Assembly: GCF_004122095.1 (NCBI RefSeq)
Contig: NZ_SAWZ01000003.1
Location: 1-64,000, forward strand
DNA: 64,000 nt
Origin: Pseudoxanthomonas composti
Lineage (GTDB): Bacteria > Pseudomonadota > Gammaproteobacteria > Xanthomonadales > Xanthomonadaceae
Direction of reading: 5' to 3'
Part shown: positions 1 to 64,000 of the stretch, one piece after another
How positions within the stretch are numbered: position 1 is the first letter of the stretch
Layout of the letters: the number at the start of each line of letters is the position of its first letter
Made by a program: the position numbers and the translations under genes
The notes under the pieces: generated by a model
The model's database searches: none
Seen by the model: only the letters and a program-made list of their open reading frames with translations
What the model was told of the DNA's origin: nothing

Positions 1-184
1 GAGCCGGGGATGGCGGAAAGCGGGACAGGAGGGCCGGCCGCGGCGAGTCAGCCATGGAGGGCTGACCGAGCCGAGCAGCCATCCCCGGCTCGGGGCCAGG
101 CTGTTTGGCGAAGCCGGCTTTTCACGACCATCCACGTTTCGTCAGGAACCTCACTTCCCGCACTCCGGCCAAGCGCCACAAAGA

Positions 185-210
185 GGCACGCGTCGCTGAC
201 GACGCGTGCC
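185..210 (-). terminator. Probable terminator of putA
   Basis: An 11 bp perfect stem (GGCACGCGTCG paired with CGACGCGTGCC, loop CTGA) starts 44 nt beyond the putA stop codon. On the minus strand it is followed by TCTTTGT, a weak T-tract. The T-tract is on the minus side only, so it more likely ends putA than a plus-strand transcript. The remainder of positions 1-254 shows no convincing gene. Confidence 0.6.
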
Positions 211-254
211 CTTGCCTTGCATGACGCCGCCAGGCGGCGCTGCCGCGATGGCGA

Positions 255-3203
255 TCAGTGCATGGACATCAGCAGGTCCACATCGCCGCCAGCGGCGGTG
301 GTGTTGACCGTCACGCAGTACTCGGCGCAGAAGCGCGGCAGGTAGTTCGGGCCGCCGGCCTTGGGGCCGGTGCCGGACAGGCCTTCGCCGCCGAAGGGCT
401 GCACGCCGACCACCGCACCGATCATGTTGCGGTTGACGTAGATGTTGCCGACCTCGGCCTGGGCGGCGATGGCCTGGGCGCGGGTGTCGATGCGCGTCTG
501 CACGCCCAGGGTCAGGCCGTAGCCCAGCCCGTTGATCTGCTCGACCAGGGTCTCCACCTCACCCTTCCAGCGCAGTACCTGCAGCACCGGTCCGAAGATC
601 TCCTCGCGCGCCTGCTCCAGCGAGGTGATCTCGAAGGCCACCGGGGCGATGCTGTTGGCCGGCGCATCGGCCGGCAGCGGCGCGCGCGCGATCAGCTTGC
701 CGCGCGCGGACAGCGCATCGATCTGTGCCTGCAGCTTGTCGTGGGCCTCGGCATCGATCACCGGGCCCAGGTCGCTGGAGAGCTTGCTGGGGTCGCCGAC
801 CTGCAGCAGCGACAACGCACCGGACAGCATGGCGATCACGCCATCGGCGATCTCGTCCTGCACGCACAGCACGCGCAGCGCCGAGCAGCGCTGGCCGGCG
901 CTGCGGAAGGTGCTCTGCACCACCGCATCGACCACCTGCTCGGGCAGGGCGGTGGAGTCCACGATCATGGCGTTGAGCCCGCCGGTCTCGGCGATCAACG
1001 GCACGATCGGGCCGTCCTTGGCCGCCAGCGTGCGCGCGATGGACTTGGCCACCGCGGTGGAGCCGGTGAACACCACGCCGGCGATCTGCGGGTGCGCCAC
1101 CAGCGCCGCGCCGGTCTCGCCAGCGCCATACACGCCCACCAGCGCGTCGCGCGGCACGCCGCACTCATGCAGCAGCGCGATCATGGCCGCGCCGATCCCC
1201 GGGGTCTGTTCGGCCGGCTTGGCTGCCACCGCATTGCCGGTGACCAGTGCAGCCACAACCTGCCCTGCGAAGATCGCCAGCGGGAAATTCCACGGCGAGA
1301 TGCACGCCCACACCCCGCGTCCGGCCAGCGAATAGGTGTTGCGCTCGCCGGTCACGCCCGGCAGCACCTGCGGGGCCATCAGCGTGCGCGCCTGCTGGGC
1401 GTAGTAGCGGCAGAAGTCGGCCGCCTCGCGCACCTCGGACACCGCATCGCCCCAGGTGCGGTGGCCTTCGCGCACGATGCGCGCGCACCACACCGCCAGG
1501 TCGCGCTCCAGCACGTCGGCGGCCTGCTCCAACGCGGCGGCGCGCTGCTCGACCGGGGTGGCGTTCCAGGCCTTCTGGCCCTTGGCCAGGGTCTGCACCA
1601 GCGCATCGACCTGCGCCAGCGGCGTGTCGGCCGGGCGCGGCACCGTGGTCTGCGCGTAGGGCGCCAGCAGCGCATCGGACAGCGCCTGGCAGGTCACGTC
1701 GGTGCCGGCGGTATTGCGCCGCGTGGGCAGGATGTCCAGCGGCAGGGTCACGCCGCTGCGCTGCTCCAGGCGCAGCGGCGAGGCCACCAGCGCACTGGCC
1801 GGCAGGCGCGTGTCGGCCAGCTGATGGACGAAGGAGGAATTGGCGCCGTTTTCCAGCAGGCGTCGCACCAGATAGGCCAGCAGGTCCTTGTGCGGGCCCA
1901 CCGGGGCGTACACGCGCAGGCCCACGTCCGGATACTGCGCGTAGATCTGCTGGTACACCGCCTCGCCCATGCCGTGCAGGCGCTGCAGCTCGAACGGCAC
2001 GCCGGCCTGTCGCGCCATGTGCAGGATCGCGGCGATGGTGCCGGCGTTGTGGCCGGCGATCTGCGGATAGATCGCATCAGGCACGGCCAGCATCGCCCGC
2101 GCGCAGGCCAGGTAGGCCACGTCGGTGTGGTGCTTGTGGGTGAACACCGGGAAGGCGGCCAGGCCCAGCTCCTGCGCGCGCTTGATCTCATAGTCCCAGT
2201 ACGCGCCCTTGACCAGGCGCACCATGAAACGCATGCCCAGCTTGCGGGCAATGCGGGTGACTTCCTCGATGGTGTGCAGCGCACGCGTCTGGTACGCCTG
2301 CACCGCCAGGCCGAAACCGCGCCACTGCGGGAACTGCGCGGCCACCTGGGTGGCCACCGCCTCGAACACGTCCAGCGACAGCTCCAGGCGCTCGCTTTCT
2401 TCGGCATCGATGGTCAGGTTGAGGTCGGCTTTGGCCGCGGCCAGCGCCAGCTCGACCACGCGTGGCACCAGCACCTCGAACACGTGCGCGCGCTGGACCG
2501 CCTCGTAGCGCGCATCGATGGCCGAGAGCTTGATGGAGATGCCATCGGCCTGTTCCACCGGCACCGCGCGCTCGCGGCCCTTGGCCAGGGCAGCGATGGC
2601 GGCGTGGTACTTGTGCATGTACTCGCGCGCATCGGCATCGGTGCGCGCGCCTTCGCCCAGCATGTCGTAGGAGAAGCGCAGGCCCTTGCGCGCCTTGCGC
2701 TGCTTGCGGGCATCGTCCATGGCCTCGTCCAGGGTCTCGCCCATGACGAACTGCTTGCCCATCAGCTGCACCGCGCGCACGGTGGCGGCCACGATCGCCT
2801 TGGCGCCCATCTTGGCGAAGAAGCCGGCCTTCTGGCCGTCCTCGCCCAGCATCTTCTTGGACAGCCCGATGGCCTGGCTGGACAGGGTGGCCAGCCAGGA
2901 CTGGGAGGCGCCGGAGAAATCCGCCCGGCCCAGCTGGTCGGCGGTGAGCATCATGGCGGTCTCGGCGTCGGGCACGCGCAGCAGCGCCTCGGCCAGGCGC
3001 ATCAGTGCCAGCCCTTCGGCGCTGGACAGCGGGTACTCGCGCAGCAGCGTCTCCATGGCGAAGGAGGAGGGCTTGCTGGCGCGGACCTGCTCGATCCAGC
3101 CGATGGCGTCGCTGCTGGCCAGCGACCAGTCCAGGTCGCTCAGCTGCTGCAGGAGGCCGGCCAGGACTTCATGTTCCGGGCGATAGGGAAGGGGAAGCCG
3201 CAT
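255..3203 (-). CDS. putA: Bifunctional proline dehydrogenase / P5C dehydrogenase PutA
   Basis: Oxidises proline to pyrroline-5-carboxylate (FAD, PRODH domain) and then to glutamate (NAD, aldehyde dehydrogenase domain). The N-terminal half (about residues 1-480) has the PRODH barrel, including MVRLVKGAYWDYE and the proline-binding RRLLENGANSSF. The C-terminal half has the Rossmann motif FTGSTAVAK and the nucleophile cysteine in SAGQRCSALR, followed by EEIFGPVLQ. The protein has 982 residues and starts directly in the PRODH arm region. It lacks the N-terminal ribbon-helix-helix domain that lets E. coli PutA repress its own gene, and it lacks the extra C-terminal domain of long PutAs. It is therefore a minimal enzyme. 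Control probably falls to the divergent Lrp-type regulator at 3297. Start at ATG 3203, 93 bp from that gene. Confidence 0.96.
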   Translation of the reverse strand: MRLPLPYRPEHEVLAGLLQQLSDLDWSLASSDAIGWIEQVRASKPSSFAMETLLREYPLSSAEGLALMRLAEALLRVPDAETAMMLTADQLGRADFSGASQSWLATLSSQAIGLSKKMLGEDGQKAGFFAKMGAKAIVAATVRAVQLMGKQFVMGETLDEAMDDARKQRKARKGLRFSYDMLGEGARTDADAREYMHKYHAAIAALAKGRERAVPVEQADGISIKLSAIDARYEAVQRAHVFEVLVPRVVELALAAAKADLNLTIDAEESERLELSLDVFEAVATQVAAQFPQWRGFGLAVQAYQTRALHTIEEVTRIARKLGMRFMVRLVKGAYWDYEIKRAQELGLAAFPVFTHKHHTDVAYLACARAMLAVPDAIYPQIAGHNAGTIAAILHMARQAGVPFELQRLHGMGEAVYQQIYAQYPDVGLRVYAPVGPHKDLLAYLVRRLLENGANSSFVHQLADTRLPASALVASPLRLEQRSGVTLPLDILPTRRNTAGTDVTCQALSDALLAPYAQTTVPRPADTPLAQVDALVQTLAKGQKAWNATPVEQRAAALEQAADVLERDLAVWCARIVREGHRTWGDAVSEVREAADFCRYYAQQARTLMAPQVLPGVTGERNTYSLAGRGVWACISPWNFPLAIFAGQVVAALVTGNAVAAKPAEQTPGIGAAMIALLHECGVPRDALVGVYGAGETGAALVAHPQIAGVVFTGSTAVAKSIARTLAAKDGPIVPLIAETGGLNAMIVDSTALPEQVVDAVVQSTFRSAGQRCSALRVLCVQDEIADGVIAMLSGALSLLQVGDPSKLSSDLGPVIDAEAHDKLQAQIDALSARGKLIARAPLPADAPANSIAPVAFEITSLEQAREEIFGPVLQVLRWKGEVETLVEQINGLGYGLTLGVQTRIDTRAQAIAAQAEVGNIYVNRNMIGAVVGVQPFGGEGLSGTGPKAGGPNYLPRFCAEYCVTVNTTAAGGDVDLLMSMH

Positions 3204-3230
3204 AAATCACCACCCGGGACGGAAAGCGCT

Positions 3231-3247
3231 GAGAATGTGGCATTCTC
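3231..3247. promoter_or_regulatory. Candidate Lrp-type operator between putA and its regulator
   Basis: The sequence GAGAATGTGGCATTCTC is a perfect inverted repeat (7 bp arms, 3 bp spacer) in the 93 bp between the divergent putA and lrp-like genes. Lrp/AsnC proteins bind short AT-richer palindromes of this kind next to their own genes. Assignment to this regulator is inference from position and symmetry. Confidence 0.6.
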
Positions 3248-3296
3248 ATCCGGAACCTGCCGCATTAAATTCGGTAGCCGCAGGCCTGGAGGACAC

Positions 3297-3776
3297 ATGA
3301 GCAAACTTCCCGCTGCGCTGGATCGCACCGACCGCAGAATCCTCGCCCTGCTGCAGCAGGACGGCCGCATCACCAATCTCAAGCTGGCCGAGGCCGTGCA
3401 CCTGTCGCCCACCGCCACCCTGGAGCGCGTGCGCCGGCTCACCGCCGAGAACTACATCATCGGCTACCGCGCCCGCCTCAACCCGCAGAAGCTGGGGGTG
3501 GGGATGCTGGTGTTCGTGGAGATCCTGCTGGACCGCACCACCCACAACATCCTCGAGCAGTTCCAGGCCGCGATCAAAGACCAGCCCGAGGTCATGGAAT
3601 GCCACCTGGTGGCCGGCGGCTTCGACTACCTGATCAAGCTGCGCGCCGCAGACATGGCCGACTACCGCGAGCTGGCCGGCAAGGTGCTGTGGAAACTCCC
3701 CGGCGTGCGCGAGGCCCGCACCTACGCGGTGATGGAGGAGGTCAAGAACAGCGCCGACCTGTACCTGGGCGTGTGA
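3297..3776 (+). CDS. Lrp/AsnC family regulator, probable proline-responsive activator of putA
   Basis: A 159-residue protein of the usual Lrp length. Residues about 10-60 form the winged HTH (DRTDRRILALLQQDGRITN, then LSPTATLERVRRL) and residues about 68-150 the RAM/AsnC effector domain, with the family motif VMECHLVAGGFDYLIKL. It is transcribed divergently from putA across a perfect palindrome. In alphaproteobacteria and several gammaproteobacteria such genes (PutR/BkdR type) activate putA with proline as effector, and the missing DNA-binding domain in PutA fits this. Start at ATG 3297, preceded by GGAGGACAC. The role is inferred from arrangement; the family is secure. Confidence 0.92.
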   Translation: MSKLPAALDRTDRRILALLQQDGRITNLKLAEAVHLSPTATLERVRRLTAENYIIGYRARLNPQKLGVGMLVFVEILLDRTTHNILEQFQAAIKDQPEVMECHLVAGGFDYLIKLRAADMADYRELAGKVLWKLPGVREARTYAVMEEVKNSADLYLGV

Positions 3777-3838
3777 GCGCCGCGCCTGGCGGCGATGCCC
3801 ATCCCGCGCAATGGCGGACCCAAGCGCGCCACCCCGAC

Positions 3839-4510
3839 GTAGGGTGGACAACGCGAAGCTTGTCCACCGCCTTTCCGGCGCCGATCAAGCACGCGTCACG
3901 CGGGCACATCGTCCATGGCGCGGCGATGGTGGATGAAACAGCGTCATCCACCCTACGACACTGGGCGTGCGTTCTCCCGACGCCGGTCGCGCCATGCCTT
4001 CCTGTTCTCGGCGGCGGTGTTCGGAAGCGTCGCCACGCCCCGAGGTAGGGTGGACAACGCGAAGCTTGTCCACCAACTCTCCGGCGCCGATCAAGCACGA
4101 GTCACGCGCGCACATCGTCCCTGGCGCGGCGATGGTGGATGAAACAGCGTCATCCACCCTACGGCCCTGAGCGTGTGCGCCCCCGACGCCGGCCGCGCCA
4201 TGCCTGCCCCTTCGCGGTGGCAGTGTTTGGAAGCTCGCCGCGCCCCCCCACGTAGGGTGGACAACGCGAAGCTTGTCCACCCACTTTCCGGCGCCGATCA
4301 AGAATGAGCCGCGTGCCCACCTTGCCCATCTCGTGTCTCGTGGCGATGGTGGATGGAAGAGCGCCATCCACCCTACGTGAGGCTGACAACCCACAACTTG
4401 ATGGAGGATGAGCCGCGCGCACGCCTTGCCCATCTCGTCTCTCGTGGCAATGGCGGATCGAAGAGCGCGATCCAGCCGACGTAGGGTGGACAACGCGAAG
4501 CTTGTCCACC
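3839..4510. repeat. Array of paired GTAG-type REP palindromes, four periods
   Basis: Two palindromes alternate. REP-A is GTAG, then GGTGGACAA, loop CGCGAAGC, TTGTCCACC. REP-B, in the opposite orientation, is GGTGGATG, a loop of about 9 nt, CATCCACC, CTAC. REP-A copies lie at 3839-3868, 4045-4074, 4252-4281 and 4481-4510. REP-B copies lie at 3928-3956, 4134-4162 and 4348-4376, with a decayed copy around 4449-4477. The GTAG heads face outwards in each A/B pair. The period is about 206 bp and the spacers are also alike, so whole units were duplicated. The array fills the convergent gap between the lrp-like gene and the frame-shifted lipoprotein gene; no gene is seen in it. Confidence 0.93.
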
Positions 4511-4563
4511 CAGGCGGGGCGCCGGCACCTGCTCAAGGAAAAGGCCGCGCCCGACCCGCCGCC

Positions 4564-5093
4564 TCAGGGCACCGCCTCCCAGCCCCCGCCCATGGCCGTG
4601 CAGCTCTCCGGCAGGCCGGCCAGACCTTCGGCATCGCGCTCGTAGTAGAAGCCGTCCATCTGGCCGCCGGCCATGCCCAGGCAACTGCCCTGCGCCGGGC
4701 GCGGGCAGTCCTCCAGCCACGCCACCGTGCCGGGCTTGCCGTTGCCGATCTTGCCGGAGGTCTCGGCCAGCGCGTTGCACTGCTGGCGGAACACGGCCTG
4801 GTCCTGCGTGCGGGGTGCGCGCATGCAGTCGCGCGAGCGGATGGTGCGGCCCATGAGTTTGAACTCGCCGGCGATCATGCAGGCCTGGAAGGCGTCGGCC
4901 ATCGGTGCGAGCGCGTTGGCCGGTGCGGGCGTCTCCGGCCCCGCACCGGGCTTGCCAGCATCGGCAGGCGCTTCTTGCGCGTCCGCGCGGCTGCCGGCGG
5001 TGCGTCCGGGCTGCAGGCGCTGAGCGCCAGGACCAGCATGGCCACGCCGAGGCGGAAGCGGCTGCGCGATCGGTGGTCGACACGGTGGTGCAT
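4564..5093 (-). pseudogene. Small cysteine-rich lipoprotein gene split by a one-base frame disruption
   Basis: Reading from ATG 5093 gives a lipoprotein signal (RFRLGVAMLVLALSAC, lipobox LSAC) that continues out of frame as arginine-rich nonsense ending at 4875. A second frame, open down to TGA 4564, gives a sensible soluble domain of about 130 residues with six cysteines, beginning ADAQEAPADAG and ending AMGGGWEAVP. The switch lies in GC-rich sequence at about 4985-5010, where one base lost or gained would join APPAA to ADAQEAP. The family is not recognised; a periplasmic disulfide-stabilised domain is likely. The disruption may be a real mutation or a sequencing error. Confidence 0.6.
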
Positions 5094-5165
5094 GTGGACT
5101 TCTTAGCCATCGCCGCAGGGCGCCTGCGACGTCGCGGGGATCATACGCCGGGCCGCCAGGCGCGC

Positions 5166-5795
5166 TCAGCCCGCCCCGGAACGGGTGTGCTGGTTGACGA
5201 AGAATCCAATCAGCTTCCATCGCCCAGACTCGCGCTGCAGGACGATTTTCTCGCTGACGCGGGCCTGGTCCAGGTCGCGACCGAACTGCACGACGGCGTA
5301 CTCGCCCTCCGGCACCTTGGCGTCCACCCGGGAGGTGAAGCCGATGCCCACGAGCGCCCGCGCAGGCGAGAGGCCGTCGTCCTTCTTCACCAGCTTGATC
5401 ATCTGTTTCCAGGCGAACTCACTGGTCATGTCACGCATGACAGTTCCGGCCTCGGCCCAGGTCCCTTGTGCATCGCCGCGGTCGATCATCTGCAGGTAGC
5501 GTCTGGCGGCGCGCTCGGCTTCCTCGCGCTGTGCCGGCGTCCCTGCGCTTGGCGCGGGCAGTGCGTCCTGTTGGTTGCCCGGAGAGAACGACACCGTGCA
5601 GCCCGCCAGCAGCAGGACGAGGAGCATGGCGGCGAACCATCGCCTGCCCGGTGGCTCCCAGCGCGAGGGGAGGCGTGCGGGTCGTCCGGGCGCAGCAGTT
5701 GAACGTGGCGTGTGGGCGGGTGCGGGGTCGGCAAGGGGCGTGCCCGCGGGTCTGGTGGCGGGGCCGGCCAATTGGGGGTCGTCCGTGATGTTCAT
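5166..5795 (-). CDS. DUF4019-like lipoprotein or membrane-anchored protein
   Basis: A 209-residue protein. Residues about 85-205 resemble the DUF4019 fold: a helix with AERAARRYLQMIDRGDAQ, a conserved WAEAG, then beta strands ending in GRWKLIGFFVN. This domain is common in exported Xanthomonadaceae proteins of unknown function. A hydrophobic stretch (WFAAMLLVLLLAGC) with a lipobox cysteine at residue 66 suggests lipidation. The 50-residue Pro/Ala-rich leader before it is unusually long, so the true start could be internal; ATG 5795 is the best in-frame choice upstream. It lies between two REP clusters and has no obvious operon partner. Confidence 0.7.
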   Translation of the reverse strand: MNITDDPQLAGPATRPAGTPLADPAPAHTPRSTAAPGRPARLPSRWEPPGRRWFAAMLLVLLLAGCTVSFSPGNQQDALPAPSAGTPAQREEAERAARRYLQMIDRGDAQGTWAEAGTVMRDMTSEFAWKQMIKLVKKDDGLSPARALVGIGFTSRVDAKVPEGEYAVVQFGRDLDQARVSEKIVLQRESGRWKLIGFFVNQHTRSGAG

Positions 5796-5957
5796 CGTGG
5801 GTCCGTGCAGCGGGGTGGGTGGCAGGTGCCGGCGCAAGGCCACGCGCCAGGTCGGCGCGGCGCTCGTATCAGCATGCAACACCGCGCTGCGACGACCAAG
5901 TGCCGGCGTGGCGTCAGGGACCGGCCACGACGCTGGTGTCGTTCGTTGCTTGGCGAT

Positions 5958-6107
5958 GGTGGATGGAGGAGCGCCATCCACCCTACGGCGTAGGGCTTGG
6001 CGCCCGATCATGGATGCGCCGCGCGCAGGTTGTAGGTTCCGCGATGGTGGATGAGGGCGTGTCATCCACCCGGCCGCGTAGGGTGGACAACGCGAAGCTT
6101 GTCCACC
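5958..6107. repeat. GTAG-type REP cluster (two REP-B, one REP-A)
   Basis: REP-B copies lie at 5958-5986 (complete) and 6046-6070 (stem intact, but the CTAC tail is missing), and a REP-A lies at 6078-6107. They sit downstream of kdgK, in the 343 bp between kdgK and the DUF4019-like gene. Apart from these palindromes the gap shows nothing recognisable. Confidence 0.88.
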
Positions 6108-6138
6108 AATGCGCCGGCCCCGATCCAGGGAGGTGGCG

Positions 6139-7164
6139 TCAGCGACTCACGTCCATCGAGGCGCCTTGCACCAGGCGTTCGACGTCGGCTTCGCTGGAGT
6201 GGCTGAAATCGCCTGGCCAAGAGTGCTTGAGGCAGCCTGCCGCCAGCCCGAAACGCGCGACCTGCGGCAACGGCCAGGCCTGGGTCAGGCCGTGCAGGAT
6301 GCCGGCAGCGAAGGCATCGCCGCCGCCGATGCGGTCCACCACGCCCGACAGCTCCATCGCCGGGGCGAAAGTGGCCTCTTGGCGCGTGCAGATGCTGGCC
6401 GAGAGCAGGTGGTGGTCGCTGGCCCTGGCCTGGCGGTGGGTGCAGGCCACCCATTGCAGGTGCGGGAAACTGGAAAACGCCAGCGCGGCGGTGGCCTGGG
6501 CGTGCTCGAAGGCATCCTGGTGCGGCGGCACCTGCTGCCCCAGCACCACCGCCAGGTCGCGGTGATCCACGAACAGAATGTCGGCCAGCGAGAACAACTC
6601 GCGCAGCACGCCTGCGGCATCGCCCTGCCAGCGTTGCCACAGCTGCGGGCGGTAGTTGCCGTCGAAGCTCACCCGCACGCCCTGCTGCCGCGCCTGGCGC
6701 GCCGCATCGCGTGCCGCCGCGGCGCTGTCGGCGCCCAGGGCCGGGGTGATGCCCGACAGGTGCAGCCACGCGGCGCCTTCCAGCAGGCGTGGCCAGTCGA
6801 AGGCCGCAGGCGGGGTGTTGGCGAAGGCCGAGCCGGCGCGGTCGTAGACGACCTGGCTGGGCCGCTGCATGGCGCCGGTGGTGAGGAAGTACAGGCCCAT
6901 GCGGCCCTCCCCGCAGTCCACCGCGGTCGTGTCCACGCCGTGGCGGCGCAGCTGCCCCAGCGCGGCCTCGCCCAGGGGGTTGTCCGGCACGCGGCTCACC
7001 AGGGCGGCGTGGTGGCCGAAGCGGGCCAGCGACACGGCCACATTGGCCTCGGCGCCGCCCACGTGCGCCTCCAGCATGGGCGACTGCAGCAGCGGCTGGC
7101 GTCCGGGCGCGCCCAGTCGCAGCAGCACTTCCCCGAAGCAGACGAACCTGAAAGCCTGCGGCAT
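6139..7164 (-). CDS. kdgK: 2-dehydro-3-deoxygluconate kinase (KDG kinase)
   Basis: A PfkB/ribokinase-family sugar kinase of 341 residues that phosphorylates KDG to KDPG, the step after KduD in pectin breakdown. Family signatures include VGGAEANVAVSLARFG near the N-terminus and the ATP-site/catalytic-base motif DRIGGGDAFAAGILHGL near residue 285. An upstream TTG at 7179 is in frame, but ATG 7164 is preceded by GGAGGAGAGGGAG and gives the usual N-terminus (PQAFRFVCFGEVLLRL). A LacI-type operator overlaps the leader at 7180-7194, next to the ribosome binding site, so repression by the locus regulator is expected. No Eda aldolase to cleave KDPG is present in the window. Confidence 0.93.
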   Translation of the reverse strand: MPQAFRFVCFGEVLLRLGAPGRQPLLQSPMLEAHVGGAEANVAVSLARFGHHAALVSRVPDNPLGEAALGQLRRHGVDTTAVDCGEGRMGLYFLTTGAMQRPSQVVYDRAGSAFANTPPAAFDWPRLLEGAAWLHLSGITPALGADSAAAARDAARQARQQGVRVSFDGNYRPQLWQRWQGDAAGVLRELFSLADILFVDHRDLAVVLGQQVPPHQDAFEHAQATAALAFSSFPHLQWVACTHRQARASDHHLLSASICTRQEATFAPAMELSGVVDRIGGGDAFAAGILHGLTQAWPLPQVARFGLAAGCLKHSWPGDFSHSSEADVERLVQGASMDVSR

Positions 7165-7179
7165 CTCCCTCTCCTCCAA

Positions 7180-7194
7180 TGACCAGCGGTGTCA
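7180..7194. promoter_or_regulatory. LacI/KdgR-type operator upstream of kdgK
   Basis: TGACCAGCGGTGTCA lies 15 nt upstream of the kdgK ATG. It is an imperfect palindrome, and in reverse it reads TGACACCGCTGGTCA, close to the sites at 19763 and 26289. The same 16-mer with a trailing T recurs at 7337. A site this close to the start codon would act as a roadblock. Confidence 0.7.
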
Positions 7195-7336
7195 TCGCAT
7201 TATCCGCATGGCACGCGCGCGCGGTCCAGTCCGGCCCAGCCCCCAGCCGCGCCCAGGCCTACGACCAAAGCAGGAGCGCCAATCCAGGCTGTTGCGCTGC
7301 AAGATGCCTGGCCTGACGGCACCTGCTACTTTTTTT

Positions 7337-7351
7337 TGACCAGCGGTGTCA
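7337..7351. promoter_or_regulatory. LacI/KdgR-type operator upstream of the TonB receptor
   Basis: TGACCAGCGGTGTCA is identical to the copy at 7180-7194 and lies 57 nt upstream of the receptor start. Two identical sites in the 244 bp between divergent kdgK and receptor genes fit one repressor controlling both, possibly by looping. Confidence 0.72.
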
Positions 7352-7408
7352 TTCGCAGCCATCGGCTGACCGCACCGCAGATTCATGTTGCCCTGGGAGG
7401 GGACCCAC

Positions 7409-10165
7409 ATGGCTTTCCGCACGCAGAAAAAAAAGACACCGGTTACCTTGCTCGCTGCCTCGATCGCAATGGCGCTCTCGGCCGGCACGGCCTTCGCCCA
7501 GACCGTGCCGGAGGGAGGCACGCAGGACACGGGCGCCACTGAGCTGGATACGGTCACGGTCACCGGCTACCGGGCCAGTGTCGAGAAGGCGATGGACATC
7601 AAGCGCGCCGAGAAGGGCATGGTCGATGCCATCGTCGCCGAGGACATCGCCAACTTCCCGGACCTGAACCTGGCCGAGTCGCTGCAGCGCATCCCGGGCG
7701 TGGTGATCACCCGCGACGCCGGCGAGGGCCGCAACATCTCCGTGCGCGGCCTGGGCCCGGATTTCACCCGCGTGCGCATCAATGGCATGGAGGCGCTGAC
7801 CACGGTCGGCAGCTCGGACCAGAGCGGCGGTTCCAATCGCGGCCGCGGTTTCGACTTCAATGTGTTCGCCTCGGACCTGTTCACCCAGCTGGTGGTGCGC
7901 AAGACCGCCTCGGCCGATGTCGAGGAAGGCTCGCTCGGCGCCACGGTGGACCTGAAGACCGCCCGGCCGTTCGACTACGACAAGTTCACCTTCGCCGCCA
8001 GCGGGCAGGCGGCCTACAACGACATGTCGCAGAAGGCCAACCCGCGCCTGGCCGCGCTGATGGCCAACACCTGGGCCGACGGCACCTTCGGCGCGCTGAT
8101 GTCGGTGGCCTACACCGAGCGCGAGGTGCTGGAAGAGGGCAGCAACACCGGCCGCTGGGCCAATGGCCCGGCCAACAACGGGTTCAATCCGGCTTCGCCC
8201 TTCACCGACGCCAACCGCGCCGACGTGTTCACCCCGCGTTTCCCGCGCTACACGCAGATGATCCACGACCAGGAGCGCCTGGGCGTGACCGGCTCGCTGC
8301 AGTGGGCGCCAAGCGATGCCACCGAGTTCTCGCTGGACGGCCTGTACGCCAAGATCGATGCCAAGCGCACCGAGCGCTACATCGAGGCGATCAGCTTCAG
8401 CCGCGGCCGCTCGCAGAACGGCAAGCCGGAGATGATCGTCAACGACGGCTACGTCGATCCGCGCACCGGGGCGCTGCTGTACGGCCAGTTCGACAACGTC
8501 GACGTGCGCTCGGAGAGCCGCTATGACGAGTGGAACACGGTGTTCAAGCAGGTCACGCTCAATGGCGAGCACCGCTTCAGCGATGCCTTCAAGATCGATG
8601 GACAGATCGGCACCTCGCGCTCCAAGCACGAGAATCCGATCCAGACCACCATCATCATGGACAAGCTCAATGTCGATGGTTACAGCTACGACTACCGCGG
8701 CAACAGCCGCGCGCCGGTGTTCGACTACGGCATCGACCCCACCGACCCCAATGGCTGGACCCTGGCCGAGCTGCGGCTGCGCCCGCAGTACGTGGACAAC
8801 ACCTTCGACACCGGCAGCCTGAACTTCGACTGGAACTTCGGCCCGTCCTTCAGCCTGAAGGGTGGCGTGCTGGCCAAGGACTACACCTTCAGCACCCGGG
8901 AGCTGCGCCGGGCTTCGGAGGTCACCGTGCCGGCCTTCGCCAATGGCACCCGCACCGTGCCGGCCGAGTTCACCCAGCTCACCAGCCTGGGCGGCATCAA
9001 CGGCTCGCCCGGCACCTGGGTGGTGCCCGACTTCAACGCGATCGCCGATGCGCTGGACATCTACAGCAACGCCGGCACGCTGGCGCTGGCCGAGCGCGCG
9101 GTCAACACCCGCAGCGTGGAAGAAAAGCAGAACGGCGTGTGGCTGATGGGCGACTTCGGCTTCGACATCGGCAACGTGCCGATCTCGGGCAACCTGGGCG
9201 TGCGCTACGTGGAGACCAAGCAGGAGGCCACCGGCTACGCCACGGTCAGCGGCACGCCGGTGCAGACCACGGCCAAGCGCAAGTACGACGACACGCTGCC
9301 CTCGCTGAACCTGGTGGCCGAGATCACCCCGGATTTCCTGGTGCGCTTCGGCGCGGCGAAGGTCATGTCGCGGCCCGGCCTGGGCAGTCTGACCCCCGGC
9401 GTGACGGTCAACGTCGCCGGTGGCGCGCGCACGGTCAGCGGCGGCAACCCCAACCTGGACCCGATCCGCGCCAAGACCGCCGACCTGGGCTTTGAGTGGT
9501 ACTTCAACGAAGGCGCCATGCTGGGCCTGGCGATGTTCTACAAGGACATCGAGAGCTTCGTGCAGACCGCGCGCACCGTGGCCCCGTACAGCAGCAGCGG
9601 CCTGCCGCTGAGCCTGCTGGACGGTACCGGCGCCGGCCCCAACGACGACTTCACCTTCAGCGTGCCGCTCAACACCCCCGGCGGCGAGCTGACCGGTGCG
9701 GAGTTCAACTACACCCAGCCCTTCAGTTTCCTGCCGGGCAAGTGGCAGAACTTCGGCGTGCAGCTGAACTACACCTTCGTCGATTCCAAGATCCAGTACC
9801 TGACCAGCACCGGCGCGGCCTCGCTCAAGACCGATCTCACCGGCCTGTCCAAGAACGCCTACAACGGCACGCTGTTTTACGAAGGCGAGCAGCTCAGTGC
9901 GCGCGTGTCCTATACCCACCGCGACGAGTACCTGACCCAGGTGCCGGCCACGGAAGCGGGCTTCGATGTGCATGGCATGAGCGCGGTCAACACCGTGGAC
10001 GCGTCGGTGAGCTGGCGGATCGACGACAAGCTGGAGATCAGCGTAGAGGGCATCAACCTCACCAACGAGCCTTCGGACGAATGGGTGGGTGCGGCTTCGC
10101 AGCTGCCGCTGCAGTACACCGAGACCGGACGCCAGGTGCTGCTGGGCCTGCGCTATCGCTTCTGA
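7409..10165 (+). CDS. TonB-dependent receptor, probable pectic oligosaccharide uptake
   Basis: An outer-membrane receptor of 918 residues with a signal peptide (residues 1-31, ending GTAFAQ), a TonB box-like ELDTVTVTGY, a plug domain (NFPDLNLAESLQRIPGVVI, VRGLGPDFTRVRINGMEA) and a 22-strand barrel ending in the terminal aromatic GLRYRF. It belongs to the TonB-Xanth-Caul group typical of carbohydrate loci in this family. Divergence from kdgK with twin operators and proximity to esterases and lyase-pathway genes point to pectin or rhamnogalacturonan oligosaccharides as substrate. ATG 7409 follows GGGAGGGG and is preferred to the in-frame upstream start. Confidence 0.92.
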   Translation: MAFRTQKKKTPVTLLAASIAMALSAGTAFAQTVPEGGTQDTGATELDTVTVTGYRASVEKAMDIKRAEKGMVDAIVAEDIANFPDLNLAESLQRIPGVVITRDAGEGRNISVRGLGPDFTRVRINGMEALTTVGSSDQSGGSNRGRGFDFNVFASDLFTQLVVRKTASADVEEGSLGATVDLKTARPFDYDKFTFAASGQAAYNDMSQKANPRLAALMANTWADGTFGALMSVAYTEREVLEEGSNTGRWANGPANNGFNPASPFTDANRADVFTPRFPRYTQMIHDQERLGVTGSLQWAPSDATEFSLDGLYAKIDAKRTERYIEAISFSRGRSQNGKPEMIVNDGYVDPRTGALLYGQFDNVDVRSESRYDEWNTVFKQVTLNGEHRFSDAFKIDGQIGTSRSKHENPIQTTIIMDKLNVDGYSYDYRGNSRAPVFDYGIDPTDPNGWTLAELRLRPQYVDNTFDTGSLNFDWNFGPSFSLKGGVLAKDYTFSTRELRRASEVTVPAFANGTRTVPAEFTQLTSLGGINGSPGTWVVPDFNAIADALDIYSNAGTLALAERAVNTRSVEEKQNGVWLMGDFGFDIGNVPISGNLGVRYVETKQEATGYATVSGTPVQTTAKRKYDDTLPSLNLVAEITPDFLVRFGAAKVMSRPGLGSLTPGVTVNVAGGARTVSGGNPNLDPIRAKTADLGFEWYFNEGAMLGLAMFYKDIESFVQTARTVAPYSSSGLPLSLLDGTGAGPNDDFTFSVPLNTPGGELTGAEFNYTQPFSFLPGKWQNFGVQLNYTFVDSKIQYLTSTGAASLKTDLTGLSKNAYNGTLFYEGEQLSARVSYTHRDEYLTQVPATEAGFDVHGMSAVNTVDASVSWRIDDKLEISVEGINLTNEPSDEWVGAASQLPLQYTETGRQVLLGLRYRF

Positions 10166-10229
10166 TGCCGCATCGCTGTTCGACCATGGTGCAGTGGCGC
10201 CGGGCCCCACGGCGCGGCGCATGATGGCC

Positions 10230-10254
10230 GGTGCCTGGCCACGCGCCAGGCACC
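10230..10254. other. Intercistronic hairpin
   Basis: A 9 bp perfect stem (GGTGCCTGG paired with CCAGGCACC, 7 nt loop) lies 65 nt past the receptor stop and 66 nt before the next gene. No T-tract follows on the plus strand, so it may stabilise or attenuate the transcript rather than end it outright. Confidence 0.5.
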
Positions 10255-10320
10255 ACACCGGCGGGCCGCGCCTGCCTGCGGCCTGGCCGGCCACTTCCAG
10301 ACAGGACGCGTGTTGCCGAC

Positions 10321-13300
10321 ATGATCCAGATGCTTCGCGGCTGCGGTCGCTTTCTGTCCGTGGCCGTGCTGGCCCTGGTCGCCGCGGCGCCGGCCTGGTG
10401 CAATGAGGCCGGGTTGCTGTTCCGGGTCAGCGCGGACCACGGGTTCGACGCCGACGTGGCCGGCGGGCAGGCCGTGCCGAACTTCCGCGACAAGGTGCGC
10501 CTGGTGGAGGACGGCAAGTCGGGCAAGGCCATCCAATGGGCCGATGACGGTGTGCTGGCCTGGAACGCGCCGGGCAATGTCTACGCCCAGCGCGGCACGC
10601 TGTCCTTCTTCTGGCGTGCGCGCGACCCGCTGGGGCAGGCGCCGTTCGTGGTCTTCCGTATCGGCTATGCCGATCACAGCAGCTGGGACATGGCCTGGCT
10701 GCGCATCGACTGGAACGGCCAGGGCTTCGATGCCTTCGTGACCGACGCCAACCTGGCGCGCAAGCGCGTGTCCTTCAGGATGACCACGCCACCGGCGGCC
10801 GATGCCTGGACGCACCTGGCCTTCAGCTGGGACGAAACCCAGGGCGTGCGCCTGTACGTCGATGGCAGGGAGGTGGGGCGCCGCGAGGGTCCGGCCGACC
10901 TGGATGCCGGGCTGGACCAGCTGGGCCTGGCCGGGCGGGTGCTGGCGCCGCACCAGGTGCAGAGCCGCTACAACTTCCTGCGCGGCAGCGATTTCGATGA
11001 GATCCGCGTCTACGACCGCATGCTGGCGGCCGGCGACGTGGCCGCGCTGGCGCGGCTGCGCGAGCCGTCGCCGCCGGCGGGCCAGGCCTGGCAGCAACAG
11101 GCCGCCCAGCAGGCATGGCGGCACCGCTACGGCTGGGACCATGCGCTGCCCCCCGCGCTTCAGGGGCCGGCCACGCGCATCCGCAAGGTTGAGTTCGCCG
11201 ATGCGCGCGACCTGAAGGCATGGATGTACAAGGCCACCGATGGCATCGCCGAGACCACCTGGCCCGGCGTCTACAACCGCTCGCGCCTGGAAGGGCGCGA
11301 CGACTACTTCCAGCTGCCCGACTGGAATACCTACGTCGAAGGCGGCAAGGCGCTGGCCCTGACCCTGCCGGACGAGCCGTTCAACCGCATCGAACTGCGG
11401 GGCGCCGCCTACGGCCAGGCGCGCTGGCAGGCCGATGAGGCCGCGCCTGCGGTGACACTCTTCGAGCGGCCCGAGGGGGTGGTGCGCACCAGCGACGCGC
11501 TGCCGGAGCGACAGGGCGGCACGTTGACCTTCACCAACCGCGCGCAGGAAACGCCGATCCAGGAGATCGCCGCCTACCAGGTCGATGCCGTGCCGGCGCC
11601 TGTGGGCAGCGCCACGCTGGAGTACAGCATCGATTCGCAGGTCGCGCCGGACTACGCCAACCTGGAGGCGCTACGTGCCTTCATCGACGGGCGCTACCCG
11701 GCGCAAGAGCGCAGCACCGTCATCGCCCTGCCCAAACGCGCCCCGGCGCGCAAGCGCGCGGTGCCTGCGACCACACAGGCCATGGCGCCGATCGTGCACG
11801 TGCTGGTGCCCTCCACCCTGGGCGATCCGCCGCCGGATGAGCCGCTGATGCGCAGCTGGGCCTATGGCTGGACCAACATGCACGATGGCCTGGATGGCAT
11901 CGTGCTGGAGCTGCCCGCGCTGGCGCTGCCGGCGCTGGCCGATGGGCTGATCCCGCTCAACGTGCAGGTGCGCGACCCGATCTGGCCGGCCCGCCACTTG
12001 CTGGACATCAGCGTCTCGGTGCGCCCCGGCCAGGCGCAGACCCTGTGGCTGGACCTGCGCGACCGCATCCTGGACGACAGCAGCCTGGCGCTGACCATCG
12101 CCTCGGGCGCGCCGGGCTTTTCCGCGGCGTCGTTGAACGGGGCGCGGCTGCGCCTGGTGTTCAAGCCGCGCGCGCAGGCCATCGCCGAACACGTGGCCGA
12201 CCGCTTCAACCAGGCGCGCGACAACTGGGCCTTCCTGGTGGAAGAGCACACCACCTCGCGGCGGCAGCTGCTGTACCGGCGGCTGGAAGGCGACATGCGC
12301 GACCTGCTGCGGGTGGATCCGGACCACGCGCTGGGCCGGGCGCTGTGGAACGACATCAGTTATTCCAACCAGGCGCCGGTGCCGGTGGACCTGCCGGAGC
12401 CGCCCGAGGGCGTGCCGGCCTGGGCGTTCTGGCAGACCGAGAGCCTCAAGCGCTCACGGCAGTTCGTGAACTGGTGGATCGACCAGCGCCAGGTCGACTA
12501 CGGCGATTTCGGTGGCGGCATCTCCGATGACAGCGACCTGGTGCAGCAATGGCCGGGCCTGGCGCTGATGGGCGTGGACCCGGACAAGCTCAATGCCTCG
12601 ATGCTGGCGCTGTCCGATGCGAACTACCGCAACGGCATGTTCACCGGCGGCCTGTCCACCATCGAGACCGACGAGCTGCACGCCTACGAAGAAGGCATCA
12701 ACCTCAACAGCGCGCTGCTGCTGCTCAACTGGGGCGATCCGCGCACCCTGGAGCGGATCATGGGCACGGTGCATGCGCTGACCGACATCATCCGGGTCAA
12801 TCCGCAGGGGCACCTGCTGTTCTCCAGCAACTGGTTCGGCGGGCGCAAGGTGTATCGCGAGCCGCGCTGGCAGTGGCAGAAGCCGTACAACTTCCCGATC
12901 CTGCACCCGGTGCTGCAACTGGGCGCCTACAACGCCGACGCCACCAGCCGCGGTCTGGTGACCGGCCTGGCCGATGGCTACCTCGCCCACGCCAGTACCG
13001 ATGGCGAGGGCCGCTGGACCCTGCCCAATGAGATCCAGTGGGCCACCGGCCAGACCCGCGGCGGCGAGCTGTGGGATGGCAGCGGTGGTGGCGACACCTT
13101 GCAGACGTTCTGGGCCGCCTGGCGCTTCTCCGGCGATGCGCGCTACCTGCGGGTGCTGGATTACCGCGTCGCGCGCAGCGGACCGACGGGCCTGGAGGTA
13201 CTCAACGAGAACGCGCTGGATGCCTTGGACAGGCGCGCGGACTGGGGCGCGGCGCTGGTCGGCGCAGCGGCGGCCAGCGATGCGCCGGGCTTTGCCCGCC

Positions 13301-14187
13301 ACGTCGCCTGGGAAGCCAGCGGCGACACCGGCCAGCTGGCGGCGCTGTATCGCAACGAGACACGGCAGAAGCAGCGCGATCTCTACCTCAACACCGACGG
13401 CCAATGGTGGAGCGACCGCGTCGAATCGCCCACCGAGCTGCTGCAGCGCGCGCGCCTGGGCGGCGTGGCGCTCAAGCGCAACCAGACCTGGGCCGGACAC
13501 ACCGTGAGCTGGCGCTTCGACGATCCGCAGGGCGCGGTGAAGGTCGGATTGCTGTTGCCCCGGCCCACGCGCGAGCGTTTCACCGTGATCGCCCACAACC
13601 TGGGGCGCACCTCGCAGCGCGCGCGCATGACCACCTGGAACGTGGCCCCCGGCCTGTGGCGCCTGCGCGCGGGGAACGATGCCGATGGCGATGGCCGCAT
13701 CGACGGCCGCGAGCAGGTGCGGGAGCTGATGCTGGAGTCCAGTGCCGAGGTGGTCCTGGACTTTCCTGCCGGCAAGACCCAGGTGCTGCACTTCGAGCGC
13801 GTGCAGGCGGCCGACAGCCTGCCCGAGCAGCGCGCCGACGTGGGCATCGGCCATGGCGATGTCCAGCAATGCCAGGAGCGCTTGCAGGTCACCGTGCACA
13901 GCCTGGGGCATGTGGACGCGCCTGCCGGCGAGGTGCGGCTGGAAGATGCGCGTGGACGCGTCCTGGCACGCGCCGGCTTCCCGGCCCTGCCCGCGCCGCG
14001 CGACCTGCAGCCGCGCCATGCGCAGGTGGTGTTGCCGCTTCCCGCCGGCTTCCAGCGGCCCGGCGCGCGCCTGCGCCTGGTCACCGAAGGCGATGTGCCG
14101 GAAGTGACGCGCTTGAACAACGTGCTCGATGCCGAGGCGTGGCAGGGCGCGTCCTGCAGCCCCGGCGAGGCCACAGGCATCAACTGA
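10321..14187 (+). CDS. Large secreted LamG-domain protein, candidate polysaccharide-degrading enzyme
   Basis: A 1288-residue protein with a signal peptide (FLSVAVLALVAAAPAWC). Residues about 30-235 form a LamG/concanavalin-like domain (GTLSFFWRARDP, WTHLAFSWDETQGVRLYVDG, FDEIRVYDRML). The central part, about 300-600, looks beta-rich. Residues about 620-1010 look helical, like an alpha/alpha toroid, with acidic and aromatic clusters: DYGDFGGGISDDSD near 725, ETDELHAYEEGIN near 782 and LWDGSGGGD near 920. The C-terminus is again beta-rich, with a calcium-like loop DADGDGRIDGRE. No known glycoside hydrolase or lyase family is recognised with confidence. It follows the receptor and faces the esterase operon, and it is the only candidate depolymerase in this locus. 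Start is ATG 10321; 10330 is also possible. Confidence 0.75.
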   Translation: MIQMLRGCGRFLSVAVLALVAAAPAWCNEAGLLFRVSADHGFDADVAGGQAVPNFRDKVRLVEDGKSGKAIQWADDGVLAWNAPGNVYAQRGTLSFFWRARDPLGQAPFVVFRIGYADHSSWDMAWLRIDWNGQGFDAFVTDANLARKRVSFRMTTPPAADAWTHLAFSWDETQGVRLYVDGREVGRREGPADLDAGLDQLGLAGRVLAPHQVQSRYNFLRGSDFDEIRVYDRMLAAGDVAALARLREPSPPAGQAWQQQAAQQAWRHRYGWDHALPPALQGPATRIRKVEFADARDLKAWMYKATDGIAETTWPGVYNRSRLEGRDDYFQLPDWNTYVEGGKALALTLPDEPFNRIELRGAAYGQARWQADEAAPAVTLFERPEGVVRTSDALPERQGGTLTFTNRAQETPIQEIAAYQVDAVPAPVGSATLEYSIDSQVAPDYANLEALRAFIDGRYPAQERSTVIALPKRAPARKRAVPATTQAMAPIVHVLVPSTLGDPPPDEPLMRSWAYGWTNMHDGLDGIVLELPALALPALADGLIPLNVQVRDPIWPARHLLDISVSVRPGQAQTLWLDLRDRILDDSSLALTIASGAPGFSAASLNGARLRLVFKPRAQAIAEHVADRFNQARDNWAFLVEEHTTSRRQLLYRRLEGDMRDLLRVDPDHALGRALWNDISYSNQAPVPVDLPEPPEGVPAWAFWQTESLKRSRQFVNWWIDQRQVDYGDFGGGISDDSDLVQQWPGLALMGVDPDKLNASMLALSDANYRNGMFTGGLSTIETDELHAYEEGINLNSALLLLNWGDPRTLERIMGTVHALTDIIRVNPQGHLLFSSNWFGGRKVYREPRWQWQKPYNFPILHPVLQLGAYNADATSRGLVTGLADGYLAHASTDGEGRWTLPNEIQWATGQTRGGELWDGSGGGDTLQTFWAAWRFSGDARYLRVLDYRVARSGPTGLEVLNENALDALDRRADWGAALVGAAAASDAPGFARHVAWEASGDTGQLAALYRNETRQKQRDLYLNTDGQWWSDRVESPTELLQRARLGGVALKRNQTWAGHTVSWRFDDPQGAVKVGLLLPRPTRERFTVIAHNLGRTSQRARMTTWNVAPGLWRLRAGNDADGDGRIDGREQVRELMLESSAEVVLDFPAGKTQVLHFERVQAADSLPEQRADVGIGHGDVQQCQERLQVTVHSLGHVDAPAGEVRLEDARGRVLARAGFPALPAPRDLQPRHAQVVLPLPAGFQRPGARLRLVTEGDVPEVTRLNNVLDAEAWQGASCSPGEATGIN

Positions 14188-14203
14188 GCGTGAGCCGCAG
14201 CGA

Positions 14204-15164
14204 GGGTGGATGAAAGCGCGTCGCCCCACGTAGGGTGGACAACGCGAAGCTTGTCCACCAGCGCGCCGGAGTCGGGTCAAGGGTGCGCCCACGTCCACAT
14301 CGTTTTCTTTCCTGCGATGGTGGATGGAAGAGCATCATCCACCCTACGTGATATTCAGGCCGAATCGCGCGATCAGGTGTGCGCCGGACGCTCGCCGTTC
14401 TGCAGCGATGATGGATAAAAGCGCACCCCACGTAGGGTGGACAACGCGAAGCTTGTCCACCACCGCGCCGGCGCCTGATCAAGGGTGCGCCCCACGTCCA
14501 CATCGTTATCTTTCCTGCGATGGTGGATGGAAAAGCATCATCCACCCTACGTGATGCCCAGGCCCAATCGCGCGATCAGGTGTGGGCCGAACGCCCGGCG
14601 TTCCGCACCGATGGTGGATGAGAGCGCGTCACCCCACGTAGGGTGGACAACGCGAAGCTTGTCCACCAGCGCGTCGGCGTCGAGTCAAGGGTGCGCCCCA
14701 CGTCCACGTTGTTTTTTTCCTGCGATGGTGGATGGAAGAGCGTCATCCACCCTACGTGATGTCCAGGCCCAATCGCGCGCTCAGGTGTGCGCCGAACGCT
14801 CGTCGTTCCGCGGCGATGGCGGATGAAAGCGCGTCCCACCGGAGGGTGGACAACGCGAAGCTTGTCCACCAGCGCGCCGGCGTCGGGTCAAGGGCTCGCC
14901 CCACGCCCACTTTGTTTGTTTCGCTGCGATGGTGGATGGAAGAGCGTCATCCACCCTACGTGATGCCCAGGCCCAATCGCGCGATCAGGTGTGGGCCGAA
15001 CGCCCGGCGTTCCGCACCGATGGTGGATGGGAGCGCGTCGCCCCACGTAGGGTGGACAACGCGAAGCTTGTCCACCAGCGCGTCGGCGCCGGATCAAGAT
15101 GCGCCCCACGCCTACATCGTTTGTTTTGCCGCGCTGGTGGATGAAAAAGCGTCATCCACCCTAC
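14204..15164. repeat. Array of paired GTAG-type REPs, five periods of about 205 bp
   Basis: REP-A copies lie at 14230-14259, 14432-14461, 14638-14667, 14841-14870 (head GGAG instead of GTAG) and 15047-15076. REP-B copies in reverse lie at 14319-14347, 14522-14550, 14727-14755, 14931-14959 and 15136-15164. Each A-B pair is separated by a 59 nt spacer. About 84 nt then follows, including a decayed REP-B (GGTGGATGAGAGCGCGTC type) just before the next REP-A; the first such remnant is at about 14204. The regular period of 202-206 bp shows tandem duplication of a composite unit. It fills the convergent gap between the LamG gene and the mutarotase gene; no gene is seen inside. Confidence 0.95.
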
Positions 15165-15184
15165 GTATAGGTTCGGACGGTTGA

Positions 15185-16198
15185 TCAATCCAGCGCGAGC
15201 GCTTCGATGCGCTGGGACAGCCGGGTCTGCGCGCCGGGTGCGAGTTCCACCACGTCCTGCCCGGCGTTGGCCGTCTCCAGGCACAAGTAATGGCGCCAAC
15301 CTGCTCCCACGTCGGCCATGCGCGTCTGCGCCTGCTCGCCCGGGTTCCACAGCACCACGCTGTCGCTGCCCCCGGTGCGCACATGGATCTTCCGCCGCAG
15401 CACCGGGTCGATCAGCGTGTAAGCCCCGCCCACACCGCCATAAATGCGGTCGACACCGTTGCGCGCGCCGGCCTCGCCCAGCGACCAGCGACCGGCCTGC
15501 ACCCAGGCGGTGGTATAGCCATCGTGCTTGTCGCGGTAACTCGCCCCACCCAGCCCCTCCACCTGGACCTGACGCACATCGCCCACGCGGTAGTAGCTGT
15601 GCAGGGCCTGGGTGAAGCGCACCACCTGCGCGCTGGTGTTGGTGGTGACCAGGGTCTGCTCCAGCGCGCGCCCCACGCGCAGCGTCATGCGCAGGGACAG
15701 CGGCAGCTCCGGCAACGGCGGCGGCGCCAGGGTGACGGTCATGCTGCCATCGGCGTGGCGCTGCGCCTGCAGCACCGACCAGGCCAGCGTGCGCACCAGG
15801 CCGTGCGCCGGCATCTGCGTGGCCTGACCCTGCCGCGAAAAGTAAGGCCACAGCACCGGCACGCCGCCGCGGATCGGCTGCGGCGGCAATGTCGTGGTGG
15901 GCGAAAGCCACAGCAGATCCTGCTGCCCATGGGGCACGAAGGACACCAGCTGCCCGCCGTGGCGGGTCACCATCGCGGTGGACGCCACGCTGCGGATCAC
16001 CAGCACCTCCATCCCCGCGTGGCGCGCATAGGACAGGCCGGGCATCGGCAGCTTGATGGCGTCGTGTGTCGGTACGGCCGCGGCCGGCGGCGCGAAGGCG
16101 GTGTGCGCCGGCAGCGCGTCGGCGGCCTGGTCCGCATGCAGCGGCAGCGCAAAAGCGGCAACGCACAACAGCAGCAGCGAAGGCAGGCGCGCGCTCAT
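15185..16198 (-). CDS. Exported aldose (hexose-6-phosphate-type) mutarotase
   Basis: A 337-residue protein of the YeaD/glucose-6-phosphate 1-epimerase branch of the galactose mutarotase fold. Evidence includes GGQLVSFVPHGQQDLLWLSP, RGGVPVLWPYFS, HGLVRTLAWSV with the catalytic-type histidine, and LHSYYRVGDVRQVQVEGL. Unlike cytoplasmic YeaD it has a clear signal peptide (LPSLLLLCVAAFALPLHA), so it probably works in the periplasm on sugars released from pectin. It is the last gene of an operon in which every junction is an ATGA overlap (start at 16198 over the stop of the acetylesterase). Confidence 0.85.
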   Translation of the reverse strand: MSARLPSLLLLCVAAFALPLHADQAADALPAHTAFAPPAAAVPTHDAIKLPMPGLSYARHAGMEVLVIRSVASTAMVTRHGGQLVSFVPHGQQDLLWLSPTTTLPPQPIRGGVPVLWPYFSRQGQATQMPAHGLVRTLAWSVLQAQRHADGSMTVTLAPPPLPELPLSLRMTLRVGRALEQTLVTTNTSAQVVRFTQALHSYYRVGDVRQVQVEGLGGASYRDKHDGYTTAWVQAGRWSLGEAGARNGVDRIYGGVGGAYTLIDPVLRRKIHVRTGGSDSVVLWNPGEQAQTRMADVGAGWRHYLCLETANAGQDVVELAPGAQTRLSQRIEALALD

Positions 16199-17058
16199 GG
16201 AATCAGCAACGGCCGCAGCGCGGGAAGCTGCCGGGCCAGCTCGTCGGCCACGATGGCACTGAACAGTGCGGCGCCTCCGGGCCCCAGGTGAGTGTGGTCG
16301 AAAGCCAGCTTGGCCGTGGCCATCGTGTTCTGCGCACCGGGATCGGGCCCAGGCAACGGCGGCTGCGGCGCAGTGCTGGGCGTGGCGGCCGGCACTTCCA
16401 GGCTATCGCCGTCTTGCGCCGCGGCCACCTGCGACGCACTGGGCGGGCGCTGGGCCAGCTGCATCGACAGCACCGGGCCCATGCCCTGGACCACCGCGCG
16501 GCTGCGGGCGTGCAGGTCGATCAGGGGCACCTGGTGTTGCTCGGCCACGGCACGGATCTGCGCGGCCCAGGGCGCCAGGTCATCCCGCAGCACGCCATCG
16601 TCGAACTGTCGCCGCGTCAGCGGCGTCACCAGCACCGGTGTGGCACCCGTGCTGCGGATATCGGCGATGTAGCGCGCCAGGTTGGCGGGGAACTCGGTGG
16701 CCAGGTCAGTGGAACGCTCGGGCTTGCCCGGCTGGTCGTTATGGCCGAACTGCACCAGCACCCACACGTGCGCGTAGCGCGAGCTGCGCATTTCCTCCAG
16801 CGCGATGTCCCAGGCGCCTTCGGCGCGGTAGCTGTAGGTGCTGCGCCCGCCGCGGCCCAGGTTGGTGCAGGTCAGGGCCGAGGTGACATGGTGCGCGCAG
16901 AATGCGCCGCCCCAGCCGCTGTTGACCGCGGTGGTCGAATCGCCCACCAGCACGATCTTGCTGGCCTGGATTGGCGTCGGTGCAGGCCTGACGAGCGCGG
17001 CCTGCGCGCCCAGCGGCAGGAAGGCCAGCAGCAGCGCCAGTGCGTGGTGATGCTTCAT
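16195..17058 (-). CDS. Rhamnogalacturonan acetylesterase-like SGNH hydrolase (CE12 type)
   Basis: An exported SGNH/GDSL esterase of 287 residues. A signal peptide (residues 1-20) is followed by block I GDSTTA with Ser41 as nucleophile, block II GRGG, block III GHNDQPG and the C-terminal DHTHLGPGG with the Asp/His pair. This block set is that of CE12 rhamnogalacturonan acetylesterases, which remove acetyl groups from the galacturonate of RG-I. A Pro/Ala-rich insert of about 50 residues precedes the DHTHL block. Its start overlaps the stop of the upstream carboxylesterase (ATGA), so translation is coupled. Confidence 0.88.
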   Translation of the reverse strand: MKHHHALALLLAFLPLGAQAALVRPAPTPIQASKIVLVGDSTTAVNSGWGGAFCAHHVTSALTCTNLGRGGRSTYSYRAEGAWDIALEEMRSSRYAHVWVLVQFGHNDQPGKPERSTDLATEFPANLARYIADIRSTGATPVLVTPLTRRQFDDGVLRDDLAPWAAQIRAVAEQHQVPLIDLHARSRAVVQGMGPVLSMQLAQRPPSASQVAAAQDGDSLEVPAATPSTAPQPPLPGPDPGAQNTMATAKLAFDHTHLGPGGAALFSAIVADELARQLPALRPLLIP

Positions 17059-18695
17059 TGCGTGCCTCGCTGCAGGAAGGGCGCCTGCGCATACAGTCGG
17101 CGCTCGCCGCCGCGTGGGTCGTCCTCCAGCCGGCTGGCATCGTCGAACACCATGGTCTGCCGGCGCTCCAGCGTGTACGGCGACCAGTCGGCCAGGCCGG
17201 GATGGCGCGGATCGCCATGGCGGGCGAAGGCCAGCAGCGCGTCGGCCATGGCGGCGGCCATGGCGCGTGCGCCCGGGCCATCGCCGGTGGCCGCGCCCGG
17301 CTGGCCGACGTTGTCGAACACCAGCGGGATATCCAGGGTGTGGAAGGCGCGCCGCGACGCATGCGGGCCATCGCGGTCGTACCAGTCCAACTGGTAGGCC
17401 CAGGTCGGCGCGCCCTGGCGTGCGCGTGCCTCCAGTGTTTCCACCGCCCCGCGCCAGGAGCGTCCGGCGGTGGTGGCGGCGAAGAACACCTCCGAGGGCG
17501 TGTAACGCGGGTACAGGCGGCGGTATTCGTCGATCACCCCCTTGGTGGGCAGGTCGACGAACTGCTGGCGCTCCAGCAGCGCCGGCAGGGCGTCCCAGTC
17601 CAGGGTGAAGTGGCGCGCATCGTTGCCCAGGAACGCACGCGTCTCATCGCGCGTATTGCCCACCACCATGGGAATCTGTGCGCCCTGCGGCGGCGCATCC
17701 GGCCAGAACGGGTGCCGCGGCAGCGCCTGGCCATCGAGCACCGGGCCCAGGTACAGCGCGGTGTCTTCCACGCGCGAGGGGTCGCGCACCCGCAAGGCCC
17801 CCACCAGGGCCGCGCTCGGCAGCTGCTTTACGCGTGCCAGCTGATCCGGGCCCACCCCCAGCGCCTCCAGGTAACGCTGCGCGCGCTGGGTGGCCGCGCG
17901 CGGCCCGGCGGCGGTGACCTGCTGCCCGCTCATCGTCCAGGCGCGATGGAACAGGCCGCGCGCTGCCGGCATCGCCATCAGCGTGGCGATCTTGGCGCCG
18001 CCGCCGGACTGGCCGAACACGGTGACATTGCCGGCATCGCCGCCGAAGGCCTCGGCATGCTCGCGCACCCAGTGCAGGGCCGCGATCAGGTCCAGCTGGC
18101 CGGCATTGCCGGACTGGGCCAGGCCGGCATCGCCCAGCTGCGCCAGGAACAGATAGCCGAAGGCATTGAGGCGGTGATTGACCGTCACCACCACCACATC
18201 GCCGCGGCGGCTCAGGCGGCGGCCGTCGTAGAGCGGGTCGCTGCCCGAGCCGGTGCTGAAGGCGCCGCCATGGATGTAGACCAGGATCGGCCGCTTGGCA
18301 CGATCGCCCAGCCCCGGGGTCCACACGTTGAGCGACAGGCAGTCCTCGCCGGTGGGTTCGCTGGCGTTGAGCTGGGGGCAGGCCAGGCCGGACTGCGTCG
18401 CCTCGCGAATGCCGCGCCAGGCAGGCTCGCGCTGCGGTGGCGCGAAGCGGGAGGTCGCCGTGTCGGCGCCGTAGGGAATGCCCTTGAAGACGAAGCTGGC
18501 GCCATCGCGGACGCCGCGCACGCGGCCGCTGCGCAGCTGGACGATGGGCGCCTCGGCGGCGGCACGGGCCACCCGCGGTGCGCCGGCGGCCAGCAGGCCC
18601 AGGCCCGCGCATTGCAGCAGGCGGCGGCGGGAGAGCACGCCGTGCGGCAGCGCGTGCCCGGCCGCGTCGTTCTCAGGTGACATCGGCTGGGTCAT
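17055..18695 (-). CDS. Type B carboxylesterase with Tat-like signal
   Basis: A 546-residue alpha/beta hydrolase of the carboxylesterase type B family: oxyanion region HGGAFSTGS, nucleophile FGQSGGG, acid in DETRAF and histidine late in the sequence. The N-terminus has a twin-arginine-like signal (LSRRRLLQCAGLGLLAAGAP), so export as a folded protein is likely. In this operon it may deacylate pectin side groups, such as acetyl or feruloyl esters; substrate not determined. ATG 18695 overlaps the stop of the upstream hydrolase by ATGA; a second ATG lies 12 nt inside. Confidence 0.88.
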   Translation of the reverse strand: MTQPMSPENDAAGHALPHGVLSRRRLLQCAGLGLLAAGAPRVARAAAEAPIVQLRSGRVRGVRDGASFVFKGIPYGADTATSRFAPPQREPAWRGIREATQSGLACPQLNASEPTGEDCLSLNVWTPGLGDRAKRPILVYIHGGAFSTGSGSDPLYDGRRLSRRGDVVVVTVNHRLNAFGYLFLAQLGDAGLAQSGNAGQLDLIAALHWVREHAEAFGGDAGNVTVFGQSGGGAKIATLMAMPAARGLFHRAWTMSGQQVTAAGPRAATQRAQRYLEALGVGPDQLARVKQLPSAALVGALRVRDPSRVEDTALYLGPVLDGQALPRHPFWPDAPPQGAQIPMVVGNTRDETRAFLGNDARHFTLDWDALPALLERQQFVDLPTKGVIDEYRRLYPRYTPSEVFFAATTAGRSWRGAVETLEARARQGAPTWAYQLDWYDRDGPHASRRAFHTLDIPLVFDNVGQPGAATGDGPGARAMAAAMADALLAFARHGDPRHPGLADWSPYTLERRQTMVFDDASRLEDDPRGGERRLYAQAPFLQRGTQ

Positions 18696-19696
18696 GGCGT
18701 GTTCTCCGTTTGCGGCTTCGCACGTTGCGCGTACTGCCAGCGCATCCAGTCCAGCGCCAGCTGCGGCCATGCCGCCGCCGTCAGTCCCTCGGTGCCGCGC
18801 ACGCCAAAACCGTGGCCGCCCCTGGGAAATACGTGCAGTTCGGTGGACACGCCGGCCTGCAGCAGGGCCTGCGCGTAGAGCAGGCTGTTGGCGACCGGCA
18901 CCGCCGCATCGTCCTGGGCGTGCAGGAGGAAGGCCGGCGGAGACTGCGCCTGCACCCACGCTTGCGGCGAGGCCGCGCGCACTGCAGCTTCGCTTGGCGC
19001 CTCACCCAGCAGCCGGCGGCGCGAGCCGGCGTGGGCCGCCTGGCCCTGCATGGCGATCACCGGGTAGACCAGCAGTTGCAGGTCTGGCCTGGCCGAAAGC
19101 GTGTCGGCCGCATCGACCGCGGCGTACACAGTCCGCGCGTGCTGCGTGGCCAGCATCGCCGCCAGGTGACCCCCAGCGGAGAAGCCCATCACGCCCACGC
19201 GCGCCGGGTCGATGGCGTAGTCCGCCGCGTGCGCGCGGATCAGGCGCAATGCGCGTTGCGCATCGGCCAGGGAGACCTGGGCCGCCTGCGCGTGCCCTTC
19301 GCCCGGCAGTCGGTAGCGCAGCACGAACAGGGTCACGCCCCCAGCCCCGGCGAAGGCCGGCACCAGCGCCGTGCCCTCCTTGTCCAGGACCACGCGCGTG
19401 TAGCCGCCGCCGGGAATCACCAGCAGGGCGCTGCCATCCGGGCGGGCAGGGCGGTGGACGACCAGGTGTGGCCGGGCGATGCGGTCCATGTAGCGGTCCG
19501 AGCGCATCGGATCGGCACTGCGCTCGACGATGCGCTCCGACCCCGGCCGGGCGTGCTCGCCCGGGGTCAGCTCGCCCGGCCAGAGCATGACGCGTTCGGA
19601 CTCCGCCACCGGGGGCGGGGCCTCGGCACGGACGACATTGCCACCGGCCCACGCCAGCCACATCGCCGCCGCGACACATGCTTTCCAGCGCTGCAT
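18692..19696 (-). CDS. Exported alpha/beta hydrolase, acetyl esterase-like
   Basis: A 334-residue protein with a signal peptide (WKACVAAAMWLAWAGGNVVRA). It has the alpha/beta hydrolase motif VIPGGGYTRVV, nucleophile elbow GFSAGGH, acid in HAQDDAAVPV and histidine in FPRGGHGFG, typical of acetyl-xylan/pectin acetylesterase-like enzymes of the BD-FAE type. It is the first gene of the four-gene minus-strand operon. ATG 19696 is preceded by GGGAGGGGCGGAA. A LacI-type operator lies 67 nt upstream. Confidence 0.85.
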   Translation of the reverse strand: MQRWKACVAAAMWLAWAGGNVVRAEAPPPVAESERVMLWPGELTPGEHARPGSERIVERSADPMRSDRYMDRIARPHLVVHRPARPDGSALLVIPGGGYTRVVLDKEGTALVPAFAGAGGVTLFVLRYRLPGEGHAQAAQVSLADAQRALRLIRAHAADYAIDPARVGVMGFSAGGHLAAMLATQHARTVYAAVDAADTLSARPDLQLLVYPVIAMQGQAAHAGSRRRLLGEAPSEAAVRAASPQAWVQAQSPPAFLLHAQDDAAVPVANSLLYAQALLQAGVSTELHVFPRGGHGFGVRGTEGLTAAAWPQLALDWMRWQYAQRAKPQTENTP

Positions 19697-19762
19697 TTCC
19701 GCCCCTCCCAAGGTGGTTGCGACTTTGGTTCAAGCCCGTACTGTCGCGTTGCACATTGCCAA

Positions 19763-19778
19763 TGACACCGGTTTACCA
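19763..19778. promoter_or_regulatory. LacI/KdgR-type operator in the esterase/TRAP divergon
   Basis: TGACACCGGTTTACCA sits in the 167 bp between the minus-strand esterase operon (start 19696) and the plus-strand hydratase-TRAP-GH43 operon (start 19864), about 67 and 86 nt from the two starts. It matches the kduI site (TGACACCGGTTACC) with one extra T, so a single repressor site may serve both promoters. Confidence 0.72.
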
Positions 19779-19863
19779 TATACAGCATCACAGGCACTGT
19801 CGATTGGCAGCGCAGCATCCCTCTGCAGGCAGATACGTGAACCAGGACGCCGGAACCCCCTCC

Positions 19864-20652
19864 ATGAACCAGCCAGATCTGGACGGCATCGCTACCCGCT
19901 TCGTGCAGGCGCGCCGCGCAGGTGAGGCCTTGCCGGCGTTCCCCGGCGAGATCCCCGATGACCTGGAGATGGCCTACCAGGTCCAGGACCGCGCCATCGC
20001 CCAGTGGCAGGACGGCATCGTCGGCTGGAAGGTCGGCTACATCGCCGCCGAGCGGCGTGACCACAGCGGCGATGACCGCCTGCTGGGCCCGATCTTCGCC
20101 GCCTCCCATCAAAATGCTACCGGTAGCATCGCGGAAATTCGCGTGTTCCAGGGGGGATTCGCGGCGATCGAAGCCGAATACGTCCTTGTCCTGGACCAGG
20201 ACGCCGATGCCGCCAAAGTCTGGTCCCCCGACGAGATCGACGGCCTGGCCTGCAGGCTCCACGTCGGCATCGAGGTGGCCAGCAGCCCGCTGGCCACCAT
20301 CAACCAACTCGGCCCGCGCGTGGTGATCTCCGACTTCGGCAACAACAACGGGCTGATCGTCGGGGCGGAGATCGCCGACTGGAAGACCCTGGACGAGGCC
20401 ACGCTGAAGGCGGAAACCTTCATCGAAGGCCAGCGGGTGGGCACCGGCGGGGCGCCTTCGCTGCCGGGCGGGCTGCGCACGGCGATCGCCTTCGCGCTGC
20501 GGCGCTCGGCCCAGCGCGGCCGGCCGCTGCGCAAGGGCGACCTGATCGCCACCGGCAACGCCACCGGCATCCACGACATCGCCATCGGCCAGCAGGCGCT
20601 GGTGCGGTTCCAGGGCTATGGCGACCTATTGTGTAAGGCCATCGCGGCGTAA
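19864..20652 (+). CDS. MhpD-like 2-keto-4-pentenoate hydratase family protein
   Basis: A 262-residue cytoplasmic protein of the fumarylacetoacetase/2-oxopent-4-enoate hydratase group. Markers are GWKVGYIAAERR, GPIFAAS, FQGGFAAIEAEYVLVLDQD with metal-binding Glu residues, VHGIEV-like CRLHVGIEVASSP, and the C-terminal GDLIATGNATGIHDIA. Known relatives hydrate or decarboxylate unsaturated 2-keto acids from aromatic meta-cleavage, but nothing else aromatic is encoded nearby. As first gene of an operon with a TRAP transporter and GH43, and behind the pectin operator, it probably acts on an unsaturated or keto uronate derivative. That role is inference. Confidence 0.82.
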   Translation: MNQPDLDGIATRFVQARRAGEALPAFPGEIPDDLEMAYQVQDRAIAQWQDGIVGWKVGYIAAERRDHSGDDRLLGPIFAASHQNATGSIAEIRVFQGGFAAIEAEYVLVLDQDADAAKVWSPDEIDGLACRLHVGIEVASSPLATINQLGPRVVISDFGNNNGLIVGAEIADWKTLDEATLKAETFIEGQRVGTGGAPSLPGGLRTAIAFALRRSAQRGRPLRKGDLIATGNATGIHDIAIGQQALVRFQGYGDLLCKAIAA

Positions 20653-20692
20653 ATCGCCAGCGATGGGGTGATGCAACGCGCGGGAGGGCGCC

Positions 20693-21682
20693 ATGATCAC
20701 TCGCAGACAACTGATCGCCGCCGGGCTGGGGGCGGTGGCATGCCGCTCGCTGTCGGCGCAGCCGGCCGCCGAGGGCTCGCGCCTGCTGACGGCCAGCGAC
20801 GTGCACGTGGCGGACTATCCCACGGTCGAGGCGGTGCGCTGGATCGGGCAGGCTCTGGAGCGCCAGACCGGCGGGCGCCTGCGCCTGCGGCAGTACCACT
20901 CCGGCCAGCTCGGCCGCGAGTCCGAGGCCATCGACATGGCGCGCTTCGGCGCCATCGACATCACCCGCGTCTACGCCGGTGCGTTGAACAACACCTTCCC
21001 GCTGACCCAGGCCCTATGCCTGCCGTACGTGTTCGACTCGGTGGCGCACCTGCGCCGGGCCATCGACGGCCATGTCGGCGACAGCATCCTGCGCAGCTTC
21101 GAGCAGCGCGATCTGGTCGGCCTGGCCATCTACGACTCGGGCGCGCGCTGCTTCTACAACACCAAGCATCCGCTGCATCACCCCAGGGACCTGCATGGCC
21201 TGAAGCTGCGCGTGGCGTCCTCGGACATCTTCCTGCAGCTGATGCGCAGGCTCGGGGCCAACCCCACGCCGATGTCGCTGGGCGAGACGTTCTCGGCGAT
21301 GGAAACGCACATGATCGACGGCGCCGAGAACAACATGCGCAGCTTCCAGTCCAGCCGCCACTTCGAGGCCGCGCGCTACTGGTCCGAGAGCCAGCACTCC
21401 TACGCGCCGGACGTGCTGGTGATGTCCAAGCGCAGTTTCCAGGCGCTGCGGCCGGAGGATCGCGCGCTGGTGGTGTCGCTGGCCCGGCAGTCGGTGCCGG
21501 TCATGCGCACGCTGTGGGACGCCTCCGAGGCCACCGCGAGGCAGCAGGTGATCGCCCATGGCGTCAAGGTCAACGCGGTGGACATGCCGGCCTTCCGCGC
21601 TGCCGCCGCGCCGCTGCTGGCCGAGTACCGCAAGCAGCCGCAGATCGAAGCCCTGTACCGCCGCATCCGCGATTTCGCATAG
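20693..21682 (+). CDS. TRAP transporter solute-binding protein (DctP family)
   Basis: The periplasmic binding subunit, 329 residues, with an N-terminal export signal (TRRQLIAAGLGAVACRSLSA). DctP-family features include SGQLGRESEAIDMARFGAIDI, the carboxylate-binding arginine region LKLRVASSDIF, and ETFSAMETHMIDGAENN. TRAP systems carry organic acids, here most likely unsaturated or free galacturonate oligomers. The gene is followed by the small and large membrane subunits with 10 bp and overlapping junctions. Confidence 0.93.
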   Translation: MITRRQLIAAGLGAVACRSLSAQPAAEGSRLLTASDVHVADYPTVEAVRWIGQALERQTGGRLRLRQYHSGQLGRESEAIDMARFGAIDITRVYAGALNNTFPLTQALCLPYVFDSVAHLRRAIDGHVGDSILRSFEQRDLVGLAIYDSGARCFYNTKHPLHHPRDLHGLKLRVASSDIFLQLMRRLGANPTPMSLGETFSAMETHMIDGAENNMRSFQSSRHFEAARYWSESQHSYAPDVLVMSKRSFQALRPEDRALVVSLARQSVPVMRTLWDASEATARQQVIAHGVKVNAVDMPAFRAAAAPLLAEYRKQPQIEALYRRIRDFA

Positions 21683-21692
21683 AGGTGACCCG

Positions 21693-22214
21693 ATGACCGA
21701 ACCCGAGATCGCCACTGCGCCGGTCGCACCCATCGAGCGCGCGCTGGACCGCGTGTCCGACATCGCCATCGGCGGAGCATCGCTGGCCTTGCTGGGCCTG
21801 GTGGTGGTGCAAGGCTGGCAGGTCTTCACCCGCTACGTGCTCAACGATTCGCCCAGCTGGACCGAGCCTGTCACTTTGCTGCTGCTCAGTACCGCGCTGA
21901 GCCTGGGCGCGGCCGCCGGCGTGCACACCAGCCGGCACTTCGGCTTCTACCTGCTGGGCGAGCACGTGCCGGCAGCGGTGCGTCGGATGTTCGAGCTGAT
22001 CCGCCCGCTGGCCATCATCGCCATCGGCGCGGTGCTGGCGTGGTGGAGCGCGGTGCTGCTGCTGGATGGGCTGGACATCAAGATGGCCGGCGCGCGCATG
22101 CCCCAGAGCATCAACTACCTGCCGCTGTCGCTGGGCGGCGTGCTGATGGTGGTGTTCGCGCTGTACAAGCTGTGGCGGCTGCTGCGCCCGACCCACGTGG
22201 GAGGCGCGCGCTGA
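21693..22214 (+). CDS. TRAP transporter small membrane subunit (DctQ family)
   Basis: A 173-residue inner-membrane protein with four predicted helices, for example IGGASLALLGLVVVQGWQVF and LAIIAIGAVLAWWSAVLLL, and the family motif FTRYVLNDSPSWTEP. It pairs with the large subunit that starts in its stop codon (TGATG at 22212). Confidence 0.92.
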   Translation: MTEPEIATAPVAPIERALDRVSDIAIGGASLALLGLVVVQGWQVFTRYVLNDSPSWTEPVTLLLLSTALSLGAAAGVHTSRHFGFYLLGEHVPAAVRRMFELIRPLAIIAIGAVLAWWSAVLLLDGLDIKMAGARMPQSINYLPLSLGGVLMVVFALYKLWRLLRPTHVGGAR

Positions 22215-23497
22215 TGGGTATCGCGATCCTGTTGTGCACCTTCCTGGTGTTGCTGTTGATCGGCGTGCCGGTGGCCTTCGCGCTGGCGGCCGCGGCCTTG
22301 GCCACCCTGCTGTATCTGGACCTGCCGACGGTGGTGCTGGTGCAGCAGATTTCCGCCGGCAGCGGCTCGGCTTCGCTGATCGCCATTCCGTTGTTCATCT
22401 TCGCCGGCGAGCTGATGCTGCGCGGTGGCATCTCCGAGCGCCTGATCGCCCTGGCCTCCTCGCTGGTGGGGCGGGTGCGCGGCGGCCTGGGCCAGGTCAG
22501 CGTGCTGTCCTCACTGTTCTTCGGCGGCGTGTCCGGCTCGGCGATCGCCGATGTCTCGGCCGTCGGCGGCACGATGATTCCGCAGATGATCAAGCGCGGC
22601 TACGACCGCGACTACGCGGTCAACGTCAGCATGACCGCGGCGCTGGTCGCGCTGCTGGTGCCGCCCTCGCACAACCTGATCCTGTTCTCGGCCGCGGCCG
22701 GCGGTGGGTTGTCCATCGCCGACCTGTTCGCCGCCGGCATCGTGCCAGCCCTGCTGATGACCGTGGCGATGATGGTCACCGGCTATGCGGTGGCGCGCCA
22801 TCGCGGCTACGGCACCGAGCCCTTCCCAGGCTGGCGGGCGGTGGCGCTGCGGCTGGTCGGCGCACTGCCCGGCCTGGGGCTGGTGGCGCTGATCTTCATC
22901 GGCATTCGCGCCGGCATCTTCACCGCCGTGGAGAGCGCGGCCATCGCCGTGGTCTACGCGCTGATCGTCACCGCCGTGCTGTACCGGCAGCTGCGCTGGG
23001 CCGAGTTCTTCGCCGCGGTGAGCCATGCCGCGCGCACCACCGGGGTGATCCTGTTCGTGATCGCCACCGCGGCGGTGTTCGGCTGGCTGCTGGCCTATCT
23101 GCAAGTGCCGGCGGCGGCGGTGAAGTTCCTGCAGGCCATCGCCGACAGCCAGCGCACCGTGCTGCTGATGATCGTGGTGCTGTTGCTGCTGCTGGGCATG
23201 TTCATGGACCTGGCGCCGAAGATCCTGATCTGCACGCCGATCTTCCTGCCCGTGGTCAAGGCCTACGGCATCGACCCGATCCACTTCGGCCTGGTGATGG
23301 TGCTGGCCGGCGGCATCGGCCTGATCACTCCGCCGATCGGCTCGGTGCTGTTCATCGGCACGGCCATCGGCAAGATCACCGTCGCTCAGAGCATGCGCAC
23401 GATCTGGCCGTTCTGGCTGGCGGCCCTGTGCGTGCTGCTGGTGGTGGCCTTCTTCCCCGCCCTGTCGCTGACCCTGCCGGCCCTGCTGCGCGGCTGA
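22214..23497 (+). CDS. TRAP transporter large membrane subunit (DctM family)
   Basis: A 427-residue permease subunit with about 12 helices. DctM signatures are IPLFIFAGELMLRGGISERL, FFGGVSGSAIADVSAVGG, MIPQMIKRGYDRDYAVNV and the late FGLVMVLAGGIGLITPPIG. It drives ion-coupled uptake with the DctP- and DctQ-like partners. Start at ATG 22214 overlaps the stop of the small subunit. The GH43 gene follows after 42 bp, in the same transcription unit. Confidence 0.95.
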   Translation: MGIAILLCTFLVLLLIGVPVAFALAAAALATLLYLDLPTVVLVQQISAGSGSASLIAIPLFIFAGELMLRGGISERLIALASSLVGRVRGGLGQVSVLSSLFFGGVSGSAIADVSAVGGTMIPQMIKRGYDRDYAVNVSMTAALVALLVPPSHNLILFSAAAGGGLSIADLFAAGIVPALLMTVAMMVTGYAVARHRGYGTEPFPGWRAVALRLVGALPGLGLVALIFIGIRAGIFTAVESAAIAVVYALIVTAVLYRQLRWAEFFAAVSHAARTTGVILFVIATAAVFGWLLAYLQVPAAAVKFLQAIADSQRTVLLMIVVLLLLLGMFMDLAPKILICTPIFLPVVKAYGIDPIHFGLVMVLAGGIGLITPPIGSVLFIGTAIGKITVAQSMRTIWPFWLAALCVLLVVAFFPALSLTLPALLRG

Positions 23498-23539
23498 GGC
23501 GGACCGGCCGTGTGCGTCACAATCCAACGGAGACCTGCC

Positions 23540-25144
23540 ATGTGGACTCGTTCCCTTGTCGCGCTGCTGGCCCTGATCGCGGCCGTGGTGCAGCCTGCAG
23601 CGCAGGCGCACGAGCCGGTGGAGGGCGCCTGGAAGCGCGGCATCGAACAGCAGCGCCAGGCCGACCTGGGCGATGGCACCTTCCTCAACCCGGTGCTGGC
23701 CGGCGACCACCCCGACCCATCCGTGCTCAAGGATGGACAGGACTACTACCTCACCCTGTCCTCGTTCGACGCCTATCCGGGCCTGCCGATCTGGCACTCG
23801 CGCGACCTGGTCAACTGGGTGCCGCTGGGACATGCCATCACCCGCAACCTCGGGGCGATCTGGGCGCCGGATCTGGTCAAGCACCAGGGCCGCTACTACA
23901 TCTACTTCCCGGCCCGCACCGGGGGCACCGAGGGTAAGCGGCGCAGCAACTACGTAGTCTGGGCCGATCACATCGGCGGGCCCTGGAGCGAGCCGGTGGA
24001 GCTGGGCCTGCCGCAGTACATCGATCCGGGCCACGCGGTGGGCGAGGACGGCAAGCGCTACCTGTTCCTCAGCGGTGGCGACTATGTGCAGCTGTCCGAC
24101 GATGGCCTGCGCGTGGTCGGCACGCCCCGGCATGTCTACGACGGTTGGAAGTATCCCGAAAGCTGGGATGTGGAGGGCTATGCGCAGGAAGGCCCGAAGA
24201 TCCACCGGCGCGGCGAGTGGTACTACATGACCACCGCGGTCGGCGGCACCGCCGGCCCGCCCACGGGGCACATGGTCATCACCGCGCGCTCGCGCTCGAT
24301 CCACGGGCCCTGGGAGAACGCGCCCAACAATCCCATCACCCGCACCGCCAGCCGCGCCGAGCCGTGGTGGTCGCGCGGCCATGCCACCGTGGTCGAGGGA
24401 CCCGACGGGCGCTGGTGGATGCTGTACCACGGCTACGAGCATGGCTTCTGGACCCTGGGCCGGCAGATGCTGCTCGACCCGATCGAATGGACCGACGATG
24501 GCTGGTTCAACGCCAAGGGCGGCGACCTGGGCAAGCCGCTGCCCATGCCCGGCGGCAGCAAGGTCGGCCCGCACGGCATGGCGCTGTCCGATGGCTTCGG
24601 CGCCGGCAGGCTGGGCCCGCAGTGGGCCTTTTACGACCCGGGACCGGACGAGCATCGACGGGTCTCCTTCGTCGATGGCGACATGACGCTGCAGGGCAAG
24701 GGCCGCACGCCGGCCGACAGCTCGCCGCTGACGGTCATCGCCGGGGATCGGGCCTACGAGTTCGAGGTGGAGATGGAGATCTCCCCCGGGGCCATCGGCG
24801 GGGCGCTGCTGTTCTACAACGACAGGCTCTATGCCGGCGTGGGTAGCAACGGCGAGGCCTTGGTCTTGCACCGCTACGGCCAGGAGCGCCCCGATGGCGG
24901 GCTGGCCCCCGGCAAGGGCGGGCGCCTGTGGCTGCGGGTGCGCAACGACCACCACATCGTCACCCTCCACACCAGCACCGATGGCAAGGCCTGGCGCAAG
25001 TACCCGGTGCAGATGGAAGTCTCCGGCTACCACCACAACGTGGCCGGGCAGTTCCTGGCGCTGAAGCCTGCGATCTATGCGGCCGGCCAGGGCACGGTGC
25101 GGTTCGACCGTTTCAGCTACCGTGCGTTAGCGCCTTCACGGTAA
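23540..25144 (+). CDS. Exported GH43 glycoside hydrolase with C-terminal beta-sandwich
   Basis: A 534-residue protein. A signal peptide (LVALLALIAAVVQPAAQA) precedes a five-bladed GH43 propeller at about 50-350, with the catalytic base Asp in AGDHPDPSVL, the pKa-modulating Asp in GAIWAPDLVK and the acid Glu probably in YAQEGPKIH. A beta-sandwich domain, about 365-534, follows (FGAGRLGPQWAFYDPG, VTLHTSTDGKAWRKY). This layout is that of GH43 xylosidases/arabinofuranosidases with the XynB-type C-terminal domain. In a pectin locus it most likely removes arabinose or xylose side residues. Start ATG 23540 after ACGGAGACC. Confidence 0.9.
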   Translation: MWTRSLVALLALIAAVVQPAAQAHEPVEGAWKRGIEQQRQADLGDGTFLNPVLAGDHPDPSVLKDGQDYYLTLSSFDAYPGLPIWHSRDLVNWVPLGHAITRNLGAIWAPDLVKHQGRYYIYFPARTGGTEGKRRSNYVVWADHIGGPWSEPVELGLPQYIDPGHAVGEDGKRYLFLSGGDYVQLSDDGLRVVGTPRHVYDGWKYPESWDVEGYAQEGPKIHRRGEWYYMTTAVGGTAGPPTGHMVITARSRSIHGPWENAPNNPITRTASRAEPWWSRGHATVVEGPDGRWWMLYHGYEHGFWTLGRQMLLDPIEWTDDGWFNAKGGDLGKPLPMPGGSKVGPHGMALSDGFGAGRLGPQWAFYDPGPDEHRRVSFVDGDMTLQGKGRTPADSSPLTVIAGDRAYEFEVEMEISPGAIGGALLFYNDRLYAGVGSNGEALVLHRYGQERPDGGLAPGKGGRLWLRVRNDHHIVTLHTSTDGKAWRKYPVQMEVSGYHHNVAGQFLALKPAIYAAGQGTVRFDRFSYRALAPSR

Positions 25145-25154
25145 CCGGTAGAAT
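25140..25154. promoter_or_regulatory. Possible LacI/KdgR operator before the regulator gene
   Basis: GGTAACCGGTAGAAT overlaps the GH43 stop codon, 32 nt upstream of the lacI-like start. In reverse it reads ATTCTACCGGTTACC, sharing ACCGGTTACC with the kduI site. The other half is weaker. It suggests autoregulation. Confidence 0.5.
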
Positions 25155-25185
25155 CGCCACTCCCCCGAGGCTGGTCCGCTCCCAC

Positions 25186-26238
25186 ATGCCCCGCAAGAAA
25201 GCCGACAGCCCGAACGCGCCGCTCGCCCCCGGACAGGCCGCGACGATCAACGACATCGCGCGCCTGTCCGGTGTGTCCAAGAAGACGGTTTCGCGGATCA
25301 TCAACGACTCGCCGCTGGTGCGGCAGGACACCCGCGAGAAGGTGCAGGCGCTGATGAAGGAGCTGGGCTATGCGCCCGATCCGCTGGCGCGCGCCCTGGC
25401 GTTCCGGCGCTCGTTCCTGATCGGCATGGTCTACGACAACCCCACCGCCCAGTACATCGTGGACATGCAGTACGGCGCGCTGGATGCCCTGCGCGGGACC
25501 AGTTTCGAACTGGTGGTCCACCCTTGCGATACGCGCAGCCCCGGCTACATCGAGGGCGTGCGCCGCTTCGTGCAGCAGCAGAAGCTGCATGGCGTGATCC
25601 TGGTGCCGCGCGCCTCGGAAGACCAGGCCCTGGTGGAGATGCTCGACCAGATCGGCTGCCGCTTCACGCGCATCGCCGCCCTGCCGCTGGATGAGACCTC
25701 GGCCACGGTGGTCACCCATGACCGCGACGGCGCGGCCGAGGCCGCCGACTACCTGCTCTCGCTGGGTCATCGCGACATCGCCCTGATCACCGGCCCGTCG
25801 GCCTACCGCTCCGCGCACGAGCGCACCTCCGGCTTCCTCGAGGCGCTGGAGCGGCGTGGCCTGCGGCTGCCGCCCGAGCGCATCATCGAGGCCGGCTACA
25901 CCTTCGAATCGGGCGTGGCCGCCGCCGAGAAGCTGCTGCTGGGCGGGCAGCGCCCGACGGCGATCTTCACCGGCAACGACGAAATGGCCGCCGGTGTGTA
26001 CAAGGTCGCCATGCGCGCCGGGCTGACCATCCCGCGCCAGCTTTCGATCATCGGCTACGACGACAGCCCGCTGGCCTCGCGCCTGTGGCCGTCGCTGACC
26101 TCGGTGCGGCGACAGACGCGCGACACCGGCCGCACCGCGGCGGCGATGCTGATCCAGCCCGAAGGCAGCGCCCTGCGCACCGCCAGCGTGCGCCCGCACC
26201 TGGCCGTGCGCGACAGCTGCCAACCCCCCGAGCTCTGA
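25186..26238 (+). CDS. LacI family regulator, likely KdgR-type repressor of the pectin locus
   Basis: A 350-residue LacI/GalR protein. The HTH lies at about 19-40 (ATINDIARLSGVSKKTVSRI) with the hinge to about 75. The effector domain includes FLIGMVYDNPTAQYIVDMQ, VILVPRASEDQ, DYLLSLGHRDIALITGPSAY, FTGNDEMAAGVY and LSIIGYDDSPLASRLWP. It sits between the transport/GH43 operon and kduI-kduD, and similar palindromes lie before five transcription units of the locus. Effector is probably KDG or a related keto-deoxy acid. It is not homologous to the IclR-type KdgR of enterobacteria. Target assignment is inference from operator positions. Confidence 0.9.
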   Translation: MPRKKADSPNAPLAPGQAATINDIARLSGVSKKTVSRIINDSPLVRQDTREKVQALMKELGYAPDPLARALAFRRSFLIGMVYDNPTAQYIVDMQYGALDALRGTSFELVVHPCDTRSPGYIEGVRRFVQQQKLHGVILVPRASEDQALVEMLDQIGCRFTRIAALPLDETSATVVTHDRDGAAEAADYLLSLGHRDIALITGPSAYRSAHERTSGFLEALERRGLRLPPERIIEAGYTFESGVAAAEKLLLGGQRPTAIFTGNDEMAAGVYKVAMRAGLTIPRQLSIIGYDDSPLASRLWPSLTSVRRQTRDTGRTAAAMLIQPEGSALRTASVRPHLAVRDSCQPPEL

Positions 26239-26287
26239 ACCTCCCGCCGGCTACGTCCAAAGTCGGACGCGGTTGCGGCGCCGCGAT

Positions 26288-26317
26288 ATGACACCGGTTA
26301 CCTGTTTTGGCTAGAAT
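26288..26317 (+). promoter_or_regulatory. kduI promoter with LacI/KdgR-type operator
   Basis: The operator TGACACCGGTTACC occupies 26289-26302. ATGACA at 26288-26293 can serve as a -35 box, with TAGAAT at 26312-26317 as -10 after an 18 nt spacer. The operator would cover the -35 element, which suits repression. The kduI ATG is 52 nt further on. Confidence 0.7.
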
Positions 26318-26369
26318 CGTTCTTCCGCCCGCCGTGACCATGCCCGGGCGGCTCGACCCAGGAGAGCCC

Positions 26370-27218
26370 ATGTACGCCAAGACCCATTACGCCACCCACC
26401 CGGCCGCCATCGACGGCGTCAGCAACGACGCACTGCGCGAGCTGTACCTGCTGGATGGCCTGTTCGTGGACGATGCGATCACGCTCAAGTACACCCACTA
26501 CGAGCGCTTCGTCCTCGGCGGCGTGTGCCCGCGCACGCAGGCCATCGCGCTGCCGGCGCAGACCGAGCCGGCCTCTGCCGCCGGTCACCCGTTCCTGGAG
26601 CGCCGCGAGCTGGGCGTGATCAACGTCGGCGCCGGCACCGGCACGGTGACGGTGGATGGCACCGCCCACACGCTGGGGCCCAAGGATGGCCTGTACATCC
26701 CGATGGGCAGCACCGAGGTGAGCTTCGCCTCGGACGATGCCGCCACCCCGGCGGCGTTCTACCTGGCCTCCACCCCGGCGCACGCGCGCTTTGAGGTCAA
26801 GAAGATCTCCATCGCCGATGCGGTGCCGCTGGAGCGCGGCGCGCTGGAGACCAGCAACGAGCGCACCATCTACCAGTACATCGTGCCGGCCACCTGCCAG
26901 TCCTCGCAGCTGCTGCTGGGGCTGACCATCCTCAAGCCCGGCAGCGTCTGGAACACCATGCCGCCGCACCTGCACGACCGCCGCAGCGAGGTCTATTTCT
27001 ATTTCGACCTGGGCCAGAACGACCGCGTGTACCACTTCATGGGCGAGCCCCACGCGCAGCGTCACCTGGTGATCGGCAACAACGAAGCGGTGGTCTCCCC
27101 GCCGTGGTCGATCCACATGGGCGCGGGCACCTCCAACTACGCCTTCATCTGGGCCATGGGCGGCGAAAACCTGGACTACACCGACATGCACGTGCTGGAC
27201 ATCTGCCAGCTCAAGTGA
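26370..27218 (+). CDS. kduI: 4-deoxy-L-threo-5-hexosulose-uronate ketol-isomerase
   Basis: Converts 5-keto-4-deoxyuronate, from unsaturated galacturonate, to 3-deoxy-D-glycero-2,5-hexodiulosonate (EC 5.3.1.17). The 282 residues match the family length. The cupin zinc site is seen in [16 protein letters not shown] and the distal histidine in [10 protein letters not shown]. The C-terminus [18 protein letters not shown] is diagnostic of KduI. ATG 26370 follows CCAGGAGAGCCC and is preferred to the in-frame start at 26307, which would lie upstream of the -10 box. It is followed by kduD after 43 bp. Confidence 0.96.
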
Positions 27219-27261
27219 TGCGCCGCGCATCGGCTTCTCCATTCGCACCAGGACACGCGCA

Positions 27262-28020
27262 ATGACCTCACATCCGTTCGATCTGCAAGGCAAGGTGGCG
27301 CTGGTCACCGGGGGCAACGTCGGCCTGGGGCAGGGCATCGCCGTGGCCCTGGCGCAGGCAGGGGCCGACATCGTCTCCGTGGCCCGTCGCCCCTCGGAGG
27401 AGACCGGCGAGCAGGTGCGCGCGCTGGGCCGTCGCTTCCTCAGCATCGAAGCCGACCTCGGCACACTCGAGCCCATCCCGCAGCTGCTGGCGCGCACGCT
27501 GGAGGAGATGGGCGGGCTGCATGTGCTGGTCAACAACGCCGGCATCATCCGCCGCGCCGATGCGGTGGATTTCAGCGAGGAAGACTGGGATGCAGTGATG
27601 AACGTGAACCTCAAGGGCACGTTCTTCCTGACCCAGGCCGTGGGCAAGCACTTCATCGCCCAGGGCGGCGGCAAGGTCATCAACATCGCCTCCATGCTGT
27701 CCTTCCAGGGCGGCATCCGCGTGCCCTCGTACACGGCCAGCAAGTCCGGCATCGCCGGGCTGACCCGATTGCTGGCCAACGAGTGGGCGGCCAAGGGCGT
27801 GTGCGTCAACGCCATCGCCCCGGGCTACATGGAAACGGACAACACCACCCAGCTGCGCGCCGACGCCGACCGCAACCGCTCCATCCTCGAGCGCATCCCC
27901 GCCGCGCGCTGGGGCAAGCCCTCGGACCTGGGCGGTGCGGCGGTGTTCCTGGCCAGCGCCGCTTCGGACTACGTGCACGGCGCGATCCTGCCGGTGGATG
28001 GCGGCTGGCTGGCGCGCTGA
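27262..28020 (+). CDS. kduD: 2-dehydro-3-deoxy-D-gluconate 5-dehydrogenase
   Basis: A classical short-chain dehydrogenase of 252 residues that reduces the KduI product to KDG (EC 1.1.1.127). It has the nucleotide motif TGGNVGLGQG, NNAG, catalytic Ser in NIASMLSFQGG and YTASK with Tyr and Lys, then the KduD-typical PGYMETDNTTQLR and a C-terminus GAILPVDGGWLAR. Directly downstream of kduI in one transcription unit. The next 295 bp, up to the sugar porter, show no gene or clear terminator. Confidence 0.95.
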   Translation: MTSHPFDLQGKVALVTGGNVGLGQGIAVALAQAGADIVSVARRPSEETGEQVRALGRRFLSIEADLGTLEPIPQLLARTLEEMGGLHVLVNNAGIIRRADAVDFSEEDWDAVMNVNLKGTFFLTQAVGKHFIAQGGGKVINIASMLSFQGGIRVPSYTASKSGIAGLTRLLANEWAAKGVCVNAIAPGYMETDNTTQLRADADRNRSILERIPAARWGKPSDLGGAAVFLASAASDYVHGAILPVDGGWLAR

Positions 28021-28315
28021 TCGGTGGGGCGGCTGGACGCCTTGTGCCAGCGGCTGCGAAGAAAACTTCCCGGGCCAGCACCTTCGCCGATGAATCGGCT
28101 CCCACAGGGGCCGGCGCTGCACGTTGAAGGGAGGGCACAGAACCCGGTCAGCGCCTCCGCGCGGTGCTGCGGATCGATGCACCGCAACATCCCCGTGCCG
28201 AGCGAGCGCCTATGATCCGGCAGGTCCTGGGCCGGCCGCGCGACGCGCGCGTCGGCCGGCAGAGGTGTCCACCCCTGGGCGCATCGCCCGGCGGACATCG
28301 GACACGGGAGCCTGC

Positions 28316-29728
28316 ATGCGCACCACGACGGTCGGCGGCGAAGAGAACACCGGCTTCATCATCCTCATCAGCTGCGTGGCCACGCTGGGCGGCTTCCTGT
28401 TCGGCTTCGACAGCGGGGTCATCAACGGCACCGTGGATGGGCTGAAGCAGACCTTCCACTCCAGCTCGGCGGGCCTGGGCTTCGAAGTGGCCTCGATGCT
28501 GCTGGGCTGCGCTGCAGGCGCCTTCATCGCCGCGCGCCTGGCCGATGCCTGGGGCCGGCGCACGGTGCTCATCATCTCGGCGGTGCTGTTCCTGGTGTCG
28601 GCCCTGGGGGCCGGCAGCGCGAGCAGCTCACTGGTGTTCATCAGTGCGCGCGTGCTCGGCGGCTTCGCGGTGGGCGCGGCCAGCGTGATCTCCCCGGCCT
28701 ACATCGCCGAGGTCGCCTCGGCGCGTTATCGCGGCCGGCTGGCCACGCTGCAGCAGATCGCCATCATCTCCGGGCTGTTCTGCGCCTTCCTGTCCAACTA
28801 CTTCCTGGCCAGGGCCGCCGGTGCTTCGACCGAACCACTCTGGGGCGGACATGCGGCCTGGCGCTGGATGTTCTGGATGCAGGCCTTTCCGTCCCTGCTG
28901 TTCCTCGTCCTGCTGCTGGCCATCCCCGAGAGCCCGCGCTACCTGGCGATGAAGGGCCGGCTGGAGGCGGCAGGCGCGGTGCTGGCGCGCCTGTACGGGG
29001 CATCGTCGGCGCAGCGCAAGCTCAAGGACATCGGCGGCACGCTGGCGCAGGATCACCACCGCCCCAAGCTGTCTGACCTGATCCACCCGCAGACCGGCAG
29101 GATGCGCCCCATCATCTGGGTCGGCTTCGGCCTGGCGATGCTGCAGCAGCTGGTCGGCATCAACGTGGTGTTCTACTACGGCGCCGTGCTGTGGCAGGCG
29201 GTGGGGTTTTCCGAATCCGACGCGCTGCTGATCAACGTGCTCTCGGCCGGCCTGAGCATCGGCGCCTGCAGCGTCACCATCGCACTGGTGGATCGCATCG
29301 GCCGCAAACCGCTGCTGCTGTTCGGCTCCATCGGCATGACCATCGCTCTGGCGGTGGTGGCCTGGTGCTTTGCCGGCGCATCCACCGAGAACGGCGCGCT
29401 CAAGCTGTCCGAAAGCGCCGGCCTGGTCGCCCTGGTGGCCGCCAACACCTACGTGGTGTTCTTCAACTCCACCTGGGGCCCGGTGATGTGGGTGATGCTG
29501 GGCGAGATGTTCCAGAACCAGATCCGTGGCTCGGCCCTGGCCGTGGCCGGCGCCGCGCACTGGACCTCCAATTTCCTCATCACCATCTCCTTCCCGGTGC
29601 TGCTGACCACCGTCGGCCTGGCCGTGGCCTACGGTCTCTACGCGACCGCCGCCTTCCTCTCGATCCTGTTCGTCGCCCGCTACGTCAAGGAAACCGCCGG
29701 GCGCGAGCTGGAGGACATGCAGGGCTGA
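28316..29728 (+). CDS. MFS sugar porter (SP family)
   Basis: A 12-helix inner-membrane transporter of 470 residues. Sugar porter signatures are GGFLFGFDSGVINGTVDG, DAWGRR, PESPRYLAMKGR, QQLVGINVVFYYG, DRIGRKPLLLFG and a late WGPVMWVMLGEMF. The substrate is a neutral sugar proton-symported into the cell; arabinose, galactose or rhamnose from pectin side chains are candidates. It lies downstream of kduD in the same orientation. ATG 28316 gives a short cytoplasmic N-terminus. It overlaps the following gene by TGATG. Confidence 0.9.
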   Translation: MRTTTVGGEENTGFIILISCVATLGGFLFGFDSGVINGTVDGLKQTFHSSSAGLGFEVASMLLGCAAGAFIAARLADAWGRRTVLIISAVLFLVSALGAGSASSSLVFISARVLGGFAVGAASVISPAYIAEVASARYRGRLATLQQIAIISGLFCAFLSNYFLARAAGASTEPLWGGHAAWRWMFWMQAFPSLLFLVLLLAIPESPRYLAMKGRLEAAGAVLARLYGASSAQRKLKDIGGTLAQDHHRPKLSDLIHPQTGRMRPIIWVGFGLAMLQQLVGINVVFYYGAVLWQAVGFSESDALLINVLSAGLSIGACSVTIALVDRIGRKPLLLFGSIGMTIALAVVAWCFAGASTENGALKLSESAGLVALVAANTYVVFFNSTWGPVMWVMLGEMFQNQIRGSALAVAGAAHWTSNFLITISFPVLLTTVGLAVAYGLYATAAFLSILFVARYVKETAGRELEDMQG

Positions 29729-30777
29729 TGCGGCAGGGCCGCGCCGCCGCCGCTGGGCCCGCAATGCACGTCGCCTCGCAGCGAAGGCGCTGGATCGCAA
29801 GGGCGCTGATCGGAGGCCTGGCCCTGCTGGCTTCCAGCGCACAGGCGCAGGTGGACGATGCCCAGCGCTTCGCGCAGGTGTGGACCGCCGCCGATGGCCA
29901 TCCGGATGTGGCCGCCCTGGACGCCGGCTATCTCGCACCCGCCAGCGCGGGGCTGCGCGCGTTCGTTCCCGAGTACATCGGCGATGCCAAGCGCCTGGCC
30001 GAGGCGATCGTCCGGGCGCCGGCGGCGTACCGGCATGCGTTGGCGGTCTGCCTGCCGGACGCCGACACCGTCAATGTGGTGATGGACGAGGTCCTGACGC
30101 GCTACGGCGCACACATGCCGGTGCCTGCGCGCCCTGCGGTGCACCTGCTGTTCGGCGCCAACACCTCTGCAGGCACCACGCTGTCCGGCGCGATCTACAT
30201 CGGCCTGGAAAAGGCCTGCGAGGGTGTCGCCGATGCGGCCGCCTTCCGCACGCGCCTGCAAGGGCTGCTGGCCCATGAACTGGTGCACGTGCTGCAGCCA
30301 CCGATGGCCGACGACGCGCGCCGCGACCTGCTGGCCTGGGCGCTGCGCGAAGGCACGGCCAACATGGTCGGCGCGCTGGTGCTGGGGCAGCCCTATACAG
30401 GCGCGCAGGACAGCTGGGCGATATCCCGCGAAGCCATGCTGTGGCCGCGCTTCCAGCAGGACCGGCAAACGATGCTGCAGCATTGGCCCAAGGGCGGCGA
30501 GCCGGATCCGCAAGCCCTGGCCGCCGGCACGCGCTGGTTCTGGAATGCCGGCACGGCCGAGGGCTGGCCGCCCGACCTGGGCTACTGGGTAGGGCAGCGC
30601 ATCGCCGCGCAGTGGTACCAACGCCAGGGCCAGGCGGCGGGCGCACTGTCGCAGCTGGTCGGTGCGCGCAGCCCTGCCCAGGTCCTGGCGCAGAGCGGCT
30701 ACGCGCCGGACCGCCACGCGCCAGCGGCCGCCTCCGACCGCCAGGCCCGCGGCGCGATGGGCGTTTCCGCGCCCTGA
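29728..30777 (+). CDS. Exported metalloprotease-like protein with HELVH motif
   Basis: A 349-residue protein with a signal peptide (RRRWIARALIGGLALLASSAQA). The motif LLAHELVHVLQ, near residue 190, is a gluzincin-type zinc site, and the later glutamate in ALREGTANMVGALVLG could be the third ligand, as in DUF2268-like predicted Zn proteases. No close family is recognised. The start at 29728 overlaps the stop of the sugar porter, so it is probably cotranscribed. A downstream ATG at 29764 also fits the signal peptide but lacks a ribosome binding site. Link to pectin use is unclear. Confidence 0.75.
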   Translation: MRQGRAAAAGPAMHVASQRRRWIARALIGGLALLASSAQAQVDDAQRFAQVWTAADGHPDVAALDAGYLAPASAGLRAFVPEYIGDAKRLAEAIVRAPAAYRHALAVCLPDADTVNVVMDEVLTRYGAHMPVPARPAVHLLFGANTSAGTTLSGAIYIGLEKACEGVADAAAFRTRLQGLLAHELVHVLQPPMADDARRDLLAWALREGTANMVGALVLGQPYTGAQDSWAISREAMLWPRFQQDRQTMLQHWPKGGEPDPQALAAGTRWFWNAGTAEGWPPDLGYWVGQRIAAQWYQRQGQAAGALSQLVGARSPAQVLAQSGYAPDRHAPAAASDRQARGAMGVSAP

Positions 30778-30981
30778 GCGCCGCGCACCCGCGCCTTGCC
30801 GCGTCGTGCGACACCGGGCCCATGCTTCGGGTCGCCGCGCCCCTGCCTCCAAGGTCCACGGGTACCCGGACTGGCAAGACGCTGGCGGCGCAGCGCTGTA
30901 CGATGCGCGGCTCATGTTGTTCACGGGCCCGGCCCAGGCATAGAAGATGGTGTTCCACGCGCAATTCGATGGGTGGCGGTC

Positions 30982-32619
30982 ATGACGGCCCTCGCGTCGG
31001 ACCACGAGGACGTCGAAGAGCAGGAAGAAGGCAGCGCGCGCAAGTCCGACTGGAATGCCGAGCCGGCCGCCGCGGCCAAGACCCTGGCGGTGTTCGAGGC
31101 CATCGGCGCGGCGCCCAACGGCCTGCGCTCCTCGGACATCGTGCAGCTGCTCGAACTGCCGCGCACCACCGTCTACCGCATCCTCACCGGCCTGGTGGAC
31201 CGTGGGCTGATCCGCAAGGACAAGCGCCGCCGCATGTTCCACCTGGGCGCGCGCTTCCTGCAGCTGGCGCACGATGCCAACCCCGCGCCCGAGCTGCTGG
31301 CTGCCGCGCACATCGAGCTGCGCTACCTGCGCGCGGCTACCGGCGAGACCGCCTACCTGTCCGTACGCGACGAGCTGCAGACCCTGGTGCTGGAGTGCTG
31401 CCACGGCGTGCACTCGGTGCGGCCGTCCTCGCTGGTCGGCCAGCCCAAGCCGTTGCACTGCACCAGCCAGGGCAAGGCCATCGTCGCCTACCTGGATGGC
31501 GAGGAGCGCGCGGCCGTGCTCAAGCAGCTGACCATGCAGCGCATGACCGACAAGACCATCGTCTCGCGCAAGCGCCTCAACAGCGAGCTGCAGCAGGTTC
31601 GCGCGCGTGGCTATGCCATCGACGATGAGGAAAGCCTGCCCGGCGTGCGCTGCGTCGGCGCGCCCATCCGCAATGCCAAGGGCGAGATCGCCGGCGCGCT
31701 GAGCGTGTCCGGGCCCAGCTTCCGCCTGGATCAGGCGCGCATCGACAGCATCGGCCAGGAGCTGGTGGATGCGGCCCGCCGCGTCAACGAGCGCCTGGTG
31801 GCCGAGGTCTCGATCAAGCAGGACGCCCGGGTCGAGCCGGTGGGCGAGGACATCCGCGTGGAGGGCGCCTCGCCGGTGGCCTGCGCCGAAGGGCTGTTCA
31901 TGATCGACCGCCAGGGCGCGGCCGTGGTGCGCGTGCACGGCGGCAAGCTGCAGCCGGTGCACCGGCCGGGCGAAGCGCCGCTGTGGCTGACCCACGACGG
32001 CCATGCCCTGCTGTGCGGCACCAGCGAAAGCGTGGAGGCGCTGGCCTTCGGCAAGGGCAAGGCGGCCACCTCGACCATCATGCGCACCTGGCGCGGCACC
32101 GCGCCCTCGCTGGTGTGCGCCGACCCGGAAGGCCGGCTGTGGGCCGCGCAGGCCGACGGCGCCGGCGGCTGGTCGCTGCGCTGCCTGGACATGCAGCGCA
32201 CCGAGCGCTGGCACCTGGACCAGCAGATCACCAGCCTGTGCTGGAGCGCCGATGGCCTGCGCCTGTTCGCCGCCTGCGCCGATGCCCGCACCATCTTCGT
32301 GATGACCCTGGAAGACACACGCGTGCGCCGTTTCGTCTCGGTCCCGGAGATCTCCGGCCGCCTGGGCGGCATGGCCACCGATCGCAACGGCGCGCTCTGG
32401 GTCGCCCTGCGGCATTCCTGGAGCGTGGTGCGCTATTCCGGCGACGGCGCGCTGACCAAGGTCATCGGCCTGCCGGTGCCGGACCCGACCGACCTGTGCG
32501 TGGATGCAGCCAGCCAGTCGCTGTACGTCACCACCTCACCGGCGGCGATCACCGCGGAAATGGCCTCGCACGTGAGCACCCGCAGCAGCCTGCTGCGGAT
32601 CGACCTGTCAGGCGGCTGA
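30982..32619 (+). CDS. IclR family regulator fused to an SMP-30/gluconolactonase-like propeller
   Basis: A 545-residue protein. Residues about 30-95 form the IclR winged HTH (KTLAVFEAIGAAPNGLRSSD, LPRTTVYRILTGLVDRGLI) and about 105-285 the IclR effector domain (GETAYLSVRDELQTLVLECC, HCTSQGKAIVAYLDGEE). A C-terminal domain of about 250 residues reads as a six-bladed propeller of the SMP-30 kind (EGLFMIDRQGAAVVRV, VCADPEGRLWAAQADG, GGMATDRNGALWVAL, PTDLCVDAASQSLYVTT). IclR proteins normally stop near residue 260, so the propeller is an extra, presumably sensory or lactonase-derived, module. It may regulate the neighbouring sugar genes, but no operator could be assigned. Confidence 0.88.
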   Translation: MTALASDHEDVEEQEEGSARKSDWNAEPAAAAKTLAVFEAIGAAPNGLRSSDIVQLLELPRTTVYRILTGLVDRGLIRKDKRRRMFHLGARFLQLAHDANPAPELLAAAHIELRYLRAATGETAYLSVRDELQTLVLECCHGVHSVRPSSLVGQPKPLHCTSQGKAIVAYLDGEERAAVLKQLTMQRMTDKTIVSRKRLNSELQQVRARGYAIDDEESLPGVRCVGAPIRNAKGEIAGALSVSGPSFRLDQARIDSIGQELVDAARRVNERLVAEVSIKQDARVEPVGEDIRVEGASPVACAEGLFMIDRQGAAVVRVHGGKLQPVHRPGEAPLWLTHDGHALLCGTSESVEALAFGKGKAATSTIMRTWRGTAPSLVCADPEGRLWAAQADGAGGWSLRCLDMQRTERWHLDQQITSLCWSADGLRLFAACADARTIFVMTLEDTRVRRFVSVPEISGRLGGMATDRNGALWVALRHSWSVVRYSGDGALTKVIGLPVPDPTDLCVDAASQSLYVTTSPAAITAEMASHVSTRSSLLRIDLSGG

Positions 32620-32812
32620 GGCTCGGGCAGGGAAAGAGCGCCGGGTACTCTCGTCCGGCGCTGGCGTCTGGGCCAGCAGGTGCCCACGCCATCCTGGCGG
32701 TCCCTGTGGGCGGGAGCTCACGCGCCACCCTGTAGGCGCGGAGACTTGCGCGGCATCATCGGCAACGCGCGGCCCGTCTTGAGGCGGGTCCGGAAGCCGC
32801 GTTGCGATTCGT

Positions 32813-32989
32813 TCAGCTTGCCTGGTCGTGCGGCGGCGGGTCCGCGGGGGTGTGGTCGCGGTCCTTGACCCGGCGGTGCTTGTCGATGTCCTCCGGGGTC
32901 TGCGCGCCGTCATCGCGCTGCCCACCACCGGGTTTTCCGCGGGGATCCGGGGTTTCCCGGTAGCCGGGCGAGGGGTTCTGCTGGGTCAT
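32813..32989 (-). CDS. Small hydrophilic disordered protein
   Basis: A 58-residue protein rich in Pro, Gly, Asp, Lys and Arg (PGYRETPDPRGKPGGGQRDD, ending PADPPPHDQAS), with no hydrophobic core. ATG 32989 has a strong ribosome binding site (AAAGGAG, 7 nt upstream), the main evidence that it is real. It resembles small stress-type proteins of this bacterial family; function unknown. Flanking gaps of 193 and 157 bp hold no other gene. Confidence 0.65.
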   Translation of the reverse strand: MTQQNPSPGYRETPDPRGKPGGGQRDDGAQTPEDIDKHRRVKDRDHTPADPPPHDQAS

Positions 32990-33146
32990 GGCGATGCTCC
33001 TTTCGGGTTCCGCGCAGCCTGACCGGGGCCGGGTCAATGGATCGCGAAATCCCCGAGGCGTGAAGCGCGGCCGCACTGTGCTCGACGTCACGTTTACAAA
33101 GTCGGAGCAAGACTCAATCCGATGGCCCCCCGAGGAGATCCCCCGC

Positions 33147-33503
33147 ATGTCGCCCTGGCACTATCGCAAGCTGCGCGCCTTCTTCACCGCAGAGCGCTTC
33201 CACAAGCTCACCCCCGCGCAGGCGCGGCGCACCCTGGTCCTGCTGGTCCCGGACTACCGCACCGCCGAGGAGCGGCCGGTGCTGACCGATGTCTTTGGCG
33301 TGCGCTGGTTCACCGGGCCTGAACGCGCACTCGCCGATGCTTTGTGGCGTCACGTCGAGGGGCGCCTGCCCCGCGTCGAAAGCATGCAGTCGCGCCGCTG
33401 GCAGCCTGTCGAGGGCGGCCAGGGACTGTGGGCAGTCGATGCCGGCGCCATGGATGGCGTCCTCCCGGCGGATATTCCTGCCCTCGTTCCGAGAATGACC
33501 TGA
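33147..33503 (+). CDS. Uncharacterised 118-residue protein, translationally coupled to a response regulator
   Basis: Soluble, Arg/Ala-rich, with no signal peptide (starts SPWHYRKLRAFFTAERFHKL). It includes RTLVLLVPDYRTAEERPVL and FGVRWFTGPERALADALWRH. The stop codon overlaps the start of the response regulator (TGATG at 33501), which suggests a shared function. A ribosome binding site GAGGAGAT lies before ATG 33147. No family recognised. Confidence 0.75.
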   Translation: MSPWHYRKLRAFFTAERFHKLTPAQARRTLVLLVPDYRTAEERPVLTDVFGVRWFTGPERALADALWRHVEGRLPRVESMQSRRWQPVEGGQGLWAVDAGAMDGVLPADIPALVPRMT

Positions 33504-34222
33504 TGTCAGACCGCTCCACCCGCAAGATCGTGTTGCTCGTTGAAGACAACCGCCAACTGTCAGAAGCCGAAGGCGCTTTCCTTGAATCGGCGGGTTACGA
33601 CGTCGATTACGCGATGGATGGGATGGAGGGCTATCGCCTGGCCACGGAGAACCACTACGACGTGATCGTGCTGGACGTGGGCCTGCCGCGCATCGACGGC
33701 CTGGAGTTCTGCCGTCGCCTGCGCACCGAGGCGCGCAAGGCCACGCCGGTGCTGATGCTGACGGCGCGCGACACCCTGGACGACAAGGTCGCCGGGCTTG
33801 AGGCGGGTGCCGACGATTACCTGACCAAGCCGTTCGCCGTGCAGGAACTGCGCGCCCGCATCGAGGCGCTGGTGCGCCGCGTGCGCCGCGAGGTCGGCGG
33901 CGGCGAGCAGCTGGAGGTCGGTGGCCTGGTGCTGGACCTGCTGAGCCACACGGTCAAGCGCGAAGGCCGCACGCTCAACGTCTCGCCGATCGGCATGCAG
34001 CTGCTCAGCATCCTGATGCGGGCCTCGCCGGCGGTGGTGAGCCGGCAGGACATCGAGCGCGAAATCTGGGGCGGCAACCTGCCCGACTCGGATACCTTGC
34101 GCAGCCACCTCTACAACCTGCGCAAGGTCGTGGACAAGCCGTTCGATCACCCGCTGATCCACACGGTGATGAGCTTCGGGTTCCGCATCGCCGACGCGCG
34201 CTCGGAAGTCTCGGCCACCTGA
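33503..34222 (+). CDS. OmpR/PhoB-type response regulator without a nearby kinase
   Basis: A 239-residue two-domain regulator. The receiver, about 8-125, has the acidic pair ED, phospho-acceptor Asp in YDVIVLDVGLP, Thr in LMLTARDT and Lys in DYLTKPF. The winged-helix DNA-binding domain, about 140-232, includes GLVLDLLSHTVKREGRTLNV and SHLYNLRKVVDKPF. No histidine kinase is encoded within the window, so it is an orphan or its partner lies elsewhere. A strong terminator follows 26 bp after the stop. Confidence 0.93.
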   Translation: MSDRSTRKIVLLVEDNRQLSEAEGAFLESAGYDVDYAMDGMEGYRLATENHYDVIVLDVGLPRIDGLEFCRRLRTEARKATPVLMLTARDTLDDKVAGLEAGADDYLTKPFAVQELRARIEALVRRVRREVGGGEQLEVGGLVLDLLSHTVKREGRTLNVSPIGMQLLSILMRASPAVVSRQDIEREIWGGNLPDSDTLRSHLYNLRKVVDKPFDHPLIHTVMSFGFRIADARSEVSAT

Positions 34223-34248
34223 GCCGGCCTGCCTGCCTGACACCTCGA

Positions 34249-34276
34249 CGCCCGCCTGGACCCAGGCGGGCGTTTT
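34249..34276 (+). terminator. Rho-independent terminator after the response regulator
   Basis: An 11 bp perfect stem (CGCCCGCCTGG paired with CCAGGCGGGCG, 2 nt loop) followed by TTTT. Confidence 0.85.
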
Positions 34277-34292
34277 CGTCGGGGCGGGTGCC

Positions 34293-35300
34293 TCAGCTGC
34301 CTGGGGTTGGCTGCGGGGCGCCCAGCGGCGCGGGCCGCTCGAAGCCTGGCAGGCCTTCCTGGGTCCAGCGGATGCGCTGCAGGCGCGGCGAGCGCTTGCC
34401 GGTGCACTGCATGTCCGCCTCCGGATTGGCGTGATAGACGATCCAGGTCTGCGCGCCGTCCGGCGTGTCGAAGAAGCCATTGTGCCCGGGCGCGAACACG
34501 CCTCGCTCGGGATCCTTGGCCAGGACCGGGCGCTCGCCCTTGGTCCAGTTGCCCGCCTGCAACAGGTCGCTGCCGGGCTTGGCGCGCAGCAGGCCGATGG
34601 CGTAGTCGTCGGACCAGCAGGCGCTGCCGGAATAGCTGAGGAACACATCGCCACGCGGCCCGCGCAGGAACTGCGGGCCCTCCAGGATCTGCCGACCGCC
34701 CTGGCGTTCCCACGCGCTGTCCGGCCGCGCGATGATGGTTTCCTCGCCCTGCAGGGTCCATGGGTCGCGCATCAGCGAAATGGCCAGCACGCTGTCCGGG
34801 CCCACGTACGGCGAGTACACGAAGTAGCGCTTGCCGCCATCGACGAAGGTGGTGCCATCGATGCCGGCGCGTGCGGTCTTCAGCTGGCCGTGGTCGATCC
34901 ACTGGCCCTGGGTCGGGTCCTGGCCCTTGTTCTCCAGCACGAAGATGCCGCGGTGCGCATCGTCGTTGTGCGCATCGTCCGAAGCCGTGTAGTAGATGAA
35001 CCACGACCCGTCGATCCGGTGCAGCTCCGGCGCCCAGATCGACTTGGCGTTGGGGCCGGCCGCCGGTGGCGTCCACACCGTGACTTCCCGCGCCTCGCGT
35101 AGCCGGCCCAGATCGGTGGTCTTGCGGATGGCCAGGCGATCCCCCCGCGTGCTCATGAAGAAGTAGGTGTCGCCATCGCGCGCAATCCAGGGGTCAGGAC
35201 CTGAGTCCAGCAGCGGATTGGTAAAGGTGGACTGCGCCTGGACGTTGGCGACCAGGCAGGACGCCAACAGCGCGAAGACGGCGGGAATACGGCGATGCAT
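34293..35300 (-). CDS. Exported GH43 glycoside hydrolase, arabinofuranosidase/arabinanase-like
   Basis: A 335-residue single-domain GH43 enzyme with a signal peptide (IPAVFALLASCLVANVQAQ). Catalytic candidates are the base Asp in SGPDPWIARDG, the modulator Asp in ARAGIDGTTFVD and the acid Glu in QILEGPQFLRGP. The final blade has APGHNGFFDTPDG and WIVYHANPEADMQC. The compact form, with APELHRIDGSWFIYYTAS, resembles the exo-acting alpha-L-arabinofuranosidases of GH43. ATG 35300 follows CAGGAGCCCGT; the in-frame upstream start would destroy the signal peptide. Probably trims arabinan side chains of pectin. It stands alone on the minus strand next to the IclR gene. Confidence 0.9.
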   Translation of the reverse strand: MHRRIPAVFALLASCLVANVQAQSTFTNPLLDSGPDPWIARDGDTYFFMSTRGDRLAIRKTTDLGRLREAREVTVWTPPAAGPNAKSIWAPELHRIDGSWFIYYTASDDAHNDDAHRGIFVLENKGQDPTQGQWIDHGQLKTARAGIDGTTFVDGGKRYFVYSPYVGPDSVLAISLMRDPWTLQGEETIIARPDSAWERQGGRQILEGPQFLRGPRGDVFLSYSGSACWSDDYAIGLLRAKPGSDLLQAGNWTKGERPVLAKDPERGVFAPGHNGFFDTPDGAQTWIVYHANPEADMQCTGKRSPRLQRIRWTQEGLPGFERPAPLGAPQPTPGS

Positions 35301-35592
35301 ACGGGCTCCTGGTTCGATGCGGCACTCGTTGCACGCTCCTGCCGCGGGTATCAATGAATCATATTATCGGACAAATGTAACGTGGCGATGCGCTGGGTCG
35401 ACCCAGGAGCCGGTGCGACCGCACGAGGGAAATCGCTTCGGCTGCTGCTGATGGGCACTGCGTCGCGTCAATGCAAGGAGTGGCACGCAATGGGCGAGGA
35501 TTCGTAGCGGCCCCGGGCGGCGTCTTTCCGGGGATCGGCGTGCACGCGGCACGTCGACAGCAAGCGCTATGAGCGAGGCCCGGCCAAATCTG

Positions 35593-35607
35593 TTGCTATA
35601 GATGGAA
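35593..35607. promoter_or_regulatory. Possible IclR operator upstream of its own gene
   Basis: TTGCTATAGATGGAA matches the left half of the 15 bp palindrome found at 36681, 40232 and 40328. The right half is weak. It lies 30 nt before the regulator start, which would suit autoregulation. Confidence 0.45.
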
Positions 35608-35637
35608 TTGGCGCCGGCCGCTCGGTACGCTTCGCCC

Positions 35638-36357
35638 ATGCGGACCAAGCCCAATGCCCAGCCCAACCAGAGCCTGATCGATGGCATCGCCACGCTGCAG
35701 GCGCTTGCCTCTTCCCCTGAGCCGATCGGTTGTCGGGAGCTGGCGCGGCAGCTCGATGCCAACCCCACGCGGGTCAATCGGCTGCTGAAGACCCTGGCGT
35801 ACCTGGGGATCGCGCGGCAGACCGCGGACCGCAAGTACACCCCGGGGCCTGGCATGCATGTGCTGGCCGCGCAGAGCCTGTTCGCCTCCGGGCTGATCCG
35901 GCGCGCGCTGCCGGTGCTGGAGGGGCTGCGGCGTTTCGGGCACACGGTGGCCCTGGGCGTGCTCTGGAACGACAGCGTCAGCTACCTGTTCCACGCGCCG
36001 CCCGGCATCGAGGCGGCCAGGGGCCTGGGACGCATCGGCCTGCTGCCGGCGACCACCAGCGGCATCGGCATCGTGTTGCTCTCGCAGCTGTCCGATGAGG
36101 AGGTGCGCGAGCTGTACGAGGGGCGGGAGATTCCCATGTTCCCGCAGGGCGTCGAGCAGCTGCTCGCGACCCTGGAGACCACCCGTCGCCAGGGGCATGC
36201 CCGGGTGCACGTGGCCGATGCGCGCGACCACCACATCGTGGCCATCGCGATGGGCGACCCGGTGCATGCGGGCATCGCGATGTCGGGGTGGATCCCGGAG
36301 TCGGCCACGGCCGAGCTGGTGGCCGCGTTGCGGAAGGCGGCCGAGGAGATCGGCTGA
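35638..36357 (+). CDS. IclR family regulator of the galactonate-type locus
   Basis: A 239-residue protein. The HTH at about 12-70 (SLIDGIATLQALASSPEPIG, ANPTRVNRLLKTLAYLGIA) and the effector domain at about 85-235 (HTVALGVLWNDSVSYLFHAP, GIGIVLLSQLSDEEVRELYE, VAIAMGDPVHAGIAMSG) give the standard IclR length, without the propeller carried by the regulator at 30982. A recurring palindrome lies before its own gene, the adjacent MFS gene and the aldolase/receptor divergon. These are probably its targets, with a sugar acid or keto-deoxy acid as effector. Confidence 0.9.
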   Translation: MRTKPNAQPNQSLIDGIATLQALASSPEPIGCRELARQLDANPTRVNRLLKTLAYLGIARQTADRKYTPGPGMHVLAAQSLFASGLIRRALPVLEGLRRFGHTVALGVLWNDSVSYLFHAPPGIEAARGLGRIGLLPATTSGIGIVLLSQLSDEEVRELYEGREIPMFPQGVEQLLATLETTRRQGHARVHVADARDHHIVAIAMGDPVHAGIAMSGWIPESATAELVAALRKAAEEIG

Positions 36358-36393
36358 GGCGCTGCGACGGTTACGTTCGGCGGGTCGCGGTGA

Positions 36394-36657
36394 TGGTGGA
36401 TGGGAGAGCGTCTCCCAGCCACGTAGGGTGGACAACGCGAAGCTAGTCCACCGAGGTTCGGGTGACCGATTGAGCGTGAGCCACGCGCCCATGTCGTTCA
36501 TTTCGCGGCGATGGTGGATGGAAGAGCGCGATCCATCCCACGTAGGGTGGACAACGCGAAGCTTGTCCACCGAGGTTTGGGTGACCAACTGGGCGCGGGT
36601 CACGCGCTCACGTTGTTCGTTTCGCGCGATGGTGGATGGGAGAGCGCCATCCACCCT
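36394..36657. repeat. GTAG-type REP cluster downstream of the IclR gene
   Basis: REP-A copies at 36423-36452 (with AGCTAG for AGCTTG) and 36542-36571 alternate with REP-B copies in reverse at about 36394-36420 (decayed), 36513-36541 (decayed) and 36629-36657 (complete). Here the B copies precede the A copies with almost no gap. The cluster ends 16 bp before the -35 box of the MFS gene; the 368 bp gap holds nothing else. Confidence 0.9.
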
Positions 36658-36672
36658 ACGCCGCGGTGCGGT

Positions 36673-36701
36673 TTGACATGTTGCTAAAATAGCAATAGCT
36701 T
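36673..36701 (+). promoter_or_regulatory. MFS gene promoter with IclR-type operator in the spacer
   Basis: TTGACA at 36673-36678 is a perfect -35 box. After 17 nt comes TAGCTT, a weak -10. The spacer contains the perfect palindrome TTGCTAAAATAGCAA (36681-36695), the best copy of the motif shared with 40232 and 40328. A regulator bound there would block polymerase. Confidence 0.7.
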
Positions 36702-36725
36702 CGCCGTTCGCGGTGGAGGATACGC

Positions 36726-37991
36726 ATGACCATGGGAGTGGGGGGCGTGAGCCGGGCGGGGAGGACGCGTTGGGTCCTGCTTGGCCTGTTGTTCCTGTCG
36801 ACGATCATCAATTACCTGGACAGGCAGGCGCTTTCGATCCTGGCCACGACCATCCAGGCCGATCTGGGAATGTCGGACCTGGAGTACGCGCGGGTCGTGC
36901 AGGTGTTCCTGCTGGCCTACGCAGGCGCCTACGTCCTGGCAGGCCGGGTGACCGACTGGCTGGGGGCCAAGCTGGCGCTGATGCTGTTCATCGGCTGGTG
37001 GTCGCTGGCCAACATCGCCACGGGCATGGTGCGCAGTGCGGTCGAGCTGGGTGCGGCGCGGTTCGCGCTCGGCCTGGGCGAGCCGGGCAACTACACCGTG
37101 GGGACCAAGGTGGTCTCCGAGCAGTTCCCGCCGAGCGAGCGCGGCCTGGCGCTGGGGCTCTACACGGCCGGGGCGATGATCGGGGCCACCATCGCACCAC
37201 CGCTGATCGGCGGCATCGCGCTGGTCTACGGCTGGCGCAGCGCGTTCTGGATCACCGGCGTGGTCGGCCTGCTGTGGATCGTGCTGTGGTGGTGGGCCTA
37301 CCCGAAGCAGCCCAAGGCCGAGGCGACGGCTGCGCAGCCGTCGATGAAGGGCGTGTGGGGCAAGCTGGCGCGCACGCCGGCGGTGTGGACGCTGGTGGCC
37401 TCGCGCGCGGTCGCCGATCCGGTCTGGTACTTCTATCTGTTCTGGTTTCCCAAGTACCTGGGCGATGCGCGTGGCATGAGCCTGGCGACGGTCGCCTCGC
37501 TGGCCTGGATCGTCTACGTGACCGCCGACATCGGCAGCGTCGGCGGCGGGGCGATTTCCGGCGTGCTGGTGCGCAGAGGCATGACGCCGGTGCGCAGCCG
37601 CCTGACCGCGATGACCGGCGCGGCGATCCTGGCGCCGCTGGGCTTCTTCATCACCCTACATCCGTCCGTGCCGGTGCTGTTCGCGCTGGCCTGCACGGTG
37701 ACCTTTGCCCATCTGGTCTACCAGATCAATCTGACCTCGATGGTGGTGGACATCTTCCCCTCGCGCTACATCGCCTCGGTGGCCGGGCTGATCGGCTGCG
37801 GCAGCGCACTGGGCGGGATGGCCTCGGCACAGGTCGTGGGCGAGCTGGTCTCGGGCAACGCCTTTGATCGCACCTTCGTGCTGATGGCCTTTCTGCATCC
37901 GCTGGCGGTGCTGTTGGCCTACCTGGCCTTGCGACTGGCCAGGCGTTCGCCATTGAGCCTGCTGTATGCCGGGCCTGCCCAGCGCGCCTGA
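36726..37991 (+). CDS. MFS transporter of the hexuronate/galactonate (ACS) type
   Basis: A 421-residue, 12-helix permease of the anion:cation symporter family that includes ExuT and DgoT. It has an N-terminal INYLDRQALSILATTIQADL, the loop 2-3 region VTDWLGAKLALMLF, LGLGEPGNYTVGTKVVSEQF and FPKYLGDARG. Expected substrate is a sugar acid such as galactonate or a hexuronate. It lies behind an IclR-type operator and beside the sugar-acid dehydratase. Confidence 0.88.
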   Translation: MTMGVGGVSRAGRTRWVLLGLLFLSTIINYLDRQALSILATTIQADLGMSDLEYARVVQVFLLAYAGAYVLAGRVTDWLGAKLALMLFIGWWSLANIATGMVRSAVELGAARFALGLGEPGNYTVGTKVVSEQFPPSERGLALGLYTAGAMIGATIAPPLIGGIALVYGWRSAFWITGVVGLLWIVLWWWAYPKQPKAEATAAQPSMKGVWGKLARTPAVWTLVASRAVADPVWYFYLFWFPKYLGDARGMSLATVASLAWIVYVTADIGSVGGGAISGVLVRRGMTPVRSRLTAMTGAAILAPLGFFITLHPSVPVLFALACTVTFAHLVYQINLTSMVVDIFPSRYIASVAGLIGCGSALGGMASAQVVGELVSGNAFDRTFVLMAFLHPLAVLLAYLALRLARRSPLSLLYAGPAQRA

Positions 37992-38113
37992 CGAAACGAC
38001 CGCACAGCCAGGCGTGCGCGGTCGGGGTTGTCATGAACCACTCACGCCCCCGTGGTCCCGTCGCGCCGTCCGCATCTCACTGGCGGGTAGGCGCGAGGTT
38101 TCATCAGCCTGGC

Positions 38114-39283
38114 TCAGTCCACTGCTTCTGCGTGTTCCCAGAAGCGCGGGCCAGGGGTCGCGCCCAGGCCGGGCCCGGATGGCAACTGGTAGTAGCCATC
38201 GCGATAGGCCATGTCGGTGTCCAGCATTTCCAGCGAGCGGGAGAAGATCGAGTGCTGCCACTCGTGGCGCCACAGCGGCGCGACCACGCTGGCGGCATGC
38301 AGGCTGGCGGCCATGAACAACCCGCCGCCGATGGTGGCGTGCGGTGCGATCTGCACGCCGTGCGCCTGCGCCAGGCGCGCGATGCGCATGAACTGGGTGA
38401 TGCCGGTATGGCCCATCTCCGGCTGGATGTAGCTGAGCGTGCCGCCGGCCAGGCGCAGGCGCGCCTCGTACTCGGTGTGCCACTCCTCGCCGGCGGCGAT
38501 CGCGATGGGGCTGCGTTGGCCCAGCTCGATCAGACCGGCCACGTCTTCGGGCTTGAGCGGGGCTTCGATGAAGGTCAGTGCGCACGGCGCCAGCTGCTCG
38601 GCCAGCGCCAGGGCCTGGGCGCCGTCGAACTTCCAGTGCAGATCGACCATCAGCTGCGGACCGGGGCCCAGGGCATCGCGCAGCGCGCGCATCTCCTCGA
38701 CGATGCCGTCATGGCTGACCACCGCGTGCACCTTTAAGGCATCGTGGCCGGCCGCGTGGAACTCGCGCGCCATCGCCACCTTTCCCTCCAGCGTGGCGGT
38801 GGGCAGGCCGGACACGTAGCCGGGAATGCGCTCGCGCTGGCGCGTGCCCAGCAGCTGCCAGAGCGGAACCTGGCGCGCACGCGCGCGCAGGTCCCACAGG
38901 GCGATGTCCAGCGCGGCGATGGCATCGACATGGAAGCCGCCGAAGCAGCCACGCACGCGCATCAGGCCGTACAGGTCGTCCCACACACGCTCCACGTCTT
39001 CCGGTTCCCGTCCGATCAGTTCGGGCGCAAGCAGGTCGTGGACGATTTCGCAGACCGCGCGCGGTGCGCAGATGCCATAGGTTTCGCCCCAGCCCACCGC
39101 GCCGTCCTCGGTGGTGAGCCTGACCACCAGCGAGCGATCCACGGTGGGGTACAGCGTGCCATTGCCCTTGCGGACCAGATAGCCGCGGCTGTTGACGCGC
39201 TCACCGGCGCCGAGTGGGCCCAGGTAGGGGACCTCGCGCGGGACGGTGAGGATGAAGGTTTCGACCGATGACACCTTGCTCAT
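38114..39283 (-). CDS. Enolase-superfamily sugar-acid dehydratase (galactonate dehydratase-like)
   Basis: A 389-residue mandelate racemase/muconate lactonizing type enzyme. Metal ligands are expected at Asp in MVDLHWKFD, Glu in FIEAPLKPED and Glu in AAGEEWHTEYE. The KVHAVVSHD segment holds the basic residue and IAPHATIGGG the catalytic histidine. It would dehydrate an aldonate to a 2-keto-3-deoxy acid, here probably galactonate to KDGal, since DgoK and DgoA homologues are encoded in the same locus. Exact substrate within this promiscuous family cannot be told from sequence alone. Its start overlaps the stop of the upstream aldolase (ATGA at 39283). Confidence 0.82.
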   Translation of the reverse strand: MSKVSSVETFILTVPREVPYLGPLGAGERVNSRGYLVRKGNGTLYPTVDRSLVVRLTTEDGAVGWGETYGICAPRAVCEIVHDLLAPELIGREPEDVERVWDDLYGLMRVRGCFGGFHVDAIAALDIALWDLRARARQVPLWQLLGTRQRERIPGYVSGLPTATLEGKVAMAREFHAAGHDALKVHAVVSHDGIVEEMRALRDALGPGPQLMVDLHWKFDGAQALALAEQLAPCALTFIEAPLKPEDVAGLIELGQRSPIAIAAGEEWHTEYEARLRLAGGTLSYIQPEMGHTGITQFMRIARLAQAHGVQIAPHATIGGGLFMAASLHAASVVAPLWRHEWQHSIFSRSLEMLDTDMAYRDGYYQLPSGPGLGATPGPRFWEHAEAVD

Positions 39284-40212
39284 GCGCGGCTCCTGCTGAT
39301 CGGTCCGGGAGCCTGATCCATCGGCAGCAGGTCGGCAATGCGCTCCAGGATGAGGGTGAGCTCGCGCTGGTCGGCCGCATCCAGGGCCGGGCCCGGGGCG
39401 CGGACATGGTCGCTGGCGATCAGGCCGCGCCGCAGCAGCACGGCCTTGGTCAGGCGCCAGCGGAACACGGCCTGCATGCTCAGCAGCGGCAGCGTGCGTT
39501 CGAACAGCTCCCGCGCACCCAGGGTGTCGCCGTCGGCCCAGGCGTCCAGCATCGCCACGTGCACCTCGGTGATCTCGCAGGCGGGCATCGTGCCCACCGC
39601 GCCGCGCGCCAGCTCATCCAGCACATAGCGCGCGCCCGCACCGCCGAACACCGCCTGGATGTGCGCACCGGCGCGCTCCTGCAGGGCGGTGATGCGGTGG
39701 CCCGAGGGCATGGTTTCTTCCTTGATGTAGTGGATGCCCGCCACTTCGGTGGCAAGGTTGACCACCTCTTCCACGCCGAGCCCGATGCCCATGGGCGGCG
39801 GCGCGTTCTGCAGCATGATCGGCACGCCGCTGCGGGCATGCAGCTCAGTGAAGAAACGCGCGATGGCCGGCAGATCGCCCGCATGTGCATGCGGGGTCAG
39901 GACCATGGCCGCCTGCGCGCCGGCCTGGGCGCCGGCGCTGGCGTAGGCGACCGCCTGCTCCAGCGTGCTGGCGCTGGCGCCCACCACCAGCGGCACGCGG
40001 CCGCGGTTCCAATGCCCGATGCACGCAGTCAGGTGCAGGCGCTCCTGCTCGCTGAGCATGTCGTATTCGCTGGCAAGGCCGGGGAACACCACGCCTGCGG
40101 CGCCAGCCTCGATGAGGTACTCGAACACCCGCTCGGTCCCGGCCTCATCCACCCGCCCATCGGCGTGAAAGATGGTGGGCAGGATCGGAAAAACGCCTTG
40201 CAGCTTGGCCAT
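39280..40212 (-). CDS. DHDPS/NAL family aldolase or dehydratase
   Basis: A 310-residue TIM barrel of the dihydrodipicolinate synthase/N-acetylneuraminate lyase family. The Schiff-base lysine is Lys164 in HYIKEE. The usual YNxP tyrosine motif is replaced by LQNAPPPMG (from residue 134), so it is not a true lysine-pathway DHDPS. In sugar-acid loci such proteins cleave or dehydrate 2-keto-3-deoxy acids without phosphorylation. Operon with the enolase-superfamily dehydratase; an IclR-type palindrome lies 20 nt upstream of its start. It would offer a branch parallel to DgoK/DgoA. Confidence 0.82.
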   Translation of the reverse strand: MAKLQGVFPILPTIFHADGRVDEAGTERVFEYLIEAGAAGVVFPGLASEYDMLSEQERLHLTACIGHWNRGRVPLVVGASASTLEQAVAYASAGAQAGAQAAMVLTPHAHAGDLPAIARFFTELHARSGVPIMLQNAPPPMGIGLGVEEVVNLATEVAGIHYIKEETMPSGHRITALQERAGAHIQAVFGGAGARYVLDELARGAVGTMPACEITEVHVAMLDAWADGDTLGARELFERTLPLLSMQAVFRWRLTKAVLLRRGLIASDHVRAPGPALDAADQRELTLILERIADLLPMDQAPGPISRSRA

Positions 40213-40231
40213 GTGATGCTCTCTGATTTCG

Positions 40232-40246
40232 TTGCGTTAAAAGCAA
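40232..40246. promoter_or_regulatory. IclR-type operator before the aldolase-dehydratase operon
   Basis: TTGCGTTAAAAGCAA, extended to GTTGC...GCAAC, is an inverted repeat 20 nt from the minus-strand aldolase start and matches the palindrome at 36681. Confidence 0.65.
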
Positions 40247-40327
40247 CATCCTGAAGTGTCACTTGGCCAGGCAGATGCGCAGTGCCGCCAAATGTCGCTG
40301 CGCTGCAGCGTGCAGCGCGAAATGATA

Positions 40328-40342
40328 TTGCTATATTAGCTA
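40328..40342. promoter_or_regulatory. IclR-type operator before the TonB receptor
   Basis: TTGCTATATTAGCTA is a near palindrome in the 239 bp between the divergent aldolase and receptor genes, 110 nt from the receptor start. It agrees with TTGCTAAAATAGCAA in 11 of 15 positions. Confidence 0.65.
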
Positions 40343-40451
40343 CAAGCTGCCAAGTCGCAGCGCAGCAGCATCGATAGATCGCGACGGATACCGGGGGACG
40401 GCGCCTGCAGGGCGCCGCCAGGCGGATCTCACATTTGGGGGAGGGCCCAAC

Positions 40452-43145
40452 ATGCGCATTGCTCGACGTTCGACCTTGTTTCTGGCGGTAGGCGCCTGCC
40501 TGCTCGCACCCATCACCGCGCTGGCGCAGGCGGCCTCGCCCGTACCGCCGCAGGAATCGCCGACGAGCGCGCAGTCTGGCGCGCCTGCCGGGCAGGAGGC
40601 GCAGACCCTGGACGCGGTCAGTGTCGTCGGGATCCGCGGCAGCCTGGAGGCGGCGCGCGATATCAAGCGCGACTCGGCGCAGATCGTCGATGCCATCGTC
40701 GCCGACGACATCGGCAAGCTGCCCGATACCAATGTCGCCGAGTCGCTCGCGCGCGTGGCGGGCGTCCAGCTCGAACGTGGCATGGGCGAGGGCAGCGACA
40801 TCCTGGTGCGCGGCCTGAAGGAGAACGTGATCCTCTACAACGGCCGCCAGATCGTCGATGCCACCGGCCGCGGCGGCAACGGCCTGGACCAGTTGGCCAC
40901 CTCGACCTACGGCCTGCTGTCGCTGGTGCCCTCGGAGCTGATCTCGCGCCTGTCGGTCACCAAGCTGGCCGGCGCGGACCAGATCGCCGGTGGCCTGGGC
41001 GGCATCGTGGACATCAACACCCGCCAGCCGCTCGATGGCGATGTCAGCCAGAACGTGCTGAGCCTGGCCGGGGTCTACAACGAGTTGCCGGACAAGCTGG
41101 GCGGCAATGCCTTCGGCCTGCTGAGCACGCGCAACGAAGACCGCACCTTCGGCGCGTTGCTGTCGGCCACCTACGGCCGGCGCCAGGTCATGCAGCAGGG
41201 GCTGGACACGTTCTCCGGCTATGCCCGCTACACCGATGCCGGTGGCCAGACGCGCTTTGGCAGCACCGACATGCGCGCGCAGAACATCGATGACGACCGC
41301 GAGAAGACCGGCGTCAGCGCGGTGCTGCAATGGCGACCGGCCGACGGCGTGGAGATCACCGCCGATACCTTCTACGCCAGGCAGGAAGCCGAGCGCGACC
41401 GTTACTGGGTCGCCTTCAATCCGGCCGCGGGCCTGAGCAACGCCACCTACTCCGATCACGACATCCTGCTGGCTGGGCGTTCCAGCGGCACGGTGCTGCT
41501 CAACACTGAGGTGGCCGATATCGACTCGGACACCTGGTCTTCGGCCTTGCGTGCCAAGTTCCGAATTGGCGAGCGCCTGGACGGCAGCGTGGAGGCCAAC
41601 CTGGGCAAATCCACGGCTAGCTATCACCAGCGCTACATGCGCCTGGCGCCGATGGCGGGCATCACCTCGGTGACCGATTTCGACCTGCGCAGCGGAAGCT
41701 TCGGCAGCTTCAACGTGAGCGGGGTGGATGTCACCGACCCGGCGCAGTGGCGCATGACCATCATGTTCGACAACGACTGGCGCGCGCAGACCGACAGCAA
41801 GGCCCTGCGCACGGACTGGAACCTGGCCTTCGACCAGAGCGCCTTCACCACGCTGGACTTCGGTGCGCGCTTCAACCGGATGGAGAGCCGCCAGGACCCG
41901 CTGCGCGCCGACATCCGGCCGGCAGGCGGCCTGCCCGCCACGCAATTGGCGGACTACCTGCGGGTGTGGAGCAACCCGGATTTCCTCCCCGGCGAGTTCG
42001 CAGGCCTGCCCCGCGCCTACCTGGGGGCCTACCGCGCGCAGTTCGGCGGCTGCGGCAGCTTCACCACGGTGCCGGTCATCTCGCAGAACGCACAGTGCCT
42101 GGACCCGCGCAACAACGCGCTGGCTTATGCGGCGACCTTTGGCGTGGATGAGGACTTCCTTGAGGCCTACACCAAGCTCAACTGGGACACGACCCTGGGC
42201 GAGCTGGGGTTCTCGGGCAACGTCGGTGTGCGCATGGTCGATCGCGACCTTGAATCGCGCGGCAACCTGCTCAGTGCGTCGGGCGCGGCGCAGCCTTCGC
42301 TGTTTACGCGTAGCGACCGCGAGTTCCTGCCCTCGGCGGTGGCCAAGCTGCAGCTCAGCGATACGCTGGTGCTGCGCGGTGGCGCGGCCAAGGTCGTGGC
42401 TTTTCCCAACACCGAGGACCTCAACAACGGCGTAACGCTCAACAACAACGCCGTGTTCGACACCAATGGCACGCAGATCTCGCCAGGCACCGGCAGCGGC
42501 GGCGCACCGGACCTGGACCCGTTCAAGGCCACCCAGTACGACCTGTCGCTGGAGTGGTACTACGGCGGCCAGGGCCTGCTGTCGATGGGCCTGTTCTACA
42601 AGGACGTCTCCACCTTCATCGTCCAGCGCCAGAGCGCGGAGACCTACAACGGCACCAACTACCTGGTGCTGCGCAAGGTCAACGGCGACAGTGCGACGGT
42701 GCGCGGCGCCGAGCTGCTGGCCCAGGTGCCCTTCACCGGCATGCTCGATGGCTTCGGCATGGTGGCGACCTATACCTGGATCGACTCGGAAACCCCGATC
42801 CGCGACGTCAACGGCAACGCCCTGACTTTTCCGGGACTGTCCAAGAACAACGTCAACCTCATCGGCTACTACGAGAACGGACCCTTCGGCGTGCGCGTGG
42901 CCTACAACTGGCGCGATGAGTACCTGATGGGGCTTTCGGCGGCGGCCACGGGCATCTACAACGACACCTACAAGGACCTGTCGGCCAGCTTCAGTTACGA
43001 CTTCGGCAGCGACCTGTCGCTCAAGTTGGAATGCACCAACCTGCTGGACAGCGAACAGCGCACGTACGATGGCTACCAGGAAGGGCTGCGCACCAACGTG
43101 GTGTTCGGCCGCACCTATCAGGCGCTGCTGACCTACCGGTTCTGA
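40452..43145 (+). CDS. TonB-dependent receptor of the second sugar locus
   Basis: An 897-residue outer-membrane receptor with a signal peptide (ARRSTLFLAVGACLLAPITA), a TonB-box-like TLDAVSVVGIRG, a plug domain (KLPDTNVAESLARVAGVQLE, ILVRGLKENVILYNGRQIVD) and a barrel with C-terminal QALLTYRF. It resembles Xanthomonadaceae receptors for plant oligosaccharides. Controlled with the divergent aldolase operon by two IclR-type palindromes, so likely substrates are galactose- or sugar-acid-containing oligosaccharides. Confidence 0.92.
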   Translation: MRIARRSTLFLAVGACLLAPITALAQAASPVPPQESPTSAQSGAPAGQEAQTLDAVSVVGIRGSLEAARDIKRDSAQIVDAIVADDIGKLPDTNVAESLARVAGVQLERGMGEGSDILVRGLKENVILYNGRQIVDATGRGGNGLDQLATSTYGLLSLVPSELISRLSVTKLAGADQIAGGLGGIVDINTRQPLDGDVSQNVLSLAGVYNELPDKLGGNAFGLLSTRNEDRTFGALLSATYGRRQVMQQGLDTFSGYARYTDAGGQTRFGSTDMRAQNIDDDREKTGVSAVLQWRPADGVEITADTFYARQEAERDRYWVAFNPAAGLSNATYSDHDILLAGRSSGTVLLNTEVADIDSDTWSSALRAKFRIGERLDGSVEANLGKSTASYHQRYMRLAPMAGITSVTDFDLRSGSFGSFNVSGVDVTDPAQWRMTIMFDNDWRAQTDSKALRTDWNLAFDQSAFTTLDFGARFNRMESRQDPLRADIRPAGGLPATQLADYLRVWSNPDFLPGEFAGLPRAYLGAYRAQFGGCGSFTTVPVISQNAQCLDPRNNALAYAATFGVDEDFLEAYTKLNWDTTLGELGFSGNVGVRMVDRDLESRGNLLSASGAAQPSLFTRSDREFLPSAVAKLQLSDTLVLRGGAAKVVAFPNTEDLNNGVTLNNNAVFDTNGTQISPGTGSGGAPDLDPFKATQYDLSLEWYYGGQGLLSMGLFYKDVSTFIVQRQSAETYNGTNYLVLRKVNGDSATVRGAELLAQVPFTGMLDGFGMVATYTWIDSETPIRDVNGNALTFPGLSKNNVNLIGYYENGPFGVRVAYNWRDEYLMGLSAAATGIYNDTYKDLSASFSYDFGSDLSLKLECTNLLDSEQRTYDGYQEGLRTNVVFGRTYQALLTYRF

Positions 43146-43187
43146 AAGCACGAAGAAGCAGGGGTGAAGCGTGAGGACGAAGAGGCG

Positions 43188-43925
43188 ATGAGCAAGCCAG
43201 AGGTCCAGGGCCTGAACGCCCTGGTGACCGGTGCAGCCAGTGGCATCGGTGCGGCGGTGGCCAGGCGCATGGCCGAGGAAGGGGCGCGCGTGGCGGGCCT
43301 GGATCGCCAGCCGATGGCCGGGCTGGCGATTCAGGCCCTTGCCGACCTTCGCGATGGCGATGCGGTCGCCCAGGCGGTGGCCGCGCTTGCGCGGCAGGCC
43401 GGCGCCTTCGATGTGCTGGTGCACTGCGCCGGGTACTGCCCCAGCGGCGGCACCCTGGAGGGCGATGACGCGCAATGGCTGGAGACCTATTCGGTCAACG
43501 TCCTCGGTGCGCTGCGGGTGATGCGCTTGGTGGTGCCCGCCATGCGTCGCAGCGGCGGCAGCATCGTGCTGGTGTCCTCCATCAATGCGCGCTTTGCGAC
43601 CCCGTCCCTGGCCGCCTACGCCGCCTCCAAGGCGGCGCTGGAGGCGATGAGCCGCACCGCGGCGCTGGAATTCGCTGGCGACGGCATCCGCGTCAACTGC
43701 ATCGCCCCGGCCTCGGTGGACACGCCCATGCTGCAAGCCTCCTTCGCACGCACCGACGACCCGCAGCACGCGCGGGAGCGCAACATCGCGCGCCACCCCC
43801 TGGGCCGACTGGGCACGCCGCAGGACGCAGCGGAACTGGCCTTGTTCCTGGCCTCGCCGCGCAGTGCCTGGATCACCGGGGGCGTCTTCCCCCTGGACGG
43901 CGGTGCGGGAGTGACGCGCCGATGA
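43188..43925 (+). CDS. SDR dehydrogenase, candidate aldose 1-dehydrogenase
   Basis: A 245-residue classical SDR: TGAASGIGAA cofactor motif, HCAGYCPSGG in place of NNAG, catalytic Ser in VLVSSINARF, YAASK with Tyr and Lys, and a C-terminal GGVFPLDGGAGV. First of a three-gene ATGA-coupled block with dgoK and the dgoA fusion. With a lactonase encoded two genes on, oxidation of galactose (or a related aldose) to its lactone is the simplest role. This is inference; sugar specificity is not visible. ATG 43188 is preferred over the GTG at 43164 because GAGGACGAAGAGG precedes it. Confidence 0.82.
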   Translation: MSKPEVQGLNALVTGAASGIGAAVARRMAEEGARVAGLDRQPMAGLAIQALADLRDGDAVAQAVAALARQAGAFDVLVHCAGYCPSGGTLEGDDAQWLETYSVNVLGALRVMRLVVPAMRRSGGSIVLVSSINARFATPSLAAYAASKAALEAMSRTAALEFAGDGIRVNCIAPASVDTPMLQASFARTDDPQHARERNIARHPLGRLGTPQDAAELALFLASPRSAWITGGVFPLDGGAGVTRR

Positions 43926-44851
43926 GCGATGACGCAGCGCGCCCGATCATTGGCATCAACTGGGGCAGCAGCAATTTCCGCGCGTATCTGATCGATGCCG
44001 GCGGAGCGGCCGTGGATCTGGTCGAACGCCCGGCGGGCATCGCCGCGCTGGATCGTCCGCAGATGCAGGCGCTGGTGCAGGAGATCGCAGGACGCTGGCC
44101 AGAGGCCAGGCGCCTCTACGCCTGCGGCATGGTGGGCTCGAACATCGGCTGGAGCGATGCGGGTTATCTCGACTGTCCCGCCACGCCCGCGGCCCTGGCC
44201 CGCCAGCTGCACCATGTCACCGTGGGCGAGGTGCCGGTGGCCATCGTGCCGGGGCTGGCGTGCAGGCGCGCGGGCGATGACGCCCCGGACATCATGCGTG
44301 GGGAGGAAACCGAGCTGCTGGGGCTCATCGACGCCGGCCGCGTGCCGGGCGATGGGCTGGTGGCCTTGCCTGGGACGCACAGCAAGTGGATCGGCTTGCG
44401 CGAAGGCGCGGTGGTGGAGTTCCTGACCGCCATGTCCGGCGAGATCTTCGACCGGCTCACCGCCGCCGGGCTGCTGGCTTCGGTGGTCGACGGGCCAGCG
44501 CGGGAGGATGAGATCTTCGACCAGGCCGTGCGCATGGGCCATGGCAGCGGCATGGGACTGGGCAGCCTGCTGTTCGGCGCGCGTGCCCGCGTGATCCGCG
44601 GCGACCTGCGCCGCGACCAGGGCGCCTCGTGGGTGCGCGGTGTGCTGATGGGCGCCGAGCTGGCCGATGTGGCCCGGCTCTGGCCGGATGCTTGGGCGCG
44701 CGTGGTGCCGCTGGTCGGCGCCGGGCCGGTGTGTGCGCTCTACGCGCGCGCGCTGGCCGTGGTGGGCGGCAAGGGCGAAGCCACGGCGTCGCAGGATGCG
44801 GTTACACGCGGATTCCTGGCCCTGGACCGCGCCGCCGGAGCGCTGGCGTGA
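43922..44851 (+). CDS. dgoK: 2-dehydro-3-deoxygalactonokinase
   Basis: A 309-residue kinase of the DgoK family that phosphorylates KDGal to KDPGal. Family features are the N-terminal INWGSSNFRAYLIDAGG with the phosphate loop, MVGSNIGWSDAGYLDCP, MRGEETELLG and the catalytic-type LPGTHSKWIGLREGAVVEF followed by TAMSGEIFD. Starts inside the SDR stop and ends inside the start of the aldolase fusion (GTGA), so the three proteins are translationally coupled. Confidence 0.94.
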   Translation: MSDDAARPIIGINWGSSNFRAYLIDAGGAAVDLVERPAGIAALDRPQMQALVQEIAGRWPEARRLYACGMVGSNIGWSDAGYLDCPATPAALARQLHHVTVGEVPVAIVPGLACRRAGDDAPDIMRGEETELLGLIDAGRVPGDGLVALPGTHSKWIGLREGAVVEFLTAMSGEIFDRLTAAGLLASVVDGPAREDEIFDQAVRMGHGSGMGLGSLLFGARARVIRGDLRRDQGASWVRGVLMGAELADVARLWPDAWARVVPLVGAGPVCALYARALAVVGGKGEATASQDAVTRGFLALDRAAGALA

Positions 44852-46302
44852 CCGCAACGCGAGAGGAGGCGTTCGATCAGGCGCTGGAGGCCGCGCCGCT
44901 GATCGCCATCCTGCGTGGCCTCACGCCAACGGAGGCCATCGCGGTCGGCGAGGCGCTGTATGCAGCCGGAGTGCGCCTGGCGGAGGTGCCGCTCAATTCA
45001 CCGGACCCGTACGAGAGCATCGCCCTGCTGTGTCAGCACTTCCAGGGACGCATGCTGATCGGCGCCGGCACGGTGCTGCGGACTGATGAGGTCGAGCGCC
45101 TGGCCAGCATCGGATGCGCGTTCGTGGTCTCTCCCAACACCGATGCCGGCGTGATCGGCGCCACGCTCGCCGCCGGGATGGTGCCGCTGCCGGGCTTTTC
45201 CACGCCGAGCGAAGCCTTTGCCGCCCTGGCGGCCGGTGCCCGCCACCTGAAGGCCTTTCCCGCCCATGGCGCGCAGCAGCGCCTGGCGGCCCTGTCGGCA
45301 GTCCTGCCGCCGCAGGCGCGCCTGATCGCCGTCGGCGGTGTGCAGCCGGCAGACCTGGCCGGTCTGGGCAAGGCGGGCGTGTGCGCGGTCGGCATCGGCT
45401 CGGACCTCTATCGACCCGGGCATGCGCCAGCGCAGGTCCAGGCGCGGGCCCAGGCCTGGCTCACCGCGATGGACAGCCTGCGCGCGCCCGCCGCGCAGCT
45501 GGTCTGCAACCCTCGCACGATGGTCGGCGAGTCGCCGATGGTGGTGGGCGAGCAGGTGCTGTGGGCCGATCCCACGCGCCCATGCCTGCTGTCATGGGAT
45601 GGGCGGGAGTGCCATGAAGTGCGATTGCCCGAGCCGGTGTGGGCCCTGGGGATTTCCAGAGGCGAGCTGGTCGGCAACGGCGAGCCCTGGTTCGTGCGCC
45701 TGGGTCGCGCCGGCGAGGTCGAGCGTGGGCCGCCGATCGCCATGGCGCCGGGCTGTCGCCTCAACGACCTGGTGATCGACAGCCGTGGTGGCTTGTGGGG
45801 CGGCTCCATGCATCGTGGGCTGCTGGCGGGAAAGGGCGCGCTGTTCCATGCACCCGCCTTCGACCAGCCCGCCCGCGTCGTCGCCGAAGGGCTGGGCGTC
45901 GCCAATGGCATGGCGTTCTCGCAGGACGAAAAGACGCTGTTCGTGATCGATACGCTCGCGCGGACCTTGCTGGCCTATCCGGCCGACACGCTGGGCGGCC
46001 GCCTCGGCGAGCCGCGGGTGGTCACCGATTTCCTCGGTGTGCCGGGAAAGCCCGACGGCATGGCGCTCTCGCCCGAAGGGACGCTGTGGGTGGCCATGTG
46101 GGGCGGCGAGGCGGTGGTCGAGCTGGCGGACAACGGCGCGGTGCTGCGCAGCGTGCCGGTGCCGGCGCATCACGTGGGAAGCCTGTGCTTCGACCCGGGC
46201 GGCGGCATGTTCATCACCACCGCCCGGGCGCGCCTGACGCCCGAGGCGCTGGAGCGCTGGCCCGGATCCGGCGGCCTGTTTCGCGTGGCGCCGCGTCGAT
46301 AG
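44848..46302 (+). CDS. dgoA: KDPGal aldolase (DgoA) fused to SMP-30/gluconolactonase domain
   Basis: A 484-residue fusion. Residues about 1-205 are a KDPG/KDPGal aldolase: LIAILRGLTPTEAIAVGEAL, Glu in RLAEVPLNSPDP, Schiff-base lysine in ARHLKAFPA and the phosphate site GGVQ. Residues about 215-484 are an SMP-30 propeller with metal ligands expected at Glu in GESPMV, Asn in CRLNDLVID, Asn in VANGMAFSQD and Asp in KPDGMALSPEG, all present. One chain would thus open the lactone and cleave the last intermediate, two non-consecutive steps of the oxidative galactose route. GTG 44848 overlaps the dgoK stop. Translation in the other frames is broken, so the fusion is not an assembly of two close genes. 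Confidence 0.9.
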   Translation: MTATREEAFDQALEAAPLIAILRGLTPTEAIAVGEALYAAGVRLAEVPLNSPDPYESIALLCQHFQGRMLIGAGTVLRTDEVERLASIGCAFVVSPNTDAGVIGATLAAGMVPLPGFSTPSEAFAALAAGARHLKAFPAHGAQQRLAALSAVLPPQARLIAVGGVQPADLAGLGKAGVCAVGIGSDLYRPGHAPAQVQARAQAWLTAMDSLRAPAAQLVCNPRTMVGESPMVVGEQVLWADPTRPCLLSWDGRECHEVRLPEPVWALGISRGELVGNGEPWFVRLGRAGEVERGPPIAMAPGCRLNDLVIDSRGGLWGGSMHRGLLAGKGALFHAPAFDQPARVVAEGLGVANGMAFSQDEKTLFVIDTLARTLLAYPADTLGGRLGEPRVVTDFLGVPGKPDGMALSPEGTLWVAMWGGEAVVELADNGAVLRSVPVPAHHVGSLCFDPGGGMFITTARARLTPEALERWPGSGGLFRVAPRR

Positions 46303-46405
46303 CGGCAGCGCAGCCGGCGCGCGCATACGGGCGCCTCGCATCAACGCGAGTTGCGCGCTCGGCAAAGGGCATCCGGTCATCGCGGACATCACAGGAGCGA
46401 CCAAC

Positions 46406-46430
46406 AAAAAACCCCCGACTGCGCGAGGGT
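46406..46430 (-). terminator. Terminator of tRNA-Arg
   Basis: On the minus strand the stem ACCCTCG / CGGGGGT, with one G-U pair, is followed by six T. It lies 28 nt past the encoded CCA of the tRNA. Confidence 0.75.
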
Positions 46431-46457
46431 CTTGGCACTTCCGGATGGACAAGCAGA

Positions 46458-46534
46458 TGGCGCGCCTGGAGGGATTCGAACCCCCGACCAATGGCTTCGG
46501 AAGCCACTACTCTATCCGGCTGAGCTACAGGCGC
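46458..46534 (-). tRNA. tRNA-Arg (anticodon CCG)
   Basis: A 77 nt gene with CCA encoded. The acceptor arm pairs GCGCCTG with CAGGCGC. D-arm GCTC/GAGT, anticodon loop TTCCGAA giving CCG, and T-arm loop TTCGAAT between GGGGG and CCCTC (one G-U pair) are all present. Downstream of kdsA on the same strand. Confidence 0.96.
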
Positions 46535-46700
46535 ACGGTGCGCAAGCTCGCCTGCGCAGGCCGGCTAGTATGGCCGAAGCCGCGGCTGGAGGCGAGCCCG
46601 CCTGGTGGGAAGATTCATCGGCGGACTTGCAGCGATGCCGGTTGCCGGCCCTTAGGCCGCGATCCGGCAGCCCCGAAACAGCCAGACCGCCCGCGGGCCC

Positions 46701-47624
<924 letters not shown>

Positions 47625-47795
47625 TCACCGCTGCGTAACCCCGGCCACGCCATGCGCCGACACTGGGCATGCGATGGGCCACGTGTCGGGAGCACCCTCG
47701 CCACGGCGGCCTTGCCGAGCCTCCCGGGCTGTCCAGGCGCGCAGACTCCGGCGCATCCTGCGCCGGTCAGCCCGCGGCGTCCGGACTCGACACGC

Positions 47796-49298
47796 TCAGC
47801 CGCGCTGGGCCAATCCCAGGCGCGCGAGCAGGCTGCGTGCCGGCCGCGGCGCCAGGTCGACCAGCTCGTTCCATGCCTGCCTGTGCAGCAGGAACAGTGC
47901 GGCGAAATACACCACGGCACCGACGGTGATCACCACGGCGATGCGCACGACCGCGGGCAGGCCAGGACAGAGCAGGCCGACCAGGAAGGTGGCGATGACC
48001 ATCAGGGCCGTGCACGTGGCCGCTTGCCACTGACTGGCAAAGAAGGGCATGAGCTCGATGCCCAGGTAGCGATGGAGCACCCACCAGATCGGCAGCACCG
48101 CCAGGCACAGGCGGATGACATTGCCCCATGCGGCGCCTGTCACGCCCCAGCGGCAGGAAATGGTCACCACCGCCACGCTCAACGCGAACTCGACGATGTT
48201 CAGCAGCATGACCGCGCGCACCCGCCCGATGGCGAGCAACACATTGCTCTTGAACCAGATCAGGGGCATGACCAGCACGCCCAGGGCCAGGATCTGCATC
48301 AGCGGCACACTCGGTCCCCACTGCGCGCCGAAGACCAGGGTGATCAGGTCGGGCGCGACGATCGCCGCGCCGATGAAGACCGGATAGATGACGATGGCCG
48401 TCACCCGCGCCGTGCGCAGGTAAGCGGCACGCAACGCCCCTGCGTCGTTCTGCAACCGGGAGAACGCAGGCAGGGTGACCTGCTGGATCGGGCGCAGCCC
48501 CAGCTCCATCAACAGGTCCAGGGCGCGCCAGGCGATCCGCAGGTAACCCAGCGGCGTGGCGCCCAGCATGCGGCCGATGACCACATCGATCACGCGCTGG
48601 TTGCCCACGCCCAACAGCGACGAACCGCAGATCGCCGAGCCCATCCGCAGCTGCCGCGATGCGGCAGACAGCGAGAAGGTCAGTTTCGGCACCCAACGCA
48701 CCGCATACCAGAGGATTCCGGTCAGCAGCAGCGTGGCCACCAGGCGCTGCACGACCAGGCTCATTGCCCCCCACCCGGCGTAGGCGGCGGCCACGGCCGC
48801 GATGCCGCTGACGCAGGTCGCCAAAAGGGTGCGCATGGCCAGGGCCTTGAAGCCGAAATCACGCTTGAGTTCGGCTTCCTGCACGGTGCCCAGCGCGTTG
48901 AGCATGCACACCAGGGCCAGGCCGTGCATGACCGGGACCATGCCGGGGGTATCGAAGTAGCGCGCGGCGGCCCCGGCGCCGAACCAGATGGCCAAGGTTC
49001 CCGCCGAGCCCAGGCACAGACTGCTCCAGAAGGCCGTGGACTTTTCCGTTTCATCCAGCCGATCGCGCTGGATGAGCACCTCGGTCAGGCCGCCGCGGCC
49101 GACCAGGATGAGCAGGTCCAGGAACACATTGGCCAGGGCGACCACACCGAACTCGACCGGACCCAGCTGGCGCGCCAGGATGACGAAGACCACGAACGCA
49201 ATGGCCTGTTGTCCCAGGGAGGCGACGAACGACCACGCCGTACCGCTGGTGGCCAGGCGTGCCAGCGATTCACGCCCCCCCTTGTCCGAAGCGCTCAT
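47796..49298 (-). CDS. Oligosaccharide flippase family protein (WzxC-like)
   Basis: A 500-residue integral membrane protein with about 12-14 helices, of the polysaccharide transport/MOP superfamily. Markers are GTAWSFVASLGQQAIAFVVF, ILARQLGPVEFGVVALANVF, QVTLPAFSRLQND and VFGAQWGPSVPLMQILALG. It moves lipid-linked repeat units across the inner membrane. Last of four minus-strand genes; its start overlaps the stop of the GT2 gene (ATGA at 49298). A GC hairpin at 47748-47766 lies 30 nt past the stop, but without a T-tract. Confidence 0.9.
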   Translation of the reverse strand: MSASDKGGRESLARLATSGTAWSFVASLGQQAIAFVVFVILARQLGPVEFGVVALANVFLDLLILVGRGGLTEVLIQRDRLDETEKSTAFWSSLCLGSAGTLAIWFGAGAAARYFDTPGMVPVMHGLALVCMLNALGTVQEAELKRDFGFKALAMRTLLATCVSGIAAVAAAYAGWGAMSLVVQRLVATLLLTGILWYAVRWVPKLTFSLSAASRQLRMGSAICGSSLLGVGNQRVIDVVIGRMLGATPLGYLRIAWRALDLLMELGLRPIQQVTLPAFSRLQNDAGALRAAYLRTARVTAIVIYPVFIGAAIVAPDLITLVFGAQWGPSVPLMQILALGVLVMPLIWFKSNVLLAIGRVRAVMLLNIVEFALSVAVVTISCRWGVTGAAWGNVIRLCLAVLPIWWVLHRYLGIELMPFFASQWQAATCTALMVIATFLVGLLCPGLPAVVRIAVVITVGAVVYFAALFLLHRQAWNELVDLAPRPARSLLARLGLAQRG

Positions 49299-50290
49299 GC
49301 CTGCGCCAATCCCAGGCGCCGGGACAGCCCGGCCAGCTTGACCTGCGCATACAGCGCCAACGCACCGGGGTGGGTCAAGGCGCGCACACCAGCGGCCAGC
49401 GGGCGACGCGCGCCCAACAGGCTACGGATCTCCACCAGCGCGCCGCCCCACATGAAGCGACGCACCCGCGCGGCCAACTGTCGCTTCTGCGACGCGCTCA
49501 GGCGGGCGGCATAACGTTGCATCAGGTCCTCGCAGGATGCGGCCACATTCGCCAGATTGGGCTGGCTTGCGGAGAAGGGCGACCTGCTCTTGGAGATCGG
49601 ACCCTGGCGCAGCGTGTAGATGTAGTCCGCATCCGGCCGCAGCCAGAAGCTGGCCCCTTCGAGCAGGACCGATGCCAGCAGGTAGAAGTCTTCCGCATGC
49701 CGGTACTGGACCGGATAGCGCAGCCCGCGCGCCATCAGGAACTCTCGTTTCCACATGGGCTTGATCCAGCCCAGGGGCGCACCTTGCATGTAGACATCGC
49801 GCGCCAGCAGCAGATCGAAGCTCAGGCGATGCTCCTGGCGCCATGCGAAGGCCGCAGGCATCAGGCAATCGGCGCCGTGGTCGTAAGGCGTCAGGTTGTC
49901 GGCTACGACATCGGCGCCGTGGCGTGCGGCGGTCTCGAGCAGGCGTTCCAGCCGGCCGGGATTCATCGCATCGTCCGCATCGAGCACCGCGATCCACTGC
50001 CCGCCGGCAGCTTCCAGGCCACGGTTGCGGGCCGCCGAGGGGCCTTGGTTGACCTCCTGGCGCAGGATGCGCAAACGGCCATCGGCCTGGGCCAGGCTGC
50101 CGGCCACCGCCAGGGTCTGGTCGGTGGATGCGTCATCGATCACCAGGATTTCCCAGTCCTGGACGGACTGGTGCTGGACCGAGGCGACCGCACGCGGCAA
50201 GCAGTCGGCGGCGTTGTAACAGGGGATGATGACCGAGATCCGCGGCGCGCCATCGGCGGCAACATCGCGGTGGTCCTGCAACTTGCTCAT
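49295..50290 (-). CDS. Family 2 glycosyltransferase
   Basis: A 331-residue GT-A enzyme: ISVIIPCYNAADCLPRAVAS, ILVIDDASTDQT, VNQGPSAARNRGLEAA and the metal-binding VLDADDAM. A WWSxxK-like WIKPMWKREFL segment follows. No membrane helices, so it is a cytoplasmic or peripheral sugar transferase adding a residue to a surface polysaccharide unit. ATG 50290 overlaps the stop of the flippase gene upstream. Longer in-frame extensions lack similarity. Confidence 0.9.
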   Translation of the reverse strand: MSKLQDHRDVAADGAPRISVIIPCYNAADCLPRAVASVQHQSVQDWEILVIDDASTDQTLAVAGSLAQADGRLRILRQEVNQGPSAARNRGLEAAGGQWIAVLDADDAMNPGRLERLLETAARHGADVVADNLTPYDHGADCLMPAAFAWRQEHRLSFDLLLARDVYMQGAPLGWIKPMWKREFLMARGLRYPVQYRHAEDFYLLASVLLEGASFWLRPDADYIYTLRQGPISKSRSPFSASQPNLANVAASCEDLMQRYAARLSASQKRQLAARVRRFMWGGALVEIRSLLGARRPLAAGVRALTHPGALALYAQVKLAGLSRRLGLAQA

Positions 50291-51582
50291 GTCGTCTCTT
50301 CGGGTCTTGCGATTTCGGATGTTCGTGCATGGGCGTCGGCGTGGCGCCTGGCGCGCACGTCGAAGACGAACAGACCAAACAGGACGACCGCCAGTGAACC
50401 GTGGATGGCCAGTGTGGCGGCCGCAGCCGCCCAGGCGCCATCCTGGTGTAGCGCCCACGCCGCCACGGGCACACCCAGCACCAACGCGGAAACATAGCCA
50501 AACAGGACGAAACGGGGTCGCCGCCCGCCCTGGAAGTGCGCGCGCACGACGATGACGCAGGCCCAGCTGGCCGGCAAGGCGATCGCCACCAGCCGCAGCG
50601 CCTGGATGTACGGGTCGAACTGCGGTCCCAGCACCAGGCGCGACACCGGGCCGGCCGCAAGACAGGTCGCAACACCGAAAACCAGCGCGGCGCCGACGGA
50701 CACTGCCAGCGCACGCCCGCTGAAGGCCGCGATGCGGGCCTGCTCACCGGCCCTGGACATGGCGGCCAGCTGGGGCAGCACGAAAGCCGAGCATCCGATC
50801 ATGACCTGGTTGACCGGCAGCAACAGCGTCAGGATCGCCCGCAGACCCGCCGCATCGTCCAGGCGCTGCGCTTGCCCCAACATCAGGAAGACGATGTTGT
50901 TGGCGATCCACACCAGCAGGGCGATGGGCAGGCCGGCCTTGCCCAGCTCGGCCACCCCCCGCAGCGACAGGCTGGCATGCGCGCGACGTTCGCCATCGGC
51001 ATGGAGTGCCACGGCCAGGCCGCACAGCGAGGAGACCACGATGGCCACCAGGCCTGCGGTCACAGCGTCGGTGCGCGTGATCGCAAGCAAGGCGGTCGCA
51101 ACCACGACCACACCGCCGGAAAGGCTCGCGTTGAAGGCCGATCGGTGCTTGCCCAGCGCATGGAGTCGTCCTTTGGACGACCAGTAGGCCGAACAGGCGG
51201 TGCAGGCCAGGACGAACAACAGCGCATGGAACAGGCCAAGCCCCGGCATCGTCGCGAATGCATGGACGGCGAGCAGCGCGCTGAACGGCAGCACGATCTG
51301 GAGACTGGCGCGCTGTCCGTCCAGCGCGCGTGGACGCTGCTGCGCATCCAGCTCGCGCGAGAGCGCCAACGGCTCGCCGATCAAGGCGCTCTGGCCGGCG
51401 TTGACCAGCACAAGCAGCGCATAGAGCACGCTGAAGGATCCGAAGGCTTCCAGATCGCCCGCACGCGCCAGGGTCAGGTTCATCAGGAAATTGCCGCCCA
51501 CCATGGCCAGCTGGTCGGCCACGGCGAAATGCCCATTCCCCAGCTTGGCCCCCAGCCGCCGGAGGCGCGCAGCCGCACTCAA
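50287..51582 (-). CDS. Polysaccharide flippase-like membrane protein (TTG start)
   Basis: A 431-residue protein with about 12 predicted helices, of the MOP/PST type but distinct from the flippase at 47796 (MVGGNFLMNLTLARAGDLEA, FGSFSVLYALLVLVNAGQSA, IALLVWIANNIVFLMLGQAQ). The only start giving the full first helix is TTG 51582 with GGGGTGA 7 nt upstream. The next ATG, residue 27, would cut into helix 1. Two transporters of this kind in one small cluster is unusual. Confidence 0.82.
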   Translation of the reverse strand: MSAAARLRRLGAKLGNGHFAVADQLAMVGGNFLMNLTLARAGDLEAFGSFSVLYALLVLVNAGQSALIGEPLALSRELDAQQRPRALDGQRASLQIVLPFSALLAVHAFATMPGLGLFHALLFVLACTACSAYWSSKGRLHALGKHRSAFNASLSGGVVVVATALLAITRTDAVTAGLVAIVVSSLCGLAVALHADGERRAHASLSLRGVAELGKAGLPIALLVWIANNIVFLMLGQAQRLDDAAGLRAILTLLLPVNQVMIGCSAFVLPQLAAMSRAGEQARIAAFSGRALAVSVGAALVFGVATCLAAGPVSRLVLGPQFDPYIQALRLVAIALPASWACVIVVRAHFQGGRRPRFVLFGYVSALVLGVPVAAWALHQDGAWAAAAATLAIHGSLAVVLFGLFVFDVRARRHADAHARTSEIARPEETT

Positions 51583-51714
51583 GGCATCACCCCGCCGCGA
51601 TGCAACGCGGCGCGGACGACCCGCGGCCTGGCCAGTGACGAACCGCGGGCAGCACGCCGTGAAGCCCGGTTGCGCGGGCTTGGGCTGCGACGGAGCGGCA
51701 TGGTGGTCGCAGAC

Positions 51715-53061
51715 TCAGGCTTCTGTCGTGGATGCTGGCGCGGCCGCGAGCAGTGGCAGAGGCTCGCTGGCCTCCTCGGCCTCTGGTGCCGGCATGGCCT
51801 CGCCATAGCTCAGCAGCGGCCGTCCTTCGCAGACGTCATCGAGGAAGCGGGCGAAGGTCTGCGCATTGGTCGGCAGATCGAACTGCCGCTCCACCGTCTC
51901 GCGACCGGCGATGACCAGCCGTCCCCAGAGCTGGGGTTCGGCCATGATCATGGCCAGGTTGTCGCGCAGGCCCTGCACATCGCCTTCGTCGCAGAGCAGG
52001 CCGTTGTGCAGGTGGGTGATGAGCTCGGGAATGCCGCTGTGGCGGGTACTGAGTGTCGGCATGCCGCTGGCCAGGGCCTCCATCAGGGCAATGGGCAGGC
52101 CTTCCATGTCGCCGTCGGCGGCGGTCTTGCTGGTGAGGACGAATACGTCGGAGGTCTCCAGCAGTTCCAGTGTTTTCGCATGGGGCAGGCCACCATGGAA
52201 GATCACCCGCTCCTGCAAGCCCAGCGATGCGGCCAGCGCCTTGAGCTCGGCCTCGTCGGGCCCCGTGCCGACCAGGTGGTACTCCCAATTGCCGCTCCAG
52301 GGCTGGTCCGCCGGAAGCTGCGCCAAGGCCCGCAAGGTGTCCGCCTGCCCCTTCTTCGCGGTCAGGCGGCCGACCGTGATCAACCGGATCGGCCCGTGCT
52401 CCGGGTACGGACGGGGACGAAAGGCAACGGCAGTGGTATCCACGCCCAGGGGGACCCAGCTGGGCGCCGCATCGCCGATCGATCGCAGCAGCGCCTGCCA
52501 GTGGCGGGTGATGGCCAGGCTGTGGTGTCCATCGTCGCGGAACAAGGGGCGGTAGAAGCCCCGGCCCTTGCTTTGGATCACGCGCGACATGTCATAGCCA
52601 TGGAAGACGGTGACCTGTTGCGCATCGATCAAACCCCAGGCCCGAAGCAGCGCGCCGAGATAGCCGACCGGGCCGAAATGGCAGACCAGCACGTCCGCGC
52701 GCTGGGGGTGCTTGCTGAGCCAGCCCGCGTAGAACACCGCATCGCGCAAGGCGCCGCGCGCCTGCAAGGCGCACCGCAGGGTGATGGCCCAGCTTGCAGG
52801 ACGCAACAGGAGGCGCAGCACGAGCCACGGCGCGATCAAGGCACTGCGTGCCTGCTGGCGGTCGCGGTAGAGCGTGGTCAGTGCGGCGTCGCGCCGCGAA
52901 TCGGCACGCCAGCGCGCGTTGAGGGCCGCATTGCGTCCTTCGAACAGCGACAGCACCTGCACCGGAACGTCCGCCGCCAGGAGTTGCTCGACCTGGTCGG
53001 AGATGAAGGTCTCCGACAGGACGGGAAACGATTCGCAGAGATAAACCACGCGCTTATGCAT
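51715..53061 (-). CDS. Family 4 glycosyltransferase
   Basis: A 448-residue GT-B enzyme similar to the WcaL/exopolysaccharide group: N-terminal VVYLCESFPVLSETFISDQV, CHFGPVGYLGALLRAWG, VFHGYDMSRV, LITVGRLTAKKGQADTLRAL, VIFHGGLPHAKTLELLETSD and the donor-site motif DMEGLPIALMEALASG. First gene of the minus-strand cluster. ATG 53061 gives the canonical N-terminus; 132 bp separate it from the flippase gene. Confidence 0.92.
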   Translation of the reverse strand: MHKRVVYLCESFPVLSETFISDQVEQLLAADVPVQVLSLFEGRNAALNARWRADSRRDAALTTLYRDRQQARSALIAPWLVLRLLLRPASWAITLRCALQARGALRDAVFYAGWLSKHPQRADVLVCHFGPVGYLGALLRAWGLIDAQQVTVFHGYDMSRVIQSKGRGFYRPLFRDDGHHSLAITRHWQALLRSIGDAAPSWVPLGVDTTAVAFRPRPYPEHGPIRLITVGRLTAKKGQADTLRALAQLPADQPWSGNWEYHLVGTGPDEAELKALAASLGLQERVIFHGGLPHAKTLELLETSDVFVLTSKTAADGDMEGLPIALMEALASGMPTLSTRHSGIPELITHLHNGLLCDEGDVQGLRDNLAMIMAEPQLWGRLVIAGRETVERQFDLPTNAQTFARFLDDVCEGRPLLSYGEAMPAPEAEEASEPLPLLAAAPASTTEA

Positions 53062-53577
53062 GAGGGCCCCGGGCTTGGGAATTGAGGACGGAGAGGGTAG
53101 GAAGGCATCGCGATCGGGCCTGGCGGTCGCCCGCGGCGTCGGCGCTTCGCGGTCGCGTCGGGGAGGAGAGAGTGGCCCAGACGCGCATCGGCGCGGCATG
53201 GTGAGGGTGTATCGCAGGAGCGGGCGAGCGGTGGCCTCGTCCGCTGACCAGGCATGCGGCGTCAAGCCGAGCCAGATCCGCTGTCATGTTCTTCCGCATT
53301 GTGTCCCCTGCGTCACGCCCGTCGCTGGGCGCTCCTCCCTGTGTAACCGCAACGTGGCGCGCGCTTGGTCGGAGCTGCGTACGCCTGCGGTGATTGCCCC
53401 TTGTTCGCACCAGCTCCATGTTGGCGCCTGATGTTGCAGTGCAGCGAAAACCGTACTCACGATAGCAACAACCGCGACGCAAGTCACATTCAGCGCGATC
53501 GCGAAATCGGTCTCTGGTGGATGCAAGAACGGCGGATCGGCCTTCGGCCGGACAGTCGGGCTGCTACCCTTTGCGCC
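53062..53577. other. Divergent intergenic region, no gene seen
   Basis: The 516 bp lie between the divergent GT4 and ubiA genes and should contain both promoters. Long open frames here lack similarity and ribosome binding sites. The base composition is less GC-skewed from 53400 to 53500, near ubiA. No operator or RNA could be assigned. Confidence 0.5.
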
Positions 53578-54471
53578 ATGGCTTCCGAACACCTGAATAC
53601 GCCGGCCGCGCCGCGCCCCGGGCGCTGGCTCTCCTACTGGAAGCTGATCCGGGGCGACCGGCCGATCGGGGCCTTGCTGCTGCTGTGGCCGACCTGGTGG
53701 GCGCTGTGGCTGGCCGCCGACGGCCTGCCGCCGTGGTGGATCCTGCTGGTGTTCACCGCCGGGGTCTGGCTGACCCGGTCGGCCGGCTGCGTCATCAACG
53801 ACTACGCCGACCGCTGGCTGGACCCGCAGGTCGAACGCACCAAGACCCGCCCGCTGGCCACCGGCGCGGTGTCCGGACGCGAGGCGCTGGTGGTGTTCGC
53901 GGTGCTGATGCTGGTGGCCTTCGTGCTGGTGCTCACGCTCAATGCGCTGACCATCGGGCTGAGCTTCATCGCGCTGTTCCTGGCGGCCAGCTACCCCTAC
54001 CTCAAGCGCTACACGCACCTGCCGCAGGTGTACCTGGGCCTGGCCTTCGGCTTCGGCATCCCGATGGCCTTCGCCGCCGTGCAGATGCGGGTGCCGATGG
54101 TGGCCTGGGTGTTGTACGTGGCCAACATCCTGTGGGCCACCGCCTACGACACCTGGTATGCCATGGTCGATCGCGAGGACGACCTGCGCGCCGGCTCGCA
54201 TTCCACGGCCATCCTGTTCGGCCGGCACGATCTGGCGATCCAGGCGCTGCTGTACACCCTGGTGTTCCTCGCCCTGGCCGCGGTCGGCGGGCTGGCGGGG
54301 CTGGGCCCTGTCTACTGGCTGGCGCTGCTGGTGGCCATCGGCCTGGTGGCCTACGAGTTCCGGCTATGCCGGCATCGCGAACGCGGCGCCTGTTTCCGCG
54401 CCTTCCTGCACAACAACTGGGTCGGTGCGGTGGTCTTCGCCGGCATCGTGGGCGATCAGCTGCTGCGCTGA
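53578..54471 (+). CDS. ubiA: 4-hydroxybenzoate octaprenyltransferase
   Basis: An integral membrane prenyltransferase of 297 residues for ubiquinone synthesis. The first aspartate-rich motif is [18 protein letters not shown] and the second [32 protein letters not shown] and [12 protein letters not shown] are further family hallmarks. ATG 53578 gives the common UbiA length and N-terminus ([14 protein letters not shown]); the in-frame 5' extension is not conserved-looking. Confidence 0.96.
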
Positions 54472-54649
54472 ACCCGGGCATCGGCGCACGCCGCTGCCGG
54501 CCGGCGTATGGCGTGGCCATCGCACTGCATCGCGATGCCGCCATCGTGCCTGACACATGGGTCATCAAAGCCCGTAGACGAAGGTACAGCAGACGTTTTG
54601 ACGCACTGCGGCGACCATGCAGCCTCCCCACGAGGCAAAGGCGACCGGC

Positions 54650-56083
54650 ATGGCAGACCCGCACCCGTCATCCCTGCAGGAAGGCGTCATGGCGCGCGCC
54701 GCGCTGCGCTGTGCGGCCTGGGCCGAGAAATGGTTCCCCGATGCCTATGTCTTCGCCGTGCTGGGCGTGGTGATCGTGGCGCTGTGCGCGATGGCCTTCG
54801 GCGCCACCCCCAAGGCCACGGCCGAGGCCTTCGGCGGCGGTTTCTGGAGCCTGATCCCCTTCACCATGCAGATGGCCTTCGTGGTCATCGGCGGCTACGC
54901 GGTGGCGACCGCGCCGATCGTGGCGCGCTTCATCGACCGCCTGGCGCAGGTGCCACGCACCGGCCGTGGCGCGGTGGTCTATGTCGGCCTGGTGAGCATG
55001 CTGGCCTCGCTGCTGAGCTGGGGCTTTTCGCTGGTGTTCGGCGGGCTGCTGGTGCGCGCCCTGGCCAAGCGCAGCGAGCTGCGGATGGATTATCGCGCCG
55101 CCGGCGCGGCCGCCTACCTGGGCCTGGGCGCGGTGTGGGCCATGGGCCTGAGCTCCTCGGCCGCCCAATTGCAGGCCAATCCGGCCAGCATGCCGCCGGG
55201 CCTGGTGGAAATCACCGGCGTGCTGCCCTTCACCGAGACCATCTTCCTGTGGCAGTCGATCCTGCTCACCGCGGTGCTGATCGTGGTGTCGCTGCTGATC
55301 TGCTGGGTCACCTCGCCCTCGGGCAAGGCCGCGCGCACCGCCGAGGATTTCCCGGATGCGGCCCTGGCCGAGCCGGACAAGTCGCTGCCGCCGCGCGCGC
55401 GTCCGGGCGAGTGGCTGGAATACAGTCCGCTGCTGACCGTGCTGCTGTCGCTGCTGGCCTTCGGCTGGCTGTTCAGCGAGTTCGCCGCCAAGCCCGTCGT
55501 CACCGCGATCGCCAACCTCAACACCTACAACTTCCTGTTCCTCTCGCTGGGCCTGCTGCTGCACTGGCGGCCGCGCAGCTTCCTCAACGCCGTGGCCAAG
55601 GCCGTGCCCAGCACCACCGGCGTACTGATCCAGTTCCCGCTGTACGGCGGCATCGCCATGATGCTGACCGGCGCCAAGGGCGCTGACGGCGACACCCTGG
55701 CCCACCATCTTTCGCAGCTGTTCGTGCACGTGGCCACGCAGGACACCTTCCCGGCGGTGATGGGGGTGTACTCGGCCATCCTGGGCTTCTTCGTGCCCTC
55801 CGGCGGTGGCAAGTGGCTGATCGAGGCGCCCTATGTCATGCAGGCGGCCAACGAGCTGCAGTCGCACCTGGGCTGGGCGGTGCAGGTCTACAACGCCGCC
55901 GAGGCGCTGCCCAATCTGATCAATCCGTTCTGGATGCTGCCGCTGCTGGGCGTGCTGGGGCTGAAGGCGCGCGACATCGTCGGCTTCACCTTCATCCAGC
56001 TGCTGGTGCACATCCCGCTGGTGATCGGCCTGCTGTGGCTGCTGGGCATGACTTTGCCGTACGAGCCGCCGGTCATACCTTGA
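54650..56083 (+). CDS. atoE: Short-chain fatty acid transporter (AtoE family)
   Basis: A 477-residue permease with about 12 helices. AtoE-type features are WAEKWFPDAYVFAVLGVVIV, GFWSLIPFTMQMAFVVIGGY, SMLASLLSWGFSLVFGGLLV, LTVLLSLLAFGWL and VPSGGGKWLIEAPYV. Family members take up short-chain fatty acids such as butyrate. No ato catabolic genes adjoin. ATG 54650 follows GAGGCAAAGG; an in-frame ATG 54617 would add 11 residues. Confidence 0.9.
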   Translation: MADPHPSSLQEGVMARAALRCAAWAEKWFPDAYVFAVLGVVIVALCAMAFGATPKATAEAFGGGFWSLIPFTMQMAFVVIGGYAVATAPIVARFIDRLAQVPRTGRGAVVYVGLVSMLASLLSWGFSLVFGGLLVRALAKRSELRMDYRAAGAAAYLGLGAVWAMGLSSSAAQLQANPASMPPGLVEITGVLPFTETIFLWQSILLTAVLIVVSLLICWVTSPSGKAARTAEDFPDAALAEPDKSLPPRARPGEWLEYSPLLTVLLSLLAFGWLFSEFAAKPVVTAIANLNTYNFLFLSLGLLLHWRPRSFLNAVAKAVPSTTGVLIQFPLYGGIAMMLTGAKGADGDTLAHHLSQLFVHVATQDTFPAVMGVYSAILGFFVPSGGGKWLIEAPYVMQAANELQSHLGWAVQVYNAAEALPNLINPFWMLPLLGVLGLKARDIVGFTFIQLLVHIPLVIGLLWLLGMTLPYEPPVIP

Positions 56084-56100
56084 AAGCAGGAGTGAGGGGG

Positions 56101-56173
56101 GAGGAGTGAGGAGTGAGTAAGAGCAACAGCAAAGCCTCGCTTGGCTCTTGCTTTCCCTCACTCCTCACTCCTC
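56101..56173. repeat. 17 bp inverted repeat at the atoE/comF convergent junction
   Basis: GAGGAGTGAGGAGTGAG at 56101-56117 and its exact complement CTCACTCCTCACTCCTC at 56157-56173, separated by 39 nt. They lie between the stops of atoE (56083) and comF (56191). The same 17-mers occur at the bioC junction (59652-59791). Likely forms a long hairpin serving both directions. Confidence 0.85.
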
Positions 56174-56190
56174 TTCGCTCACTCCTCGCC

Positions 56191-56895
56191 TCAAGCCACG
56201 CGCGCGCAGACCCAGGCGTCCACGCGGGGCACGCCGGCCTGGGTGAGGGCGCGGGCGGCCGCGTGCAGGGTGGCGCCGGTGGTCATGACGTCGTCGACCA
56301 GGGTCACGTGATCGGGGAGGGATTGGCCGGGCGGCACGGCGAAGGCCTGGCGCAGGTTGCGGTGGCGCGCCTCGGCTTCCAGCTCGGACTGCGCGGCGGT
56401 GTCGCGCACGCGGCGCAGCAGTCCCGGTTGGCGGGGCAGCGCCAAGTGCTGGGCCAGGTCCCTGGCCAGCTGGTCGGCCTGGTCGTAGCCACGTCGCGAC
56501 AGCCGCCGCGGATGCAGGGGCACCGGCACCAGGGTGCCGGCGGCGCAACCGGAGAAATGCTCGGCCATCAGCTGCGCCATCAGGCGTCCGGCGGCCAGGT
56601 CCTGATGGAACTTGAAGCGCGGCACCAGCCGGTCCAGCGGGAAGCCGTAGACGAAGGCCGCCGCGGCATGATGCAGCGGCGGCGGCTGTTGCAGGCAGTG
56701 GCCGCAGGGACTGGCGGTGCCGGTCGGGGTGTCCAGGGGCAGGGCGCACTGCGGACAGGCCAGGTGGTTCCAGGGCAGCGCCTGGCGGCAGGCCAAACAC
56801 AGGTCCAGGCCCGCATGCCCCGGCTCGCCGCACAGCAGGCAACGCGGGGACAGCACGGCCAGGCCGAGTCGTTGCAACCAGCGTTCGCGCTTCAT
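56191..56895 (-). CDS. comF: ComF family protein
   Basis: A 234-residue protein with an N-terminal zinc ribbon (CLLCGEPGHAGLDLCLACRQ, CPQCALPL, CGHC) and a C-terminal phosphoribosyltransferase fold with the PRPP loop VTLVDDVMTTGATLHAA. VPVPLHPRRLSRRGYDQAD is the ComF hallmark. Needed for DNA uptake in competent bacteria. ATG 56895 fits; the in-frame upstream start adds 25 unlike residues. The 314 bp to bioF hold no clear feature beyond two divergent starts. Confidence 0.93.
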   Translation of the reverse strand: MKRERWLQRLGLAVLSPRCLLCGEPGHAGLDLCLACRQALPWNHLACPQCALPLDTPTGTASPCGHCLQQPPPLHHAAAAFVYGFPLDRLVPRFKFHQDLAAGRLMAQLMAEHFSGCAAGTLVPVPLHPRRLSRRGYDQADQLARDLAQHLALPRQPGLLRRVRDTAAQSELEAEARHRNLRQAFAVPPGQSLPDHVTLVDDVMTTGATLHAAARALTQAGVPRVDAWVCARVA

Positions 56896-57209
56896 CGCAT
56901 TCCTTGGCTCGCTCGGACGGGCCTCCGGCCCGACCCTTGGACTGTAAGCGCTGGCTGGGTCCGGCGCCATGATCCGACCCGGCCAGGGGTGGACCTGTGC
57001 GAAGCGCCCGCTTGCGCGTATCGTTCAGCGCAGGTCGAGCCCGCAGGGCGAGGGCATGCCCTCATCCGCCTGGTGGCATCCAGGCACGTCAGCGGCTCGG
57101 AGTTCCCGGAACATGCGGTGGCCGCGCAGCGGGGCACGCAACGATCAATGGAGTGTCGCCCCGTGCAAGTCCAGTACGTCTCCCTCGACAGCGCCGGATC
57201 GAGCGCGCC

Positions 57210-58430
57210 ATGAGCCGCCCCGACCTGTCCGAACGCGTCGGCGCCCTGCGCAAGCTGCGTAGCGCCCAGGACCGGCTGCGCGAGCGGCGCACCATCGCCC
57301 GTCGCGATGGCGCCCGCGTGGAGGTCGACGGCCGCTGGCTGACCGCCTTCTGCAGCAACGATTACCTGGGCCTGTCCCAGCAGTTCCGCGTGGTCAACGC
57401 GCTGGCCGATGCGGCCACCCGCGGCGGCGTGGGGGCAGGGGCCTCGCCACTGGTGTGCGGTCATCACGCCGTGCACGAAGCCCTGGAGCGCGAGGTCGCC
57501 GACTGGCTGGGCTATCCACGGGCCTTGCTGTTCGGCAGCGGCTACCTGGCCAACCTGGCCGTGCAGCAGGCGCTGCTGCTGGAGGAAGGCGATGTCTGCG
57601 TGCAGGACCGGCTGAATCACGCCAGCCTGCTCGATGCCACCCGCCTGGCTGGCTGCCGCCTGCGCCGCTATCCGCACGCCGACCCGGAGGGCGCGATCCG
57701 CCAGCTGCGCAGTGCCGCCGAGGGCGCGGCGATGCTGGTCACCGATGGCGTCTTCAGCATGGAGGGCGATGTCGCCCCGCTGCGCGCGCTCAGCCTGGCC
57801 GCGCGCGTGCAGAAGGCCTTGTTCTATGTCGATGACGCCCATGGCGTCGGCGTGCGCGGACCCGATGGCCGTGGCAGCGTGGCCGAGGCGCGGCTGGGCC
57901 TGGAGGAAGTGCCGCTGCAGCTGGTGACGCTGGACAAGGCCATGGGCGGCTATGGCGCAGTGGTGGTGGGCCAGGACGCCTTGATCCAGCACCTGGCCGA
58001 AACCGCCCACCCCTACGTCTACACCACCGCCCTGCCGCCGGCGGTGGCGGCCGCCAGCCTGGAAGGGGTGCGCCTGGCGCGCAAGGAGCATTGGCGCCGC
58101 GCCAACCTGGGCGATCTGGTGACCCGCTTCCGCAACCGCGCCCAGGCCGCGGGCCTGCAGCTGACGCTGTCCGATTCGCCGATCCAGGCCCTGGCCTGCG
58201 GCGAGGACGCACAGGCGCTGGCGTGGTCGGCCGCCTTGGAGCAGGCGGGCTACCTGGTCACCGCCATCCGTCCGCCCAGCGTGCCCGAGGGCAAGGCGCG
58301 CCTGCGCATCACCCTGTCGGCCATGCACGCGCCGGGCGAAGTCGATGCCCTGGTCGACGCGCTCGCCCGCACCCGTGACGCGCTGGCCGTGCGCACGGCC
58401 GCAGCCGAACCGGCCGGACTGGAAGGCTAG
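57210..58430 (+). CDS. bioF: 8-amino-7-oxononanoate synthase
   Basis: A PLP enzyme of 406 residues that joins pimeloyl thioester and alanine in biotin synthesis. Evidence is [38 protein letters not shown], the substrate-Asp region [17 protein letters not shown] and the PLP lysine in [19 protein letters not shown] 57210 starts [16 protein letters not shown]. No bioB, bioD or bioA lies in the window. Confidence 0.95.
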
Positions 58431-58598
58431 GACCCAGCCGGGAAGCGAGCAGCATCAGCGAAAGGCAGGGCGAAGTGTCCCGGCCTCCCAGCGGCGTCAC
58501 GCACCGCAGCTGTCGTCGCCTGATCTTTCCAACGCAAGGCCAACCGCGCCCGCGCCTCGCAATGGGCATCCGCCATCGCCGCTGCCCATGCTTCTATC

Positions 58599-58681
58599 TC
58601 GTTCCTCGTTCCTCGTTCCTCGTTCCTCGTTCCTCGCTCCTCTCGCACCGCACCGCCCCCGCACCACCCCCGCACCACCCC
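58599..58681. repeat. Short tandem repeats upstream of bioC
   Basis: Five perfect copies of TCGTTCC run from 58599 to 58633, followed by one variant TCGCTCC. An 11-mer, CGCACCACCCC, is then present twice (58660-58681). They fill part of the 337 bp between bioF and bioC, which otherwise holds no convincing gene. Confidence 0.9.
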
Positions 58682-58767
58682 AACACAGCGTTGACCCCAC
58701 GGCGCCCACCACCGGCGCACGCTGCGGGACAATGGGCGACGCTGCCGCTGTCCAAGATGCTCTCGCC

Positions 58768-59646
58768 ATGACCTTGTTCGACCCCCGCCATGTCCGTTGC
58801 GCCACCGCGCGCGCGGCGTCCACCTACGATGACGCCGCCGTGCTCCAGCACGAGGTGGAAAAGCGCCTGCTGGAATCGCTGGAGTACCTGGCCGATCGCG
58901 TGCCGCAGGTGGCCCTGGACGTCGGCAGCGGGCCGGCCCACGCCGCCGCCGCCATGCGCAAGCGCTGGCCCAAGGCGCAGGTGCTCGCGCTGGACATGTC
59001 CTTGCCGATGCTGCGCCAGGCCAGGAAGCAGTCCGGCTGGTGGAAGCCCTTCGGCCGCGTGTGCGCCGATGCGCAGGCGCTGCCGCTGCTGGACAACAGC
59101 GTCGATGTGATCTTCAGCAACCTGTGCCTGCAATGGGTCGAGGACCTGCCGGCGGTGTTCGCCGGCTTCCGTCGCGTGCTCAAGCCCGGCGGATTGCTGC
59201 TGTGCTCCACCTTCGGCCCGGAGACCTTGGTGGAACTGCGCGAGGCCTTCGCGGGCGATGCCGCCCCGCACGTCAGCCCGTTCGCGCCGATCGCCTCCTT
59301 CGGCGATGCGCTGATGCGCGCCGGCTTTCGCGACCCGGTGCTGGACCGCGACCGCCTGACCCTGACCTATCCCGATCTGCCCGCCCTGATGCGCGAGCTA
59401 CGCGCCATCGGCGCCACCAATGCCCTGCAGGCCCGTCGCCGAACCCTCACCGGGCGCGCGCGGTTCGCCGCGGCCACCCAGGCTTATGAGGCAGAGCGCC
59501 GCAGCGACGGCACCCTGCCCAGCACCTGGGAGGTGATCTACGCCCACGCCTGGGCGCCCGAAGGCGGCGCGCCGATCCGCGAGGGCGGCCGCGATATCGC
59601 CTCGGTCCCGATCGCGGGCATCCCTATCAGGAGAAAGAAGGAGTGA
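58768..59646 (+). CDS. bioC: Malonyl-ACP O-methyltransferase
   Basis: A SAM-dependent methyltransferase of 292 residues that starts the pimeloyl route to biotin by methylating malonyl-ACP. Motif I is VALDVGSGPAHAAAAM, motif II region VIFSNLCLQWVEDLPAVFAG, then FRRVLKPGGLLLCSTFGPET. The C-terminal part with MRELRAIGATNALQARRRTL is BioC-specific. ATG 58768 fits the family start; ATG 58732 is in frame but lacks support. Confidence 0.92.
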   Translation: MTLFDPRHVRCATARAASTYDDAAVLQHEVEKRLLESLEYLADRVPQVALDVGSGPAHAAAAMRKRWPKAQVLALDMSLPMLRQARKQSGWWKPFGRVCADAQALPLLDNSVDVIFSNLCLQWVEDLPAVFAGFRRVLKPGGLLLCSTFGPETLVELREAFAGDAAPHVSPFAPIASFGDALMRAGFRDPVLDRDRLTLTYPDLPALMRELRAIGATNALQARRRTLTGRARFAAATQAYEAERRSDGTLPSTWEVIYAHAWAPEGGAPIREGGRDIASVPIAGIPIRRKKE

Positions 59647-59651
59647 GCGGA

Positions 59652-59791
59652 GAGGAGTGAGGAGTGAGTAAAGGCGAGGAGTGAGCGGGGAGGAGTGAGG
59701 AGTGAGTAAGAGCAAGGGGTGAGTCGCGAGAAGTGGCATGCGCACCTTGCACCGCTTTTGCGCTTGTCTCACTCCTCACTCCTCACTCCTC
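59652..59791. repeat. 17 bp inverted repeats at the bioC/SnoaL convergent junction
   Basis: GAGGAGTGAGGAGTGAG occurs at 59652-59668 and 59690-59706. Its complement CTCACTCCTCACTCCTC occurs at 59768-59784 and, overlapping, at 59775-59791. The element lies between the bioC stop (59646) and the next stop (59797), as at 56101-56173. Flanking words (AGTAAGAGCAA left, CGCTCACTCCTCGC right) are also shared. Confidence 0.88.
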
Positions 59792-59796
59792 TGCGC

Positions 59797-60219
59797 TCAC
59801 TCCTCGCTTCCCCCTACCTGCGCGATCCAATCCTCAAGGTTGTAATAGTTGGTCACGCGCGCGATGCGACCGTCGCGGAGATCGAAGAACGCCCCGCCCG
59901 GCAGCACATAGGTCTGGCCGCGCGCTTCGGGCAGGCCCTGGTCGGTGTGGTGGTAGGTACCGTGCACGACGTACTCGGCCGCCGCATGGGTGCCGTCGGC
60001 CGAGGCGATGATGCGGATCTCGCGCAGCTGCTCGCTGTAGCTGGCATTCATGCGCGCCAGGAACGCGGCGAAGGTGTCGCGACCGGTTTCGCGCGGGCCC
60101 TGGTTGAGGTCGTGGGCCACATCGTCCGTCAGCAGCGCCAGCATGGCTTCCCACTGTCCGGCGTTGAAGGCTTGGTAGTAGCGGTCGATCAGGTCGAGCG
60201 TGTCGTGCATGGCAGTCAT
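59797..60219 (-). CDS. SnoaL-like / ketosteroid isomerase-related protein
   Basis: A 140-residue protein of the NTF2-like fold: LDLIDRYYQAFNAGQWEAML, LTDDVAHDLNQGPRETGRDT, VVHGTYHHTDQGLPEARGQ and FFDLRDGRIARVTNYYN. Such proteins are cytoplasmic with varied small-molecule roles; function cannot be set from sequence. Confidence 0.87.
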   Translation of the reverse strand: MTAMHDTLDLIDRYYQAFNAGQWEAMLALLTDDVAHDLNQGPRETGRDTFAAFLARMNASYSEQLREIRIIASADGTHAAAEYVVHGTYHHTDQGLPEARGQTYVLPGGAFFDLRDGRIARVTNYYNLEDWIAQVGGSEE

Positions 60220-60255
60220 GGGGGTACCGTCATGGGTGGGGAAAGCGAAAGGGGT

Positions 60256-60864
60256 TCACAACAAGGATTCGGCCAGGTCCCGGTGGAAGAAGTACACCTC
60301 CTGCACCAGGAATTTCCAGCGCGTGTTCCAGGTGCGGAACGCGCTGGTGGGCGTGGCCGACACGCGCGCCTGGATGCCGCTCTGCCGCGCCAGGCGCATG
60401 GCCCGCGCCATGTGCAGCGGGTCGCTGACCAGGATGGCGCTGTGCAGCCCGTTGGCCTGCATCACCAATGCGGCCTGCTGCATGTTCTGCTGGGTGGTGC
60501 GCGAGACCGTCTCGATCAGGATGTCGCCCTCGGGCACGCCCTGCCGTAGCGCGTAGCGGCGCGCCACCTGCGATTCGGCAAAGCGCGCGCCGGTGCCGAA
60601 GCCGCCGGTGAACAGCAGCTTGGGCGCCAGCCCGCGGCGATAGAGGTCGATGCCGTGACGCAGCCGCTCCTCCAGCACCGGGGAGGGCTTGGCGTCGTAG
60701 GCGGCCGCGCCGAGCACGATGATCACGTCCGAGGCAGCGGCATCATCGCGCGCGCCGGTCCACTCGATATAGCCGGCCACGCCGACCAGCCACAGCAGCA
60801 CCAGCACGAGCAGGCGCAAGCACCAGCCCCAGAAGCCGGTGCGCTGGCGCCGGCGCCGGCTCAT
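60256..60864 (-). CDS. YdcF/ElyC family (DUF218) membrane-anchored protein
   Basis: A 202-residue protein. One N-terminal transmembrane helix (FWGWCLRLLVLVLLWLVGVA) precedes a DUF218 domain with DVIIVLGAAAYD, LLFTGGFGTGARFAESQVA, TVSRTTQQNMQQAA and ILVSDPLHMARAM. ElyC/SanA relatives affect envelope integrity in E. coli. Start at 60864 overlaps the stop of the dehydratase-like gene (ATGA). Confidence 0.88.
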   Translation of the reverse strand: MSRRRRQRTGFWGWCLRLLVLVLLWLVGVAGYIEWTGARDDAAASDVIIVLGAAAYDAKPSPVLEERLRHGIDLYRRGLAPKLLFTGGFGTGARFAESQVARRYALRQGVPEGDILIETVSRTTQQNMQQAALVMQANGLHSAILVSDPLHMARAMRLARQSGIQARVSATPTSAFRTWNTRWKFLVQEVYFFHRDLAESLL

Positions 60865-61823
60865 GCGGCGGCCAGCCAGGGCAGGGCCGCCAGGTCGACG
60901 TTGCCGCCGCTGAGGATGACCCCGACTCGCTTGCCGGCCAGCGCCTCCCGGCGCGACAGCAGCGCCGCCAGGGCGATGGCCGAGGAGGGCTCCACCACCT
61001 GCTTGAGCACCTGCCACAGCAACTGCATGGCGGCGATGGTGTCGGCGTCCTCGACCGTGACCGCCTGCGCGCGATGGGCCAGCAGCAGCGCAAGATTGGG
61101 CGCGCCGAGCTTGCCACGCAGGCCGTCGCAGACCGTGTCCGGGACGATGTCGGTGCGCAGCGCGCCGGCGGCCAGCGAGGCGGCGCCATCGGCGGCCCCG
61201 GCCGGCTCGGCCAGCCACAGTTCGGCCTGCGGCGCGCGCCCGTGCAGGGCCAGGGCGGTACCGGCACCCAGCCCGCCGCCGCCCAGCGGGGCGATGACCA
61301 CGTCCAGCCCGCCGCTCTGGGCCAGCAGCTCCAGGGTGGCCGTGCCCTGGCCGGCGATGACCCGGGCGTCGGCGTAGGGGTGGACCAGTTCGGCGCCGGT
61401 CTCGGCCTGGACCTGGGCGCACATGGCCTCGCGGGCCTCGATGCTGGGCGCGCACAAGTGCAGCACCGCGCCCTGGCGTTCGATCGAGGCGCGCTTGGCG
61501 GCCACGGCGTTGTCCGGGACGATCACATGGCAAGGGATGCCGCGCGTGCGCGCGGCCAGGGCCAGGGCCGCGCCATGGTTGCCGGAAGAATGCGTCACCA
61601 CGCCCCGGGCGGCGGTGGCCGCCTGCAGCGACCACACTGCGTTGCAAGCGCCGCGGAACTTGAAGGCGCCCACCCGCTGCAGATGCTCGGCCTTGAAGAA
61701 CAGCCGCGCGCCAGTGAGCGCATCCAGGGTGCGGCTGGTCAGGACAGGCGTGAGCTGGGCGTGCGGCGCGATCCGGGCGGCGGCGTCGATGACGTCGTCG
61801 AACGTGGGGAGCTGGCTGGGCAT
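60861..61823 (-). CDS. Threonine/serine dehydratase-like PLP enzyme
   Basis: A 320-residue fold type II PLP enzyme. The lysine is in GAFKFRGACNAVW, the substrate loop in SSGNHGAALALAA, the phosphate loop in PLGGGGLGAGTAL and a C-terminal SGGNVDL. Lacks the ACT domain of biosynthetic IlvA, so it is of the catabolic threonine dehydratase/serine racemase/hydroxyaspartate dehydratase size. Exact substrate not determinable. Confidence 0.9.
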   Translation of the reverse strand: MPSQLPTFDDVIDAAARIAPHAQLTPVLTSRTLDALTGARLFFKAEHLQRVGAFKFRGACNAVWSLQAATAARGVVTHSSGNHGAALALAARTRGIPCHVIVPDNAVAAKRASIERQGAVLHLCAPSIEAREAMCAQVQAETGAELVHPYADARVIAGQGTATLELLAQSGGLDVVIAPLGGGGLGAGTALALHGRAPQAELWLAEPAGAADGAASLAAGALRTDIVPDTVCDGLRGKLGAPNLALLLAHRAQAVTVEDADTIAAMQLLWQVLKQVVEPSSAIALAALLSRREALAGKRVGVILSGGNVDLAALPWLAAA

Positions 61824-62004
61824 GCCGAAAAGATTAACCCATCGTCACGGCGGTCCAGCGCCGCTGCGTGTCAAAGTGCGGCCCTGGGATCGCGCGCCTG
61901 AGGCCGGCCCGCACGGGGCGCGGAAAGCCCTGGAAATTAAGGACGGATTCAATGCGGCGTGCCCAGACTCCAACTTCCATACGGTGCCGACCGGGGGGTC
62001 CACC

Positions 62005-62556
62005 ATGAAGCTTCGCTCGCTCCTGCTTGTCGCCGTGGCCGCGCTCCCGCTGTCGGGCTGCGCCACCTACGACTACGCCGGCGGCGGTGGCGCCGGCGGC
62101 TACTACCGCGGCGCGCCGTCGGTGCGCTACTACGATCCCTACGGCTACCCGGCTTACGGCTACGGTTACTACGGCGGTGGCTACTACGGCGGCTACGGCG
62201 GCTATGGCCGCTGGAGCGGCTATCCCTACTACGGCGGGGGTGGCTATTACCCGTATCCGGTCTACCCGGTGCGTCCGCGGCCGCCACGCCCGGAAGGCCC
62301 GCGTCCGCCGGACCGCCCGCCATCGCAGCGCCCGCCGCGCGGCGACAACGCGCCGCCGTGGCGCAACCCGCCGACCAATGTCGGCCGCCCGTCCAGGCCG
62401 CCGCGGGACGACGCCCGCCCGCCACGTCCTGCCGGTGCACCGGCGATGCGCCCGGCGCCTGCGGCGCGCCCGCCCCGGCCGGTCAGCGCGCCACGGCCGG
62501 TGACTCCGAGAAGCCCGTCGCAGAATCCGCCGTGGAGGCGTCAGGCCGAGCCTTGA
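62005..62556 (+). CDS. Gly/Tyr-rich then Pro/Arg-rich lipoprotein
   Basis: A 183-residue protein with a lipoprotein signal (LLLVAVAALPLSGC). Residues about 24-90 are a low-complexity Gly-Tyr region (YGYYGGGYYGGYGGYG) and residues about 92-183 are Pro/Arg-rich. No enzymatic fold is visible; such proteins are surface or outer-membrane associated, function unknown. ATG 62005 is the only start giving the signal. Confidence 0.75.
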   Translation: MKLRSLLLVAVAALPLSGCATYDYAGGGGAGGYYRGAPSVRYYDPYGYPAYGYGYYGGGYYGGYGGYGRWSGYPYYGGGGYYPYPVYPVRPRPPRPEGPRPPDRPPSQRPPRGDNAPPWRNPPTNVGRPSRPPRDDARPPRPAGAPAMRPAPAARPPRPVSAPRPVTPRSPSQNPPWRRQAEP

Positions 62557-62714
62557 GCGCTTGCTTTAACGCCAGCCGCCACGCAAGCTTGCGCGACTTG
62601 ACCGGTTGCGTCGTTTTCTGACGTCTCCTTAAGTCAAAGCGTTCCATGTCGACGTCCGGTGGACACTCTGGATCCCCCCTGTTCCGGCCCTGCCGGACGT
62701 CGGCGCCTAAACAC

Positions 62715-62743
62715 CACAACGCCCGGTCCTGCCGGGCGTTGTG
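62715..62743. terminator. Strong hairpin, probable terminator
   Basis: CACAACGCCCGG pairs with CCGGGCGTTGTG around loop TCCTG. The T-tract is weak (CTTTGTG on plus, GTGTTTAGG on minus). It lies 158 nt past the lipoprotein gene. The 490 bp from 62557 to 63046 also hold a G12 tract and a second hairpin, and no gene. Confidence 0.6.
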
Positions 62744-62777
62744 CTTTGTGGGATTCGTGGGGGCTGACGCGTCGTTC

Positions 62778-62789
62778 GGGGGGGGGGGG
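62778..62789 (+). repeat. Homopolymer of 12 G
   Basis: Twelve consecutive G residues in the non-coding gap 258 bp before mnmG. Confidence 0.95.
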
Positions 62790-62844
62790 CGCGGCCACGC
62801 ACCGTTCGCAGTGCGACCGGCGTGGCCCATCGCGCATAAAAGTT

Positions 62845-62874
62845 GGGGCCGGCAGTCCCCCGACTACCGGCCCC
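62845..62874. other. GC-rich hairpin upstream of mnmG
   Basis: GGGGCCGG pairs with CCGGCCCC, and an inner AGT/ACT pair continues the stem past one mismatch. No T-tract. Role unknown; it lies 172 bp upstream of mnmG. Confidence 0.5.
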
Positions 62875-63046
62875 GGGCGTCCCCGACGTGCGCAGCGGCT
62901 GGCCCCTGTTCCAATTCCAGCCTAGGCGCCCCTGATGTCGCGTGCCACTTCGGGTGCCATTGGGGAATCGCAGAATCCGTGCCAACTGCAACCGCCCGCC
63001 TGGGCGCACGCGGTCGGTGTGCGCAAAGCATGAGAAAATCCACGCC

Positions 63047-64000
63047 ATGAACGCCTCCTCCCTGTTCCAAGACGACCAGCGCTACGAGGTCATCGTGATC
63101 GGCGGCGGCCACGCCGGCACCGAGGCGGCGCTGGCGTCGGCCCGCGCCGGGGCGCGCACGCTGCTGCTGACCCACAACATCGAGACCGTGGGCGCGATGA
63201 GCTGCAACCCCGCCATCGGCGGTATCGGCAAGGGCCACCTGGTCAAGGAGATCGACGCCCTGGGCGGGGCCATGGGCCGCGCGGCGGACCTGGCCGGCAT
63301 CCAGTGGCGCACCCTCAACGCCTCCAAGGGCCCGGCCGTGCGCGCCACGCGCTGCCAGGCCGACCGCAACCTCTACCGCATGGCGATCCGCCGCATGGTC
63401 GAGGCCCAGCCCGGGCTGACCGTGTTCCAGGCGGCGGTGGACGATCTGGTGATCGAACATGACGTGGTGCGCGGAGTTGTGACGCAGACCGGCCTGCGCT
63501 TCGATGCGGGCGCCATTGTTTTGACGGCGGGCACCTTCCTGGCCGGCAAGATCCATATCGGCCAGACCCAGTACGCCGCCGGGCGCATGGGCGACCCGCC
63601 AGCCAGCACCCTGGCCGCGCGCCTGCGCGAGCGCCCCTTCGGCATCGACCGCCTCAAGACCGGCACCCCCCCGCGCATCGACGGCCGCTCGCTGGACTAT
63701 GCAGCGATGGAGGAGCAGCCGGGCGATACGCCGATGCCGGTGATGTCCTTCCTGGGGCAGGTCGCCGACCACCCGCGCCAGGTCAGCTGCTGGATCACCC
63801 ACACCACCGAGCACACGCACGAGATCATCCGCGCCGCCCTGCATCGCTCGCCGCTGTACAGCGGCCAGATCGAGGGCATCGGCCCGCGCTACTGCCCTTC
63901 GATCGAGGACAAGGTGGTGCGCTTTGCCGAGAAGGCCAGCCACCAGATCTTCGTCGAGCCCGAGGGCCTGGACGTGGCGGAGATCTACCCTAACGGCATC
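63047..64000 (+). CDS. mnmG: tRNA uridine-5-carboxymethylaminomethyl modification enzyme MnmG (5' part)
   Basis: The first 318 codons, open at the window end. It is the FAD subunit that, with MnmE, installs cmnm5 at U34 of tRNAs. The FAD motif [20 protein letters not shown] is followed by the family blocks [64 protein letters not shown] and [13 protein letters not shown]. Start is ATG 63047 ([16 protein letters not shown]). Full length should be near 630 residues. No upstream mnmE is in view. Confidence 0.97.

Follow-up and report, generated by a model that had tools for sequence, protein, structure and literature searches.

The pectin locus of Xcc (XCC0120-0122) is described in a published report as comprising a TonB-dependent receptor (TBDR), a methylesterase and a pectate lyase, the receptor being induced by polygalacturonate (PMC1790865). 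From the family Xanthomonadaceae, we sampled 149 genomes. Of these, 31 encode KduI but lack the protein described here; in 30 of them a PelZ-like pectate lyase gene lies within the KduI locus, while the remaining one (G092) has only a 6.7-kb contig at the locus and a PL1 elsewhere in the genome. Two PelZ-like members that were tested match NF041900 (PelZ) with E values of 6e-118 and 1e-121, below the equivalog cut-off, and a match to PDB entry 9buj, 'Pectate lyase', was found with E 1e-21. All counts of PelZ-like genes refer to the KduI loci; PF00544 (PL1) misses these genes.

The locus analyzed in this study lies in a window of 64,000 nucleotides, i.e., the whole stretch of Pseudoxanthomonas composti DNA considered (contig NZ_SAWZ01000003.1, positions 1 to 64,000). 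In line with the original prediction it combines a receptor, esterases (a GDSL esterase, a carboxylesterase and a PaeX-like esterase), two GH43 proteins, KduI, a KduD-like dehydrogenase and a KDG-kinase-like PfkB protein (Table 1), and further encodes an epimerase, TRAP DctPQM and LacI. The predicted lack of a recognizable polysaccharide lyase, GH28 or GH105 gene was likewise borne out, as a Pfam scan of 40 open reading frames in the window found no PL, GH28 or GH88/105 domain. Gene calling gave 45 genes, about eight of which fell outside the Pfam scans; five of these were compared with PDB sequences (no match, KDGal kinase, AONS, serine/threonine dehydratase type and MnmG), the remaining three being small. 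The source genome (100% complete, 24 contigs) gave no match for PL1, PL10, PL22, GH28 or GH88/105. The PaeX-like esterase occupies the position that is held by the PelZ-like pectate lyase in relatives without the LamG protein.

Table 1. Features of the pectin locus and of the exported LamG/toroid protein (window coordinates; aa, residues of that protein)
Feature	Position	Strand	Basis or remark
KDG-kinase-like PfkB protein	6139..7179	-	order KdgK-TBDR-LamG/toroid protein recurs in relatives
TonB-dependent receptor, directly upstream of LamG/toroid protein	7385..10165	+	profile scan
Exported LamG/toroid protein, 1288 aa	10321..14187	+	ORF, codon GC, relatives
Signal-peptide-like N-terminus, aa 1-27	10321..10401	+	sequence, hydropathy
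LamG jelly roll, aa 30-248	10408..11064	+	Pfam, model fold, conservation
Most conserved stretch, aa 293-341, DGIxETTWPGVYNRSxLxGRxDYFxLPDWN	11197..11343	+	alignment, models
Beta-rich region, aa 344-615	11350..12165	+	model, low-scoring Foldseek rows
(alpha/alpha) toroid, aa 699-1060, putative catalytic domain	12415..13500	+	model, structure comparison
Toroid loop and helix start, aa 728-744, GDFGGGISDDxDLxxQW	12502..12552	+	model, alignment
Toroid loop, aa 784-794, DELHxYEEGxN	12670..12702	+	model, alignment
Toroid stretch, aa 827-862	12799..12906	+	model, alignment
C-terminal beta domain, aa 1061-1168	13501..13824	+	model
PaeX-like esterase	18692..19711	-	NF041902 338 bits, cut-off 550
KduI, 5-dehydro-4-deoxy-D-glucuronate isomerase	26307..27218	+	profile above its cut-off
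KduD-like short-chain dehydrogenase	27262..28020	+	profile scan

Only 155 bases separate the receptor gene from the start of the LamG protein, whose reading frame runs without interruption. The longer ORF around it, starting at 10231, has a coding-type codon-position GC (0.72/0.50/0.90). The hydrophobic N-terminal stretch is typical of a Sec signal peptide by hydropathy, and no lipobox was seen by eye. The gene for the secreted LamG protein of the original prediction is thus confirmed, and it has relatives at 44-71% identity. Laminin_G_3 (PF13385; aa 85-241, 46.8 bits against a curated cut-off of 27.6) is the sole Pfam match of the full-length sequence, and NCBIfam gives none; an established family beyond LamG was therefore not found. 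Specifically, PF00544, PF09492 (PL10), PF14583 (PL22) and PF07470 (GH88/GH105) do not match. PDB sequence and profile searches returned nothing for the core, 4qvs covering the LamG part only; two further PDB sequence matches had E values of 0.12 and 0.28. We found no description of the family in the literature.

In the LamG region (aa 30-250), 63 of 221 residues are invariant across 21 sequences. This jelly roll fills the match lists of the longer structural model, including receptor-binding domains of clostridial neurotoxins, a likeness which we take to reflect a common fold and to say nothing about function. The low-scoring Foldseek matches of the beta-rich region are to proteins of the F5/8C type. 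The most conserved stretch (25/49 residues invariant) has a pLDDT below 50 over nearly its whole length in both models. Invariant residues are in general denser where AlphaFold is unsure (51/135 vs. 194/1004), and several of the most invariant loops have low model confidence. The acidic, His and Tyr residues expected by the original prediction are conserved in the three toroid segments, which contain invariant S735, D736, D737, D739, Q743 and W744; D784, H787, Y789, E790, E791 and N794; and N827, H831, W852, Y856 and H862, respectively.

The protein occurs in 23 of the 149 genomes of the family, and relatives are also present in Sphingomonadales and Caulobacterales. When the profile was run against 299 genomes from the phylum, it gave 11 matches (four full-length, seven limited to the LamG region), and none of 49 pattern matches in viral contigs was a relative. 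KduI is encoded by 22 of the 23 carriers compared to 31 of the 126 non-carriers (Fisher 7e-11, uncorrected for kinship). In 20 of these 22 genomes a single contig bears both genes, at a distance of 7-62 kb; in the other two they are on separate draft contigs. The carrier without KduI, G029, has the receptor together with KdgK- and KdgA-like matches. Among 35 loci with the protein, KduI is absent from the examined flank, sometimes a short one, in 17. GH28 was rejected as a general partner, being a neighbor in four of the 35 loci only (L029, L034, L035 and L042).

The PelZ-like lyase is found at the KduI locus of none of the 22 carriers with KduI. This mutual exclusion of the LamG protein and the PelZ-like lyase at the KduI locus (0/22 vs. 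30/31) is a new observation. On the KduI tree, the distribution of the LamG protein needs only two changes and a single origin is possible; the exclusion hence represents one or two events. Moreover, a PaeX-like esterase is present in 21/22 loci with the protein versus 3/31 without it, so more than one gene differs between the locus types. In nine of the 22 carriers, PL1 and PL10 are absent genome-wide and the PelZ-like lyase is absent from the locus. Together with the exclusion, these nine genomes support a role of the LamG protein as a pectin depolymerase, probably a lyase. With seed sequences, tblastn found no PL1, PL10 or PelZ-like match in the flanks of 17 of the 18 loci with a flanking KduI. 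The argument that no other lyase is available agrees with the source genome as far as PL1, PL10 and PL22 are concerned, but fails in 13 of the 22 carriers with KduI, which also possess PL1 and/or PL10, PL10 lying between the receptor and the LamG gene in some loci. The absence of PL1 and PL10 was discarded as a sole argument, as 13 of the 31 KduI genomes without the LamG protein, which carry a PelZ-like lyase, also lack both.

In the model, beta regions and an (alpha/alpha) toroid accompany the LamG jelly roll, so that the predicted helical toroid was recovered. The toroids closest to it, however, belong to hydrolases, sugar epimerases and a transaldolase. GH76 is the top match (Z 15.6, 4.3 Å, 280 aligned), with GH88 (1vd5) at Z 14.2 (4.1 Å, 296 aligned) and GH105 at Z 12-13.5, values that derive from one predicted model, the toroid being absent from the match lists of the longer one. 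The 50 structural matches listed include no lyase, and thus none of the toroid types PL8, PL12, PL15, PL17 and PL21, and the sole lyase among the Foldseek matches is xanthan lyase 6f2p (PL8-type; E 0.006, TM 0.08), far down the list; neither result amounts to an exclusion. The protein could accordingly be a GH88/GH105/GH76-like hydrolase, either an unsaturated-uronyl hydrolase finishing lyase products or an exo-hydrolase acting on the pectin backbone or side chains. This would suit the PL10 or PL1 adjoining it in several loci, as expected of a second-step enzyme, the source genome without GH88/105 or PL22, the carrier without KduI, and the invariant pairs D736-D737 and E790-E791, which may or may not correspond to the catalytic Asp-Asp pair of GH76. 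However, two GH88/105 seeds retrieved nothing from the examined stretches of the sister loci, which run KduI with a PelZ-like lyase; a missing hydrolase step is therefore not obviously what the LamG protein contributes. In GH88 and GH105 enzymes, each of two consecutive inner helices carries a catalytic Asp. The second of these in GH88, D149, falls by residue count along the aligned ranges only on a loop with invariant Tyr and His but no invariant acid. In addition, hhalign gave no link between the family profile and a GH105 alignment, a weak test with two proteins only. Overall, we regard a hydrolase as possible but rather unlikely.

A non-catalytic, surface or periplasmic pectin-binding helper of the adjacent receptor would explain the recurrent gene order, the Foldseek matches to surface glycan-binding protein SGBP-B and the resemblance of the LamG domain to residues 642-846 of the arabinanase AbnA (Z 20.1, 2.6 Å, 194 aligned), with which other jelly rolls tie. 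Yet binding would not call for a toroid whose loops keep acidic, His and Tyr residues invariant, and a binder would not keep pectate lyase genes out of the locus, which renders this role improbable. Still further from our expectation is another pectin-modifying activity on the toroid fold, such as uronate epimerization: sugar-epimerase toroids reach Z 11-12.5, but the C5-epimerase match, the best in a profile scan of the core (aa 250-1168; E 0.01, one of 21 members), is weak and unrepeated, and the missing PelZ-like lyase would be left unexplained.

We thus consider it likely that the LamG protein is an enzyme acting on pectin. With nearly even chances, it is an exported multidomain depolymerase that works by beta-elimination and stands in for the PelZ-like lyase. 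The LamG domain would hold the substrate, perhaps via arabinan side chains, while the toroid with its invariant Asp/Glu/His/Tyr loops may cut the backbone of homogalacturonan or rhamnogalacturonan-I on behalf of the locus. Beta-elimination, the most likely chemistry, would yield unsaturated oligo- or monogalacturonate, which could pass via the TonB receptor and the TRAP transporter to KduI, KduD and KDG kinase. In evolutionary terms, the protein would have replaced the PelZ-like pectate lyase of the sister loci. The original proposal of a new family of pectin-degrading enzymes is hence partly upheld, in that the pectin context, the KduI linkage and the absence of PelZ-like lyases suggest it, whereas the 13 carriers with other lyases and the hydrolase-like toroid of the model speak against it. 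We tentatively propose, at somewhat less than an even chance, that the protein founds a polysaccharide-lyase family, new with respect to Pfam and NCBIfam beyond LamG: a pectin lyase of about 1250 residues with a LamG-beta-(alpha/alpha)6-beta architecture and an active site to which the invariant 293-341 segment and loops of the toroid would both contribute. This enzyme would have replaced PelZ in a Xanthomonadaceae lineage and be the main pectin depolymerase of like loci in Sphingomonadales. If it is a pectinase, the KduI-type pectin loci without a recognizable lyase in both groups would be explained, and the automatic annotation 'LamG domain-containing protein' hides a possible main pectinase.

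Compared to known systems, the PelZ-type pectate lyase (NF041900) shares the kind of locus (KduI, KduD, LacI, TRAP, FAH, often GH43 and esterases) and the role that the LamG protein appears to assume; yet it has about 450 residues, is related to the solved 9buj and to VexL, and no sequence likeness was found. The GH88/GH105 unsaturated uronyl hydrolases (PF07470) have an (alpha/alpha)6 toroid in common with the predicted model, but are linked to it neither by Pfam nor by the weak profile test. GH76 endo-alpha-1,6-mannanase is closest in toroid structure, although identity is 8% and the gene context here is pectin instead of mannan. PL10 pectate lyase, finally, has no sequence likeness to the LamG protein and is absent from the source genome, but belongs to the same pectin loci, where its gene lies just upstream of that of the LamG protein in several relatives.

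The original prediction of a pectin locus without a recognisable lyase, GH28 or GH105 gene holds for the window ORFs scanned and for the five profiles run on its genome. Among the 40 window ORFs scanned with Pfam there is no PL, GH28 or GH88/105 domain, and the profiles PF00544, PF00295, PF09492, PF14583 and PF07470 have no match across the whole source genome (4.33 Mb, completeness 100, 24 contigs); each of these five profiles detected 1 to 4 of 14 control genomes. The exported LamG/toroid protein under study (hereafter the candidate) starts 155 bases behind the end of a TonB receptor gene. Laminin_G_3 (aa 85-241) is its sole Pfam match, and an NCBIfam profile search gave none. Its neighbours encode a KDG-kinase-like PfkB protein, an aldose epimerase, a GDSL esterase, a carboxylesterase, a PaeX-like esterase, an FAH-type hydratase relative, a TRAP transporter, two GH43 proteins, LacI, KduI and a KduD-like SDR.

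Coordinates of the candidate and of associated features in the window and in related loci (L numbers)
Feature	Stretch	Position	Strand	Remarks
Candidate ORF	window	10321-14187	+	1288 aa; signal-peptide-like start
Tandem array directly behind the candidate	window	14195-15166		4.8 copies of a 203-bp unit
PaeX-like esterase	window	18692-19711	-	
Relative of 2-keto-4-pentenoate hydratases (FAH type)	window	19678-20652		no Pfam match
Exported 337-aa protein	window	29764-30777		HExxH motif on visual inspection; PDB search negative; no relative among loci compared; perhaps a metallopeptidase
IclR regulator fused to gluconolactonase-like SGL domain	window	30796-32619		single ORF
KDPG aldolase fused to SGL	window	44629-46302		single ORF
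Second small LamG protein	L033	13729-14397		
Second small LamG protein	L083	23741-24424		
PelZ-like gene (example)	L095	15761-17149	+	no Pfam match

The window has a GC content of 69%. A 31-base core of the tandem unit occurs 12 times in it (between 3839 and 36572) and 0 times in 100 shuffles. The FAH-type gene, kept in nearly all KduI loci irrespective of the candidate, perhaps serves a step of uronate breakdown not yet assigned.

Within the family of the window the candidate occurs in 23 of 149 genomes, source genome included, the other carriers sharing 62-71% identity. A species-genome collection yielded 35 loci, mostly from Sphingomonas, Novosphingobium, Stenotrophomonas and Pseudoxanthomonas, with some from Caulobacteraceae and one from Niveispirillum, and three plasmid copies (44.5-56% identity) are annotated 'LamG domain-containing protein'. 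In Novosphingobium and relatives a second small LamG protein lies near the candidate (10 loci by gene clustering); in contigs L056 and L058 the reading frame is broken, by decay or draft errors.

The candidate is closely linked to KduI (NF002091), which was found in 53 of the same 149 genomes: in 22 of the 23 carriers versus 31 of the 126 non-carriers. Both genes lie 7-62 kb apart on one contig in 20 of these 22 carriers, and on different draft contigs in two. In two genomes inspected where KduI is more distant (L142, L143), the candidate still adjoins KdgK and the receptor. The exception is G029 (L141), which has KdgK-like and KdgA-like matches alongside the candidate and the receptor, and no KduI in its genome.

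We compared the KduI regions of every KduI-bearing genome: stretches of up to 20 kb from the 31 non-carriers and, from the 22 carriers, source genome included, stretches long enough to cover KduI plus the neighbour on its FAH side. The locus is largely alike in both groups, with near-constant differences in two genes, the candidate and the esterase. A PelZ-like gene is present in 30 of the 31 non-carrier loci, adjoining the FAH gene in 27 of 28 stretches and, in the extended stretches of G018 and G065, occupying the same slot; the remaining genome, G092, has a KduI contig of just 6.7 kb, a PL1 gene, and a KduI that clusters with those of candidate loci. PelZ is a pectate lyase. Two PelZ-like members tested matched NF041900 at 394 and 406 bits, under the cut-off of 840, and these genes are akin to PDB 9buj and VexL. 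They lack a Pfam match (L085-L115, L144, L145); genome surveys by PF00544 would undercount pectate lyases. No PelZ-like gene was found in the locus of any of the 22 carriers; the PaeX-like esterase occupies its slot in 21 of them, as against 3 of 31 non-carrier loci, where it is located beyond PelZ. Nine carriers (G000, G001, G044, G060, G077, G098, G104, G136, G145) have no PL1 or PL10 genome-wide, and 13 do. Fisher values are 5e-14 for the PelZ-like gene in the locus (30:1 versus 0:22) and 1e-4 for any lyase (31:0 versus 13:9), yet both overstate the evidence because on a 51-genome KduI tree the candidate requires only 2 changes, compatible with a single origin. The pairing recurs in Alphaproteobacteria: among the 18 collection loci whose flank includes KduI, that flank is free of PL1, PL10 and PelZ-like matches in 17. 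Since three congeners of the source organism (G063, G117, G139) have the PelZ-like version whereas the window KduI groups with other candidate loci, transfer probably brought the whole cassette into the source genome.

The predicted helical toroid with Asp, Glu, Tyr and His residues is supported by modelling. In the core model (aa 250-1168; mean pLDDT 80.6, pTM 0.68), aa ~699-1082 resemble GH76 (Z 15.6, 4.3 Å, 280 aligned), GH88 (Z 14.2, 4.1 Å, 296 aligned), transaldolase AprG and GH47 (Z 13-14), GH105 (Z 12.0-13.5) and sugar epimerases (Z 11-12.5), matches that assign a fold rather than kinship, as helical toroids readily score middling Z. When the window sequence was aligned with 20 of the related loci, the share of invariant positions was highest in aa 294-341 (52%), followed by aa 30-250 (29%) and aa 699-1060 (22%), and fell to 7-9% further towards the C-terminus. 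The invariant polar residues of the toroid (D736, D737, D739; D784, H787, Y789, E790, E791, N794; N827, H831, W852, Y856, H862; W1030, D1032, R1033) would lie in or around loops preceding the inner helices. In the longer model (aa 30-1168; mean pLDDT 76.9, pTM 0.69), pLDDT is below 50 in aa 293-341 and in a number of these loops (aa 728-735, 777-788, 1031-1033), and invariant residues are denser in low-confidence segments (51/135 versus 194/1004 in the rest). Conservation of the putative active site is therefore not matched by a reliable model of it.

Because the unsaturated-uronate pathway is kept while the usual pectate lyase is missing, the simplest explanation is another depolymerase in the locus, and of the two genes that differ near-constantly only the candidate can be one. 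We therefore consider it likely that the candidate is an enzyme acting on pectin. Its proposed role as a lyase stands less firmly: the absence of PelZ-like genes from all 22 carrier loci compared speaks for it, but the fold, the PL1 or PL10 genes of the 13 carriers and the KduI-less G029 point instead to a hydrolase or an accessory role. A second-step hydrolase is not obvious either, as PelZ-like loci function without the candidate and with no GH88/105 match in view; this, combined with the missing pectate lyase, tilts the choice among activities towards a lyase, an assignment that we make tentatively and at close to an even chance.

In the longer model the LamG part has its closest match in residues 642-846 of AbnA (Z 20.1, 2.6 Å, 194 aligned), a score that toxin-type jelly rolls equal; domain 4 of AbnA has been solved with an arabino-oligosaccharide.
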